A stretch of 51,443 nt of DNA. Origin: Parcubacteria group bacterium RIFCSPLOWO2_01_FULL_48_18. Lineage in GTDB: Bacteria > Patescibacteriota > Minisyncoccia > UBA6257 > WO2-01-48-18. Shown piece by piece: positions 1 to 51,443 of this stretch. Below the pieces are notes generated by a model. The model had not been told where the DNA came from. It saw only the letters and a list, made by a program, of their open reading frames with translations, and searched no databases. Within the stretch, counting starts at the first letter, position 1. Each line of letters starts with the position of its first letter. The translations under genes were made by a program, and so were the position numbers. Where the stretch lies: contig MHXH01000021.1 in the NCBI GenBank assembly GCA_001824435.1, positions 1 to 51,443 of the forward strand, in the 5' to 3' direction.

Positions 1-2
1 TC

Positions 3-1442
3 GTAGAGTTGCAAGAGTATGCCGCCAAAGAAAAACTTGAAATTGTCGCCTCGCTTTGCGAGGCCAAAACCGCAAAAGAGCCCGGGCGAATTAAATTCGC
101 AGAAATGTTGGCAATTCTCGAATCTGGAAAGGCAGACGGAATAATTTCTTGGCACCCCGATAGATTGGCGAGAAATAGTGTGGACGGCGGAAAGATTATT
201 CATTTTGTAGATCGCGGCTTGATTCGTTCTCTAAAATTTCCGACATTCTGGTTTGAACCGACACCACAGGGATTATTCATGTTGAACATTGCTTTTGGAC
301 AGAGCAAGTATTTTGTGGATAATTTGCGAGAGAATGTGAAGCGTGGACTACGCCAAAAGATACGGAATGGTGTATGGCCAAGCTGGGCTCCGGTGGGATA
401 TGCGAATAATCCCAAGACGCGAGGTATTGATGTTGATAGTGAGAAAGCCCCTAAAGTCCACAAGATGTTTGAAATGTATGCCACCGGAGCATATACACTT
501 CACTCTCTCGCAAATTGGTGCAGGGAAAACGGTTTAGTCGGTAATCTTGGCAAAACATTAGTTATCGCCAACATTCAGAAAAATCTACAAAATGTTTTCT
601 ACCTTGGACTAATGAAATGGAAGGGGGAAATTTTTGAGGGACAACACGAGCCATTAATTTCAAAGAAACTTTTTGATAAATGCCAAGAAGTGATGGAGAA
701 GCGCGGCAAAGTACAAGAAGTGCGGAAACATCAATTTGCTTTTCTTGGCTTACTTAAATGCGCCTCATGTGGTTGTTCAATCACTGGAGAGAGACAGAAA
801 GGTCATAACTATTATCGTTGCACAAAGAAAAAAGGTCTTTGCCAAGAAAAGCATTATTTACGAGAGGAAGCACTAATAGAGCAAATCACTTCTTATCTTC
901 AAAAAATTTCTTTGTCGAGCCAAGACACCGAGAAAGTTTTGGTGGCGTTGGATAGCGAGCAGGATAAAGCGAGAGAGGATGCACAAAGCGAGGTTAGCGT
1001 TTTGAAAGAGAAGTTATCACAAGTTGAGACAAAACTTCAAAAACTCCTCGACATCTATTTAGCTGACGCTTTATCCACAGAGGAATACGCCGCCAAAAAA
1101 CAGAGTTTGCTTTCCCAAAAAATCGCTTTCGTGGAGAAAATCACCGACTTTGAGACAAAAGGGTTGTTTTGGCTCGAACCGGCTCGTGAGTTCGTAAAGT
1201 CGTTGAATCAAGCCGCGAATCTCATGCAGACAGATAATCTTTCCGAATTGCCAACATTTCTGAAAAACATCGGCTCGAACCATATTTTGCAGAATCGCCA
1301 ATTCATTTTTGCCCCCAAAATCCAATACAAATTAGCCGCCGAGCGCCATGCCTGCCGGCAGGCAGGAAGCGAGGCGAACCAAAACCGCTTGATTTTTCCT
1401 TTCTGGTGCACGGGGCAGGATTCGAACCTGCGTAGCCCATAG
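3..1442 (+). CDS. Large serine recombinase, 5' end outside window
   Basis: The frame is open to the left edge, so the N-terminal part with the catalytic serine is missing. What is visible is the rest of the resolvase domain (an SWHPDRLARN segment, as in IISWHPDRLARN-type motifs), then a recombinase domain (about residues 115-225), a zinc ribbon (CASCGC followed by YRC and GLC near residues 252-280) and a long charged coiled coil (about 310-380). This order is that of large serine integrases of mobile elements. The last 12 codons read antisense into the tRNA-Tyr gene (residues CTGQDSNLRSP), which is the usual false translation of a tRNA, so the natural C-terminus may have differed before integration. 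A palindromic repeat codes for residues near ACRQAG shortly before the end. Probably the integrase of an element lying left of the window. Confidence 0.88.
   Translation, partial: VELQEYAAKEKLEIVASLCEAKTAKEPGRIKFAEMLAILESGKADGIISWHPDRLARNSVDGGKIIHFVDRGLIRSLKFPTFWFEPTPQGLFMLNIAFGQSKYFVDNLRENVKRGLRQKIRNGVWPSWAPVGYANNPKTRGIDVDSEKAPKVHKMFEMYATGAYTLHSLANWCRENGLVGNLGKTLVIANIQKNLQNVFYLGLMKWKGEIFEGQHEPLISKKLFDKCQEVMEKRGKVQEVRKHQFAFLGLLKCASCGCSITGERQKGHNYYRCTKKKGLCQEKHYLREEALIEQITSYLQKISLSSQDTEKVLVALDSEQDKAREDAQSEVSVLKEKLSQVETKLQKLLDIYLADALSTEEYAAKKQSLLSQKIAFVEKITDFETKGLFWLEPAREFVKSLNQAANLMQTDNLSELPTFLKNIGSNHILQNRQFIFAPKIQYKLAAERHACRQAGSEANQNRLIFPFWCTGQDSNLRSP
1351..1366. repeat. Short palindromic repeat inside recombinase gene
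   Basis: The sequence CCTGCCGGCAGGCAGG contains the perfect palindrome TGCCGGCA with flanking CCTGCC/GGCAGG arms. It is read in frame and adds the residues ACRQAG to the recombinase tail. I recall similar in-gene palindromes from Parcubacteria genomes; only one copy is evident in this window. Confidence 0.55.
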
Positions 1443-1490
1443 GGCGCTAGATTTACAGTCTAGTGCATTTGACCGCTCTGCCACCCGTGC
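1404..1490 (-). tRNA. tRNA-Tyr (GTA anticodon)
   Basis: On the minus strand a 7-bp acceptor stem (GCACGGG with CCCGTGC), D arm, anticodon stem CTAGA/TCTAG enclosing CTGTAAA, a long variable arm and a T arm (GCAGG-TTCGAAT-CCTGC) can be folded. The anticodon is GTA, which decodes tyrosine, and the long variable arm fits bacterial tRNA-Tyr. The 3' CCA is encoded (1404-1406). The 3' half is overlapped by the end of the recombinase frame on the other strand, which suggests that an element integrated at this tRNA. Confidence 0.95.
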
Positions 1491-1492
1491 AG

Positions 1493-1864
1493 TTATTCTG
1501 ATTTCGACTCTTTGGTGTCAGCGCGCGTTGAAAAAAGTTCGGTTCTATTCCCCCCTCCTCCATTGCCGTTTGAACCTGCGGGTGTAGCGCGCACTTTTGT
1601 CAACAACGCGGTTAATCTATTATCAATTTTGAGCACCGCCACCTTTGCTTTCCGTACAGCTTTTTCAAGAGTTTTACTAAGCCACGCATCGATCTTTTCA
1701 AGCGGCAGCCGGTGAAAAAATTCGGCGATGCGATCATTTTTCCCCATCTGCTGTTCAAGAGTTTGTATCTCTTCGTCCGTAATCCTCGGCACCGCCTTAA
1801 TAAATAGATAAATAATAACGCCAAAGGAAACAAACAGAGTGATTTGGGATATGAGCGAGTACAT
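1493..1864 (-). CDS. Small single-span membrane protein, unknown function
   Basis: A 123-residue protein with one hydrophobic segment at residues 5-23, then an amphipathic charged region (about 30-95) and a Gly/Asn/Ser-rich tail. No domain recognised. It lies just upstream of tRNA-Tyr on the same strand and downstream of the rpsB-tsf terminator, so it is probably transcribed separately. The coding frame is supported by the clean membrane-anchor plus helical layout and lack of a competing frame. Confidence 0.6.
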   Translation of the reverse strand: MYSLISQITLFVSFGVIIYLFIKAVPRITDEEIQTLEQQMGKNDRIAEFFHRLPLEKIDAWLSKTLEKAVRKAKVAVLKIDNRLTALLTKVRATPAGSNGNGGGGNRTELFSTRADTKESKSE

Positions 1865-1900
1865 GATATTATTAATTACTGGCCATCGACTATTAACATC

Positions 1901-1920
1901 AAAAACGTCAAGGATTGACG
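1901..1920 (-). terminator. Rho-independent terminator after tsf
   Basis: On the minus strand CGTCAA-TCC-TTGACG is followed by TTTTTG. It lies 20 bases beyond the tsf stop codon and ends the rpsB-tsf unit. An outer CTATTAAC/GTTAATAG pair brackets it. Confidence 0.7.
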
Positions 1921-1939
1921 GTTAATAGGTAAAAGCCTG

Positions 1940-2386
1940 TCATATTTCATATCGAACGAAGTTTGCGAGGCGGATATTTTCTCCCAATGTTCCAATATAG
2001 CTTTTCACCAACTCTTGTACGGTCAACGATTGGTCTTTGATATACGGCTGGTTCATCAGGGTATCAATACGCTCCGGATCCATGGCTGCCACCTGCATCG
2101 CAAGAGCATGGGCCAATTCTTTAAAGAGGTTATTTCTGGCAACAAAATCCGTTTCGCAGCGCAATTCTATCAACACGCCTATTTTGCCTCCTGCATGCAC
2201 ATACGCCTCAATAAGACCCGAACCGGTCGCGCGTTCGTGTTTTTTTGCGGCGCGATCTAATCCTTTGCTTCGGATGATCTCGATCGCCTTCGCATAATCT
2301 CCTTTCGATTCAAGTATCGCGGTGCGGCAATCGCTGATTGAAGCCGAGGTGTCGCTACGAAGTTGTTTTAATAGCTCTACGTTCAT
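1940..2386 (-). CDS. tsf: Elongation factor Ts (short form)
   Basis: Guanine nucleotide exchange factor that regenerates EF-Tu-GTP in the cytoplasm. The N-terminal UBA-like domain (LLKQLRSDTSASISDCRTAI, residues 5-24) and the core signature (IGVLIELRCETDFVARN, about residues 69-85) are clear. At 148 residues it keeps only one core subdomain, against about 280 in E. coli; short forms are common in Candidate Phyla bacteria. It follows rpsB by 17 bases, the classical rpsB-tsf order. Confidence 0.95.
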   Translation of the reverse strand: MNVELLKQLRSDTSASISDCRTAILESKGDYAKAIEIIRSKGLDRAAKKHERATGSGLIEAYVHAGGKIGVLIELRCETDFVARNNLFKELAHALAMQVAAMDPERIDTLMNQPYIKDQSLTVQELVKSYIGTLGENIRLANFVRYEI

Positions 2387-2403
2387 ACGGTGGTGCCCTT
2401 CGT

Positions 2404-3183
2404 CTATTGCCCTCCTGCTTCTTTTTTGTTCTCCAAAGGTTTTTCTTTCCGTTCCTTGATTCCCTTCTTGATCGCCTCTTCAAGTTCTACGACGAGATAT
2501 ACGATGCTGGATCGGGCTGCGTCGTTTGCCGGAATCGGATAATCTATCGTGTTCGGATCCGACGCAGTTCCTACAATCGCAACAACCGGGATATGAAGTC
2601 TTTTGGCCTCCCGCACTGCCGTCGTATGCTCTTCAACATTCACTACGAACAACGCCTCGGGCAGGGCAGAAAGATTTTCGAGCCCGCTTAACAACTGCTC
2701 GAGCCGCCCCAGTTCCTTGTTGAATTGCACGCGTTCCCGTTTGGTATATTTGTCGAGCGCGCCCGACACAAGATCCAATCGCAGTTTCTTCAAATACTCG
2801 ATGCGCTTTGAAATAACTTTGAAGTTCGTCAATGTGCCGCCAAGCCACCGATTATTCACATACGGATATGCGTACCGAGAAGCGGTTTCTTGAATAATGC
2901 TTCTTGCGGCAGGCTGCGTTCCAACGAATAGCAACATGCCGTTCTTGCTTGCTGCGGCTTGCACAAAATCCTTCGCCTGCTCAAGCTTTTCTTTAGTTTT
3001 TGCAAGGTCGATGATTTCAATGGTGTTTCTGGTCGTAAAAATATAGGGGCGCATTTTCGGATGCGTTTTGGTTTTTTTGCGGCCATACAAAATGCCCGCT
3101 TCTGCCATCGCCTGCATTTGAGGATCATCGACGAACGGCTGTTCCTCTCCTTGTTGAGTTATATCCGTGTCATTTTCTGTCAT
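2404..3183 (-). CDS. rpsB: Ribosomal protein S2
   Basis: Small-subunit ribosomal protein, needed for S1 docking and start of translation. The S2 signatures are present: GRKKTKTHPKMRPYIF (from about residue 34), ASRYAYPYVNNRWLGGTLTN (about 111-130) and the C-terminal FVVNVEEHTTAVREAKRLHIP block leading to TASDPNTIDYPIPANDAARSS. 259 residues with an acidic N-terminal extension of about 25 residues and a charged tail ending in GGQ. First gene of an operon with tsf. Confidence 0.97.
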   Translation of the reverse strand: MTENDTDITQQGEEQPFVDDPQMQAMAEAGILYGRKKTKTHPKMRPYIFTTRNTIEIIDLAKTKEKLEQAKDFVQAAASKNGMLLFVGTQPAARSIIQETASRYAYPYVNNRWLGGTLTNFKVISKRIEYLKKLRLDLVSGALDKYTKRERVQFNKELGRLEQLLSGLENLSALPEALFVVNVEEHTTAVREAKRLHIPVVAIVGTASDPNTIDYPIPANDAARSSIVYLVVELEEAIKKGIKERKEKPLENKKEAGGQ

Positions 3184-3211
3184 GAATGTTTATATACGCG
3201 ACTTAGATGAT

Positions 3212-3240
3212 ATGATAAACTATGCGGCCGATAGATTCAA
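3212..3240 (-). promoter_or_regulatory. Sigma-70-like promoter for rpsB-tsf
   Basis: Read on the minus strand: TTGAAT (-35, 3235-3240), a 17-base spacer and TATCAT (-10, 3212-3217), 29 bases before the rpsB start. Found by eye; spacing and sequence are close to consensus. Confidence 0.6.
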
Positions 3241-3343
3241 GGGGGGCCTTGAGCGCGGCTCCATTTATGTATAATATAACCTATGTAACCCCCAAATGCC
3301 AATTATGACATCCGGGTTTTGAGATAAATTCCACAAAGAAATC

Positions 3344-3556
3344 GTGAAGAAAAATACTCATCCACAATACTACGCTGATGCCAAAATCCGCTGCGCTTGC
3401 GGGAAGGTATTTATTATTGGATCGACAAAAAAAGAAATCGACGTGGAAATCTGCAGCAACTGCCACCCCTTCTACACCGGCAAAGAAAAACTTATAGATA
3501 CTGCGGGAAGGGTGGAAAAATTCAAAATCCGAAGAACCAAAGCGAAAAAGCAATGA
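3344..3556 (+). CDS. rpmE: Ribosomal protein L31 (zinc-binding type)
   Basis: 70 residues starting at GTG. The protein has the L31 N-terminus ([15 protein letters not shown]), the zinc ligands CAC and CSNC at about residues 17-19 and 37-40, and the [20 protein letters not shown] signature. It is therefore the zinc-retaining form of L31. A TATAAT box at 3270-3275 on the plus strand may be its -10 element. Its stop codon overlaps an ATG (ATGA, 3553) that opens the short frame preceding prfA. Confidence 0.95.
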
Positions 3557-3642
3557 TCTTGGATAGGATAATTCTCGAAGTCCGCGCAGGGACGGGCACC
3601 CCGCACCAGAGCATAGCACGGTGCAGGGCAGCCACGAACTGA
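3553..3642 (+). pseudogene. Short frame repeating the start of prfA (ILEVRAGTG)
   Basis: A 29-codon frame starts at the ATGA overlap with rpmE and reads [15 protein letters not shown] before diverging and stopping at TGA. The IILEVRAGTG segment matches the beginning of the intact release factor frame 115 bases further on (ILEIRAGTG). The two DNA copies of 28 bases agree at 23 positions (3570-3597 and 3685-3712), and most differences are silent or conservative. The frame offset is +1, so simple read-through does not join them. This is either the original start of prfA separated from the body by an insertion, or a leader peptide. Confidence 0.55.
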
Positions 3643-3670
3643 ACTTTGTTCTAGTTTGCCAGCTACTACA

Positions 3671-4411
3671 ATGTTGCAAAAGACAATTCTAGAAATCAGG
3701 GCTGGGACGGGCGGCGACGAAGCGGCGTTGTTCGCTGCAGATCTCGCCAGGATGTACCAAAAATATGCCGCTAAAAGCGGCTGGTCTTTTTTCGTTTTGG
3801 ACTACAGCCAAAACGCGCTCGGCGGCTACAAAACGTTCGTTGCCGAAGCGATTGGAGAGGGCGCCTATGTAAAACTGAAAAACGAATCGGGCGTTCATCG
3901 CATCCAACGAATTCCTAAAACCGAAAAATCCGGCCGCATTCACACCTCAACCGCTTCGGTAGCGGTGCTCGAAGAAAAACAGGACGTCAAACTCAATATC
4001 AATCCTTCGGATCTCGCAATTTCGTTTTTCCGTTCATCCGGCCCCGGCGGACAAAATGTCAACAAAGTTGAAACCGGCGTTCGCATCATCCATAAACCTT
4101 CAGGCGTTGTCGTCGCCTCGCAGGTATACCGCTCGCAACACCAAAACCGGGAAAAAGCGCTATCTATTCTTCAAACGAAGTTATACGAACACCAAAAATC
4201 GACGGTGGATGCCGCACACGCCCAAGAACGTAGAGATCAAATCGGTACCGCAGAACGCGCGGAAAAAATCCGTACGTATAACATTCCTCAAGATCGCATT
4301 ACCGACCATAGAATCGGCAAAAGCTGGAGCAAAATTGGCCGCATCATTGACGACGGAGACCTCGGTCTTATTGTACGCGCATCCGAAAAAAAGGCCTCCG
4401 CTCAGTCGTAG
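3671..4411 (+). CDS. prfA: Peptide chain release factor 1 lacking domain 1
   Basis: Recognises UAA/UAG and triggers peptide release. The frame opens directly with ILEIRAGTGGDEAALFAADL (the PCRF region), so the helical domain 1 of about 90-100 residues is absent. The stop-codon recognition motif is PKT in QRIPKTEKSGR, which is the PxT class of RF1 rather than the SPF of RF2, and the catalytic GGQ is in SSGPGGQNVNKVETG. The C-terminal TYNIPQDRITDHRIGKSW block is intact. About 247 residues. The ATG at 3671 is chosen because it abuts the conserved region; a TTG at 3656 is possible. It converges with atpC. Confidence 0.9.
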   Translation: MLQKTILEIRAGTGGDEAALFAADLARMYQKYAAKSGWSFFVLDYSQNALGGYKTFVAEAIGEGAYVKLKNESGVHRIQRIPKTEKSGRIHTSTASVAVLEEKQDVKLNINPSDLAISFFRSSGPGGQNVNKVETGVRIIHKPSGVVVASQVYRSQHQNREKALSILQTKLYEHQKSTVDAAHAQERRDQIGTAERAEKIRTYNIPQDRITDHRIGKSWSKIGRIIDDGDLGLIVRASEKKASAQS

Positions 4412-4464
4412 CAATGACCGACCCCCCCGCGCGTCCCCTATTCTCATCTCTCCGCACCAGGCTC

Positions 4465-4707
4465 TTATACAATGAGTATTGCCTCGTGCGGATTGATCTG
4501 GACAAAGCCTTTTACAACCTCAAACTCGCGTTTTTCTTCATCAAATCCGGATCCTGCGCGGATTTTAATTTTTCCCTTGCCAAGGGGCGTTACCAGAGGA
4601 ATATGATTGTTGAGTACGCTGATTTCTCCTTCTGTCGTAGGAAGCGATATAACGTCTCCGTCGCCTTCAAACAGCGTTTTTTCGAGTGAATAAATATAGA
4701 GCTTCAT
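4465..4707 (-). CDS. atpC: ATP synthase epsilon subunit, beta-sandwich domain only
   Basis: 80 residues covering only the N-terminal beta domain (signature GEISVLNNHIPLVTPLGKG). The C-terminal helical hairpin, which in larger forms inhibits ATP hydrolysis, is missing. It starts 2 bases after atpD and so is part of the same transcript. Function: central stalk component of F1. Confidence 0.9.
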   Translation of the reverse strand: MKLYIYSLEKTLFEGDGDVISLPTTEGEISVLNNHIPLVTPLGKGKIKIRAGSGFDEEKREFEVVKGFVQINPHEAILIV

Positions 4708-4709
4708 AA

Positions 4710-6363
<1,654 letters not shown>

Positions 6364-6432
6364 TGTTTTTAAGTCTTCTGCTGGATCCGTTAATTCATCT
6401 TCTTGTTTTTCATTTTTTTGCTTTCCATAAAT

Positions 6433-7443
6433 TTAAATTTCCAACGCCGCAGCGCCGCTTGTAATTTCTGTTAATTCTTTTGTTATCTGCGCCTGCCGTG
6501 CCTTGTTGTAAGAAAGAGTAAGCGAGTCGATTAACTCTGAAGCGTTTTCCGAGGCGTTTTTCATTGCCACCATGCGGGCCGAATGTTCCGAGGCATTCGC
6601 TTCCAAAATTATATGGTATACCTGAATTTCGAGCAACAGCGGGAGCAGCTCTTTTAACACGTCTTGCGGTGATGGCTCAAAGACGTATGAAACCTTTTTT
6701 GCTTCAGTGCGTCCCAGAGCTTGCGGCGTTCCGCTGTACCGGCCGCGTTGGGGAATAATTTCTTGGATGCGTTTCTCGATTCCTTCTTTAGTAAACGGCA
6801 GTGCCTTTTCAATCACCACCTCTTGTTTCAAAACTGACAGGAAATTGGCATACACGACGTAAATCTCGTCATATTCTTTTGCCGCGTACAGTTTTGCCAG
6901 TTTTTCGGCAATCGGTTTCGTTTGTTCCGGCAGCGCCCAGTCGCCGATGCCGGTAATTTCATCAACTACGCGTATGTCTCGTTTTTTCAGAAAATCCCGC
7001 CCCTTCTTACCGACTGCGATGACATCTATCCTTCGACTTCGCTCAAGACCTTCGGTTCCTCGACTTCGCTTGGGGTCTTGCAATATTGAATCATTATTTC
7101 TAATAAAATCTAAAGTTCGGCGCAAGACATTGCTGTTGAAAGCGCCGGCGAGTCCTTTGTCAGAAGTTACTACCACAAGGCAAATTTTTTGCACCGGTCG
7201 CTGTTCAAGAAGCGGACTCAAAGTTTGATCCTCAACCCCAATACCTCCGCCTGCCCCGAGCCCCGTCGAGGGGCTTAAATTCTTCAAAATCTCGAGCGCT
7301 GCCAGCGCGTACGGCCTTGAACGAAGCGCCACGGCCTGGCTTTTCCTCATTTTTACGGCAGAAACCGCCTCCATCGCTTTCGTAATCTGGGCGATATTTC
7401 TCGTCGATCGTATTCGTTTTTTTATAGCTCTTGCGGAGGGCAT
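6433..7443 (-). CDS. atpG: ATP synthase gamma subunit with in-frame repeat inserts
   Basis: Rotor shaft subunit of F1, 336 residues. The N-terminus MPSARAIKKRIRSTRNIAQITKAMEAVSAVKMRK and the C-terminus ARMVAMKNASENASELIDSLTLSYNKARQAQITKELTEI are typical. The start at 7443 is chosen by homology; upstream codons to 7491 are not family-like. Compared with the family the middle carries two extra low-complexity stretches, STGLGAGGGIGVEDQ and DPKRSRGTEGLERSRRID, both encoded by palindromic or repeated DNA. Upstream there is no atpA but a DoxX-like gene, so the usual ATP synthase operon is broken. Confidence 0.95.
   Translation of the reverse strand: MPSARAIKKRIRSTRNIAQITKAMEAVSAVKMRKSQAVALRSRPYALAALEILKNLSPSTGLGAGGGIGVEDQTLSPLLEQRPVQKICLVVVTSDKGLAGAFNSNVLRRTLDFIRNNDSILQDPKRSRGTEGLERSRRIDVIAVGKKGRDFLKKRDIRVVDEITGIGDWALPEQTKPIAEKLAKLYAAKEYDEIYVVYANFLSVLKQEVVIEKALPFTKEGIEKRIQEIIPQRGRYSGTPQALGRTEAKKVSYVFEPSPQDVLKELLPLLLEIQVYHIILEANASEHSARMVAMKNASENASELIDSLTLSYNKARQAQITKELTEITSGAAALEI
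7031..7077. repeat. Imperfect repeat pair inside atpG
   Basis: Two copies of CGACTTCGCT (7034-7043 and 7060-7069) follow each other with related flanks (CTCAAGAC and TGGGGTC). On the coding strand they give the residues DPKRSRGTEGLERSRR, absent from ordinary gamma subunits. I interpret it as a short repeat inserted in frame. Confidence 0.45.
7259..7275. repeat. Palindromic repeat inside atpG
   Basis: AGCCCC-GTCGA-GGGGCT forms a perfect 6-bp stem and codes for SPSTGLGAG in the gamma subunit. It is the second palindromic insert in this gene. Confidence 0.45.
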
Positions 7444-7492
7444 AAAATTAGAATCTGGAGTCTGAAATCTAGAGACTGTAAGGCATACCAAG

Positions 7493-7873
7493 TTATCTAA
7501 ACCACTCCTTTACATTCTTCGGCCAACCGATCATAAGAAGCAGTGCAAGCGGAGCTCCCCAGTTGGCCCAGCGTTCGATGAAATCCCAGACCGGCATGCC
7601 GACTATCGGACGCAAAAGCGCGGTCCAAAATCCCCAAAACACCATCCATAAAAGCGCAAGACGAACCGGCTTAATCAGAATAAGAATTGCCACAGCAATA
7701 TCTATGATCCCTATCAGAAAAAGTAGTTGCGTTGCGATTCCCACATCGGATACACCAAATTTAGCGAACCAACCAATCCAGTCTTTTTTACCCTGCAATG
7801 CGAAAACTCCGTGTCCAATAAATTCGCCGGCAACCGCGATTCTCAAAACCCACTCAATGAGTTTGGTATTCAC
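7493..7873 (-). CDS. DoxX-like small membrane protein
   Basis: 126 residues with about four hydrophobic segments and a short N-terminal charged end (MNTKLIEWVLRIAVAGEFIGHGVFAL). The pattern of an early GEFIGHG motif and four helices resembles the DoxX/DoxD-like superfamily, some members of which are quinone-linked. The start is GTG 7873, preceded by AACGAGG. The sequence around the start is the inner arm of an inverted repeat. The exact role is not known. Confidence 0.6.
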   Translation of the reverse strand: MNTKLIEWVLRIAVAGEFIGHGVFALQGKKDWIGWFAKFGVSDVGIATQLLFLIGIIDIAVAILILIKPVRLALLWMVFWGFWTALLRPIVGMPVWDFIERWANWGAPLALLLMIGWPKNVKEWFR

Positions 7874-7875
7874 CT

Positions 7876-8003
7876 CGTTAGAAGTCTGTCTTATATAGCA
7901 TTGAGCTAATTTCGATAGACTTCGATTCCCGAATTATGGCCCCGTTTTTGAAATGCAGAAAAGGATTATTCTAATCTTTTTCTGCCAAAACTTCTAACGG
8001 GAT
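7876..8003. repeat. Inverted repeat CGTTAGAAGT...ACTTCTAACG in the leader
   Basis: Ten-base arms (7876-7885 and 7990-7999) bracket the 190-base gap between the two DoxX-type genes. Inside, GCAGAAAAAG and CTTTTCTGC can pair on the minus strand. The arm near the downstream gene carries its Shine-Dalgarno region, so the upstream arm could mask the start. The same design with related sequence recurs at 33794-33910. Confidence 0.5.
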
Positions 8004-8063
8004 TCATAATCTTTATAATTTTTACTGTTTAAGATGCGACTCTACTACATCGCGGATTTCCCA

Positions 8064-8621
8064 TTAATTCGTAGGTTTTCCCAATTCTACGCGTGACCAT
8101 GGCACTCCGATTTTTGGCAATAACCAACGGTCTAATCCCCACCAACCAGCAGTTTTCCAGGCGAGAATAAGCAGGACTGCTAATAAGAACAAAACAGGAT
8201 TTGTAGACGCAACACCCGCCAGCATAAAATTTAAATTCATAAACGCGCCAAGGGCAGCAACAATGCCGACAAATACTCCAAGAATGAGCGCGATGCCAAC
8301 CAGCAACTCACCCCATGCAATCAAGGGTGCGAACCATGATTCAGCTTTAATATTAATCAAAAACTGTAGAAAAACACGGTACCAATCATAAGTAATAGCT
8401 GCCCGTCCGGTTTCAGGAATAACTACTGCGTTTTTCCAAAATCCCAAAATAGAATCGGGTCCCCACGGACGAGCGCCCGTTCCTAAAACCTTTCCCCACC
8501 CTGCATGTAGCCACTGCCAACCTAGGTACATTCGCAGTACAAGCCAAACAATACTCCACGCTCCAACTTCAGAGAATAGCTTCTGAGATAAAATTGGTTC
8601 CTTAACGATAACCTTTTTCAT
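8064..8621 (-). CDS. DoxX/DoxD family membrane protein
   Basis: 185 residues, about four membrane segments. The N-terminal LRMYLGWQWLHAGWGKVLG motif and the internal SWFAPLIAWGELLVGIALILGVFVG helix are typical of the DoxX/TQO small subunit DoxD family. The family includes subunits of thiosulfate:quinone oxidoreductase, but most members are uncharacterised, so only an oxidoreductase-associated membrane role is suggested. It is the gene after nirK on the same strand (67-base gap). Confidence 0.75.
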   Translation of the reverse strand: MKKVIVKEPILSQKLFSEVGAWSIVWLVLRMYLGWQWLHAGWGKVLGTGARPWGPDSILGFWKNAVVIPETGRAAITYDWYRVFLQFLINIKAESWFAPLIAWGELLVGIALILGVFVGIVAALGAFMNLNFMLAGVASTNPVLFLLAVLLILAWKTAGWWGLDRWLLPKIGVPWSRVELGKPTN

Positions 8622-8688
8622 AGTTTCAATAATTTATGATTTATGGATTTAAAATCTAAGCTTTTATTTTGCTAATATGAACAAATTT

Positions 8689-9858
8689 TTATTTTACTTG
8701 TTTGAAGATTTCTGGCTGTTCCAGCCCCTCTACAATAATCTCGCCGATCGCTCCTTTGTCAATCGCGCGCGAAAGACTATGATCAACCAGCAGATATTTG
8801 CCGGGCACCTCAACGGTAAACTCGACCATCATTGCGCCGCCGGGAGGAACAATGGTCGTCTGTACGTTCCTATGCGGAGGCGAAATAATATCACCCTCGG
8901 GGTAGAGGTTATCGAGCACGGCGCCGATGATATGAAAATTTGAAGCAATATGCGAACCGACGCCAAAGAATATACGGATTGTTTCGCCGACATTTGCCCT
9001 CAGCGCATTCTCGCCTGTAAGCGCGCCGACCCGGCCGTTGAAGGCAAAATACTCCGGCCGCTCCTGCTGCAATTTTTCCAAACTGAATGCTTGATGGCCT
9101 TTCTCGCCAGTCTTGCCTGCCGTGTACCATTCGCCCTGCATAACATAGTATTCACGGTCAACCTGCGCGAGTCCCTCTTTTGGCTCAACGAGAATCAAGC
9201 CATACATGCCGTTTGCGACATGTGTAGGAATATGAGGGCTTGCGCAATGGTACACATAAATGCCCGGACGCGTCGCCTTGAACTGGAATGCGCGCGTTTC
9301 CCCGGATGCGACTTGCGTCAATACTGCTCCTCCGCCGGGGCCTTCAACTGCGTGCAGATCAACGGAATGTTTGCTATGCCCTGCTTGCGTATGCTCATCC
9401 GATTCCCCGACGTGACCGCCGCCGTTCGCATATGCGTGGAGAGCGACTAGCGCATCAACAGCAAACGAGTGAAAAGGCGCTGCGGAATGTTGATCTCTTT
9501 GGCCATGATTCAGGCGTATTTCTACGGTATCCCCTTCTTTCACGCGAATGAACGGCCCGGGAACGGTGCCGTTGTATGTCCAATATCCATAAGTTACCCC
9601 GGGCGCGAGTTCGGCGATTACTTCTTTAGCTTCGAGTTCTACGACTATTTTTTGGCTTTCCCTCCTTACAAAAGGCGAGGGCAGATCATCAGCGCGTTTG
9701 CTGATATCTTTTACAGTAACTGGTTTTGCTGGCAGAGTGGTTTGACGCGTGATTTTATACGCAACTCCAGCTCCGACAATAAGAATAATAATGCCGACAA
9801 AAATCCAAATCTTTTTCACCCCGTTAGACATTTTTTGGACTTCTATATTATTCTCCAT
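8689..9858 (-). CDS. nirK: Copper-containing nitrite reductase, membrane-anchored
   Basis: 389-residue two-cupredoxin protein that would reduce nitrite to nitric oxide outside the membrane. Residues 17-36 are an N-terminal anchor. Type 1 copper ligands: H164, C205, H213 and M218; type 2 ligands: H169, H204 and H360. The catalytic pair Asp (D167 in HSVDLHA) and His (H309 in ASNFHIIGA) are also in place, so this is NirK rather than a laccase. An extra His-rich stretch of about 35-40 residues lies just before the first ligand (roughly 122-162). ATG 9858 is used; M10 (MSNGVKK, 9831) is an alternative and lies in an AACGGGGTG motif seen at other gene starts. Confidence 0.9.
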   Translation of the reverse strand: MENNIEVQKMSNGVKKIWIFVGIIILIVGAGVAYKITRQTTLPAKPVTVKDISKRADDLPSPFVRRESQKIVVELEAKEVIAELAPGVTYGYWTYNGTVPGPFIRVKEGDTVEIRLNHGQRDQHSAAPFHSFAVDALVALHAYANGGGHVGESDEHTQAGHSKHSVDLHAVEGPGGGAVLTQVASGETRAFQFKATRPGIYVYHCASPHIPTHVANGMYGLILVEPKEGLAQVDREYYVMQGEWYTAGKTGEKGHQAFSLEKLQQERPEYFAFNGRVGALTGENALRANVGETIRIFFGVGSHIASNFHIIGAVLDNLYPEGDIISPPHRNVQTTIVPPGGAMMVEFTVEVPGKYLLVDHSLSRAIDKGAIGEIIVEGLEQPEIFKQVK

Positions 9859-9945
9859 GTTCGTAATCGTTTAGTTTGTGTGACCCGAGGCGCGTCACCA
9901 ACGTTAAAAAAGCCTTATATGGGCTACTTCCCCTTCTTTATTTAC

Positions 9946-9975
9946 AGTATAGCAAAGATCGTGTGGTAACAACAA
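9946..9975 (-). promoter_or_regulatory. Possible promoter for nirK
   Basis: Minus strand: TTGTTG (9970-9975), 18-base spacer and TATACT (9946-9951), about 90 bases before nirK. The leader contains AGCC-CATATA-AGGCT followed by TTTTT, a weak stem that could attenuate. Confidence 0.4.
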
Positions 9976-9990
9976 CGCTGAAGTTATCAG

Positions 9991-10019
9991 TTGAATTTTT
10001 ACTTATTCGGTGATATACT
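9991..10019 (+). promoter_or_regulatory. Promoter for acyl-CoA dehydrogenase
   Basis: TTGAAT (9991-9996), 17-base spacer, TATACT (10014-10019), with the start codon 42 bases after the -10 box. It is back to back with the proposed nirK promoter. Confidence 0.6.
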
Positions 10020-10061
10020 TTCTGCGGAATCCTTCAAAATGCATGAAAGGACGGGATACCA

Positions 10062-11720
10062 ATGCGTGATACGGAGCGTGAATTCTTTCAAAACGGCCCG
10101 ACGCTCGGAAATCAGTACGATGACGACCCCGTGCTTCGGTATTATCTCGCACGCATATTGCCCGAATCAGTACTTGTGGATATCGAGCCCGACCTTCGAA
10201 GGCTTGGTGAGCGCGCCGTAACGGATGTGCTTCATCTCGGAAATGCCGCGGAGGCCTCGCCGCCCCGCCACATTCCATATGATGCCTGGGGGAAGCGCGT
10301 TGATTACATCGAGGTGTCTGACGCGTGGAAAGAACTCGACCGAATCTCTGCCAAAGAAAAACTTGTAAGAATAGCCTACGAACGCAGGCATGGTTCGTTT
10401 TCAAGAATCCATCAATTTGCCCGCGTGTATCTTTTCAGCGCGTCTTCGGCTTCATATACGTGTCCCCTTGCAATGACGGACGGTGCGGCGCGCGCGATCG
10501 AGCTCTACGGAGACGAAACGCTCAAAAATTCGGCCTTCAAGAGGCTTACTTCTTCCGACCCCCGCGAATTTTGGACTTCCGGACAATGGATGACCGAACG
10601 TACCGGCGGCTCCGATGTAAGCAGGGTGTCCACCGTTGCCCGCCTTGAAGGCGGAACATATCGCCTGTACGGAACCAAATGCTTCACTTCCGCGGCAACT
10701 TCGCAAATGGCGATGACGCTTGCGCGGATTGAAGGAGCTCCGGAAGGAAACAAAGGACTAAGTCTCTTCTACCTTGAACTTCGAGACCCCGAAGGGAACC
10801 TGAATAATATTTTCGTGCACCGGCTCAAGGACAAACTTGGAACCAAGGCGCTTCCCACGGCCGAGCTTACCCTGAACGGAACTTCGGCAATCCTTGTCGG
10901 CGGAGAAGGCGACGGGATTAAAAAAATCTCCGCCATCTTGAACATCACGCGCCTTTGGAATGCGTGCGGCGCGATAAGCCTGATGCGCCGGGGAATAGCG
11001 CTTGCAGAAAATTACGCATCCAAGCGCGAAGCGTTCGGTCGACTGCTTACAGAATCTCCGCTCCATGTTGAGACGCTCACGAGCATTGAAGCCGAATTCA
11101 GAGGAGCTTTTTCTCTGATATTCCGCGCGGCCGAGCTTCTGGGAAAAGAAGAAACGGGCGAAGCAACGGCAGAGGAATCCGCTATCCTACGCCTGCTCAC
11201 GCCGATCGTCAAGCTCTATACCGCAAAGCAGGCAATCGCGGCACTGGGCGAAACGATCGAGTGCTTCGGCGGCGCCGGATATATCGAGGATACCGGCATT
11301 CCACGCCTTTTACGTGACGGTCATGTACTTTCTATTTGGGAAGGCACGACGAACGTGCTCAGCCTGGATGTATTGCAGGTTATGCAAAAATCGGACGCGC
11401 TCCGGTTCCTCTTTGCCGATATTGAAAGGCGCATTGCGGGCATCAATTCGCCGGAGGTGCGCGAGATGACTCCGGTCATCCGCAATGCCATGAGCCGATT
11501 GGCAAAATCTTTGGAAATCCTCAGCGGAAACTCTTCGGAACTGCTTGAAATGAACGCACGATCCATATCATACGGCCTTGCCCGCGTGTATGCCGCAAGT
11601 TTGCTCCTCGCCGAGGCCGAATGGAACATAGAGATGAGAAACGACCGGAAGGCATTCACTGCCGTAAAACGGTGGTGCGCAGCCGGCCCATGGCCTTTCA
11701 TAAACACAGGTCCCTGTTAA
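10062..11720 (+). CDS. AidB-like acyl-CoA dehydrogenase
   Basis: FAD flavoenzyme of 552 residues. The QWMTERTGGSDVSRVST segment (flavin/substrate loop), the GTKCFTSAA strand, and CFGGAGYIEDTGIPRLLRDGHVLSIWEGTTNVLSLDVL are signature elements of the AidB branch, as is the N-terminal domain ahead of the dehydrogenase core (about 140 residues). AidB-type proteins act on acyl-CoA esters or bind DNA; the true substrate cannot be told. Start ATG 10062 has AAGGACGGG upstream. A strong hairpin terminator follows. A possible partner for the enoyl-CoA hydratase and thiolase at 43-46 kb, but no electron-transfer flavoprotein is present here. Confidence 0.9.
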   Translation: MRDTEREFFQNGPTLGNQYDDDPVLRYYLARILPESVLVDIEPDLRRLGERAVTDVLHLGNAAEASPPRHIPYDAWGKRVDYIEVSDAWKELDRISAKEKLVRIAYERRHGSFSRIHQFARVYLFSASSASYTCPLAMTDGAARAIELYGDETLKNSAFKRLTSSDPREFWTSGQWMTERTGGSDVSRVSTVARLEGGTYRLYGTKCFTSAATSQMAMTLARIEGAPEGNKGLSLFYLELRDPEGNLNNIFVHRLKDKLGTKALPTAELTLNGTSAILVGGEGDGIKKISAILNITRLWNACGAISLMRRGIALAENYASKREAFGRLLTESPLHVETLTSIEAEFRGAFSLIFRAAELLGKEETGEATAEESAILRLLTPIVKLYTAKQAIAALGETIECFGGAGYIEDTGIPRLLRDGHVLSIWEGTTNVLSLDVLQVMQKSDALRFLFADIERRIAGINSPEVREMTPVIRNAMSRLAKSLEILSGNSSELLEMNARSISYGLARVYAASLLLAEAEWNIEMRNDRKAFTAVKRWCAAGPWPFINTGPC

Positions 11721-11753
11721 TTAAAGGATCTCTCCCGGAGAGTAATAATAAAC

Positions 11754-11776
11754 AAAGACGGCGCCGCCGTCTTTTT
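11754..11776. terminator. Bidirectional rho-independent terminator
   Basis: AAAGACGGC-GCC-GCCGTCTTT followed by TT on the plus strand, with an A-rich run on the other side. It separates the convergent acyl-CoA dehydrogenase and COG2403 genes. A second perfect palindrome, GAATAGTTGCAACTATTC (11777-11794), follows directly. Confidence 0.75.
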
Positions 11777-11800
11777 GAATAGTTGCAACTATTCAAAAGA

Positions 11801-13120
11801 TTATCTTTCCAGAAATTTGCTCATGGCCTGTTTAAGCTCGTTTTTCGCGCTTAAGGAGAGATTATACCTAACTCGGGTTGCCGGCTTGTTAAGCTTGAGG
11901 AATCTTCCTAAGTCAATGGGGGTGCCCACCACCACTGCGTCGCATTCAACGCGATTTATCGTATCCTCAAGATCCTTCATTTGGGCTTCTCCGTATCCCA
12001 TTGCCGGCAGAAGTACGCCGATATTTGGATAGCGTTCAAAAGTTTCACGAATGGTACCGCTCACATACGGACGGGGATCTACCAACTCTGCAACGCCAAC
12101 CCTCTGTGCGGCTACAACTCCGGCTCCGATCTTCATTTCGCCGTGCGTCAGCGTAGGCCCATCTTCTATGACCAACACGCGCTTCCCTTGTATTACCGAA
12201 AGATCGTCGACAGAAAGGACTGATTCCGCTTTGATAACTTTTGCCGAGGGGTTGTATTTCGAAGCATTTTCAATAATCTGCGCAACTCCTTCGGGGGGCG
12301 CAGAATCAGTTTTGTTTACTACGATAACATCTCCCATAAGGAAGTTTATGGAGCCCGGGTAATATGTAAGTTCATGGCCCGGTCTGTATGGATCCGTTAC
12401 TACGATGGTGAGGTCCGGTTTATAGAAGGCGGTATCATTATTCCCTCCATCCCATACAATCACATCTGTCTCTTCTTCTGCGCGCCGCAATATCGCCTCA
12501 TAATCAACCCCTGCGTAAATAACGCTTCCCATGGCTATATGAGGCTCGTACTCTTCCATTTCCTCAATAGTGCAATTTTGATTCTTCAGGTCTTCAATTG
12601 CGGCAAAGCGTTGTACGGCTTGTTTTTTCAGATCTCCGTAGGGCATCGGGTGCCGGACGGAAACCACGCGTTTTCCCGCCTCTCTCAAAATTTCGATTAC
12701 CCTGCGCGAGGTCTGGCTTTTTCCGCATCCGGTCCGAACCGCAACAACGGCAATAACCGGCTTTAAGCTTTTAAGCATCGTCTGTTTCGGGCCGAAAAAA
12801 GAAAAGTCGGCGCCTGCAGCCATTACGCGCGCGCCGATATTCATTACCGTATTGTATGGAATATCACTATAAGAAAACACGCACTCGTCAATCCCAAGTT
12901 CGCGAATAATCGTTTCAAGGTTTTGCTCATCCTCTATTGCAATGCCGTCCGGGTACAGTTTCCCCGCAAGACTCGCAGGATAACGCCGTCCGGCAATACC
13001 CGGAATCTGGGTCGCGGTAAATGCAACAACCTCCGTACCCGGATCGTTACGGTATACAACATTAAAATTATGGAAGTCCCGTCCTGCCGCGCCGATAATA
13101 ACAACCCTTTTGCGTTTCAT
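11801..13120 (-). CDS. Cyclic 2,3-diphosphoglycerate synthetase-like GTPase (COG2403)
   Basis: About 439 residues. The N-terminal Rossmann-like start (VVIIGAAGRDFHNFN), a P-loop in VRTGCGKSQTSR, DVIVWDGGNNDTAFYKPD and VVVNKTDSAP (NKxD base-recognition motif) identify the COG2403 family, related to archaeal cyclic 2,3-diphosphoglycerate synthetase. The archaeal enzyme closes 2,3-diphosphoglycerate to a cyclic anhydride; whether this bacterial form does so is unknown. ATG 13120 is chosen over a TTG at 13138. The upstream short frame (13125-13283), which resembles a glycerate kinase N-terminus, ends 4 bases before it and may be translationally coupled. Confidence 0.82.
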   Translation of the reverse strand: MKRKRVVIIGAAGRDFHNFNVVYRNDPGTEVVAFTATQIPGIAGRRYPASLAGKLYPDGIAIEDEQNLETIIRELGIDECVFSYSDIPYNTVMNIGARVMAAGADFSFFGPKQTMLKSLKPVIAVVAVRTGCGKSQTSRRVIEILREAGKRVVSVRHPMPYGDLKKQAVQRFAAIEDLKNQNCTIEEMEEYEPHIAMGSVIYAGVDYEAILRRAEEETDVIVWDGGNNDTAFYKPDLTIVVTDPYRPGHELTYYPGSINFLMGDVIVVNKTDSAPPEGVAQIIENASKYNPSAKVIKAESVLSVDDLSVIQGKRVLVIEDGPTLTHGEMKIGAGVVAAQRVGVAELVDPRPYVSGTIRETFERYPNIGVLLPAMGYGEAQMKDLEDTINRVECDAVVVGTPIDLGRFLKLNKPATRVRYNLSLSAKNELKQAMSKFLER

Positions 13121-13124
13121 ATCC

Positions 13125-13283
13125 CTAATGTAACACAAAAAAATAAATCCTCTGTATATCGATCAATGCTCTCCGTATCGCAGCTTTAGTATCAACCGCA
13201 GAAAATCCCGCTTCCGCAATCTCAAGAACAGCTCTACGCGCGTCGTTTACCGCAAGTTGTTCAAAATTTTTAATTTTTCTCAT
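13125..13283 (-). pseudogene. 52-codon frame resembling glycerate kinase N-terminus
   Basis: Reads MRKIKNFEQLAVNDARRAVL and continues EIAEAGFSAVDTKAAIRRAL before ending IYFFVLH at TAG. The repeated LA..DARRAVLEIAEAG....DTKAAIRRAL pattern is like the N-terminus of DUF4147 (GckA-type glycerate 2-kinase), where a helix of this kind opens a protein of over 400 residues. Here it stops after 52 codons, so I read it as a remnant, or a leader peptide for the next gene. Its link to a diphosphoglycerate enzyme makes the assignment more likely, but it rests on memory of the family. Confidence 0.4.
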
Positions 13284-13434
13284 ACGCTATCTCAACTTCA
13301 TAACTCCTGCCCTCTTCACTACTAACTTAAGTATACAAAAGGAGGTCGACCCACACCAGCTTGAAACCAGCACGGATCGAAACGAATTGCAACCCCGAAG
13401 GCTAAGTTTAAAGGCCAAGCGGGTCCAAGTGCTC

Positions 13435-13535
13435 AATTCACGACTTACGCCGTTGGGCCTAAAAACTGTATCCTTCAATTCAGAAAAGCTGGATTTTAAG
13501 CCATTTCTTAGTTTCAACTGCGTAAGTCGTGAATT
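13435..13535. repeat. 16-bp inverted repeat spanning 101 bp
   Basis: AATTCACGACTTACGC (13435-13450) is exactly inverted as GCGTAAGTCGTGAATT (13520-13535). It lies in the 293-base gap between the DUF421 gene and the glycerate-kinase-like remnant. The 69-base interior has no clear coding. It could be a small insertion element or a structured RNA; the rest of the gap (13284-13434) shows nothing firm. Confidence 0.55.
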
Positions 13536-13560
13536 AAAAAACTCGGGGCATGGGCCCGAG
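13536..13560 (-). terminator. Terminator after DUF421 gene
   Basis: Minus strand CTCGGG-CCCATGC-CCCGAG followed by TTTTTT, 17 bases past the DUF421 stop codon. Confidence 0.7.
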
Positions 13561-13576
13561 CCATCTCAATAGAGAA

Positions 13577-14095
13577 TTAGGGTTTTTTGAAAACGTGTCG
13601 GATGCGATGATGCGGACGCGGTAGACTCGGCATTTCATCGAAACGGATCACGCTGATATTGCCGTCCACCTCAAGCATCGCACATTTAACATCAGACACG
13701 CTGGCGACACCATGTTCCCGCAGCACTTCTTCAAGAACCTCTTTCGTAACTTTTTCTTTTTTAAGGTTTTTAGCTACAGTCTTGCCATCGCTGATGAGCA
13801 GGGTAGGCGACCCCTCGACAAGACGCTGAATCTTTTTGCTGCGCCATACCAGACGCGTTACGATCATATTAATGCATATAAGCGTTCCTGCGGCGATGAT
13901 TCCGCCGACAAGCGATGTATCCGACCCAACCATGGCATTCTGGACCGCGTTCGCAATAAGGAGCAATAAAACGAAATCAAATGGGGTCATCTGCCCGATT
14001 TCCCGCTTCCCGCTCAACCGAAGCCCCACCAACATAACTGCATATACGGCAACCGCACGCAGGACAATATCCAATATGGTCGATAATGAAGCCAT
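13577..14095 (-). CDS. DUF421 (YetF-like) membrane protein
   Basis: 172 residues with three N-terminal membrane helices and a soluble C-terminal domain. Signatures: GLRLSGKREIGQMTPFDFVLLLLIANAVQNAM and the later GSPTLLISDGKTVAKNLKKEKVTKEVLEEVLREHGV. The family is widespread and of unknown function. ATG 14095 is preceded by GGAGAGGAG, a good ribosome binding site, so the longer frame to 14131 is not used. Confidence 0.88.
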   Translation of the reverse strand: MASLSTILDIVLRAVAVYAVMLVGLRLSGKREIGQMTPFDFVLLLLIANAVQNAMVGSDTSLVGGIIAAGTLICINMIVTRLVWRSKKIQRLVEGSPTLLISDGKTVAKNLKKEKVTKEVLEEVLREHGVASVSDVKCAMLEVDGNISVIRFDEMPSLPRPHHRIRHVFKKP

Positions 14096-14135
14096 CACAA
14101 CTTCTCCTCTCCAACGCAGTTTGAGAACCAAAATA

Positions 14136-14165
14136 ATGATAGCACGTCTCGTGTTATTTTGTCAA
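14136..14165 (-). promoter_or_regulatory. Promoter for DUF421 gene
   Basis: Minus strand TTGACA (14160-14165), 18-base spacer and TATCAT (14136-14141), 41 bases before the start codon. Confidence 0.6.
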
Positions 14166-14332
14166 CTCCGCTCCGCTTCGTACCAGCGCTATTCGGGAAC
14201 TTCATTTCTAACATATCATTGCGATCCAAAGACGAAATCAAGTCAGGTTTGGCGAAGTCGTGCCTGACACGGCAATGACTGTTGAAGCGGGTGAGCAGTT
14301 ACTTACGGCAATCCCCTTCCTCTAAAACTCCG

Positions 14333-14845
14333 TCATAAACTTATCTCTCCGGACTGCGCTGCGTCCCTATCAATCATAAATTGCATCGCAAATGATTCGC
14401 CGTCTTCATCGGTAATCGGAGCGTCTTGGGCCGGGTCAAAAACACCGTTTCCGTTATCGCGATAAAGTGCCGCAATAAACGTTTCTCCGTGAACCATTTC
14501 ACGCACAAGACTAATCGGCGGGATATTATTTCCCGTTTCTCCGGCAGGAAGAAGTCCGCTTGATCCGACAAGCGTTCCGGGTTTTTCATCTACAGCTTCA
14601 TAAACTGCCACAAAGCCTTCTGCTTCAAGCGAGACAAACCCGATTACAACTTCTTTTCCGGGAAGCTGATCCGGAACATAAATTGCGTTCGATCCGATGC
14701 GCAAACCACTTGCTTCTTCGCTGTTTTCCGGAGTCGGCTCAACAAGCGGATTTTCTTGACGAGAATCATCGGCATACCAAAAAAAATAGCCAACGCCAAC
14801 CGCGAGTAATGCTACAGTCATAATGGAAATGAGAATTTTCGACAT
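14333..14845 (-). CDS. Membrane-anchored DUF7282-like secreted protein
   Basis: 170 residues: N-terminal anchor or signal (residues 4-23), acidic linker, then a beta-rich domain with DQLPGKEVVIGFVSLEAEGFVAVYE and FIAALYRDNGNGVFDPAQDAPITDEDG. This resembles the extracytoplasmic domain repeated in archaeal and CPR surface proteins (DUF7282-like). Its ATG overlaps the stop of the 1466-residue gene (TAATG), so the two are translationally coupled and probably act together on the cell surface. Confidence 0.65.
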   Translation of the reverse strand: MSKILISIMTVALLAVGVGYFFWYADDSRQENPLVEPTPENSEEASGLRIGSNAIYVPDQLPGKEVVIGFVSLEAEGFVAVYEAVDEKPGTLVGSSGLLPAGETGNNIPPISLVREMVHGETFIAALYRDNGNGVFDPAQDAPITDEDGESFAMQFMIDRDAAQSGEISL

Positions 14846-17800
14846 TACGGATTAATCCAGAAGGTTTGGGTCGCCTCATCCATGGCAACATAGCTTACGC
14901 GGCTTTGAAGAGTCGGATCGAAAACAGACATCCCAGCCCACACATCAAGAGAGTATTTTTGAGTCAAGTCAAGCTCTGAACCCGCATACTGTCTAAATCC
15001 TGTCTCATCCCATGGCCCGACAAGGGTCCAAATATATATATATCTATATACGCCGCCTGCGATACCTCGTACTAAAATGGTGAAATTCTTATCAATGCCA
15101 GAGGGCCAATCGCTTGGTACGGTCCATCTGATCATCGGGTTTGAAGTTAGGGTCGGCGATGTGGAGCTTGTGGGCGTCAAAATCTTTACTTTTTCGAGAT
15201 TATGCATTCTCAACCTTGCAAGCGGCGCACTCTCAACTCCGGACTTGCTTACAAATGTGACGTAATACTCATAGGCGCCAACCGGATACTGTGAAGACGG
15301 CGCATACGGTCCTGAAATTTGCCACATTCCGGTTGCGCCGGTGCAGCCGCTTGAAAGCCGAAGCCGCCAAATTCCTGAAGTCCAACCGCTTGAGTATGCG
15401 GTACAGAGGTGGATATCATTGAAGCTCGCCGCCAAACGGAAGTCCGCATCACCGGGCTTCTTTTCGTAAAGCTTAAATGCTTGGGTATTCACGATATTTG
15501 AAGTCGCGTAATAGAAATTAAGATTTTGGTAATAAGAATTTCCCCATGCTCCCCAGTAGGCGCCGGCTCCGCTTATGATCCAGAAAGGTTCGGACTCGCC
15601 GTATACCGCGGAATTCGCCGCATCAAAGATTCTCACCGAATAATCTGTCCCTATTGGGACGTCGTAAGGAATGAGCCATCGGTACCAACTGTAGGCCGTA
15701 TCTCCATAAATATATGTCTGGCGGTCTACTGATACCGTGCTTGTCGAAATTACATAATTGGAAGAAATCGAACGGTAAAACTGACCGGCTTTGCGGAGTT
15801 CGATTGAAACGGTTTTATTCGCCATTTTATAACTATTAAAGTCTATATACAGACTTCCGCCTTGATAATATTGAAGGCGAGTATAAGGATAGGTGACTCT
15901 TATATATGGCGGGATAGTGCCGTCAGAATTTCTCACCTGCCCGTAAAGTCTTCCTGCATTACTCACGCCTTTTGCATCCGTTGCCTTAACCGTTGCTTCA
16001 TAGAGGCCTGGAGCAGTCGTTGTTCCGGAAAGAAGACCGGATGAACCCAGGTTCAATTCAGGCGGAAGCGCCCCATACGTATTCTGCCATACATACGGAG
16101 GTGAGCCTGCTGTCGCATAAGCAGTCTGACGAACGCCTCTGCCTACAGTGGTATAAACATACGGCGGACGAAGCTCTAGCCGATACGGCTGCCATTCCAC
16201 TTTTCCGTCAAAATACGAAAGTACCCTAGGAACAGGGCATGTTCCTGCCGGAAGATTTAAGTAGGGCGAATATCCTACATTTTCCGCGAAGTCTTCAATT
16301 CTTCCCCAAATATCAAGGGCAACAGGCAGGCGAAGCCACTGGTTCACAGTTTGAAATCTATATGGCCAGAGTTCATACTCTGCTCTTCCGGTTTGAGGAT
16401 CCCTGAAGTAAGCCGAGGCCTTAACCGGCGTATCAGCCGCAATGTCAAATCTCGACATCTGCCAGAACGGCAGATCTCCTAAGTTATTGTCTCCGGAATA
16501 AACTCTGTAATAACGATAAGGTCCGGCAAACGGAAACATGCTTGCATACGTATACAACCCGTATCGATCTCTATAGAGGTTTACGGATTTTGATTCATAA
16601 CAGTTTGGCGAAACGCTGAAGTAGGCATAACCTTTGGACAATAACTGCGAAGTGGTGGCGGTAAAGGAAAATTCGCCGTTTGCATCCGTTCTTACGATGC
16701 GATACGTTGCGCCGTCATACAGCGAAGAGGTTTGGTTCGCAAACGGCGTCTTGGTGAAATGATCCAAAAGCCGAACCCGCGTAGTAATATAGTCAGGCAT
16801 ACTTACAATCTTAAATGGCGCGGGGCTTACCCCCTTAATTGAAGGGTCGGAAGCATCAGTTACTTCAACAGTATAGTCATTTCCATCCGGAATATCGGCA
16901 AAAACGGGTGTATCTGTGCTAAACCCTCCTGTCGAATATATTTGGCCGCTCCACCAATATTTCTGCGGAACATTGGAAGCGAGATTTCTATAAAACACCC
17001 CGCCCTTCAAAAGATTTATGTTTACTGCCTGACTCGGAAGGTTCGATCCATACCAATACACATTGCCGTGGTTTACAAAATCTTGATAGGTTTTTACCCA
17101 AACATCAGTGCCGGTTGGCCGATATACCCTAATATATGTTGGTCGGGCAACAATAGTGAATGGCCGATCACTGGTATCGCTGATTTGCGTGACGGTCGCA
17201 TCGTTGATTTTTATAGTATAGTCTGATCCGGCTGCCAAATCATTGGGAATTGTCCAGCCCAAAACATAGGCCCCGGTTTCAGCATCTTGGACATAATTTG
17301 CATTAACGGTTCGATAGGCAACCCCTCCTTTCATAAGGGTAATTGTAACCGTCTTGCTCGGCAGATTATAGGTTTCCCAGCAAATAGTCATTGTGGAACC
17401 CATGGTCATATACTCGCCGCCATTCGGAATATAGAGCTTAATCGAAGCCTCGGGTAGAAGCTTGAATACTCCGTCGCCTACATCCCAATTCCCGGCTTTA
17501 GAAAAAACATCATCCCACAGATTTAAGAAGCCGAATTCGTCTTCCGAAAGCGCAAGGATTTTATAATCTCCGGGATTCACTTGAGAACAAAGCGTAGCTT
17601 CCAAGTTGCAGACTTTACGGAAATCCCATTTGTAGGAACCGTCGGGCAAAGATGAAGTTGATATCCAGCCGACAATGAAATCTCTGGGATCAACGCCAGA
17701 TGCAGCCTCCCCGCTCATAAGAAGAAGATGAACCCGATCTGTCCCGCCGGTCCAGCTGATGGTATTGGTAAGACCCTGGACTAGAGTTTCGCCGCCGTTT

Positions 17801-19245
17801 GGAGCAGTAACTTTCACCGGCGTAATTACCTGAGTCATTAGGAACGAAGCAGCGTTGCTTGTGCCGTTTACGTTTGTCACTGAAACCGAACAGCTCTTGC
17901 CTGCCCCACATGAACTTTGGGGAACGGCAAAGGTTAAACTTTTACCGTCGCTTGAAGAAAGACCGGTTACGGCGTTATTCACTCCGGCAAAGTTAACCGA
18001 GTTTCCGGTTGAAGTAAAGCCGCTGCCCGCAATTGTCACATTTGCGCCCACGGGGCCAAACGAAGGAGTAAACGAAGTGACAACCGGAGGAGGCGGAATA
18101 AATGCGGCGCAGCCCGGATCTTTAAGATCAATAAACCCATCATTGTCGTTATCAAGGCCGTCAGAGCAAAGCGCTTGGGTGTCCTCGGTTGGAGGAGGCG
18201 GCGGAGACGGAGGTGGAGGCGGAGGCGGCGGAAGAGGCGCCGGCACAAATGCCGCGCAATCCGAATCTTTTAAATCAATAAATCCGTCGTTGTCGTTATC
18301 AAGACCGTCGGAACAAAGCGCTTGAGTATCCTCGGTTGGAGGAGGCGGCGGAGGCGGAAGAGGCTCAATAGGAACTAATGCGGCCGCGAGTTTAAACGGC
18401 CGCGCATTGCTAATGCCGTTTTTGTTTAAAACTTTTAACGGGCAAGCCTGACCGACTACACAGGGGGTGTCGCTCGGAAGAATAAAACTAATCTCCGTAC
18501 CGCCCTGATCTGAAACAAGGCCAGTAACAATCGTCTTGCCGCGAACAAAAATTGCATTATCTTCATCGGCAAATCCCCTGCCGAAGAGCGTGACTTTAAC
18601 TCCCTGATCTCCGGAATCCGGAGTAACCTCAAGCAATTTCGGCGGACGTTTTCTCGCAATCTCAATCATCATCCGATTCATAACCTCCTTGGTTTTTCCG
18701 TCAATCTCTCCGCGAACCGGCAGATTTATTTTTTCTTGAAATCGTTTTATTGCTTCCTCTGTCGCATTACCGTAATAACCTGTAACCAATTTTTCAGGAT
18801 AGAGGCCTGGGAAGTTCGCTAAAAATTCTTGGACGGTTTTCACATCTTCACCGCTTGCGCCTTTCGCAATCGCATTTCTCACTTCTAATCCTGCAGCAAC
18901 TGCTGATGCGGGAACAGTCGGAGCCTTAGCTTGAGGCGGCAGCTGTGGCGCCGGAACCTGAACTTGAATTGGCGCTTGCGGTTCAATAACTTCCTGTGGA
19001 ATATGACCTCTGGCGCGCCCCGCCTCTTCAGGTTTTCCGACATCCTCGGGCCTACCGGTTTCACCCGGCGCGCCTGTTTCCGGATGAGGCGGAGGTCCAA
19101 CTTGCTCCTCCACGGCCGGAGCTTGAGCCTGCTCCGGTAGTTCAACCGGGGGCTTGTTATTATTTGCAACTAAAAGCGCCGCGGCAACGCCGACAGCGCC
19201 CAGAAGAATCCATATTTTTGCTCTTCCTAAATCTTTATTCATCAC
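14845..19245 (-). CDS. Giant multidomain surface protein (PG-binding, IPT/TIG, MopE-like repeats)
   Basis: 1466 residues. Residues 10-28 form an N-terminal membrane anchor; 31-112 are rich in Pro, Glu and Gly; about 117-195 is a peptidoglycan-binding-1-like domain (GASGEDVKTVQEFL, YYGNATEEAIKRFQEKINLP). About 203-287 and 388-475 are IPT/TIG-like domains. Between them two proline runs frame two near-identical units with CSDGLDNDNDGFIDLKD (about 311 and 360), which resemble MopE/EF-hand-like metal-binding repeats. From about 478 on, several repeated beta domains start with VKVTAPNGGETLVQG- or PNGGEYMTMGSTMTICWE-type motifs (Ser/Thr-rich GPI-anchored-like, PF10342-like). It is probably a wall-anchored adhesin or sheath protein; partners unknown. 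Expressed with the 170-residue protein behind it. Confidence 0.85.
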   Translation of the reverse strand: MMNKDLGRAKIWILLGAVGVAAALLVANNNKPPVELPEQAQAPAVEEQVGPPPHPETGAPGETGRPEDVGKPEEAGRARGHIPQEVIEPQAPIQVQVPAPQLPPQAKAPTVPASAVAAGLEVRNAIAKGASGEDVKTVQEFLANFPGLYPEKLVTGYYGNATEEAIKRFQEKINLPVRGEIDGKTKEVMNRMMIEIARKRPPKLLEVTPDSGDQGVKVTLFGRGFADEDNAIFVRGKTIVTGLVSDQGGTEISFILPSDTPCVVGQACPLKVLNKNGISNARPFKLAAALVPIEPLPPPPPPPTEDTQALCSDGLDNDNDGFIDLKDSDCAAFVPAPLPPPPPPPPSPPPPPTEDTQALCSDGLDNDNDGFIDLKDPGCAAFIPPPPVVTSFTPSFGPVGANVTIAGSGFTSTGNSVNFAGVNNAVTGLSSSDGKSLTFAVPQSSCGAGKSCSVSVTNVNGTSNAASFLMTQVITPVKVTAPNGGETLVQGLTNTISWTGGTDRVHLLLMSGEAASGVDPRDFIVGWISTSSLPDGSYKWDFRKVCNLEATLCSQVNPGDYKILALSEDEFGFLNLWDDVFSKAGNWDVGDGVFKLLPEASIKLYIPNGGEYMTMGSTMTICWETYNLPSKTVTITLMKGGVAYRTVNANYVQDAETGAYVLGWTIPNDLAAGSDYTIKINDATVTQISDTSDRPFTIVARPTYIRVYRPTGTDVWVKTYQDFVNHGNVYWYGSNLPSQAVNINLLKGGVFYRNLASNVPQKYWWSGQIYSTGGFSTDTPVFADIPDGNDYTVEVTDASDPSIKGVSPAPFKIVSMPDYITTRVRLLDHFTKTPFANQTSSLYDGATYRIVRTDANGEFSFTATTSQLLSKGYAYFSVSPNCYESKSVNLYRDRYGLYTYASMFPFAGPYRYYRVYSGDNNLGDLPFWQMSRFDIAADTPVKASAYFRDPQTGRAEYELWPYRFQTVNQWLRLPVALDIWGRIEDFAENVGYSPYLNLPAGTCPVPRVLSYFDGKVEWQPYRLELRPPYVYTTVGRGVRQTAYATAGSPPYVWQNTYGALPPELNLGSSGLLSGTTTAPGLYEATVKATDAKGVSNAGRLYGQVRNSDGTIPPYIRVTYPYTRLQYYQGGSLYIDFNSYKMANKTVSIELRKAGQFYRSISSNYVISTSTVSVDRQTYIYGDTAYSWYRWLIPYDVPIGTDYSVRIFDAANSAVYGESEPFWIISGAGAYWGAWGNSYYQNLNFYYATSNIVNTQAFKLYEKKPGDADFRLAASFNDIHLCTAYSSGWTSGIWRLRLSSGCTGATGMWQISGPYAPSSQYPVGAYEYYVTFVSKSGVESAPLARLRMHNLEKVKILTPTSSTSPTLTSNPMIRWTVPSDWPSGIDKNFTILVRGIAGGVYRYIYIWTLVGPWDETGFRQYAGSELDLTQKYSLDVWAGMSVFDPTLQSRVSYVAMDEATQTFWINP
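18101..18359. repeat. Tandem 147-bp coding repeat (MopE-like units)
   Basis: Segments starting at 18101 and 18248 are strongly alike over about 110 bases and are offset by exactly 147 bases (49 codons). Each codes for TEDTQALCSDGLDNDNDGF and the rest of the unit. High nucleotide identity points to recent duplication or gene conversion. Confidence 0.8.
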
Positions 19246-19282
19246 AGAGCTATACCATCATTATATCTCTAAGAAGCAAACG

Positions 19283-19375
19283 GTGGCAACAACAACTTAT
19301 ACACAGAAGGATTCGGTTGTCTTAGAAAAAGATGGCAACCATTACTCTTTATACGACATTCCCGCGCCAGCGTGA
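19283..19375 (+). CDS. Candidate 30-residue small protein
   Basis: GTG start, reading MATTTYTQKDSVVLEKDGNH and then YSLYDIPAPA before TGA. Composition looks protein-like, and the stop is followed by CGTGAGG-CAAG-CCCCACG (one mismatch) and AAGATTTTT, a possible terminator. It sits divergently to the giant surface gene. No clear ribosome binding site, no family recognised. Confidence 0.35.
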   Translation: MATTTYTQKDSVVLEKDGNHYSLYDIPAPA

Positions 19376-19436
19376 GGCAAGCCCCACGAAGATTTTTGAG
19401 AGATGATTGCGGCGGCCGTCCGATAGGTTCGAAAGC

Positions 19437-19472
19437 CAAAAAAAAGAGGCCAGTTGCTTGACGCAATTGGCC
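19437..19472 (-). terminator. Terminator after aldehyde dehydrogenase
   Basis: Minus strand GGCCAATTGC-GTCAA-GCAACTGGCC (one G-U pair) followed by TCTTTTTTTT. Lies 53 bases past the stop codon. Confidence 0.75.
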
Positions 19473-19525
19473 GGCGAAATGAATCGGTGAATCTCCAGGT
19501 ACCATGGGCGTAGGTCCGTGGAGCT

Positions 19526-20899
19526 TCATTTATTCCTGGCAACTACCTTCATCTGCGTCACTTCATGGAACCCATATTTTCCGTGCTCCCGGCCGATGCC
19601 GGATTCCTTATACCCGCCAAACGGGTTCCAGGGCGTGGTGTAATTCGTGCCGTTTATACTCACCATGCCAGACTGGATCAGGCGAGCCACCCTTGCGGCC
19701 CTTTCCTTGTCTCCGGTATAGACATATGACCCGAGACCGTAGGCGGTCTGATTAGCCAGCTCGACAGCCTCGTCTTCGGAACCGAATCTCATCACGGGCA
19801 ACACCGGCCCAAACACTTCTTCATTCCAAACCATCATATCTTTCGAAATGTTTGTCAGCACCGTTGGCTGGAAGAACGCGCCGTTTAATTCCTCTTCCAG
19901 CGAATTGCCGCCGGTAACCGTGGACGCTCCTTTATTTTTGGCATCCTCAACCTGCCGAACCAATAAATCGAGCTGGCGCTTAGCTACCAACGGTCCGAGT
20001 TCGGTAGTTTCTTCTTCGGCCGCTCCGATCTTCCTGGCCGCAAAAACAGAAACCACTTTCTCAACTACCTCGTCAAAAATGTTCTCATGCACGATCAACC
20101 GCTTCAAGCCATCGCAATATTGACCGGCATTGGCCAGCCGGAACTCGCAAACGCTTCTTACGGCCGAATCAATATCGACGTCGTCGAAGATCAATCCGGG
20201 AGCCGAACCGCCCAACTCCATGACGGCTTTGATAAACTTTTTCGCGGCCGCTTCGTATAGAATTTTTCCGGTTCTACAACTCCCGACGAAATGGATAAGG
20301 TCAATGTCTTCTTCTATCAGAATCTGCCCGACTGTGCCGTCGCCATAAATCTCCGCAAAAACTCCTTCCGGCAAATGCCGCAACAGAACGTCCTCAATGA
20401 ATTTACCGCTCAATGGGCATTCCTCGGAATGCTTAAGGGTCACGGCGTTGCCGGCAATCAGGCTCTGGAAACTGCTCCAAACAAAATTGAGAAACGGGTA
20501 ATTCCAGGGAATGATGACTCCCGCCACACCGATGGATTCGCGAAACACCTGATGGATTTCATTTTCGCTCTCAAAGGTCGTTTCTGGGTTCAAGTATCTC
20601 TCTGCGTTATCAAGATACCAATTAGCGAAATCAAGCGTCCCGTCATAATCAACCATGGCCTCCCTGATGGGCATGCCCATCTCCCTAGATTCCAAAAGAG
20701 CAAATTCGGACTTCCTGGCCGCAAATTCCTCGACAGCTTTACGCAACAACCGAACCCGCTCGCCAATTCCCAGATTGTTCCATGCTTTTTGCCCGTTACG
20801 CAACAGTTCAAGTTTCCTTCTGATTTCGCGGGGGCTCGAAACATCAACCTGTCCCAGAACCGCATAATTTGATGGGTTAATGGACTTTAAAACAGCCAT
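19526..20899 (-). CDS. NAD(P)-dependent aldehyde dehydrogenase (semialdehyde type)
   Basis: 457 residues. Oxidises an aldehyde to a carboxylate. PWNYP (catalytic Asn region), VGSCRTGKIL (nucleotide binding), ELGGSAPGLIFDDVDID with the general-base Glu, NAGQYCDGLKR with the catalytic Cys, and EEVFGPVLPVMRF are all in place. It is most like succinate/aminoadipate semialdehyde dehydrogenases of about 455 residues. ATG 20899 has GGAGG seven bases upstream. Together with the next two genes it could complete oxidation of an amino-acid semialdehyde. Confidence 0.92.
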   Translation of the reverse strand: MAVLKSINPSNYAVLGQVDVSSPREIRRKLELLRNGQKAWNNLGIGERVRLLRKAVEEFAARKSEFALLESREMGMPIREAMVDYDGTLDFANWYLDNAERYLNPETTFESENEIHQVFRESIGVAGVIIPWNYPFLNFVWSSFQSLIAGNAVTLKHSEECPLSGKFIEDVLLRHLPEGVFAEIYGDGTVGQILIEEDIDLIHFVGSCRTGKILYEAAAKKFIKAVMELGGSAPGLIFDDVDIDSAVRSVCEFRLANAGQYCDGLKRLIVHENIFDEVVEKVVSVFAARKIGAAEEETTELGPLVAKRQLDLLVRQVEDAKNKGASTVTGGNSLEEELNGAFFQPTVLTNISKDMMVWNEEVFGPVLPVMRFGSEDEAVELANQTAYGLGSYVYTGDKERAARVARLIQSGMVSINGTNYTTPWNPFGGYKESGIGREHGKYGFHEVTQMKVVARNK

Positions 20900-21029
20900 G
20901 TCCAATCCTCCCTATGATGAAGTAATCTCTCCTTGTGACGAACCAATCAAATTATATACAAGCACGGAAAATCACGCAAGGCCGACGATTTTACCACGAC
21001 TCGGCAATTTTGACCTAACCGGATTTAAG

Positions 21030-21064
21030 AAAAAAATAGGGCGGCTGTCGTTTCGACAGCCGCC
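21030..21064 (-). terminator. Terminator between saccharopine-DH-like and aldehyde dehydrogenase genes
   Basis: Minus strand GGCGGCTGTCG-AAA-CGACAGCCGCC (perfect 11-bp stem) followed by CTATTTTTTT. It shows that the two genes are separate transcripts or that read-through is limited. Confidence 0.8.
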
Positions 21065-21095
21065 GGGCTTAGATGCCGATGAAGAAAAATTTTAC

Positions 21096-21200
21096 CACCA
21101 CACCCAGAATGTCACGGACGTAAGCCCGTGGATGAATGGGTAAACGTTAGTCGCAAAGTGTATCAGAGACTGCCACACCCGTAAGGGTGTGGTAGTTTAC
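21096..21200. repeat. Twin hairpins with GTAA loops, IS200/IS605-end-like
   Basis: Two hairpins share the loop GTAA: CACGGAC-GTAA-GCCCGTG (21113-21130, one mismatch) and CCACACCC-GTAA-GGGTGTGG (21173-21192), the second followed by TAGTTTAC. Subterminal hairpins of this kind, ending in a G-TTTAC-like tail, resemble the right ends and guide-RNA scaffolds of IS200/IS605-type elements. No TnpA or TnpB gene is near, so at best it is a remnant. Confidence 0.3.
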
Positions 21201-21214
21201 TGGTTCCGTCTGCA

Positions 21215-22309
21215 TCAGGGATTTATGGCGCCAGATTCCGATATCTGCATCCCGCGCTTCTTCAATTCTGCCAAAAACGGCTGAACAGGAATGGCTATTT
21301 CCGGAGGCAGGACGCCACGTTCTTGAATGACGCCGTCGGCGATCATCTGGGCCGCAATAGATGGCGGAGAGGCAGTATCAATGTCGCCTGCGCCCGCTTG
21401 CCATTCAAGCTTCGGCATCGCATGACAGTCAACAATTAAATCATCGACTATCACCCGCGACACCTCGTAATCGTTTGGCTGCGCCGAAACCGCCACCAGT
21501 TTTTGGAATTGCGCCATTGTCCAGCCAATCCTGAGGCGCTCCATCACTTCTCTCACTAATTCTGGCCTGAAGCTGACTTTAAAATCGCAGTACCGAAGCC
21601 CTTGTTTTCTGAAACTAATCGGCAACGTGGCGATTTCGCTGTGGCGCGTCCGGAGGGTCCAAATTTTTCCCACCGGTTCCGGAAATTCCGTCAGTTCCCA
21701 ACCGCTTCGCGGAACGGTCTGGAAAAATTTCCCGTCGCGGAAAATCCATGGCTTAAGCGTCAATTCCTCAATGACGGTTTGCGCCGAATAAGAGAACTGC
21801 AATTCTTTTCCGGATTGGCCGCCGAAATCAACCAAGCCGACGCGGATTTTTATCGAACGCGCCTTCCCCAATTTACCAACGGCATAAGCGGCCAGCACGT
21901 TCGTAATCCCCGGAGAACAGCCGATGCCGATAATAGCGGTCAGGCCGGCGTTTTCAAACTTACCGTTCAACCGCAGCTGTTTGCGAGTCCAGGAGAACAA
22001 CCCGCCGAGATCGACATAGTGAACGTTAGCCGATAAAGACGCTCTCATCACCGCCAAGTTAAAATTGTGCTGAAGACAGTTGATGGCTACCGCTTGCCCG
22101 CAAAGCGCATTCGCCAACTTTTCAGGCTCGCGTGCGTCAACGAACCCGGCTGTAACTCGCGGATCGTTAAATGATTCGGCCAGCGATCGGGCCAGGGATT
22201 CTCTATGGTCGGCAATCACGATGTGGTTACCGCTATGCGATTCGAACAAATCGCGCACAACTATTCTTCCGATGGTGCCTACACCGCCCAACACTATGAA
22301 ACGGCGCAT
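21215..22309 (-). CDS. Saccharopine dehydrogenase-like oxidoreductase
   Basis: 364 residues. Rossmann start (MRRFIVLGGVGTIGRIVVRDL), VAINCLQHNFNLAVMRASLSANVHYVDLGG and IGIGCSPGITNVLAAYAVGKLG are typical of the saccharopine dehydrogenase/lysine 6-dehydrogenase family. The reaction is NAD(P)-dependent conversion at an amino group. AAGGAGG lies five bases before ATG 22309, so the longer frame to 22357 is not used. Divergent from the aminotransferase. Substrate not certain: lysine, saccharopine or another carboxy-amino acid. Confidence 0.85.
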   Translation of the reverse strand: MRRFIVLGGVGTIGRIVVRDLFESHSGNHIVIADHRESLARSLAESFNDPRVTAGFVDAREPEKLANALCGQAVAINCLQHNFNLAVMRASLSANVHYVDLGGLFSWTRKQLRLNGKFENAGLTAIIGIGCSPGITNVLAAYAVGKLGKARSIKIRVGLVDFGGQSGKELQFSYSAQTVIEELTLKPWIFRDGKFFQTVPRSGWELTEFPEPVGKIWTLRTRHSEIATLPISFRKQGLRYCDFKVSFRPELVREVMERLRIGWTMAQFQKLVAVSAQPNDYEVSRVIVDDLIVDCHAMPKLEWQAGAGDIDTASPPSIAAQMIADGVIQERGVLPPEIAIPVQPFLAELKKRGMQISESGAINP

Positions 22310-22461
22310 AAAACCTCCTTTTCGAAGTCCTACTACTAGGTTTATCTCTTTCGGCAACCTTGGTCAAGGCATGTGCCCGTATCTCTGTACGCGCCCCTCG
22401 ACGTTCTCCTTGTAATCTAATATGCTTAAGTTAGCGATTTGCTCTTGAAAAAGGTGTCAAT

Positions 22462-23907
22462 ATGAACAATGCCAGAAACCGGATTGCCAACTCCGATCTT
22501 TTTCAGAAAGTGGAAAAAATACCTCGCAGCATCAAGGAAGACCGCTATGCCTGCACCACCATTATCGATCCAGGCCTGGTATGGCTGGACGGCAAGGGAT
22601 CGCGTATCATCGTTTTGGACAAGGGGCAGCGCCGATCGCTGATCGACTCTTCCGCCGGGGTAAGCACCAAAAATCTCGGCTACGGAAACGAACGGATCAA
22701 AAAAGTCATACGGCAGGTTCTGCTGAAGCAAAAAGACGTCTTCGGCTATCCGCATCATGACATGGAAAACGACTACGCGCTTGATCTTGCCTGGGTGCTG
22801 TCCGAATTAACGCCTATTAAGGCGGAACGCGAAGTCGTCTTTGCCAATTCCGGCACCGAAGGAATCGAGGCGACCATAAAGCTTTGCTGCAATGCCCGGG
22901 CCAAATCTTCGGGACAAAGCCGGCGCCGTAAAGATTTCATCGCCTGCTACGGCGCTTTCCATGGACGCACGTTAGGCGCGCTGTCTCTGACTTGTTCTAA
23001 GCCAGTTCAGCGCGAGAATTATCCGGTAAACGCCTTTACCAATTATCACATTCATTTCCCCGCAAAACACCCGTTTTTTGTCTATGATGACTGGGGAGAT
23101 ATCCAATATGTGGATTACACTCCCAACGAGTACATAGAGGAAGTGAAGCGGGCTTGCCGCAAGGGTAAAATCGACATTGATTCCGTTAACGCCGTGGTTT
23201 TCGAACTAATCCAAGGGGAGGGAGGAGTTAACGTTGCCTCCAGAGAGGCGCTGCAGGACCTCGTCGGATTTTTTAAGAGTCACGGAATCTATATTGTAAT
23301 CGACGAGATTCAGACAGGCCTAGGACGGACGGGGAAACTTTTCGCCTTCGAGCATTTTAATATTGATCCGGATGTTGTCGTGCTTTCCAAATCTTTAGCT
23401 CACGGATTTCCGTTCAGCGCGGTTATCTACGACTCCAAACTAGGTTGGACGGAGAAGGGTCAACAGTCCTCAACCTTTTCCGGTTCCCCTCTCGGTTCCG
23501 CCATCGCGCTGGAAGTACTCTCGCAGCTCTTGTCTCAAAATCTGCCTCAACGGGCTTACGACTTAGGAGAGAGAGTGCTGGGACCGGCCCTGCGTACCAT
23601 GGCCCAAGACTATTCGGAAGTCATACACAATGTCAGGGGTATGGGACTGATGCATGGAATCGAGTTTTGGAACCCGCATACGAGAAAACCGGCGCGGCTG
23701 TTCCGGAACGAGGTGATCCTTCAAGCCCGGAAGCGCGGCGTCTTATTTCTCGACGCCGGAATCTCGGCAATTCGCATCACTCCGCCACTGACCATTGACA
23801 GCAACGGAGAGGGTCAGCATAAACGCGGTAACGAACTTGGCGCCATCATCGACGTGTTGACGGAAAGCATCCGCGCAACGCGGCGAAAAATGAAACGTAT
23901 TCAGTAA
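22462..23907 (+). CDS. Class III PLP-dependent aminotransferase
   Basis: 481 residues, fold type I. FANSGTEGIEATIKL (phosphate-binding), GAFHGRTLGALSLT, VFELIQGEGGVNVAS, IVIDEIQTGLGRTGKLFAFEHFNIDPDVVVLSKSLAHGFP (Asp for the pyridine nitrogen and the Schiff-base lysine in LSKSL) are intact. Related to GABA/ornithine/lysine aminotransferases; N-terminal extension of about 40 residues. Makes a semialdehyde that the nearby aldehyde dehydrogenase could oxidise. Confidence 0.92.
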   Translation: MNNARNRIANSDLFQKVEKIPRSIKEDRYACTTIIDPGLVWLDGKGSRIIVLDKGQRRSLIDSSAGVSTKNLGYGNERIKKVIRQVLLKQKDVFGYPHHDMENDYALDLAWVLSELTPIKAEREVVFANSGTEGIEATIKLCCNARAKSSGQSRRRKDFIACYGAFHGRTLGALSLTCSKPVQRENYPVNAFTNYHIHFPAKHPFFVYDDWGDIQYVDYTPNEYIEEVKRACRKGKIDIDSVNAVVFELIQGEGGVNVASREALQDLVGFFKSHGIYIVIDEIQTGLGRTGKLFAFEHFNIDPDVVVLSKSLAHGFPFSAVIYDSKLGWTEKGQQSSTFSGSPLGSAIALEVLSQLLSQNLPQRAYDLGERVLGPALRTMAQDYSEVIHNVRGMGLMHGIEFWNPHTRKPARLFRNEVILQARKRGVLFLDAGISAIRITPPLTIDSNGEGQHKRGNELGAIIDVLTESIRATRRKMKRIQ

Positions 23908-23917
23908 TCAAATTCAT

Positions 23918-23944
23918 CCCCGAGCTTACGCTCGGGGTCTTCTT
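23918..23944 (+). terminator. Terminator after aminotransferase
   Basis: CCCCGAGC-TTAC-GCTCGGGG followed by TCTTCTTT, 11 bases after the stop codon. Confidence 0.85.
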
Positions 23945-23955
23945 TGGACAAACAA

Positions 23956-23984
23956 TAAAAAAGCCTAGGCAATATACGCCTAGG
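23956..23984 (-). terminator. Terminator overlapping the stop codon of the 743-residue gene
   Basis: Minus strand CCTAGGC-GTATATT-GCCTAGG followed by CTTTTTT. The first arm includes the TAG stop (23980-23982), so the hairpin begins inside the coding region. Confidence 0.7.
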
Positions 23985-26208
23985 TTATTTTTGTATCAGC
24001 TTCCTCTTCCAAAACAGGAGCCTCGCTCTCAAGTGTCGCTAGAATGTCGTTGTTATCGAGCGGATTCTCCGGAGGAGCCGCGAAGTACGCGACCTCGCTT
24101 GCATAGACCCGGCTTGGGCCGTCTGGTTTCTTGAGCGCCCAAAGACGGACAAGTCCGATATGAGTATCCACGTCTTTCAGTTTGCTATCCTCAAATTGAG
24201 TACCACTAAGCACAGTGCCCGCCTGATGGCCGACTTGTTGGCCAAGACCCGGCTTCCACTCGTTAACTGAAACGCCGACGTGGAAGTTCGCAACAAGCAC
24301 CGCCTGACAATCTCGTGCAGAAACCATGTTCATGCACTTTTGCAAACGAATAGTAACAGTATCCGTCCTGGCGAGCGACGGATGGAACATATGTACATTC
24401 AAGCCCGTTTCCGGCAACGTGAAACGGTTGCAGATCTGGAGATGCTCACGAACCATCTGTCGAAGACCAATTTCAAAGTAGAGCCTGTAACGTGTCCAGA
24501 TGAGGTTTCGAATACTGTGGGTAACAAGGTCTACAAGCCGATCATAGAACTTCTCGAGCGGATCGACGCCTTCGTTTTTCGGCCAATCATCGTGATTTCC
24601 GATCTTGATCTTAACCAGGAGGAGCGCTTTTGAAACAAAATTGCGGAGTTCCTCTTGCGAAATATATTCGCGGGGCTCTTTCTTTGCCGCGTTGGCGTTT
24701 TCCACAGCTGTATCCATTACTGCCACAAACCGAGCGCGGAAAACCTTCAGAATGAACCGAGAGAAAAGCCAGGCCGCATGTTTTTCCTGACGGGTATAAT
24801 TCATGCCGCCATACACCTCGTCGCGAAGCATAAGCCGGTGATACAGCCCTACGATGAGGTCGCCGAGCGCTGCAACAACCGTGACGTTTTCCTGCAAAAT
24901 AATCTCCGGAAAGCGATTCAGGAAGAAATTACGGGCAAGACGAGGATGCCCGGCATGGAGACACCCGAATGTCGCAATCGTCTCAGTCGCGAGTTTTTCT
25001 TTCGCGGGAAAATTGTGTCGAAGTTCTTCCCGTAAGTACTTCGGGGCAAAATCGAGGCGGCCGGATGCTTTATCAAGCACCATACGATTCTTAAAATGAT
25101 CAAGGATGGCATCGAAGGCTTCCTTGGCCCGCGTTTTCGATATCTGCAGAAAGGTAGACGCCATGCCGATGGTAACCCCGCCACGCTGCTTTACGAGTTC
25201 AACAATTCGCTGTTCATCAGGACCGCATTCCGAAGGAATACGAATGGAATCCCGCTCATGCGTAGTGGCATCTTTCAGATTGAATGTCCGCGGAAGAATC
25301 GTGCCATCGGCGCGAACTTCCACCATCACAACGCCGATCTGGTTCTCGGAAGTTCCTACGTCGCGGATCTTGTGAAGATCCGGAAGCGAAATGTAAGGAC
25401 GCCTGGCTTCCCCGCCTTGAGGTTTATACATGCTCGAACCGACGCAACCGATTACGTAGAGATCCGGGTAGTCGCTGCCGGGAATCTCAATACTCGTAAC
25501 TTTAATGCTGTCTTCCACCTCGCGAGTCACGGGCGTCGAGTAATACTTGCCACGCCACGGCGCTTTATGCGCGCAGCGGACAAGAATAGTCTTACCCGTA
25601 CGCTTCAAAGGAAAAATCCGCTCGTTTTCTCCCCAATACTGGATATCGCCCCGGAGCTCCGTAAGGCGCGTCGCGATGTCCTTACCGATCTCGCCATCGT
25701 AGTAGCTCGACGTGATGACGAATATCTTCTTCGGCTTCTTTTTGCCGCCGGTGAGCTCTGGGATCACGCTGGCAATCTTTTCTGCCCATTTATCCACGAT
25801 ATCAGACCATGCCTCGGCTTTAACCTCCGCCACTTTTTCTTTCGTCAACGGCTTCTTCTTTTTTGATCTTCGATGACTATCGCGTTCTTCTTCAAGCGCC
25901 GCGCGGAAATGCTCCTCAAACTCGGCCTGGACGACCTTCCGTTCAATGATGCCGCCACCGACAATAACCGTATGTGCATCCCACTCATCGAGAAGGCCGA
26001 AACCAAGCTGGACAAGACCCTTGCGGTAACCGGAACTGGCAAAGTACGGCCGCGAAACAAATCCAATTCGGTCAAAGTCGGGTTTTTCGCCAGTCGATAT
26101 TTCAGGAATTGCCTGATCATCTTGGGACGAAACATCAACAGATTGAACAGTCGCAACCTCTATGGGTTTTTCATCACTAATCGCATCTTCATTCATCGCG
26201 CAGTCCAT
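23980..26208 (-). CDS. Tandem metallophosphoesterase-like protein with winged helix
   Basis: 742 residues, not assigned to a known family. The C-terminal half has calcineurin-type motifs in order: FGCLHAGHP (DxH box with Asp replaced by Cys), AALGDLIVG, IGNHDDW, ANFHVG and GHQAG. The middle (about 325-375) looks like a winged helix (QRIVELVKQRGGVTIGMASTFLQISKTRAKEAF). The N-terminal part shows an eroded echo of the same order (FVSRPYFASSG, VIVGGGII, VITSSYYDG, VIGCVGSSMYKP), which I take as a second, inactive phosphoesterase fold. ATG 26208 has AAAGGAG upstream. It follows the proteasome genes but is separated by a terminator. Function unknown; a nuclease-like or phosphatase role is only a guess. 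Confidence 0.72.
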   Translation of the reverse strand: MDCAMNEDAISDEKPIEVATVQSVDVSSQDDQAIPEISTGEKPDFDRIGFVSRPYFASSGYRKGLVQLGFGLLDEWDAHTVIVGGGIIERKVVQAEFEEHFRAALEEERDSHRRSKKKKPLTKEKVAEVKAEAWSDIVDKWAEKIASVIPELTGGKKKPKKIFVITSSYYDGEIGKDIATRLTELRGDIQYWGENERIFPLKRTGKTILVRCAHKAPWRGKYYSTPVTREVEDSIKVTSIEIPGSDYPDLYVIGCVGSSMYKPQGGEARRPYISLPDLHKIRDVGTSENQIGVVMVEVRADGTILPRTFNLKDATTHERDSIRIPSECGPDEQRIVELVKQRGGVTIGMASTFLQISKTRAKEAFDAILDHFKNRMVLDKASGRLDFAPKYLREELRHNFPAKEKLATETIATFGCLHAGHPRLARNFFLNRFPEIILQENVTVVAALGDLIVGLYHRLMLRDEVYGGMNYTRQEKHAAWLFSRFILKVFRARFVAVMDTAVENANAAKKEPREYISQEELRNFVSKALLLVKIKIGNHDDWPKNEGVDPLEKFYDRLVDLVTHSIRNLIWTRYRLYFEIGLRQMVREHLQICNRFTLPETGLNVHMFHPSLARTDTVTIRLQKCMNMVSARDCQAVLVANFHVGVSVNEWKPGLGQQVGHQAGTVLSGTQFEDSKLKDVDTHIGLVRLWALKKPDGPSRVYASEVAYFAAPPENPLDNNDILATLESEAPVLEEEADTKIT

Positions 26209-26287
26209 CACGTACTCCTTTGTCGGTTGTCGAATTCCTACTTACTAATATAAATGAAAGGCGGTTGCTGTCAATAGAGTTTATTAA

Positions 26288-26318
26288 CAAAAAAGGCGGT
26301 TGCGCAATAACAACCGCC
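26288..26318 (-). terminator. Terminator after prcA
   Basis: Minus strand GGCGGTTG-TTATTGCG-CAACCGCC followed by TTTTTT, 13 bases past the prcA stop codon. Confidence 0.85.
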
Positions 26319-26330
26319 GTATGCATCGCA

Positions 26331-27047
26331 TTACTTTATCCGTCTTCGAGAAATCATCCGCCGCTTCCATAATACGCCGTCAGCTGTAATAGATACCACA
26401 TCAGCCCACTGACTTTCCCCCGGAAGATCAAATCTGCGAAGCGCCGAAAGAAGCACGCTCGTTCCCTTGCCACGAATCATCCATTGTTCAGCCCTTGCAT
26501 TTTTACATTCTTTATTCAGAAAATCGACCGCGCCCCTGCGCGCATCCTTACATGCATCGGTCTCAAGCGCAGCTCCGGCAACAACAAATTGCGAAAACGA
26601 TCTTACTTTACCCGAATAGTCGGACATCGAAAACTCGAGTGGCGCCTCAAGAGAAAAAACAGTAGTCATTGCGCCATACGGATACAGCGAATGCTCATAC
26701 CGCAGCTCGAACAAAAAAGAAATAACCTGATCCGCGTAGTGCTTAGAAACATATCGCGCAGTCACCCACGTCTTCAGATCATCAAGCTGGGAATTAATTG
26801 CCGTGTGCAGTTTTTCAATATCAGAATAGGCGCCGATGCTTGCGAAATAAAGGCGCTTATCGTATTCCAGCAGCCAATTCGGAAATTTCCTGCCGGTTTT
26901 GCCGACCCGCGACGCGCTTCGTTCATTCGCGCGCCGTCCGATGACAACGCCGTCTTTACACCAAATTGCGACAAGCAAGTGTTTCCCAATGTTCCCGCGA
27001 GCGCGTTCATCCTTGACCCGAATCAGGTCCGGCGTATGCAGTATCAT
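26331..27047 (-). CDS. prcA: Proteasome alpha-type subunit
   Basis: 238 residues. The N-terminal pattern RVKDERARGNIGKHLLVAIWCKDGVVIGRRA, then RLYFASIGAYSDIEKLHTAINSQ and an Ntn-hydrolase strand pattern, matches actinobacterial PrcA; it lacks a catalytic Thr1 as expected for an alpha subunit. Alpha rings gate the 20S barrel and dock the ATPase. The ATG at 27047 overlaps the prcB stop (TAATG) and has AAGGAG upstream. The C-terminal tail ends KRRMISRRRIK rather than the usual extended tail, so the docking end differs from Mycobacterium. Confidence 0.8.
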   Translation of the reverse strand: MILHTPDLIRVKDERARGNIGKHLLVAIWCKDGVVIGRRANERSASRVGKTGRKFPNWLLEYDKRLYFASIGAYSDIEKLHTAINSQLDDLKTWVTARYVSKHYADQVISFLFELRYEHSLYPYGAMTTVFSLEAPLEFSMSDYSGKVRSFSQFVVAGAALETDACKDARRGAVDFLNKECKNARAEQWMIRGKGTSVLLSALRRFDLPGESQWADVVSITADGVLWKRRMISRRRIK

Positions 27048-27910
27048 TATTCGCTCCTTGCGGTTGAAATCCGCTTCCACCGAGGATTCCGTTTCCGCCC
27101 CTCCTCATCGTCATACATCTTTCGGGCAATACGAAGCGCTCGTTGAAAATCAATGGAAGATACGCCATTTTGCTTTGCAACGCACACGGTCGCAGGAAAC
27201 AATTCCGGCGGAGCAGTAAAAAGATCAATGCTTGCGGCTTGATAGAGGGCGCGGATGGAAAGCGCCACCGCCTCTTGTTCGGTCATTCCTTCATGCCACC
27301 GGTCTTTAAGAATTGTCCGAGCGATAATGCCGCCGGATCCTACCGTATGGTATCCTGTTTCGCTTGCCTCAAAGCGCCCGCCGCATTCATCGAACGTGTA
27401 AATGCTTGGCTGTTCAACGTCTTCGGGATCCCAGCCCGCCAGAATAGGGACCGCAACATAATCCATCAAGGCGGCCAAAAGCGCCAATTCCTTAAAATTC
27501 TCCCGTAAAATATTCATCATGATCTCTGCCTGTCCGTCAATATATATCGGTTCCCCCACCAATCGTTGCAAATGAGTCCACTGTTCATCAAAAGCGTCAA
27601 TCAATTCCTGTATATATGCGACAGTCCCTGCCGCGCCAAGCAAAGAGTATGGTCCGACCCTATGCACCTTCACCTCTTCATCCCAATGTTCACGATGGTC
27701 AGACGCGCGCCGATCGCCTGCCATTAATACGCCGTCGCGAAATCGAAGAGCAACAATGGTTGTTCCGGTATACAGCCGCCTGCCGCGCGCGGACAGTAAC
27801 GCATTGCGAAAATGATTTGCATCGCCAACCATCGCTTCCAGCGAACGAAGCCTGGTGTTTCGGCGTTGAAACGGACCGTACCGATCGAGAAATCGCTCTT
27901 GCGTCGCCAT
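27047..27910 (-). CDS. prcB: Proteasome beta-type subunit (catalytic)
   Basis: 287 residues with a propeptide of about 49 residues ending YTG, after which the mature chain begins TTIVALRFRDGVLMAGDRRAS (Thr50 as the nucleophile). Asp66 and Lys81 take the positions of the catalytic Asp17 and Lys33. SLLGAAGTVAYIQEL and HTVGSGGIIARTILKD are further beta-subunit marks. HslV would be about 175 residues, so PrcB is the better fit. GGAGGT precedes ATG 27910. No Pup, Dop, PafA or Mpa/ARC gene is in the window, so substrate delivery is unknown. Confidence 0.88.
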   Translation of the reverse strand: MATQERFLDRYGPFQRRNTRLRSLEAMVGDANHFRNALLSARGRRLYTGTTIVALRFRDGVLMAGDRRASDHREHWDEEVKVHRVGPYSLLGAAGTVAYIQELIDAFDEQWTHLQRLVGEPIYIDGQAEIMMNILRENFKELALLAALMDYVAVPILAGWDPEDVEQPSIYTFDECGGRFEASETGYHTVGSGGIIARTILKDRWHEGMTEQEAVALSIRALYQAASIDLFTAPPELFPATVCVAKQNGVSSIDFQRALRIARKMYDDEEGRKRNPRWKRISTARSE

Positions 27911-27955
27911 GCCACCTCCGTATGAAAAAATAAAGGAACGGTTTTTCTACCATCC

Positions 27956-27983
27956 ATCATACCACACGCCGAAAAAGACGCAA
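27956..27983 (-). promoter_or_regulatory. Possible promoter for prcB-prcA
   Basis: Minus strand TTGCGT (27978-27983), 16-base spacer and TATGAT (27956-27961), 46 bases before prcB. Confidence 0.45.
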
Positions 27984-27992
27984 TGGGCAATA

Positions 27993-29462
27993 TCACTCCT
28001 CATTCCTATGCGGCTTTCCCTCAAGATACCCCGCTTCGGTTTGACGACGAAATGTGCCCAATGCTTTAAATTCATCCAAGGTATGCGCCCCCACGTAACT
28101 CATCGACGATCGCAAATGGCCAACAAGATCTTCGATGATAGACGAAACCTCTCCGCGATACGCAACGCGGCGCTGGATTCCTTCAGTCGGCCGCACATGG
28201 TCAAGGCCTCCGCCGTCCATCCTCGAAAGCTGCGCCTCTAAAGATGCAGAACCTCTGTAAATTTTCCACTTTTTTCCTTCTTCATAAAACGCCTCTCCCG
28301 GGGCCTCTTCAGACCCCCCCAAAAGGCTTCCAAGCATTACCGCAGATGCTCCGGCAACGAGCGCCTTAGCCACATCTGCGCCAACCCTGATTCCACCGTC
28401 GGCAACTACCGGAATATGGTGCTCATCCGCAATTGCGGCGCACTCGGCAATGGCCGTGAGCTGCGGCGTTCCTACGCCAGTTTCTTCCCTTGTCTTGCAT
28501 GCCGAACCCGGACCGATTCCCACCTTCACTGCATCTGCGCCCGCCTCAATGAGCATCAGCGCCGCCTCCGGCCGGTCAATATTTCCCACAACGATCGGCA
28601 ATTCATTGAATGCCGCGCGAATTTCTTTCAGCAATGCCTCAACCGGATCGGCGAACGCGCGCGCCGTATCAATAAGCAGCACGTCCATTCCGGCTTTCAC
28701 TAACTGATCAACATCAGAAAGGATATTATTCCTATGCGCGCCAATCGTCGCGCCAACCAATAGACGCCCCTTTTTATCCCGCACGGCACTGCGATATTGC
28801 GCCGCCTTTATAATATCCTTTGCCGTAATAAGGCCTGCGACTTTTCCTGCTTTGTCCACGAGCGGCAATTTTTCAACCTTATACTGACGCAACAGGACAC
28901 GCGCGCTCTCTTTTGTCGTATCGGGCGAGCCGACAACAAGCGGCATCGGAGTCATCGCTTCTTTCACGTACAAAGAAAGGTCCTCTTGAAGCCGCATGTC
29001 GCGCGATGTCAAAATACCAACAAGTTTTCCTTCTTCGTCAACAACAAGAAGGCCAGAAATCTGATAGGCGTCCATGAGTGCTCTGGCATCGGAGAGCCGC
29101 TCTGAAAATCGAATGGTGATCGGTTTTTCGATAATGCTCGAGTCTGCGCGCTTGACCCTTTTTACTTCTTCAACGCGTTTTTCAATCGGCAAAAATTGGT
29201 GGATAAAACCAAGGCCGCCGAGCCGCGCCAGGGCGATCGCCATCCGCGAATCTGTAATATCAGGCATGTTCGCCGAGACGATCGGGATATTCAAAAAAAT
29301 GTCCCGCGCCAGACGGGTTTTGAAATTGCCAATATCGCGCCGCGATGCAATGTCTGATTTACGGTCAATAATGCAAACGTCATTAAACGAAACCGCGATA
29401 TCAACCGGAAGCCCTTTCGCAGAGAGCCGCGCTTCAATTTTCTGCCGCAATTGATCGTCCAT
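27993..29462 (-). CDS. guaB: IMP dehydrogenase with CBS domains
   Basis: Oxidises IMP to XMP, the first committed step to GMP. The barrel is split by two CBS domains (about residues 115-235). The catalytic-loop [20 protein letters not shown] contains the active Cys. The flap segment with the catalytic Arg-Tyr pair and [15 protein letters not shown] is near 390. About 489 residues. Start either ATG 29462 or GTG 29474; no clear ribosome binding site chooses between them. Likely in one unit with the phosphoribosyltransferase. Confidence 0.95.
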
Positions 29463-29546
29463 AGTCACCACCACATATTATAAACCCATAAAGAATGTCC
29501 CTATCATGCATCTGTGGATAAAGTAAATCTCCACCCTCGCTTCCCA

Positions 29547-29915
29547 CTATTCCCTTTCCCATGGAAACACAATCCACGCGCTTCCCTTCTTGCGAAGCCA
29601 CACATCCGGCTTAACAATACTCCGGGGATGATAAAACAGGGTCGCGATAAAACAGCGCAGGTCCCGGAAATGCGCAAGGGTCTTTCCGGTGTCGGCGATA
29701 TCATCGACGATCAAGCTCCTCTTTGTCGGCGCAAGCAGCATGGGAATCCCCAGCCGGTGAGAAAGACATACTGCCAATATCATGCCGCCGCGCGGAATGC
29801 CATATACGCCGTCGAACTGACGCTTCCGCTTTTTCGATTCCACCTCGACAAGTTTACCGATCCTTTCGGAATCTTCAACAAATTCTTCCCAAGCATAATA
29901 CAATTTCTCTGCCAT
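29547..29915 (-). CDS. Phosphoribosyltransferase (purine salvage type)
   Basis: 122 residues. The PRPP-binding motif LIVDDIADTGKTL is clear, with DGVYGIPRGGMILAVCLSHRLG as the preceding fold element. Short members of this family are xanthine/hypoxanthine-type salvage enzymes. A place just before guaB supports a role in purine salvage, but the base is not determined. Confidence 0.85.
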   Translation of the reverse strand: MAEKLYYAWEEFVEDSERIGKLVEVESKKRKRQFDGVYGIPRGGMILAVCLSHRLGIPMLLAPTKRSLIVDDIADTGKTLAHFRDLRCFIATLFYHPRSIVKPDVWLRKKGSAWIVFPWERE

Positions 29916-29926
29916 AGTATATATCC

Positions 29927-29955
29927 ATTATAAAAGCAGGGGTTGCAACTTTCAA
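29927..29955 (-). promoter_or_regulatory. Promoter for phosphoribosyltransferase-guaB
   Basis: Minus strand TTGAAA (29950-29955), 17-base spacer, TATAAT (29927-29932), 12 bases before the start codon, which implies a very short leader. Confidence 0.65.
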
Positions 29956-29976
29956 AGGTTCATTTCCAGGCATGCT

Positions 29977-31539
29977 CTACCGATACCCCCTGGAAATCTC
30001 ATCCAATTCTGCGAAGAGTTCGGTCGGCGCCCAATTATCCGTAAAGATACACGGCCGTTCGTCACTCAATATCTCCCGCCCTTCGTCCGCAACAAACGAA
30101 TTCAACGCCATAAGTTCTTCTGGCGCGGCTACGTTTCTAAGCGCCGCAAATGTATCGTTCAACGGAGCGCGCGACCCCGCTAGGAGATATTGAATCCTCT
30201 TGCCGTCGGGAAAAAAATAGACATACGGATATACGGATTTCATCGTTTGGCTCACGCACTTGAATATGCGCTCGTTTGGACTCCCGGCGATAATCATCTG
30301 GGAAAAAATTCCTCCGTCACTTAGCCGCACATAGGTAGATTCATAAAATTCTTTCGTTGCCATCTGATACGGAATGTACAAATCGCTGGCAAACACATCG
30401 GTAAATATGAGGTCATAGCGCTTTGGGTTTTTTTCTAAATATATCCGGCCGTCGTCATTGATGGCCGTCACGTTTTTCTGTTGCCCGAGCCCGAAAAACC
30501 GGTAAGCGGCCTTCGTCACTTCCGGATCAAGCTCCACGCCGTCAATCCGGACGCCGTTATCTCCAAAATAATGCGCATACTGCCTCGAAATCACCCCGCC
30601 GGCAGACCCCAGAATCAACACGTCGATGTCCGATTTTTTATCTAACATATAGTAAAACGGCAAAAAATAATCGAAATAAAAACCGGTAAGCATCTTATTC
30701 GGATGATACACGGACCAGCGTCCCGACCGATTAATATCCAACACTACCCCAAGTGCGTCATCTTTCAATACCTCCACCCTGCCGTAAAACGAATCTTTTT
30801 GATACAGCATATTTTCGCTTCTGCCAAACGACATGGAAGCGGATGAAATCATAAATGCTATCCCGACGATCAACATAAAACCTAGCCTCATAAGAATTGA
30901 CCGCGGCAATTGCTTTATGAGTCCTAGAAATGCGACTGCCAAAAGGCTCACGGCGGCAATAAGCATGGTTTCTTTTACGCCAAAAAGAGGAATCGTCACG
31001 AACGAAGAAGCAAACGTCCCCAGTACGCTTCCGACAGTTGAAAAAGCGTATATTGATCCGGCTGTATTGCCGGTTTTCTCCAATTCCCTGATGCTCAAAC
31101 GGGTGACAAAAGGGCTTACCATCCCCAACAGCATCACCGGCAGCATAAAAAGAGCCTGAAAGAATATTATTGCCGTCGAGGTCGCAGAACCGAAAAGAAA
31201 CATCCGGTCGTAAAACCCCCCCCGCACAAAATATACGATCAACAATTCGGAAAGAAGAGGCGTAAAACCAAGCAACGCGCCTGCGGCCATAACTATTCCC
31301 ATAAGAACTTTCCTATAGGGATATGCATCGGCAATTCTGCCGCCGAAATAATAACCAAGCGAGAGTGCCACCATAAAAAAACCGATAATCGCCCCCCAAA
31401 TAAAAAGCGAGGCTCCGAAATACGGAGTCATCAGCCGGAATGAGGCCATTTCAATCATCATCATCGCGCCTCCGGTCACAAAAACGAAAAAGAGAAAAAA
31501 ATGTTTTTTCAATACATTATTAAGATGGGGTCGGCGCAT
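29977..31539 (-). CDS. Membrane-fused spermidine-synthase-like methyltransferase-fold protein
   Basis: About 520 residues. Residues 20-240 form about seven membrane segments; the C-terminal part has DVLILGSAGGVISRQYAHYFGDNGVRIDGVELDPEVTKAA and YDLIFTDVFASDLYIPYQMATKEFYE, the spermidine synthase fold with its nucleotide-like loop. Such fusions are widespread but their substrate is unknown; true polyamine synthesis is unproved. ATG 31539 has AAAGGAG nine bases upstream and lies inside the end of the response regulator gene (20-base overlap), so expression is coupled. Confidence 0.82.
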   Translation of the reverse strand: MRRPHLNNVLKKHFFLFFVFVTGGAMMMIEMASFRLMTPYFGASLFIWGAIIGFFMVALSLGYYFGGRIADAYPYRKVLMGIVMAAGALLGFTPLLSELLIVYFVRGGFYDRMFLFGSATSTAIIFFQALFMLPVMLLGMVSPFVTRLSIRELEKTGNTAGSIYAFSTVGSVLGTFASSFVTIPLFGVKETMLIAAVSLLAVAFLGLIKQLPRSILMRLGFMLIVGIAFMISSASMSFGRSENMLYQKDSFYGRVEVLKDDALGVVLDINRSGRWSVYHPNKMLTGFYFDYFLPFYYMLDKKSDIDVLILGSAGGVISRQYAHYFGDNGVRIDGVELDPEVTKAAYRFFGLGQQKNVTAINDDGRIYLEKNPKRYDLIFTDVFASDLYIPYQMATKEFYESTYVRLSDGGIFSQMIIAGSPNERIFKCVSQTMKSVYPYVYFFPDGKRIQYLLAGSRAPLNDTFAALRNVAAPEELMALNSFVADEGREILSDERPCIFTDNWAPTELFAELDEISRGYR

Positions 31540-31930
31540 TACCGACATCTCCTTTGGCAATATATCCGCCGACCAAACGCGCAAATTCATCAAGGCTCGT
31601 CGCTCCTTTCTTTACGAAATCGATCGCCCCATAGGCATGAGCGACTTTTTTATCAACCTCCGGATCTCCGAATGCAGTAAGAAACACTACTTTGATATCG
31701 CGAGTCGCTTCATCGCTCTTCAGTTTCATGGTCGCATCCATGCCGTCCAATACCGGCATCTTGATATCCATGAGAATCAGATCCGGGTGCGTCTTTTTTG
31801 CTACCCCTATACCCTCCTGGCCATCTCGAGCGAGAACAACATCAAATCCGGCTTGCCGCAAAACAGTGCCGTAGATGTCCAACATTTCCGGTTCATCATC
31901 AACAATAAGAACAAGCGGTTTTGAGTTCAT
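31520..31930 (-). CDS. Single-domain response regulator
   Basis: 136 residues, receiver domain only. Acidic pocket VDDEP (D11, D12), phosphoryl acceptor D54 in LILMDIKMP, conserved Thr in VFLTAFGDP and Lys in FVKKGAT. No output domain. It follows the histidine kinase gene by 17 bases and is the probable partner. Confidence 0.92.
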   Translation of the reverse strand: MNSKPLVLIVDDEPEMLDIYGTVLRQAGFDVVLARDGQEGIGVAKKTHPDLILMDIKMPVLDGMDATMKLKSDEATRDIKVVFLTAFGDPEVDKKVAHAYGAIDFVKKGATSLDEFARLVGGYIAKGDVGNAPTPS

Positions 31931-31947
31931 GGTACGATAATTTTATT

Positions 31948-33795
31948 CTACCCAGAGCTGGCAGGAAAGGCAATGCTAAATGTACTTCCGATTCCCGGAG
32001 AGCTTTTTTCAAGCAATATATCGCCTCCCATCATCCGCGTAAGCAGCCGTGCAATATAGAGTCCCAAGCCACTGCCATACTCTTTAGTATACAGAAAAGC
32101 TCTTCTGGGAGTTTCAAATTTCTTAAATAGCACACGCTGCTGTTCTGACGGGATACCGATGCCCGTATCTTCAACATATATTTTTACAAAACCATTTGTT
32201 TTCTCAACGCGCACCGAAATACTCCCGCGATCCGTGTACTGTATCGCATTGCTTATGATATTCATAAGCACCTGCCTGCTGCGATTTTTGTCGACAAAAA
32301 CATAGTGGGACTGGAAAGGTCTTTGAAATGTAAGCGACAACCCTTTTTTTGCGGCAACCCGCTGAAGGTCATTAACTGCTTCCTGAATAAGTTGGGTAAG
32401 GTCGTAGTTCTCTTTATGCATTTCGAGACGTCTTCCTTCCAAGCGTATTGCATCCAGAAAATCCTCAATAATGCTTAAAAGGCGTTTTGCGTTTTCTTGA
32501 ATACCCTCCAGCCTGCTGTATGTTTCTTGATCCGTTGATTTGACGAGCGCCAGAAGCAGTTCTGCGTCCCCTCGGATAATGGAGAGCGGCGTTCGCATTT
32601 CATGCGAAACAATCGCCATAAAATCGTTCTTTGATCTCTCCAGGCGCTTGCTTTCGGTAATATCCTGAATCCAGATGAAATTTCCCAGGATGGCGCTATC
32701 TTCTTCCCCGGCATCTCGGACACACTGGAAGAATATGTCAAAAACCTTTTCCTGCGCTTCCACATCATGAATTTCCATATTTTCTCCGAGAGCGCACCTT
32801 CGCAGGTACGACGGGAGATCTATCGCGGGAAATTGCCGCTGAAATGCCATAAGCGCGTCTGCAACGCCGTCATGCAGATTCAAAAACTGCCGCCCTGCTC
32901 GATTTATGAAAAGCACCGAAGAGTCTGCGCCATCCAACAGAATGGCGCCGATCTCCATGTGATACGCGACTTGATCAAGTTTAAGCTTTTCCTGACGGAG
33001 CTCGATCGTGCGTTTTTTGATCTCTTCTTCCAGATCGTGCTCATGCCGTTCCAACCGCTGAGCCATTGTATTAAATGCAGATCCCAATTCTCCTATCTCG
33101 TCCTCGGTATGCACTGCAACCCGTTCGCCTAAATTACCGTCTGCAATCCGGCGCGCAGCTCCTTGTAAATAGATAAGAGGGCGTATCAGAAACCGCGTTA
33201 TCGAAAGACCGAATATATACAACAGGGCATATATTGCTGCCGCAATTCCCAAAGAAATAAGTTGAATATTCCTGTTGAATTGTTTTGCGGCTTCAAGCAA
33301 TTGTTTTTTAAACAACAGGGTTTGGTTCTGGATTGCCAACAGCGACGGCTCGATCTCTTCTGAAAATAGACGCCGAAGCCGAATGGAGTCTTCGACGTTT
33401 TCGTCCTCCGCGCTTCCGATTGCATTAAAAAATCCCAGCCCCTCCCCGAACATCAGTATATGCATGCGCTGCTCTTCCTGAATAAACCGTTGAATGTTTC
33501 TAAAATGGGCATAATTGCCCCTTCTCAATTCCTGATCAATCTGGCTAATCTGTTCGTGGCCGGATGTATACCGCCTCAAACCCCTTTCGTCACCCGAGAA
33601 AAATCCCAATATTCCTGTAATTTCTTGAGAAATCCCGTAATTGATCGCATCGATACGAAAAAACAGATCATATAATGCTTGATATCGAGCCGTCGCCGCC
33701 GTATACATTGCCATTGCGGCAATCGTAAACAGGCTCACGCTTGCAAGGCCGAGAAGAAATTTATTCCGGACTTTTAATTTCTCGAAGAATTTCAT
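31948..33795 (-). CDS. Membrane sensor histidine kinase (HAMP-PAS)
   Basis: 615 residues: membrane segments near 12-32 and 178-198 around an extracytoplasmic helical sensor, a HAMP linker (about 200-255), coiled coil, a PAS-like domain (about 275-390), HisKA with SHEMRTPLS, and an ATPase domain with N (NIISNAIQYTDRG), G1 (VEDTGIGIP), F and G2 (GSGLGLYIARLL) boxes. The start ATG 33795 lies in the right arm of an inverted repeat. Signal unknown. Confidence 0.95.
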   Translation of the reverse strand: MKFFEKLKVRNKFLLGLASVSLFTIAAMAMYTAATARYQALYDLFFRIDAINYGISQEITGILGFFSGDERGLRRYTSGHEQISQIDQELRRGNYAHFRNIQRFIQEEQRMHILMFGEGLGFFNAIGSAEDENVEDSIRLRRLFSEEIEPSLLAIQNQTLLFKKQLLEAAKQFNRNIQLISLGIAAAIYALLYIFGLSITRFLIRPLIYLQGAARRIADGNLGERVAVHTEDEIGELGSAFNTMAQRLERHEHDLEEEIKKRTIELRQEKLKLDQVAYHMEIGAILLDGADSSVLFINRAGRQFLNLHDGVADALMAFQRQFPAIDLPSYLRRCALGENMEIHDVEAQEKVFDIFFQCVRDAGEEDSAILGNFIWIQDITESKRLERSKNDFMAIVSHEMRTPLSIIRGDAELLLALVKSTDQETYSRLEGIQENAKRLLSIIEDFLDAIRLEGRRLEMHKENYDLTQLIQEAVNDLQRVAAKKGLSLTFQRPFQSHYVFVDKNRSRQVLMNIISNAIQYTDRGSISVRVEKTNGFVKIYVEDTGIGIPSEQQRVLFKKFETPRRAFLYTKEYGSGLGLYIARLLTRMMGGDILLEKSSPGIGSTFSIAFPASSG

Positions 33796-33910
33796 CCCGT
33801 TAGAAATAGGACGTGGACATATTGCATGTCTTACAATCCTTTACTACAGTTTATAAGTTTCGGTTTTTGCGTATTTTCATAATAAATGCGCCCGCGATTT
33901 CTAACGGGAT
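33794..33910. repeat. Inverted repeat ATCCCGTTAGAAAT...ATTTCTAACGGGAT in kinase leader
   Basis: Perfect 14-bp arms (33794-33807 and 33897-33910) separated by 89 bases, filling the gap between the kinase and the upstream membrane protein gene. On the transcript the downstream arm includes the kinase start codon, so pairing with the upstream arm would hide it. Related to the repeat at 7876-8003. Confidence 0.7.
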
Positions 33911-33926
33911 CCATGCGTTCGAGTCC

Positions 33927-34901
33927 CTAAAAAGATACTCGCTCAACTTCGATTTGAACTTTCTCCTTCCGAGCAATGCCAACGACCGTAAAGAATCTCA
34001 AAACCATCACGGTAATCGGCAACGCAAGCCAATAGAGAAAATAAGTTACTCCCTTCATGGCAAAATAGAAAAAGAAAGCGAATGCATACGGCAAAATGGG
34101 ACGGTACGAACGCATAAATTTGTCGATTTGCATTTCAATTGCCATGGCAATCCGTTCTTCGAAAGGAATCGATAGAATGTTTTCCGTTTCAACCCCGGCG
34201 TCGCGCCTGGCGGCCAAATCCGGCGTTTGAGCATCCATAACCGTACGAAACTCTGACAATAATTGAGAAAAGGGTATGCGTTGCGGCGCAATTTCTTTGA
34301 GCGCCTGATCTTTCAAGCCTTGAAGTGTCCCTTCAAATTTTTCTCCGGCTACTTTTACCGCGGTACCTACAACATCGCGAATCAACTCCGGCGAAAATAG
34401 TCGTGGCGGCCTCAAAATCTGCCCATAAAAATAGCAGAACGACGCAAGAAGCGCCAATGCGGTAAACACCGAAGCGAGACCGGCCCTGATCGCGCTCGAC
34501 GCATGGAATGTTGCCGAATGTATATATGATGAACGGATGGAAAAAAACGCGTAAGCGAGGGAAGAAAATATGAGGGCGGACGCAACAAAGCTTTCCCAAC
34601 GCACGGGAACAAACGACACGGAAAGGATAGAAGCGATTAAATAGATGACAAGCGACATCCACGGCTGGCTCGATAGTATCGCAAGGACGGAGAATACAAT
34701 TGCGAATCCAATCATACCGATAAGCGGCAATATATAATCAACCGGACCCACCTGAAGAAAAAAATGATTTACAAAGAGATTGGTAAAAAGTATTCCATCT
34801 ACCACCAATATAATTCCCGAGAGAAATATAAATATGACCTCTTTCCCGGTAAGGCTCCCGTATCGAGTTTTTACTCCTGTTTTTTGTTCCGAATCAGGCA
34901 T
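33927..34901 (-). CDS. Multi-span membrane protein, unknown
   Basis: 324 residues with hydrophobic segments near 21-46, 56-78, 82-100, 103-121, 135-157 and 270-310, and a soluble stretch of about 100 residues between. No family recognised. Its own stop lies 16 bases past the outer repeat arm, so it may be co-transcribed with the two-component genes. Confidence 0.7.
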   Translation of the reverse strand: MPDSEQKTGVKTRYGSLTGKEVIFIFLSGIILVVDGILFTNLFVNHFFLQVGPVDYILPLIGMIGFAIVFSVLAILSSQPWMSLVIYLIASILSVSFVPVRWESFVASALIFSSLAYAFFSIRSSYIHSATFHASSAIRAGLASVFTALALLASFCYFYGQILRPPRLFSPELIRDVVGTAVKVAGEKFEGTLQGLKDQALKEIAPQRIPFSQLLSEFRTVMDAQTPDLAARRDAGVETENILSIPFEERIAMAIEMQIDKFMRSYRPILPYAFAFFFYFAMKGVTYFLYWLALPITVMVLRFFTVVGIARKEKVQIEVERVSF

Positions 34902-35028
34902 ATGCGTTCATGCTATACTTTTAAATTACCACGCCGCCGGCAATCTTCAAAATTCGATCTTCTAGTAACTCGCGCACCAGAGGACCACGGGACTTTAATT
35001 GTGAGGCTCCACCTGTGGAAAACGAACC

Positions 35029-35057
35029 TTGACATAACGCAGGCAAAGGAATATAAT
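35029..35057 (+). promoter_or_regulatory. Consensus promoter for the metzincin-like gene
   Basis: TTGACA (35029-35034), 17-base spacer, TATAAT (35052-35057): a perfect sigma-70 match, with the start codon 40 bases on. Confidence 0.85.
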
Positions 35058-35097
35058 ATGCGTATAAGGTCGATACATAACTAATTCTCAAATAAAA

Positions 35098-35868
35098 ATG
35101 GCTTTTCGAATTTCAACAAAGATAGTTGCACTCGCAGGGCTTGCATTACTTGCAATTGCCGGTGTTGCGTTGGCGAGTCACTCATGGGGAACCTATCACT
35201 GGGCGCGAAAGGCAAATCCTTTCACCCTGAAGCTTGGAGATAATGTTTCAAGCGTATGGGATCCCTACCTTGGAGTCGCTTCAACAGACTGGAGTTTATC
35301 GAGCGTGCTTGATACCACAATTGTGGCCGGAGGCACTAATCCGAAAAACTGCCGGGCGACAAGCGGACGAGTTGAGGTATGCGCGGCCAAGTACGGATTC
35401 AACGGCTGGCTGGGCTTAGCCCAAATTTGGTTAACCAGAGATGGGCATATTTACAAAGGGGTTACGAAACTCAACGACACGTACTTCAATACCGCGACAT
35501 ACAACAAACCGGCATTGCGGCAAATGGTGATGTGCCAGGAGATTGGTCATAACTTCGGACTTGATCATCAAGATGAAGATTTCAGCAACCCTCCGCTCGG
35601 CACCTGCATGGACTACACGTCGGATCCAACGCCGAACCAGCATCCGAACCAGCACGACTATGACCAGCTTGAGACGATCTACGCCCATCTTGATTCGTAC
35701 ACGACGCTTTCCCAATCTGTCAGGTCTGCGCGAGGCGGCGTTGATCTTCCGGAGACGGCAGAATGGGGCAGAGCTCACCGACAGGACGGTCGCGGCAGAT
35801 CATCTCTCTATGTAAAGGATCTTGGTAACGGAGAGAAAGTACTCACCTTTGTTCTCTGGACAGAATAA
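35098..35868 (+). CDS. Secreted metzincin-like protein with QExxH motif
   Basis: 256 residues. Signal peptide to about residue 26 (ALA-SHS). The zinc motif reads QEIGHNFGLDH (147-157) where metzincins have HEIGHxxGxxH, so the first histidine ligand is Gln. A Met-turn-like CMDY follows at 170-173. A Cys pair (146, 170) could be disulfide-linked. It is either an inactive or altered metalloprotease-like protein; I recall the CQEIGH variant in related proteins, so it is probably a family trait rather than a mutation. Confidence 0.75.
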   Translation: MAFRISTKIVALAGLALLAIAGVALASHSWGTYHWARKANPFTLKLGDNVSSVWDPYLGVASTDWSLSSVLDTTIVAGGTNPKNCRATSGRVEVCAAKYGFNGWLGLAQIWLTRDGHIYKGVTKLNDTYFNTATYNKPALRQMVMCQEIGHNFGLDHQDEDFSNPPLGTCMDYTSDPTPNQHPNQHDYDQLETIYAHLDSYTTLSQSVRSARGGVDLPETAEWGRAHRQDGRGRSSLYVKDLGNGEKVLTFVLWTE

Positions 35869-35889
35869 GCAGGAGTACAGAAAATTACA

Positions 35890-35924
35890 ACAAAACAATC
35901 CCGCATTCTGCGGGATTGTTTTGT
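35890..35924 (+). terminator. Strong terminator after metzincin-like gene
   Basis: A 16-bp perfect stem, ACAAAACAATCCCGCA and its complement, with loop TTC, followed by TGTTTC. It also has an A-rich upstream side and could act in both directions. Confidence 0.8.
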
Positions 35925-35963
35925 TGTTTCTGGATCGGCCGGGTGGTTACAAAATTGTTGTTG

Positions 35964-35993
35964 TTGACATAAATTAAGCATCCGATATATACT
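35964..35993 (+). promoter_or_regulatory. Promoter for cytochrome c gene
   Basis: TTGACA (35964-35969), 18-base spacer, TATACT (35988-35993), 43 bases before the start codon. Confidence 0.7.
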
Positions 35994-36036
35994 TTAAAAG
36001 GAAATTTAATAATTTAACAGGCGTACGGGGGCAAAT

Positions 36037-36429
36037 ATGCGGCGACTGGTCAGTTTGCCTAGGCTAGTTACGGGTGTCTTTCTTGGTTCTATCGTTATTG
36101 CGGCGTTTTCCAACCGCTCTCTCGCTGGCTCGCATAATACAGATTTATCCCTAGTGCCATACGATAGCGCAAACCTCTACAAACGGTACTGTCAGGCATG
36201 TCATGGCGAACGAGGTGACGGAAAGGGTCCTGCCGGAAAGGCGATGAATCCGTCGGCCACCAGCTTTCTCACCATGTCAGATACGACAAGCGTAGAATAC
36301 ATTTTCCAAGTGACAACTCAAGGAAAAGGATCAATGCCGGCTTGGAAAAATCTATTGAATGACGCGGATCGACGTTCGATTGCGGAGTATATCAAAAGGG
36401 CATTTATATCAAACCCGCAGAAGAAATGA
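36037..36429 (+). CDS. Class I c-type cytochrome, secreted
   Basis: 130 residues. Signal peptide to about residue 30, heme attachment CQACH in LYKRYCQACHGERGDGKGPAG, and the Met axial ligand in GKGSMPAW. Monoheme cytochrome of the c6-like type. It would carry electrons outside the membrane, and a natural acceptor in this window is NirK. Needs a cytochrome c maturation system, which is not seen here. Confidence 0.9.
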   Translation: MRRLVSLPRLVTGVFLGSIVIAAFSNRSLAGSHNTDLSLVPYDSANLYKRYCQACHGERGDGKGPAGKAMNPSATSFLTMSDTTSVEYIFQVTTQGKGSMPAWKNLLNDADRRSIAEYIKRAFISNPQKK

Positions 36430-36461
36430 AAGTCTCACTTGGAGTCATCTGATTAATTTTT

Positions 36462-36548
36462 ATGTCAGCAGTTTGGATGGTCGGTTTCCCGCTCGCCATT
36501 TTTTACATAGTTCACGGCTTTGGAAAGAAGAACGAACAAAGTGAGTAA
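36462..36548 (+). CDS. Candidate 28-residue membrane peptide
   Basis: ATG opens MSAVWMVGFPLAIFYIVHGF followed by GKKNEQSE and stop: a single hydrophobic helix and a charged tail. It sits 32 bases after the cytochrome stop on the same strand. Small helper peptides of respiratory complexes have this shape, but no ribosome binding site is close, so it is tentative. Confidence 0.4.
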   Translation: MSAVWMVGFPLAIFYIVHGFGKKNEQSE

Positions 36549-36654
36549 AAGCAGGGGTTAAAATTGATCCTGCTCCGCTAGTTGCGGGGCATTTTGTTTA
36601 TGATTTTGAAACTTCAAGATAAAATCGCAGATTTTCTCGATACTAAAACTAACC

Positions 36655-36900
36655 TTGCATCCCAACAAGCTCGTTATTCGCAAGTATCGGCTTAATTTAC
36701 CCAAAGCTCGCGTGCTTCGCATTAAAGTCCGCCGCAGATTGCTCAGGAAACTCAAGCAGCGCGCCCGCGAGTTTCGTGCCGGCGAGATTACAAAAAAAAT
36801 TAAAACGGCTTTCCATAACACAGATGAAAAGCCGCACGATACCAAAACCGCCTTATTTATTATCTCAACGAAACCGCGTTATGACATACGGGTCAGGTAA
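36655..36900 (+). CDS. Very basic small ORF, doubtful
   Basis: Frame rich in Arg and Lys (KARVLRIKVRRRLLRKLKQR and onward), opening at TTG 36655. An ATG at 36600 starts another frame (MILKLQDKIADFL) that stops at 36695. I cannot recognise either. The 373 bases from 36549 to 36921 hold nothing else evident; the region may be a degraded gene. Confidence 0.2.
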   Translation: MHPNKLVIRKYRLNLPKARVLRIKVRRRLLRKLKQRAREFRAGEITKKIKTAFHNTDEKPHDTKTALFIISTKPRYDIRVR

Positions 36901-36921
36901 AAAAATATATCTAACTATCTG

Positions 36922-37308
36922 CTATTTCCATGCTATTATCAACACAGTGTTATCATAAAGTTCCGCACGAAAACCCTGTTGCTCTACAATTACCCCGACT
37001 CTCTCCAGGGCCATTAACCCTAATCGTTCGCTACCATCAAAAAAAACACGGTCAACATAGACATAGGTCCTTGGCTCGCCGCGCTTGGCACTCTTTAACA
37101 TCAATTCTGGCAAAGCGAGCAGAATCTTCACAACCTGCTGTTCAACCCAAGCGCTGTCCGCAGCTCGTTTGGCAGCAATCGCCGAGTCCGTAACAGAAAT
37201 CAGCGCTGCCCGATCAATGTTAATCCGCTGTTCCTGCGCATATACGGGAACGATGAACCCAGCTTCCGCAATAAGAACAGCAACCGCTGCAAATAACAGT
37301 TTTCTCAT
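36922..37308 (-). CDS. Secreted protein of unknown function
   Basis: 128 residues with a signal peptide ending VYA-QEQ at about residue 24, then an alpha-beta chain. GGAGGA precedes ATG 37308. On the minus strand TTGGCA-17 bases-TACTAT upstream (about 37350-37380) could be its promoter. No domain recognised. Confidence 0.6.
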   Translation of the reverse strand: MRKLLFAAVAVLIAEAGFIVPVYAQEQRINIDRAALISVTDSAIAAKRAADSAWVEQQVVKILLALPELMLKSAKRGEPRTYVYVDRVFFDGSERLGLMALERVGVIVEQQGFRAELYDNTVLIIAWK

Positions 37309-37512
37309 CGTATCCTCCGCATGGTATAGGTTTCAAGGTTTCCGGTATATATAGTACACGATGACGCTGTTGTTGCCAAGGGCATCAAGCAATACCAGCA
37401 CAGAGATGTTACGCAGAGCAAATCTCAAGAGAGCGAATGTCTTCGCGATTTCAAGCTCAAATATCCGAACATGGGAAAAAGTAATAGCACAAACTGCGAA
37501 GCCCTCCTTGGC

Positions 37513-38268
37513 TTAAGGCAGTCTTGTCTTGAAAATAAACCGCCCGAGAATGAAACCGATAATGAGGCCCAACGCGCCGATCAGGGACAGCGATAAACTG
37601 CTACTTCCTTGAGCGGGCGCTTGTTGCTGATCATGCACGGGCTCCATGTGTCCGTCCGCATCTTCCGACAACATAAACATTGATTCCGCTTCCTCGGCTT
37701 CAAAAGAAATTTTCATGTCTGCCGTTTCCTTGCTGCCGATTATTCCGCTCGTTCCAAGCGGCGCCGCCGCATCGAAAACGAATTCCGCATCGATCGACTC
37801 AAGCCACTGATTCGCCCTCTTTCCTTCACGCATAAATGTCGGTGGGTCTAAATGAAACACGAGAAGATACTGCTTCGGCTCAAACGCCATACCGGCGCCG
37901 TAGTGAAAATTGCCGCCGAACATTCCATCAAGCTCCTTCTCGATGGGGGTACCGCCACCCTGCGGTGTCGCCGTAACGGTAATTTTCATACCGGGGATCC
38001 TGTATCCTTCCAGCGTCTCCGCCTTCACCTCAAGGTGATGCGTTTCTCCGGGAGCGGGCTTTACCTCGGTTACGCCAGCGGGCGCCATCATGCCGTCGGG
38101 CTCGTCCGAATGAGCGCGCGCGACTTTTCCAAAAATAACCGCCGGGAGCAACAGCATACAAACGACGATCACCGAACCCACCACCGTAGTCCATGCCTCG
38201 GCATTCTTAAAAACTTTCGTTTGTGTGAACATTGATTTTATTATTACTATTTTATTTCCTGCATCCAT
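37513..38268 (-). CDS. P19/Tp34-like periplasmic metal-binding protein, membrane-anchored
   Basis: About 240-251 residues (start ATG 38268, or 38232 reading MFTQTKVF). N-terminal membrane segment (about 27-47), beta domain with YRIPGMKITVTATPQGGG and GGNFHYGAGMAFEPKQYLLVFHLDPPTF, then a C-terminal membrane anchor (LIGALGLIIGFILGRFIF). The HYG...PP pattern is that of the P19/Tp34 family (Fe2+ or copper binding, PF10634). In Campylobacter P19 works with an FTR1-like permease; no permease is present here. Metal not determined. Confidence 0.7.
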   Translation of the reverse strand: MDAGNKIVIIKSMFTQTKVFKNAEAWTTVVGSVIVVCMLLLPAVIFGKVARAHSDEPDGMMAPAGVTEVKPAPGETHHLEVKAETLEGYRIPGMKITVTATPQGGGTPIEKELDGMFGGNFHYGAGMAFEPKQYLLVFHLDPPTFMREGKRANQWLESIDAEFVFDAAAPLGTSGIIGSKETADMKISFEAEEAESMFMLSEDADGHMEPVHDQQQAPAQGSSSLSLSLIGALGLIIGFILGRFIFKTRLP

Positions 38269-38312
38269 TCGACAATGGATTACTTCTTATTTTTATAATA
38301 CCACAGATTCTT

Positions 38313-38420
38313 TTCGGAACCAAAGCTAAAAGCAATGTCACCCGGTCACAAACCTCTACTGGTAAGGCCGTTGAGAGCTTTTTAGAGAGTCGTTTTATGT
38401 CTAAAATTATCCTATCGGGG
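38313..38420. repeat. Dispersed repeat, copy A
   Basis: Opens GGAACCAAAGCTAAAAGCAA and continues TGTCACCCGGTC, then GGCCGTTGAGAG and a T-rich tail. CGGTC can pair with GGCCG and ACC with GGT. It lies upstream of the P19-like gene in the 262-base gap before the activator ATPase operon. See copies B-F. Confidence 0.6.
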
Positions 38421-38530
38421 TCAAAAAATTCTGGTTTTCTTGCTGCTGCAGCTTGATTATTTACGCCGATAAATATAGCATTCCACTATAAGGCTCGGGT
38501 ACATTAACAAAAAAATAAGGAAAGAGGCCA

Positions 38531-39385
38531 ATGACAACCGGGCAGCCGAGCCGCGAGATCGGAAAACCGCCCGATTGTCATGCGGCGGGAGTGGATGTCG
38601 GATCAACACAAACTAAAGCTATTGTAGTAAATCGCGGCGGAGAGATTATCGGGCGCAGCCTGATCCCTACCGGGGCAAATGTAATTATGGCCGCTGAAAG
38701 GTCTTTTCTTCTGGCCTTAGAACAGGCAGCAATCGATAGGACGAATATCGGCTGCATCATTAGCACGGGATATGGACGTTATAAGGTTGAATTTGGAAAC
38801 AACCAGATTACCGAAATAATGTGCCATGCGCGCGGCGCTATCGCTATATTTCCCGGCACGCAAACCGTTCTGGATATGGGCGGGCAGGACACAAAAGCGA
38901 TCCGCATACAGCCCGGCGGCGGCGTTGTTGATTTTTGCATGAACGACAAATGCGCAGCTGGTACCGGACGATTTCTCCAGTATGCGGCGGCGGCTCTCGG
39001 CATTAAACTATCTGAGCTTGGTCCGATGGCTCTTCGCGGCACGGACCCTGTCGACATCAGCACCACATGCGCCGTGTTTGCAGAGTCGGAAATATTGTCC
39101 TGGATGGCCAGAGGAAAAAAGATCGAAGACATCTTGCTTGGCGCGCACTACGCCATAGCGTCGCGCTCAATCGGGCTTTTGAGACGGGTGGGCATTGTCG
39201 AAGAGCTGACTTTCACCGGCGGTGTTACCCGCAACGAAGCCATGGTCAAGGTCTTGAGCGAGTTGTTGAAAACAAAGCTGAATATCAACGAAGACTCTCA
39301 TTATATGGGGGCTCTCGGCGCCGCTCTTTTTGCCCTAGATAGGGCATTGTATGTAAAAAACAAAGCCGCGAGCGGGAGTTCATAA
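38531..39385 (+). CDS. Activator ATPase of benzoyl-CoA reductase/2-hydroxyacyl-CoA dehydratase type, first copy
   Basis: 284 residues. ASKHA fold: [14 protein letters not shown] (phosphate 1), [12 protein letters not shown] (phosphate 2), and the conserved Cys residues of [11 protein letters not shown] and [10 protein letters not shown] that hold a [4Fe-4S] cluster between two subunits. It couples ATP hydrolysis to reduction of the catalytic subunits. The stop overlaps the next gene's ATG by one base. Confidence 0.92.
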
Positions 39386-40182
39386 TGATATACACGGCCG
39401 GAATAGACGTCGGCTCAACATACGTAAAAGCCATTATCCTTAATGAAAACGGCGACTTAGTCGGCAGCGCAATACACAGCACCGGATTTCTTATAGAAGA
39501 AACGTCCAAAAACATGCTGGAAGAAGCGCGCGAAAGAGCCGGCATTAATAGCGCGGATATAGGATGCATAACAACCGCGGGATTCGGTCGGAGTATGGTT
39601 TCCTTCCGAAACACGCAGGTAACCGACCTCATCGCTCAGTCGTGGGGCGTACGCGCACTCTATCCTGCAACGCATACAATTATTGATATCGGCGGACAGA
39701 CAATGAAGGCAATACGCCTTGACGACGGCGGGCGCGTAATGAATTTTCGCCTCAACGACAAATGTGCGGCCGGATCCGGGACATTCCTTGAAAAAACCGC
39801 GCACTATTTAGGATATGGAATTGAGGAAATCGCGCCTTTAGTCGAAAGGTCCACGAAGGCGGTTCCGATATCCGGCATATGCGCCGTATTTGCCGAGTCA
39901 GAAGTCATTAATCACATAAGTCAGGGCGAAAAACCGGAAGACATCATGCATGGAGCGATGCTTTCGTTAACCGAGAGATCCGTGAGCCTTATGAAGCAGG
40001 TGCAAATGCAGCCGGAATTCACGCTTGTAGGCGGCATTATGCGATTTCCCGTAATGGCGCGCGTGCTGCGCGAAAGTCTCGGGGGGGCGGCAAATGTTCC
40101 GCCTGAAAACTTGGCGCAATTCACGGGAGCTATCGGAGCGGCGCTCTTAGCGCGTCGCCATCTGGAGAAAAAAACCGATTGA
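39385..40182 (+). CDS. Activator ATPase, second copy
   Basis: 265 residues, a diverged paralogue of the upstream gene. GIDVGSTYVKAI, IDIGGQTMKAI, NDKCAAGSGTF and [11 protein letters not shown] retain the nucleotide and iron-sulfur sites. Two different ATPase subunits side by side are the mark of class I benzoyl-CoA reductases (BcrA and BcrD); 2-hydroxyacyl-CoA dehydratases normally use a homodimer. Confidence 0.92.
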   Translation: MIYTAGIDVGSTYVKAIILNENGDLVGSAIHSTGFLIEETSKNMLEEARERAGINSADIGCITTAGFGRSMVSFRNTQVTDLIAQSWGVRALYPATHTIIDIGGQTMKAIRLDDGGRVMNFRLNDKCAAGSGTFLEKTAHYLGYGIEEIAPLVERSTKAVPISGICAVFAESEVINHISQGEKPEDIMHGAMLSLTERSVSLMKQVQMQPEFTLVGGIMRFPVMARVLRESLGGAANVPPENLAQFTGAIGAALLARRHLEKKTD

Positions 40183-40279
40183 AAAAATCCGGACACTGCG
40201 GCAATTGAAGATCGCCCAAGTTTGTTATGTGCCTGCGCTCATTCAGAGTTCAGGCCTTTTTTAAACTTTTGTAGAAAAT

Positions 40280-40307
40280 TTGACAGGGTCCTGCTCGGTG
40301 CTATATT
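40280..40307 (+). promoter_or_regulatory. Promoter before catalytic subunits
   Basis: TTGACA (40280-40285), 16-base spacer, TATATT (40302-40307), 41 bases before the first catalytic-subunit gene. It implies a start of transcription separate from the ATPase genes. Confidence 0.6.
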
Positions 40308-40348
40308 GGTATTAGCAACTGAAAAATTCAATAACGAAAAGAGGTCAA

Positions 40349-41449
40349 ATGCACGAAGCGCTTACCTCTATTCCGTGCCGTCGGGAAATAATCCGGGCGC
40401 ACAAAGAAAGCGGCGGACGCGTGGCGGCAGTTTTGCCGATTCACTACCCGCGCGCTCTTTTTCGCGCATTTCAGATCCTGCCGGTCGAATTATGGGGTCC
40501 TCCGGAAATTGATCCGCAATACAGCAAAGCTCATCTCCAGCCTTACGTTTGTCCTCTTGTACACAATGCACTTTCGTATATCACCGGACCGGAGAGCGAA
40601 GTTTTCGACCTTGTTGCCGTTCCGCACACATGCGACTCTCTGCAGGGTCTTTGCAGCATTCTTACCGATCTCATCCTTCCGCGGCAGCCGGTTTTCCCGA
40701 TTTATCTGCCACGGGGCAGGCGGGAAAGCGACGCGCAGTTTCTGGCAAACGAATTTCACGCGCTGTATCGCAAACTGGAAGCGTTAACCTCGCTATCCCC
40801 CTCTGAAGATGAGGTGATGGCGTGCATTCTCCGGGAAGAGGACGCGGATGAAGTTCTCGCGGAACTCAACCGAAAGAGAAAGTTTTTACCGCTCTGTCAG
40901 CGCGACTTCTATCATCTGCTCCGGAGCCGCGAATATCTTCCGGCCGAGCGTTTTTGTGAATTGGCCAAATCATTCCTTGCGAAAGCGGAGAATGAGTCGC
41001 GGGACAAGGGATTGCCGATAATTTTATCCGGAATTGTTCCCGAACCCATGAGTTTATTTGAATTCATTGAACGCGCCGGCGGCGTAGTCGTCGCCGATGA
41101 TCTGGCGTGCTGCGGCCGGCGTCTTTACGGACCGGGCGAAGACAATGATGTATTCCGCCGAATGGCGAAAAGCATTCTCAGCGCCCCGCCGGATTCAACC
41201 CGCGGAAGTTCTATTCAGGAACGCGCGGATCATATGGTGCGCATGGTGAAAATGTCCGGCGCCAAAGCCGTACTATTTTACTGTATGAAGTTTTGCGAAC
41301 CGGAACTGTTCGGCCATCCCCCTTTAAGAGACGAACTCAATAAAATCAATATCCCAACGCTTGTTATAGAAAGCGAATTGAGTGAGGCCTCCCTGAATCC
41401 ATCCGTCGGGTCATTAGAACTTTTTCTGGAGACGATTCTATGCGGCTGA
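40349..41449 (+). CDS. Reductase/dehydratase catalytic subunit, BcrC-like
   Basis: 366 residues of the HgdB/BcrB-C superfamily. Cysteines possibly holding iron-sulfur clusters occur in YVCPLVH (C68), HTCDSLQG (C95), DLACCGRR and FYCMKFCEPE. Size (Thauera BcrC is about 385) and pairing with a 441-residue partner support a class I benzoyl-CoA reductase-like pair. It overlaps the next gene by 10 bases. Substrate could equally be a 2-hydroxyacyl-CoA. Confidence 0.88.
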   Translation: MHEALTSIPCRREIIRAHKESGGRVAAVLPIHYPRALFRAFQILPVELWGPPEIDPQYSKAHLQPYVCPLVHNALSYITGPESEVFDLVAVPHTCDSLQGLCSILTDLILPRQPVFPIYLPRGRRESDAQFLANEFHALYRKLEALTSLSPSEDEVMACILREEDADEVLAELNRKRKFLPLCQRDFYHLLRSREYLPAERFCELAKSFLAKAENESRDKGLPIILSGIVPEPMSLFEFIERAGGVVVADDLACCGRRLYGPGEDNDVFRRMAKSILSAPPDSTRGSSIQERADHMVRMVKMSGAKAVLFYCMKFCEPELFGHPPLRDELNKINIPTLVIESELSEASLNPSVGSLELFLETILCG

Positions 41450-42765
41450 CAGACGCCCTTCGCTACTACGTGAATACACGGGTGATGGGCTGGACCGCCA
41501 TCAGAGTAAATAGGTTGTACTCCGAAATGAAGACGCGATTCCGAAAGGAACGAAAAGACAGCTACACGGCGCCTCCTTTAAGAATTTCTTCGCGCACCAA
41601 AGAAATGATAGCCCGCCATTATTTGGACGGCCGTTTCGCCAAGCCCTATCGAAAAGTGGCATGGGTTACGTCGGGCGCGCCGGTTGAAATACTGAATGCG
41701 CTGGGGTTTCACCTTTTTTATCCTGAAAATCACGGCGCAATATGCGGCGTATCAAGAACCGCGGAGGAAATATCCGGCGAGGCTGAAGACGCGGGATACT
41801 CCCCCGATATATGTTCCTATGCGCGAACAGATATCGGCTCTGCCTTGTCCGGAAAAACGCCGGTCGGTAAATTGCCTCCCCCTGATATTCTCGTAGCATG
41901 CACAAACATATGTCAGACCGTCCTCTACTGGTACGGGTTTCTGGCTCACCACTTCAAGGTTCCGCTTATATTAATAGATACTCCGTTCATCTATACGGAG
42001 GCATCCGACCACTCTATAGAGTACGTGAAGAAGCAACTTGAAGCCGCCGTTCCGATCGCTGAGGGCGTTGCAGGAAAAACACTGGACGAGCGGAAACTGA
42101 AAGACTTTATGTACAAGAGCCGCATTGCCATGGATTTGTGGATGGAAATACTTGGACGAGGCGCCCATAGGCCAACTCCTATTTCGGCATTTGACCAATT
42201 CATTCACATGGCTCCCATAGTAGAAATGCGCGGCCATTCGCACACCATTGATTTTTACGCCGCAATGCTCAAAGAAGTTGATCGGCGTATCGCACATGGT
42301 ATCGGCGCGGTAAAGAACGAAAGAAAGCGTTTGCTGTGGGATAATTTGCCCATCTGGCATAAGTTCCGGTTTCTTTCCGAAACGCTCGGAAAACACGGCG
42401 TAGTGTTGGCGGCTTCCACGTATACGAACGCATGGGCCGAACTGGCTCCCATGATAGATCCGGAGAAGCCTTTTGAATCTGCGGCCCGCGCATATTTGCA
42501 CCCAATGCTCAATCGGGGCGCCGGGCATAAATTGAATACCATGCGGCGCATGATAGAGAAATACAGCCTCGACGGAGTCATACTTCATTCGGATCGTTCC
42601 TGTAAGCCGTATTCCATCGGTCAGATGGATCAACGAACCCTACTGATGTCAGAGTATGGTATCCCCGCGTTACTTCTTGAAGCGGATCATTGCGACCCGC
42701 GGTATTTCACGGACGCGAGAACGACAACCTTGCTTATGGCATTTATTGAAATGTTAGGACAATAA
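41440..42765 (+). CDS. Reductase/dehydratase catalytic subunit, BcrB-like
   Basis: 441 residues, second catalytic subunit. ACTNICQT (about 155), the C-terminal VILHSDRSCKPYSIGQMDQR (Cys ligand) and LLLEADHCDPRYF motifs are typical of BcrB/HgdA-type subunits. Near the length of Thauera BcrB (about 438). Ends the operon at a terminator. Confidence 0.9.
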   Translation: MRLTDALRYYVNTRVMGWTAIRVNRLYSEMKTRFRKERKDSYTAPPLRISSRTKEMIARHYLDGRFAKPYRKVAWVTSGAPVEILNALGFHLFYPENHGAICGVSRTAEEISGEAEDAGYSPDICSYARTDIGSALSGKTPVGKLPPPDILVACTNICQTVLYWYGFLAHHFKVPLILIDTPFIYTEASDHSIEYVKKQLEAAVPIAEGVAGKTLDERKLKDFMYKSRIAMDLWMEILGRGAHRPTPISAFDQFIHMAPIVEMRGHSHTIDFYAAMLKEVDRRIAHGIGAVKNERKRLLWDNLPIWHKFRFLSETLGKHGVVLAASTYTNAWAELAPMIDPEKPFESAARAYLHPMLNRGAGHKLNTMRRMIEKYSLDGVILHSDRSCKPYSIGQMDQRTLLMSEYGIPALLLEADHCDPRYFTDARTTTLLMAFIEMLGQ

Positions 42766-42789
42766 GAGCGGCCTTTTGGCTGCTCTTTT
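42766..42789 (+). terminator. Terminator after BcrB-like gene
   Basis: GAGCGGCC-TTTT-GGCTGCTC (one G-U pair) followed by TTTT, directly after the stop codon. Confidence 0.75.
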
Positions 42790-42813
42790 GCTTGGGCGAT
42801 TTTCGTTTATAAC

Positions 42814-42862
42814 GCGCAGCGGTGTCACCCGACCCGGTACCGGCCCTTGCAGGGCCGTTCTG
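42814..42862. repeat. Dispersed repeat, copy B (weak)
   Basis: GCGGTGTCACCCGACCCGGT followed by ACC and GGGCCGTT, resembling copy C (GTGTCACC...GGTACC...GGCCGTT). Its centre is replaced by a hairpin CGGCCCTTGCAGGGCCG. It lies between the convergent operons. Confidence 0.4.
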
Positions 42863-42882
42863 CCGCTCCTCCGAGTTTTATC

Positions 42883-42911
42883 AAAAGAAAAACGGACAGC
42901 TTGCTGTCCGT
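42883..42911 (-). terminator. Terminator after fused hydratase/dehydrogenase
   Basis: Minus strand ACGGACAGC-AA-GCTGTCCGT followed by TTTTCTTTT, 17 bases past the stop codon. Confidence 0.8.
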
Positions 42912-42928
42912 TGTATATCCAATACCTC

Positions 42929-44971
42929 TTATTCGCCGCCGAGGAGTCCGCGGCGATTCGGAGTAACGCCTGCCCCAAGAATGCAGGCAAGATCAACAAA
43001 TTTTGGCTGCTTGCAAAAACCTCCCGAAACAAGTTTCTGCGCGCTAATGCGCATTTGCTCATAAATGATTCCGGCAAGCGCATCTGCGTCCGCGCTCCCC
43101 GCGGGATCCGCCTTACTATGCCGTATCATCGCAAGGAAAACATCATTCACCTTTACGCGCTTTCCGCGTTTATCATATAGATAGAAACCGCCCCCTGTCT
43201 TTTGCCCGAGAATCTTATTTTCTCCGACGGCTTTGATGAACCGAGAGTAATCGTACGGCTCACGCTGATAGCATCGCCCAAGAACTTTCAACACGTTTAT
43301 GCCCGTATCAAGCCCGACCAAGTCGAGCGTTTCCATAGGCCCCATCACCATGCCCAGTTTCTTGAACGCCCCATCTAGAGCGTCCGGTGATGCCTCACCG
43401 TCAAGCAGGGCCTGCAAACTGAGCGAAAGGTACGGGAAAAGAACGGCGTTTACAATGAATCCGGGGCATGCTTTATCGAGTACGACCGGCGTCTTTCTCA
43501 TTACCCTCACCGCCGCCAGCGCTACCGCCATTGCGCGCGGCGAAGTATGCTCATGGCCCGCCATCTCTACCAGATCCATCATATGAACGGGATTAAAGAA
43601 GTGCATCGCCAGGAATCGCGTGACGTCCCGCAGCGCCGGCGTCAACTCCTCAAGCGGAATCGACGAAGTATTAGTGGCAATTACGGCATCCGGCCGCACA
43701 ACATTCTCCAGTTTTCCGAGAACCTTGTGTTTAACATCCACATCCTCAATAACCGCCTCAACAACCAAGTCGCAATCGCGAAACTCTTCGTAGTGCTCGC
43801 CCACTTTATGGGTTATCAGGCCCATTGTCCGTGAAGCATCTTCCTGGGTCATCTTCCCGCGTTTCACTGATTTCTTCAGAAGCGACTCAAAGAAAATAAG
43901 CGAATCATGAATTGATTTTGCCGAAAGGTCCTGGATGATTACCGGGATGCCACGCAAAGCAAGAACATACGCGATGCCTCTTCCCATGAGGCCCGCTCCG
44001 ATAACCCCGACTTTCTTCGGTGCGTCGGCGGTTTCAGACACCCACTGGCACGAACGCGCTTCCTGCTGGATGAGAAAAATGCTCATACAGCTTCTTGCCG
44101 CCGAAGTTCTCAGGCTCTTGATGAAAAGCTCGCGCTCTTTGGTCCATCCCCTGTCAATGCTCTTCGTGCTGTTCGCAACCGCATCACACGCAAAAATAAA
44201 CGCGGGATAATTGCCTTTCGTTTTCGCGAGCGTCATCTTCTTGGTAGCGCGGAGCATATACGCGCGAAGCAGCGAACGGAGTACCGGAATGCGTTCAACG
44301 CGCGGAAGCGAATGGGCCGCCCTCAGCTCGCCTGAAGCAAGCTGGAGCACGACTTTCTTTGCCTCATTGATGAGTTCACCCTGCTCGACCACACGATCAA
44401 CCAATCCGGCGCGCAATGCGCTCTTGGCATCAAGCGCTTTTCCTCCGACGATCATTTCGAGCGCCGTACGGAATCCGACGGTTCTCGGCAAAAACTGCGT
44501 TCCTCCAAAACCCGGAATAACGCCGAGTTTTGTTTCCGGCAACTCAAACCGCGTCTTGATCTGATTTGAAGCAATACGCATGTCGCAGAAAAGCGTCAAC
44601 TCGAGACCGCCCCCCAGACATTCGCCAGAAATGGCAGCAACGGTCGGAACCGGAGCATCGAGAAGACCTTGGAATATCTTCCGCGCCCTATTCAGCAGTT
44701 CCGACACTTTTTCATCGGAAGCATCCCGAAGCGCCCAAATTTCATTGATGTCGGCGCCGGCGCAAAACGACGTTTCTTTCGCCGATGCAATAACAATGCC
44801 CTTAATTTTATCAATGCTTTGCCATTCGCGGATATCCTGAAGAATATCATCGAGCTCATACAGCGCCTTGCCGTGAAGCACGTTCTGCCTCGGAGCGGAA
44901 TCTAGCCGTAACATCGCAATGCCGCCCTCAAGTGAAACTTTCCAAAACCGCCAACTCTGTCGTCCGCGCAT
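42929..44971 (-). CDS. Fused enoyl-CoA hydratase / 3-hydroxyacyl-CoA dehydrogenase
   Basis: About 680 residues. The N-terminal crotonase part has ISGECLGGGLELTLFCDMRI and PETKLGVIPGFGGTQ with both catalytic Glu positions; the C-terminal part begins GVIGAGLMGRGIAYVLALRG (NAD site) and includes FLAMHFFNPVHMMDLVE and the 3HCDH C-terminal repeats. The order is as in FadB/FadJ but the chain is about 40 residues shorter. ATG 44971 has GAGGAGGT upstream; the frame to 45022 is not used. Two bases after the thiolase stop, so co-translated. Confidence 0.93.
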   Translation of the reverse strand: MRGRQSWRFWKVSLEGGIAMLRLDSAPRQNVLHGKALYELDDILQDIREWQSIDKIKGIVIASAKETSFCAGADINEIWALRDASDEKVSELLNRARKIFQGLLDAPVPTVAAISGECLGGGLELTLFCDMRIASNQIKTRFELPETKLGVIPGFGGTQFLPRTVGFRTALEMIVGGKALDAKSALRAGLVDRVVEQGELINEAKKVVLQLASGELRAAHSLPRVERIPVLRSLLRAYMLRATKKMTLAKTKGNYPAFIFACDAVANSTKSIDRGWTKERELFIKSLRTSAARSCMSIFLIQQEARSCQWVSETADAPKKVGVIGAGLMGRGIAYVLALRGIPVIIQDLSAKSIHDSLIFFESLLKKSVKRGKMTQEDASRTMGLITHKVGEHYEEFRDCDLVVEAVIEDVDVKHKVLGKLENVVRPDAVIATNTSSIPLEELTPALRDVTRFLAMHFFNPVHMMDLVEMAGHEHTSPRAMAVALAAVRVMRKTPVVLDKACPGFIVNAVLFPYLSLSLQALLDGEASPDALDGAFKKLGMVMGPMETLDLVGLDTGINVLKVLGRCYQREPYDYSRFIKAVGENKILGQKTGGGFYLYDKRGKRVKVNDVFLAMIRHSKADPAGSADADALAGIIYEQMRISAQKLVSGGFCKQPKFVDLACILGAGVTPNRRGLLGGE

Positions 44972-44973
44972 GA

Positions 44974-46290
44974 TTACCTCCTCTCGACGAGAAGTGCTTC
45001 GCCTTGGCCGCCGCCGATGCACAACGTCACAATGCCCAGCTCGGAGTTTCGGCGCCGTAGCTCCAGGGCAGTAGTCAGCACAAGCCGCGAACCGCTTACC
45101 GCGACCGGGTGGCCCATGGCAATGCCGCCGCCGTTAACATTAAGTTTGTCCGTTACGGTATTTCCGATGGGGTGGCTGATTCCTAGCCGGTCGCACAAAG
45201 TCTGCGAAGACAAAATCTTGTCCTGCGCCAACACCACGGACGCAAACGCTTCATTTGATTCCAGCAGGTCAATATCATTCAGGCTCAACCCTGTCTTTTT
45301 CAAAAGATCGTGAATCGCAAAGACGGGACCGATTCCCATAAGTGAAGGTTCACAGCCCTTCGTGGAAGATTTCCCCGACGAAAACTCGGCAAGAACCGGC
45401 AATCCATGAGCAGCGGCAAACTCCTCGCTTGCAATAAGAAGCGCGCACGCGCCGTCGGAAACCTGTGAAGCATTTCCGGCCGTAACGGTACCCCCTCTAT
45501 TAAGCGGGCGAAGCGATGCTAGCTTGGAAAGCTCCTGATTGTGGCGCACGCCGTTGTCGTCGGAGATACCCCTGAAGGGCACGATCTCATCGGCAAACTT
45601 CTTCACGCGTTGTGCCGCTTCCGCTTTCCGGTGAGATTCGTAAGCGAACAGATCCTGCTCTTCCCGCGACACGCCGAATTCTATTGCAATAAGGTCGGCG
45701 ATCTTATCCATCCCCATTCCTGAAATAGGATCGGACAGGCCCGTCATAAGCATCCAAATGGGTTCGTATCCGAAATTCTTCTTCAGCAGAGGACGGTGTC
45801 CTCGCATCCAGATTTTCATCTGTGCGCCGAGAACACCCGCCATCTGTTTCACTGGGTTTTTTATGCGCGACGCTGCGAGCATTTTCTCATATAATGCGCG
45901 CTGCTGCCTGCCGAACACGGCAGTGTAATCGGACATAACTTCCACCGAGGGAACAAGAACGAGGTTAGCCTCGCCGAGTTCAATGAGTCTGGCGGCATAG
46001 ATTGCCGCGTGAAGACCGCTAGCGCAGTTAATGTTTACCGTCACGGCGGGAATATCCTTCGGCACGCCCGATAGTGTCGCGATAATGCGCGCCATATTGG
46101 AGCCGCCGGGGGGCAATACTCCATTCCCGAGGTTTGAACCGACTACCCAGTCAATATGCTTCTCAATACCGTCATATCGTTTTAAAAGCGCCTTAATCGG
46201 AGTTGTGCCTATTTCGACGGCATCAACGCCCGCCAAGGTTCCTGCCTTGAAGAAAGGCGTCCGCCTCCCATCGATTAACACCGCGGTCAT
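44974..46290 (-). CDS. Thiolase (acetyl-CoA acyltransferase)
   Basis: 438 residues. Nucleophile Cys in VNINCASGLHA, LLESNEAFAS, NVNGGGIAMGHPVAVSG (catalytic His) and TLCIGGGQG (acid Cys) are complete. It cleaves or condenses 3-ketoacyl-CoA. GGAGGAG is directly upstream of ATG 46290. First gene of the two-gene unit with the fused hydratase/dehydrogenase. Confidence 0.93.
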   Translation of the reverse strand: MTAVLIDGRRTPFFKAGTLAGVDAVEIGTTPIKALLKRYDGIEKHIDWVVGSNLGNGVLPPGGSNMARIIATLSGVPKDIPAVTVNINCASGLHAAIYAARLIELGEANLVLVPSVEVMSDYTAVFGRQQRALYEKMLAASRIKNPVKQMAGVLGAQMKIWMRGHRPLLKKNFGYEPIWMLMTGLSDPISGMGMDKIADLIAIEFGVSREEQDLFAYESHRKAEAAQRVKKFADEIVPFRGISDDNGVRHNQELSKLASLRPLNRGGTVTAGNASQVSDGACALLIASEEFAAAHGLPVLAEFSSGKSSTKGCEPSLMGIGPVFAIHDLLKKTGLSLNDIDLLESNEAFASVVLAQDKILSSQTLCDRLGISHPIGNTVTDKLNVNGGGIAMGHPVAVSGSRLVLTTALELRRRNSELGIVTLCIGGGQGEALLVERR

Positions 46291-46350
46291 GGCTCCTCCT
46301 TTTTTATTTTTGGTGAGCCACCATCATAATAGCCCCGAACTTATTGTATT

Positions 46351-46490
46351 TCAAGAATGTTCTGCGCACAAAATGCCCGTAAATTCTCCGGATAAAGATT
46401 TGGTGTGTAATCGTGGGTGATATGGATTTTCCTTCAAAAAAACAACAAGCCGCGCAATATTGGCTTGTTGTTTTTCGGTGAGTCCACACA
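46351..46490 (-). pseudogene. Truncated copy of RelE-type toxin
   Basis: The frame reads LTEKQQANIARLVVFLKENP and then YHPRLHTKSLSGEFTGI, matching residues of the intact toxin gene at 50592-50855 (ITEKQQAELARLVVLLKENPYHPRLHSKSLSGEFTGI). It then diverges and stops; no N- or C-terminus of the toxin is present. The left part of its frame continues into repeat copy C, so the two DNA blocks were joined by rearrangement. Confidence 0.8.
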
Positions 46491-46600
46491 CGAAACTAAA
46501 AGCAGTGTCACCGCATCTGGTACCTATCTGAATGAGGCCGTTGAAGGGTTTTCGGGGAATCATTTTTGGATCGCCTCAATGTCTCCGCGTCACCTGAATT
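46491..46600. repeat. Dispersed repeat, copy C
   Basis: AAACTAAAAGCAGTGTCACC, then GCATCTGGTACC and GAGGCCGTTGAAGGGTTTTC followed by GGGGAATCATTTTTGGATCG. It abuts the truncated toxin copy. The rest of the gap to the DUF2726 fragment (46601-46627) holds nothing. Confidence 0.7.
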
Positions 46601-46627
46601 CAAGTCCGTTATTAGAAATGGGGCAAG

Positions 46628-47448
46628 CTACTGGTTAAAATCGCCAAATATTAGCTCACGCAATTCTTCGATATCATATGAATCCGAAACAGGAATATGA
46701 ACAATAAGAAGGCCCGCACCGCGCATTACCTCATCAACAAATGCGTCTCTTTCCATTCTCTCTTGCTTCTGATGAGTGCGATCATCAAGTTCGATGCACA
46801 AATGAGGTCTATAATCTTCATCGTACAGAACAAGTCAATCGATTTTGCTTTTATTCGATTGAAATCTTGATAATTAATATAATGCTTATTGGAGTCGCGA
46901 GGGCTTACAATTCGAGATAATTGTACTTGATTTTCAATACGATATTTCCCTCCCACTACTTGCTCTAATACACCAAAAAACTTTTTTTCGGTTAGGGTCA
47001 TAAGACTGCTCCTAAGTTCATATCTATTGCCAATATTTTCTTGCGCTTGCGTTCTATCCCCCGAGGTGCGCTCTGATCTGTTTTTAATAGTTGGACTCGG
47101 CAAACCATAAGGATCATCATCCGGCGCATCTGCGATGATTGGATCTTTGATTTCTACTTATTCGTACGGATGATGCTTCGAGATTGCAAATGCATTGCTT
47201 ATTTGTGCCCTTCGCCTATTTCTTAAAATTTTACGCACGACAAAAAAACCTCCCACCACAAGAAGAATCGGAAATAGAGACGATGACAAAAAAGATTCAA
47301 AATTGCTTATTATTCCAAAAATAAGGAGTACGCAAAAAGCGATGAATGCTTTTTTGGGATCAATAGGCCGATTTTGTCTGCTATAATAACGCCGGTGATA
47401 ATAAGGACGGTGATAATTTCTTTTTCGGTAATTTCTGTAATAGGCCAT
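46628..47448 (-). pseudogene. Membrane-anchored DUF2726 gene broken by a stop and a frameshift
   Basis: Three pieces make one protein. 47448-47158 reads MAYYRNYRKRNYHRPYYHRR with a membrane helix pair and stops at TAA after HHPYE. In the same frame the sequence goes on without an ATG as VEIKDPIIADAPDDDPYGLP, then LMTLTEKKFFGVLEQVVGGK (DUF2726), and at IKAKSID (about 46838) switches frame: one T appears lost, after which the other frame gives FVLYDEDYRPHLCIELDD and ends DIEELRELIFGDFNQ at TAG 46628. Two independent lesions make decay likelier than a read error. An alternative is that the part before 47158 is a separate small membrane protein. Confidence 0.75.
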
Positions 47449-47460
47449 TTATTTTCTGAG

Positions 47461-47590
47461 GTCTCCGAGTCTCCTCGGAACTTTTGCTAAGAGCAGTATC
47501 ACACGGTCTGGTGCCAAATCCAGTGAGACCGTTGAGAGATTTTCTAGGGGGGTCATTTTTGGAACGCCCCGAGGCGTCCGGGTCTTATGT
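47461..47590. repeat. Dispersed repeat, copy D
   Basis: The most complete copy. Opens with hairpin CCGAG-TCTC-CTCGG, then GCTAAGAGCAGTATCACACG and ACGGTCT pairing with AGACCGT (perfect 7 bp), followed by TGAGAGATTTTCTAGGGGGG and TCATTTTTGGAACGCC. Lies between the DUF2726 pseudogene start and the STAS-like gene end. Confidence 0.75.
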
Positions 47591-47611
47591 TAATATATCA
47601 GCATTGGTGTC

Positions 47612-47923
47612 TCACCTTTTTTCTTCCAGGTATCGGCGCGCGAGGCTGGCAAGAGGTTCCTGTTTCGCTTCGGCGAGCACTCGAAGCGTGGCAAGCACCG
47701 AGGTATTGTCGGTCGGCAAAAGTTCCACATTCTCGCCGATATAATCAATTAAAAGCGAGAGAAACTCATCAACCCACGACGGGGTTACCGCAAGCACTTC
47801 GCGAAAGTCTACTTGTACCACATCGTCGCCCGGTTTTAACGTAGGCCGGATAGCATTGAACGCCTCCCGACCAGCGGGACGTGATGTTAGAATCATGCCA
47901 AATTTTTTAAGTTCAATTACCAT
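47612..47923 (-). CDS. STAS-like domain protein (DUF4325 type)
   Basis: 103 residues. RPAGREAFNAIRPTLKPGDDVVQVDFREVLAVTPSWVDEFLSLLIDYIGENVEL has the DUF4325/STAS-like pattern (anti-sigma antagonist-like fold). It follows the HTH-ATPase gene by 28 bases. The pair resembles the SpoIIAB/SpoIIAA arrangement in which an ATPase kinase regulates a STAS protein, but no sigma factor is seen. There is a similar pairing in many mobile or accessory regions. Confidence 0.75.
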   Translation of the reverse strand: MVIELKKFGMILTSRPAGREAFNAIRPTLKPGDDVVQVDFREVLAVTPSWVDEFLSLLIDYIGENVELLPTDNTSVLATLRVLAEAKQEPLASLARRYLEEKR

Positions 47924-47951
47924 GGTTAGCTATGTTCACTATTGTGAAAAA

Positions 47952-48677
47952 TTAAAAATCAATACGGGTAAACGTACCACGAATATTGCGCAATGTCTGA
48001 ATAACTTCCATACGACCAGGTTCCCATGAAACACGAATAAGGGCGATTCCGGATTGGAAACGAAGACCAATAGGATTTGTCTCGCAGATTTCTCTTACGA
48101 ATTTGAGTCCGTTGCCTCGACGCTCGGGAGCGCGGCCGGAAAGAAATTCCGTGAACGCGACAACAAGCGCATCCCGATCGTTATCAAGATCGGGCTTCAC
48201 TCGCCGCAATGTCTTAAGCACTCCTTGTCCGCGATCGGCAAGTACTATAAAACGTTTATGTACATCGTACGCGAAGTAAACGCCAGGTACATCCGGCCAA
48301 TTTCCAAGATTGTGCGCGAACGAATTATCGCCGATCTCTCCGACAACGGCAACCACAAGGGGAACCAAGTTGTCTGAAAGCACGCCCGCCATACGAAGAT
48401 CCATACCAAAACGATTAAGGCGCGCACTGAATCTATCCGATTGTTCACAATAATACTCCTCAGGAATATTTGGCGACTGCTCACTTGCAGCCCAAGTTTC
48501 CCCAATAGCATCAAGATCGGCTTGAAACCGCTTGAGACCAGAAAGAAGATAATAACGGTGCCCTCCTACGCTTCGTTCTGCACGAAGTTTTCCCGACACG
48601 TCCCATCGTCGTAGCGTATCAATAGAAACTTGGAGATATTTTGCAGCCTCACCAATGGCAAGTCGTTCCTTTTCCAT
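47952..48677 (-). CDS. HTH (MerR-like) protein with GHKL-type ATPase domain
   Basis: About 241 residues. A MerR/excisionase-like winged helix (LAIGEAAKYLQVSIDTLRRWDVSGKLRAERSVGGHRYY) opens the chain; the C-terminal part carries a histidine-kinase-like ATPase fold with EIGDNSFAHN (N box), DRGQGVLKTL (G1) and RRGNGLKFVREI (G2). ATG 48677 begins MEKERLAIGEA; upstream codons to 48704 are not needed. Probably a DNA-binding regulator that acts with the following STAS-like protein. Confidence 0.85.
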   Translation of the reverse strand: MEKERLAIGEAAKYLQVSIDTLRRWDVSGKLRAERSVGGHRYYLLSGLKRFQADLDAIGETWAASEQSPNIPEEYYCEQSDRFSARLNRFGMDLRMAGVLSDNLVPLVVAVVGEIGDNSFAHNLGNWPDVPGVYFAYDVHKRFIVLADRGQGVLKTLRRVKPDLDNDRDALVVAFTEFLSGRAPERRGNGLKFVREICETNPIGLRFQSGIALIRVSWEPGRMEVIQTLRNIRGTFTRIDF

Positions 48678-48704
48678 ATCATATAACTTACCAAATCTAT
48701 GCAT

Positions 48705-49183
48705 TTTTGTCTATATCTATGCAAATGTCTTAGAATCTACGCATGCACTACAAATTTTGTAAGATTTGAAACTAAACAAAACACCGATGGATAAAGCAAA
48801 AACAGGGGCATTAGCCTCTGTTCGTGCACATTGGCAGTGTCACACGGTCACGGACCTCTAAAATATTCCTATCCACATCACTCATTAACTTCTACTCCTT
48901 TTCAATAATTTCAAATTCATCCGAGATTGCCATCCGAGTCAGTTACGTGAAAAATGCCGTCTAAGCCACCGCCCCTTGAATGCTCTTGGGGCTGAATCGT
49001 ATTTGGCATCATAAATGCCATAGCACTCTTCACCAAGTAGCTTCATTTTTTATGTGAAGTGTCTGCATGCACCACTCTACCCCAAACCGTGGTCAGAGAT
49101 ATTCTCGATGCATGGATACTGGTTTCGGCAGCGGAAAACCGTAGTCGTCCGCATATTCGCCTATTTCCATTTTTATTGTATCA
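48705..49183. other. Intergenic stretch of about 480 bp
   Basis: Holds a partial copy of the dispersed repeat (48830-48865, copy E: GGCAGTGTCACACGGTCACG then GACCTCTAAAAT) and a hairpin TGGCAT-CATAA-ATGCCA near 49003-49020. Nothing protein-like is convincing in either strand. Confidence 0.6.
48830..48865. repeat. Dispersed repeat, copy E (partial)
   Basis: GGCAGTGTCACACGGTCACG followed by GACCTC. The left half matches the other copies; the closing GACCGTTGAG half is missing. Confidence 0.5.
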
Positions 49184-49226
49184 GAAAAAAACATGCCCAG
49201 CATTCCAAGATCGGAACGCTGGGCAT
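49184..49226 (-). terminator. Terminator after 218-residue gene
   Basis: Minus strand ATGCCCAGCGTTCC-GATCTT-GGAATGCTGGGCAT (one mismatch) followed by GTTTTTTT. 70 bases past the stop codon. Confidence 0.8.
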
Positions 49227-49295
49227 TTGGTGCCTTACGGGAAGCGCTAAGTTCTAAGAGTCCAAGTGCAGGACCAAAGTTCTCAGCGCGAAGTG

Positions 49296-49952
49296 CTACT
49301 TGCGACGGACGAACAGCCAACGGCTGCCACCGTGCCAGACGCTGCCAGGGCCGTCGTAGAGGCTAAGGAGCCACGAACCGCGCGAGCTCCGCCCGACGCG
49401 GAACAGCCTGAGACTGCCACCCGAGTCAGTGATGGGTTCCATGGCAACAATAAGCCATTCGCTCATTGGCTGATCCCCGTACTGGAGACGCAGAGCGGGA
49501 CCGACTTCAACGAGGCAGAGATCAACATCGCCTCTAGCGAGAGCCGCTTCGTAGATCTCGACTCGGGTCGCCTGATCCTTGCCGGTTATTTCTTTGTTGG
49601 TAAGAACCACCAAGTCGAGCGTGGCTGGCACGGAAGCAACGGTCATCTTGGACAAGATCTGATTGGCGTAGTCGCCGATCCTGTGTCCTGCCGCCTCGAG
49701 CGCCGCGCGGTAGGTCTGGTGGTTCGGCAGAGTACCGATTGTGACGGCACGGAACGAGTGTAGAGCTTGCGCGGCCGTCTTATCGAGACCCGTGATCACA
49801 TCGGCGATTCTTCCGCGAAGCGTCGATGACCGCCGAACGCGATCGAGATCGTCATCTGATCCTCCACGCTCGAGCACCGCATCCACGATACCCTTGAAAA
49901 CCTCTTGCCCCTTGCCATAGGCCGAAAGCCATTCGCTTTTAGTGCGCGGCAT
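49296..49952 (-). CDS. Hypothetical 218-residue protein
   Basis: Reads MPRTKSEWLSAYGKGQEVFKGIVDAVLERGG and onward; AAGGAGG is eight bases before the ATG. I recall near-identical openings in hypothetical proteins of Parcubacteria but no function. Mostly alpha-helical N-terminal half, then a beta-rich C-terminal half. Codon use appears even, so it is a genuine gene. Terminator follows. Confidence 0.65.
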   Translation of the reverse strand: MPRTKSEWLSAYGKGQEVFKGIVDAVLERGGSDDDLDRVRRSSTLRGRIADVITGLDKTAAQALHSFRAVTIGTLPNHQTYRAALEAAGHRIGDYANQILSKMTVASVPATLDLVVLTNKEITGKDQATRVEIYEAALARGDVDLCLVEVGPALRLQYGDQPMSEWLIVAMEPITDSGGSLRLFRVGRSSRGSWLLSLYDGPGSVWHGGSRWLFVRRK

Positions 49953-50090
49953 TGTCGCCTCCTTGTTGGCTTGTCTCCTGATTTTGCGCTGTGCAAAACC
50001 TTAAGACCTGCCGTTTGCGCCAGAGGGCTCCCGCGGAATGCGAGTTTGCCATAGCGGGAAACGGCTTCTTAAGTAAGGCCGCTTTCCGCT

Positions 50091-50273
50091 ATGGCAAAAC
50101 ACGCAAGTTGGATATGTAAAGAACTATACGACTATTATACCATTCTTAGTAGCATAAGACAAGAGCAGGGCATCGTAGAGGATGTTAGAACCATAACCCA
50201 GCATCAAGAAAGGCATATCCACATCCCAGATTCGGTTTTATGCAGTAGCATTAATAAAATGAAAAATCAATGA
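50091..50273 (+). CDS. Candidate 60-residue small protein
   Basis: MAKHASWICKELYDYYTILSSIRQEQGIVEDVRTITQHQERHIHI and onward to KMKNQ. The segment QGIVEDVRTITQ...IHIP recurs at 51188-51271 (QGIVEEIRTILQ...IYIP), which supports coding sequence in this region. Family unknown. It ends where repeat copy F begins. Confidence 0.35.
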   Translation: MAKHASWICKELYDYYTILSSIRQEQGIVEDVRTITQHQERHIHIPDSVLCSSINKMKNQ

Positions 50274-50396
50274 CAGTGTGAGTCGGTCGCGGACCTCTTC
50301 GGGTGAGACCGTTTCCGCCTAAGACGGATCCGCCTTTGGCGGAAAAGGGTTTTCGGGGGATCATTTTTGAATCGCCGCGAGGTGTCTCGGTCTGAC
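50271..50396. repeat. Dispersed repeat, copy F, with nested palindrome
   Basis: GACAGTGTGAGTCGGTCGCG and GACCTCTTCGGGTGAGACCG, where CGGTC pairs with GACCG and ACC with GGT. Then the unit TCCGCCTAAGACGGATCCGC plus CTTTGGCGGA (50315-50343) is inserted before AAAAGGGTTTTCGGGGGATC and TCATTTTTGAATCGCC. The nested unit is itself a CPR-type palindromic repeat. Confidence 0.75.
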
Positions 50397-50417
50397 CATT
50401 TGCAGCGACATGGCCGC

Positions 50418-50591
50418 TTAATTAATTAGTTTGAGCGTCGAAAGAACTTGATCAAATAATGGGCCGGGATTTGAAACTTCAACAAGCATTACCTTTGAGA
50501 AATCGGGTTTAATCGGAATAATATATTCCAACTTAGAATCGCCGCCATCAAAACTAATGATATCCAATCCACTACTATTTGAGATGCGTTC
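50418..50591 (-). pseudogene. C-terminal fragment of an unidentified protein
   Basis: Directly behind the toxin stop codon and in the same frame the sequence reads ERISNSSGLDIISFDGGDSK then YIIPIKPDFSKVMLVEVSN and FDQVLSTLKLIN before TAA. It has no start codon. The content looks like the C-terminus of a secreted protein, with the LSTLKLI ending common in CPR lipoprotein-like proteins. I think it is a remnant of a replaced gene. Confidence 0.45.
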
Positions 50592-50855
50592 TTAACGATA
50601 AATGTCTTTCCGATGTCCAATGTCAACAAGAATAATTTCGTCAGAAGATAAAAATTTAAAGAGTGCTCGAAAATCTCTCGTTATACGGAATGAATAAATG
50701 CCGGTAAATTCTCCGGATAAAGACTTGGAGTGCAATCTCGGATGATAAGGATTTTCCTTTAACAAAACAACAAGCCGCGCGAGCTCGGCTTGTTGTTTTT
50801 CGGTGATTTTCTTGGCGTGCTTAAGGAAATTTTCAGTGTAGTAAACTCTCACCAT
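50592..50855 (-). CDS. RelE/YafQ-type toxin
   Basis: 87 residues: YYTENFLKHAKKITEKQQAELARLVVLLKENPYHPRLHSKSL, SGEFTGIYSFRITRDFRALFKFLSSDEIILVDIGHRKDIYR. The helix-loop and C-terminal IVLVDIGHRKDIYR-type end are those of RelE-family mRNA endonuclease toxins. The gene follows its antitoxin by 16 bases; both share strand and order. A truncated copy lies at 46351-46490. Confidence 0.88.
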   Translation of the reverse strand: MVRVYYTENFLKHAKKITEKQQAELARLVVLLKENPYHPRLHSKSLSGEFTGIYSFRITRDFRALFKFLSSDEIILVDIGHRKDIYR

Positions 50856-50871
50856 GGTAAAATATTTCTTA

Positions 50872-51081
50872 CTATTTACCTCTGATGTGTCTTAGGAAAG
50901 AGGTAGGGTCTTTAAACTCATACTTTGGCTTTTCTTTGGCTGCCGCTAATGCTCTTTTCACAAAAGCCGGGTTATATTCTCCTTCTGAATCCTTTCCCGC
51001 CTGGCCAATCGCAAAAGAACGAAGAAGCTCCACTTCCTTTTCTAACTCCCTTGTTTTTTTATCCAACATCTTTGTGGTCAT
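50872..51081 (-). CDS. Antitoxin partner of the RelE-type toxin
   Basis: 69 residues, basic-acidic helical protein (LEKEVELLRSFAIGQAGKDSEGEYNPAFVKRAL ... SFLRHIRGK). Placement directly before a RelE-type toxin, length and lack of other domains make it the antitoxin; the specific family is not recognised. It would bind the toxin and probably repress the operon. Confidence 0.75.
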   Translation of the reverse strand: MTTKMLDKKTRELEKEVELLRSFAIGQAGKDSEGEYNPAFVKRALAAAKEKPKYEFKDPTSFLRHIRGK

Positions 51082-51156
51082 GATGTAACTATATCAAAAA
51101 CAAAGGTTTTTACAAGGCACTTCATCCATGCATTCGTAAGTATCTCGGTCGTACAA

Positions 51157-51176
51157 CCGCCTCGGATGAGGCGGTT
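51157..51176. repeat. Perfect hairpin ACCGCCTC-GGAT-GAGGCGGT
   Basis: 8-bp stem, 4-base loop, 12 bases before the small frame at 51188. Could be a terminator-like or a repeat arm; no T run follows. Confidence 0.4.
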
Positions 51177-51187
51177 CTCGATACAAA

Positions 51188-51271
51188 ATGCTGTTGCAGG
51201 GCATCGTAGAGGAAATCAGAACCATTTTACAGAAACAAACGGAGTATATTTATATACCCGATTTATCGTAG
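51188..51271 (+). pseudogene. Short frame homologous to the 50.1-kb small ORF
   Basis: MLLQGIVEEIRTILQKQTEY and IYIPDLS then TAG, 27 codons. Matches the second half of the 60-residue ORF at 50091 (QGIVEDVRTITQHQERHIHIP). Only part of that frame is copied, so this is a fragment or a minimal form. Confidence 0.35.
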
Positions 51272-51443
51272 AAACAAATTTAGTTTATTTATTGTTTCAG
51301 CTTATCAAAAATAGATATAACCGTTATTGTCACACTTGCTCACAGATAATACATTAGGTTCTGGCTCAAGGGTTATCAGTTCGGCCAAGCATCTCCCCGA
51401 ATAGCTGGGATGACAACTTTCTCTCACTTTAATTGACGGCTTA
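51272..51443. other. Right-edge sequence without recognised feature
   Basis: No coding frame, RNA or repeat is evident in the last 170 bases. Confidence 0.5.

Follow-up and report, generated by a model that had tools for sequence, protein, structure and literature searches.

A 20S proteasome gene pair in a small Paceibacteria genome without detected PafA, Dop or UBact

Within the 51,443 nucleotides of DNA analyzed here (the window) we identify, judging from sequence, a real two-gene proteasome pair, prcBA (Table 1), in the small genome of an uncultured member of the Patescibacteria, class Paceibacteria. The reading that we favor, with moderate confidence, is that the pair encodes a 20S core fed by an ARC/Mpa-like ATPase without Pup-type tagging, and that the tandem metallophosphoesterase (MPE) gene beside it is separate and unrelated. 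A search of the literature available to us found no paper on proteasomes in Patescibacteria or Parcubacteria.

Table 1. Features of the prcBA locus (window positions; residue numbers for protein parts)
Feature	Position	Strand	Remarks
MPE-like tandem protein, 743 aa	23980..26211	-	alignments, AlphaFold2, Foldseek
MPE protein, N-terminal unit	residues about 46-311		no metal ligands
MPE protein, winged helix	residues about 331-388		
MPE protein, C-terminal unit	residues 408-710		motifs CxH, GD, GNH, H, NFH
Promoter-like site, TTGACA-16-TATATT	26247..26274	-	in front of MPE gene; 11/12 match
Intrinsic terminator-like hairpin	26295..26318	-	9 pairs, 6 GC, T-tail; follows prcA closely
prcA, divergent proteasome alpha subunit, 238 aa	26331..27047	-	start overlaps prcB stop (TAATG)
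prcB, proteasome beta subunit, 287 aa	27047..27910	-	propeptide 1-49; catalytic Thr50, Asp66, Lys81
guaB, IMP dehydrogenase	27993..29474	-	directly in front of MPE gene in several relatives

The prcBA pair and its counterparts in the class

A first-pass annotation had read in PrcB a propeptide, a catalytic threonine and the matching aspartate and lysine, and our searches and alignment bear this out. PrcB matches PF00227 (E-value = 3e-27; 95.9 bits against a cut-off of 22.4) and TIGR03690 (E-value = 7e-38; 130.6 bits, under the curated equivalog cut-off of 191.9), and resembles bacterial and archaeal 20S beta subunits, its best solved relatives being the Rhodococcus and Mycobacterium PrcB proteins. 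The propeptide ends in Gly49, immediately before the threonine, and the three residues, which correspond to Thr1, Asp17 and Lys33, are conserved in 22 of 23 aligned Paceibacteria PrcB sequences; the sole exception is an archaeal-like sequence with a glutamate replacing the aspartate. The ATG of prcA overlaps the prcB stop at 27047, just as first annotated. Its product is very divergent, with marginal similarity to PF00227 (E-value = 0.021, below the cut-off) and a single-sequence AlphaFold model of pLDDT 31, too low to interpret, and profile-profile comparison of the alpha and beta alignments gave a probability of 5% and a poor alignment. Counterparts in class-mates are divergent too, and the assignment of PrcA as an alpha subunit is supported by its position and by the similar genes behind PrcB at loci L184 and L187.

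PrcB-like genes occur in about 7% of the sampled genomes of the class, either in full ARC-PafA-Pup-like operons, beside argS/ileS, or as orphan pairs. The window's PrcB is a member of an orphan clade and groups (91-96% bootstrap) with those of two class-mates whose prcBA likewise has no pup genes nearby; cores from the other PrcB-bearing genomes of the order are only distantly related to it. The UBact/Pup-like operons (L193, L194, L196-L200) encode homologous PrcBs with the same triad and, unlike the window, have PafA/Dop next to prcBA, in most cases accompanied by ARC and, again in most, by a small tag whose last residues are GE/GQ. Conversely, the pairs beside argS, ileS or degP (L185, L186, L188-L190, L192, L195) resemble ours in having no PafA nearby, while occupying another locus and belonging to another PrcB clade. 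As argS/ileS-type pairs without PafA nearby are common (seven loci), a core without adjacent tagging genes is usual in the class.

The tandem metallophosphoesterase neighbor

The AlphaFold2 model of the MPE protein (pTM 0.76) displays two MPE-like units around a winged helix, confirming the domain architecture originally proposed, and Foldseek recovered purple acid phosphatase and Mre11 (E-value = 1e-6), which supports the superfamily fold. PDB sequence searches with the protein and its profiles gave no match, or weak ones mostly to winged helices. With the metallophosphoesterase superfamily (Mre11/SbcD, DNA polymerase B subunits, purple acid phosphatases, Vps29) it shares the fold and the C-terminal GD, GNH and histidine motifs; it differs in having two units per chain, the N-terminal one devoid of ligands, and in an invariant cysteine replacing the first aspartate. 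The first-pass annotation had correctly read GCLH in place of DxH, and had called it odd. Cys417 and His419 are, however, invariant in 14 of 14 homologues, and likewise in a second alignment; in all homologues CxH and NFH substitute for the DxH and GHxH of the full DxH-GD-GNH-H-GHxH ligand set. Since Cys-x-His is invariant across the family, GCLH is no peculiarity of the window's gene. Named homologues come from Harrisonbacteria, Yanofskybacteria and Giovannonibacteria. A role as metal-dependent phosphoesterase or nuclease, with nucleic acid as its substrate, is probable.

The suggestion that this gene belongs with the proteasome did not survive comparison with relatives. Across the order it typically follows the IMP dehydrogenase gene (at L018, L023, L024 and L025, and likewise at the named locus L123), lies near genes for a Clp-type AAA ATPase and PCMT, or does both, prcBA being absent from these settings. 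Only in the window's genome (G000) does prcBA adjoin it within the order, and most MPE-bearing genomes of the order have no proteasome. This synteny, with the strong terminator-like hairpin and the promoter-like site that separate prcA from the MPE gene, led us to reject the MPE protein as a proteasome partner. That the proteasome and the phosphoesterase form one functional unit would accord with their shared strand and gap of 119 bases, with a homologue somewhere in five of the order's seven PrcB genomes (G000, G005, G011, G016, G034), and with G483 (L191, in the class), where prcBA lies in an IMPDH-HIT-ClpAAA-PCMT neighborhood with an 873-residue protein bearing GD and GNH motifs; the latter protein matches the family profile over only 27 residues, and we consider the proposal very improbable. 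The MPE gene is probably a separately controlled neighbor: prcBA may have been inserted between the older neighbors guaB and the MPE gene, which would constitute a transcription unit of its own with an unrelated function.

Substrate selection and delivery

PafA, Dop and UBact had been reported as absent from the window, and profile searches extend this to the whole genome. PafA/Dop (PF03136) gave no match genome-wide in a search that recovered the Corynebacterium control, and UBact (NF033388) none even at an E-value of 10. A composition scan of parts of the genome for Pup-like small ORFs returned a single match, an unrelated antitoxin-like ORF. The same PafA/Dop search detected members in seven of the order's 244 genomes, but none of these is among the order's six remaining PrcB genomes, whose completeness reaches 100% and in which PafA was not found. 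The resulting picture of mutual exclusion looks striking, but zero shared genomes between sets of seven and seven is what chance predicts (P = 0.81), and we discarded it.

The window also encodes no proteasomal ATPase, as had been stated; the hint that the core has no such partner was nevertheless incomplete. An ARC/Mpa-like ring ATPase is encoded on another contig (C10), and the core is thus not without a candidate unfoldase. Its best profile is TIGR03689 (321.6 bits over residues 71-513, under the curated cut-off of 504.75), far above other AAA families, and it matches the solved structure of Mpa over residues 104-512. The coiled coil is short and interrupted, and neither a GQYL-type docking motif nor a docking tyrosine was found at the C-terminus, which ends TLKQVRA; this tyrosine is likewise missing from the majority of ARCs encoded in complete pup operons of Paceibacteria. 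The system thus resembles the actinobacterial one (PrcB, PrcA, ARC/Mpa, PafA, Dop, Pup) in its overlapping prcB-prcA genes, beta propeptide, catalytic threonine and ARC/Mpa-like ATPase, and departs from it in the undetected PafA, Dop and UBact, the unlinked ATPase without a GQYL-type tail and the very divergent PrcA. In the mechanism that we envisage, PrcB would mature by cleavage before Thr50 and then hydrolyze peptides, PrcA would build the outer gating rings, and the ARC-like ATPase would most likely unfold and feed substrates; because PafA and Dop are missing, these substrates would be chosen without Pup-type tagging.

For this favored reading we counted the PrcB homology and triad, the overlapping prcA, the ARC-like ATPase, the undetected PafA, Dop and UBact, the orphan-clade grouping, the seven argS/ileS-type loci of the class without PafA nearby, the guaB-MPE order in relatives and the terminator-like and promoter-like sites between prcA and the MPE gene; against it, the barely recognizable PrcA with its low-pLDDT model, the ARC-like protein below cut-off, on another contig and without docking tyrosine, and a genome 96% complete in which Pup (TIGR03687) was covered by the composition scan only. 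A core that works without ATP, for instance by taking unfolded proteins or by using an activator that is not an ATPase, and that is unrelated to the ARC-like ATPase, would suit the unlinked gene and absent docking motif; in four further PrcB genomes that were searched, moreover, no ARC-like match exceeded the FtsH-type AAA range. Yet those cores are only distant relatives, and the ATPase scores best by far with the proteasomal family, making this rather unlikely. Given the 96% completeness, a pafA/dop locus could also be missing from the assembly, and a normal Pup or UBact system would agree with the presence of the ARC-like ATPase and with the ARC-PafA-Dop-prcBA operons of class-mates, usually with a small tag. 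In those operons, however, the genes adjoin, whereas here prcBA and the ARC-like gene both lie on assembled contigs with PafA beside neither; with the PafA-free PrcB genomes of the order and the short, interrupted coiled coil also opposing it, we regard this as improbable.

An unexpected ubiquitin-like cassette, ClpP-AAA-(E2-like)-JAB-E1-Ubl, lies on contig C18 of the same genome, and encodes a Ubl ending in GGK, an E1/ThiF protein, a JAB protein, a candidate E2-like protein, a Cdc48-like AAA protein and ClpP. It recurs with identical gene order in G005, which also bears prcBA, and in G016 a JAB peptidase gene divergently adjoins prcBA. E1 was found in five and PrcB in seven of the order's 244 genomes, the overlap of two having a chance probability of 0.007 in a test made on tiny counts after the pattern had been seen. 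PDB phmmer searches with the cassette E1 and the G005 JAB gave no useful match. The cassette might stand in for Pup and serve the 20S core, in a bacterial pathway analogous to the ubiquitin-proteasome system. We hold this to be quite improbable: the cassette is on another contig than prcBA, five of the seven PrcB genomes have no E1, the G000 and G005 PrcBs are just 24% identical, the E2 assignment comes from a motif only, and with an AAA protein and ClpP of its own the cassette needs no proteasome.

Discussions of bacterial proteasomes usually bring in Pup or UBact as well. The small genome described here, in which neither PafA/Dop nor UBact was detected, has nevertheless retained a core whose catalytic triad is intact, and related loci in Paceibacteria repeatedly show prcBA with no tagging genes next to it. 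Substrate choice without Pup-type tagging therefore becomes a testable question, for which the ubiquitin-like cassette of the same genome offers one concrete candidate.

A divergent 20S core proteasome

The predicted PrcB protein is recovered by the proteasome profiles PF00227 (e-value 3e-27) and TIGR03690 (e-value 7e-38), and its top solved relatives are the Rhodococcus and Mycobacterium PrcB proteins. A propeptide of 49 residues, the last of them a glycine, precedes Thr50, and Asp66 and Lys81 align with positions Asp17 and Lys33. This reading of the propeptide and active site, already made in the first-pass annotation, is supported by an alignment of 23 PrcB sequences from the class (Paceibacteria), with Thr and Lys present in all 23 and Asp in 22. 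Its placement of the prcA start also holds, as the ATG overlaps the prcB stop in a TAATG. The PrcA sequence is very divergent: its match to PF00227 (e-value 0.021) lies under the cut-off and a single-sequence structure model was not interpretable. We identify it by its position and by comparable genes that come immediately after PrcB in the class-mate loci L184 and L187. Judged from these sequences, the pair is a genuine, divergent bacterial 20S core.

Coordinates of the principal features
Feature	Location	Strand	Remarks
guaB	27993-29474	minus	IMP dehydrogenase
prcB	27047-27910	minus	proteasome beta subunit; PF00227, TIGR03690
prcA	26331-27047	minus	divergent alpha subunit
Hairpin with T-tail	26318-26295	minus	directly behind prcA
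TTGACA-16-TATATT	26274-26247	minus	promoter-like; after hairpin, before phosphoesterase gene
Phosphoesterase-like gene	23980-26211	minus	743 aa
Cassette L065 (source genome)	G000:C18 13126-18725	minus	ClpP, AAA, E2-like candidate, JAB, E1/ThiF, Ubl
Cassette L142	G005:C1 6890-13094		same six genes, same order

PrcB-like genes were found in 7 of the 244 genomes of the order and 27 of the 384 sampled from the class, counts that include some weaker matches belonging to a different, single-gene family. Around these genes we observed three arrangements: 1) ARC-PafA-Dop operons with prcBA, usually including a small Pup-like tag (L193, L194, L196-L200); 2) prcBA adjoining argS, in many cases accompanied by ileS and a degP-like gene, with no PafA in these stretches (L185, L186, L188-L190, L192, L195); 3) orphan pairs. 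In the PrcB tree the window groups with G347 (support 96/90) and next with G255 (91/89), both orphan pairs; the other genomes of the order fall elsewhere in this tree, suggesting separate acquisitions, with the reservation that many of its branches are long. At L107 (G034:C55, 9637-12027) three adjoining genes stand in for prcBA; profiles assign two of them to the proteasome fold, and the middle gene is alpha-like in its position. L068 (G089:C2, 8239-12462) has an archaeal-type beta gene with Glu replacing Asp17, flanked by genes for a prolyl-tRNA synthetase and an aCPSF1-like (archaeal) protein, with Mre11/Rad50-like genes alongside; the locus may be an archaeal block taken up in one piece, or the contig may be a contaminant.

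The neighboring phosphoesterase

An AlphaFold2 model of the 743-residue protein (11 sequences; pTM 0.76, mean pLDDT 77.6) and a Foldseek run with the whole chain bear out structurally the proposed two phosphoesterase folds and winged helix. The strand/helix order of residues 46-311 recurs in 408-710, with the winged helix at about 331-388 in between, and because of this repeat we infer that both halves are metallophosphoesterase-like. The Foldseek matches were to purple acid phosphatases, Mre11, DNA polymerase delta/epsilon B subunits, Vps29 and LpxH, as well as to phage proteins that carry the annotation DNA polymerase II small subunit. Only the C-terminal unit retains metal-ligand motifs (C417-x-H419, G450-D451, G538-N539-H540, H610 and N642-F643-H644), invariant in all 14 homologues. 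The GCLH replacing DxH, earlier considered odd, is thus a real substitution but a trait of the family. The protein is likely to act as a metal-dependent phosphoesterase or nuclease, with its winged helix as the guide.

Homologues are found in Harrisonbacteria, Yanofskybacteria, Giovannonibacteria and other Parcubacteria, the closest comparison genomes sharing only the order with the source genome. About 20 of the 244 genomes of the order encode a full-length or nearly full-length version. Its next upstream gene is IMP dehydrogenase in L018, L023, L024, L025 and the Giovannonibacteria locus L123, and other loci have a Clp-type AAA and/or PCMT close by. Among the loci of the order, prcBA adjoins it, between it and guaB, in the window only. 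Within the window the hairpin and promoter-like element are followed by a ribosome-binding-like AGGAG. On present evidence the phosphoesterase is probably not a proteasome gene and is functionally separate. Nevertheless, of the order's seven PrcB genomes five contain it somewhere, above its overall frequency, and G483, from a different family of the class, has prcBA within an IMPDH-HIT-X-ClpAAA-PCMT stretch, X standing for an 873-residue protein with GD and GNH motifs whose match to the phosphoesterase family profile spans just 27 residues. Given this co-occurrence and arrangement, the IMPDH/phosphoesterase neighborhood may be a recurrent landing place. Elsewhere in the window, 38531-46290 encodes BcrAD/BadFG ATPases and HGD-D subunits (two of each), along with a FadB-like protein and a thiolase, enzymes of benzoyl-CoA reductase or 2-hydroxyacyl-CoA dehydratase type and of beta-oxidation that are unexpected in a Paceibacteria genome.

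A ubiquitin-like cassette

The co-directional cassette on contig C18 codes for a ClpP (PF00574, e-value 5e-28), a 629-residue Cdc48-like AAA protein, a 417-residue candidate whose conserved His...Cys motif recalls E2 enzymes, a JAB-type protein (Prok-JAB e-value 1e-4, slightly under cut-off) with HxH-x7-SxxD, an E1/ThiF protein (e-value 3e-15) and a small Ubl protein. The Ubl ends in GGK, and that of G005 in GGN (GG plus one residue). Ubl-E1-E2-JAB operons are already known in bacteria (PMC1779556), BilABCD being one of this type (PMC11354881); ClpP or AAA partners are not mentioned in PMC1779556. The cassette is possibly a bacterial ubiquitin-like degradation pathway with ClpP. Both genomes carrying it also have prcBA: E1 homologues occur in five and PrcB in seven of the 244 genomes, with an overlap of two (chance 0.007, in a test made post hoc, after the pattern was seen). 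Because a protease is already part of the cassette, its connection to the proteasome is no more than hypothetical. By sequence inspection, additional E1-JAB pairs are present in L143 (G000:C17, 8381-9750) and L145 (G057, 8345-9947), the latter with a 70-residue Ubl-like protein ending in NGG. In L067 (G016:C14, 9108-9668) a JAB/JAMM peptidase (PF01398 above cut-off) is divergent to and adjoins prcBA.

Tagging and unfolding partners

The lack of PafA/Dop and UBact, first noted for the window, extends to the whole source genome (1.21 Mb, 29 contigs with the window on C21, 95.9% complete), in which profile searches recovered no PF03136 (Pup ligase/depupylase) match and no UBact; the PF03136 search did recover Corynebacterium among the controls and 7 of the 244 genomes of the order. 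PF00227 is absent from these seven and PF03136 from the seven PrcB genomes, a non-overlap that is expected by chance at such small numbers. Three PafA/Dop loci, L147 (G073), L148 (G001) and L149 (G019), of which the first two include ARC and the first and third a small Pup-like tag, lie in genomes with no detected proteasome subunit, which apparently have Pup-type tagging without a proteasome.

An ARC/Mpa ATPase is likewise missing from the window, but an ARC-like protein is encoded on contig C10. The proteasome ATPase family is the top profile for this 543-residue AAA protein (321.6 bits, against a cut-off of 504.75), and residues 104-512 match solved Mpa. In an alignment with two of the order's ARCs, the OB-type and AAA regions are present, the coiled coil is short and interrupted, and the GQYL-type tail is missing, as it is from most ARCs of complete Paceibacteria pup operons. 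Four other PrcB genomes searched for ARC gave matches only within the range of FtsH-type AAA proteins. The 20S core of this organism is predicted to rely, most likely, on the unlinked ARC-like ATPase for substrate delivery rather than on Pup-type tagging.
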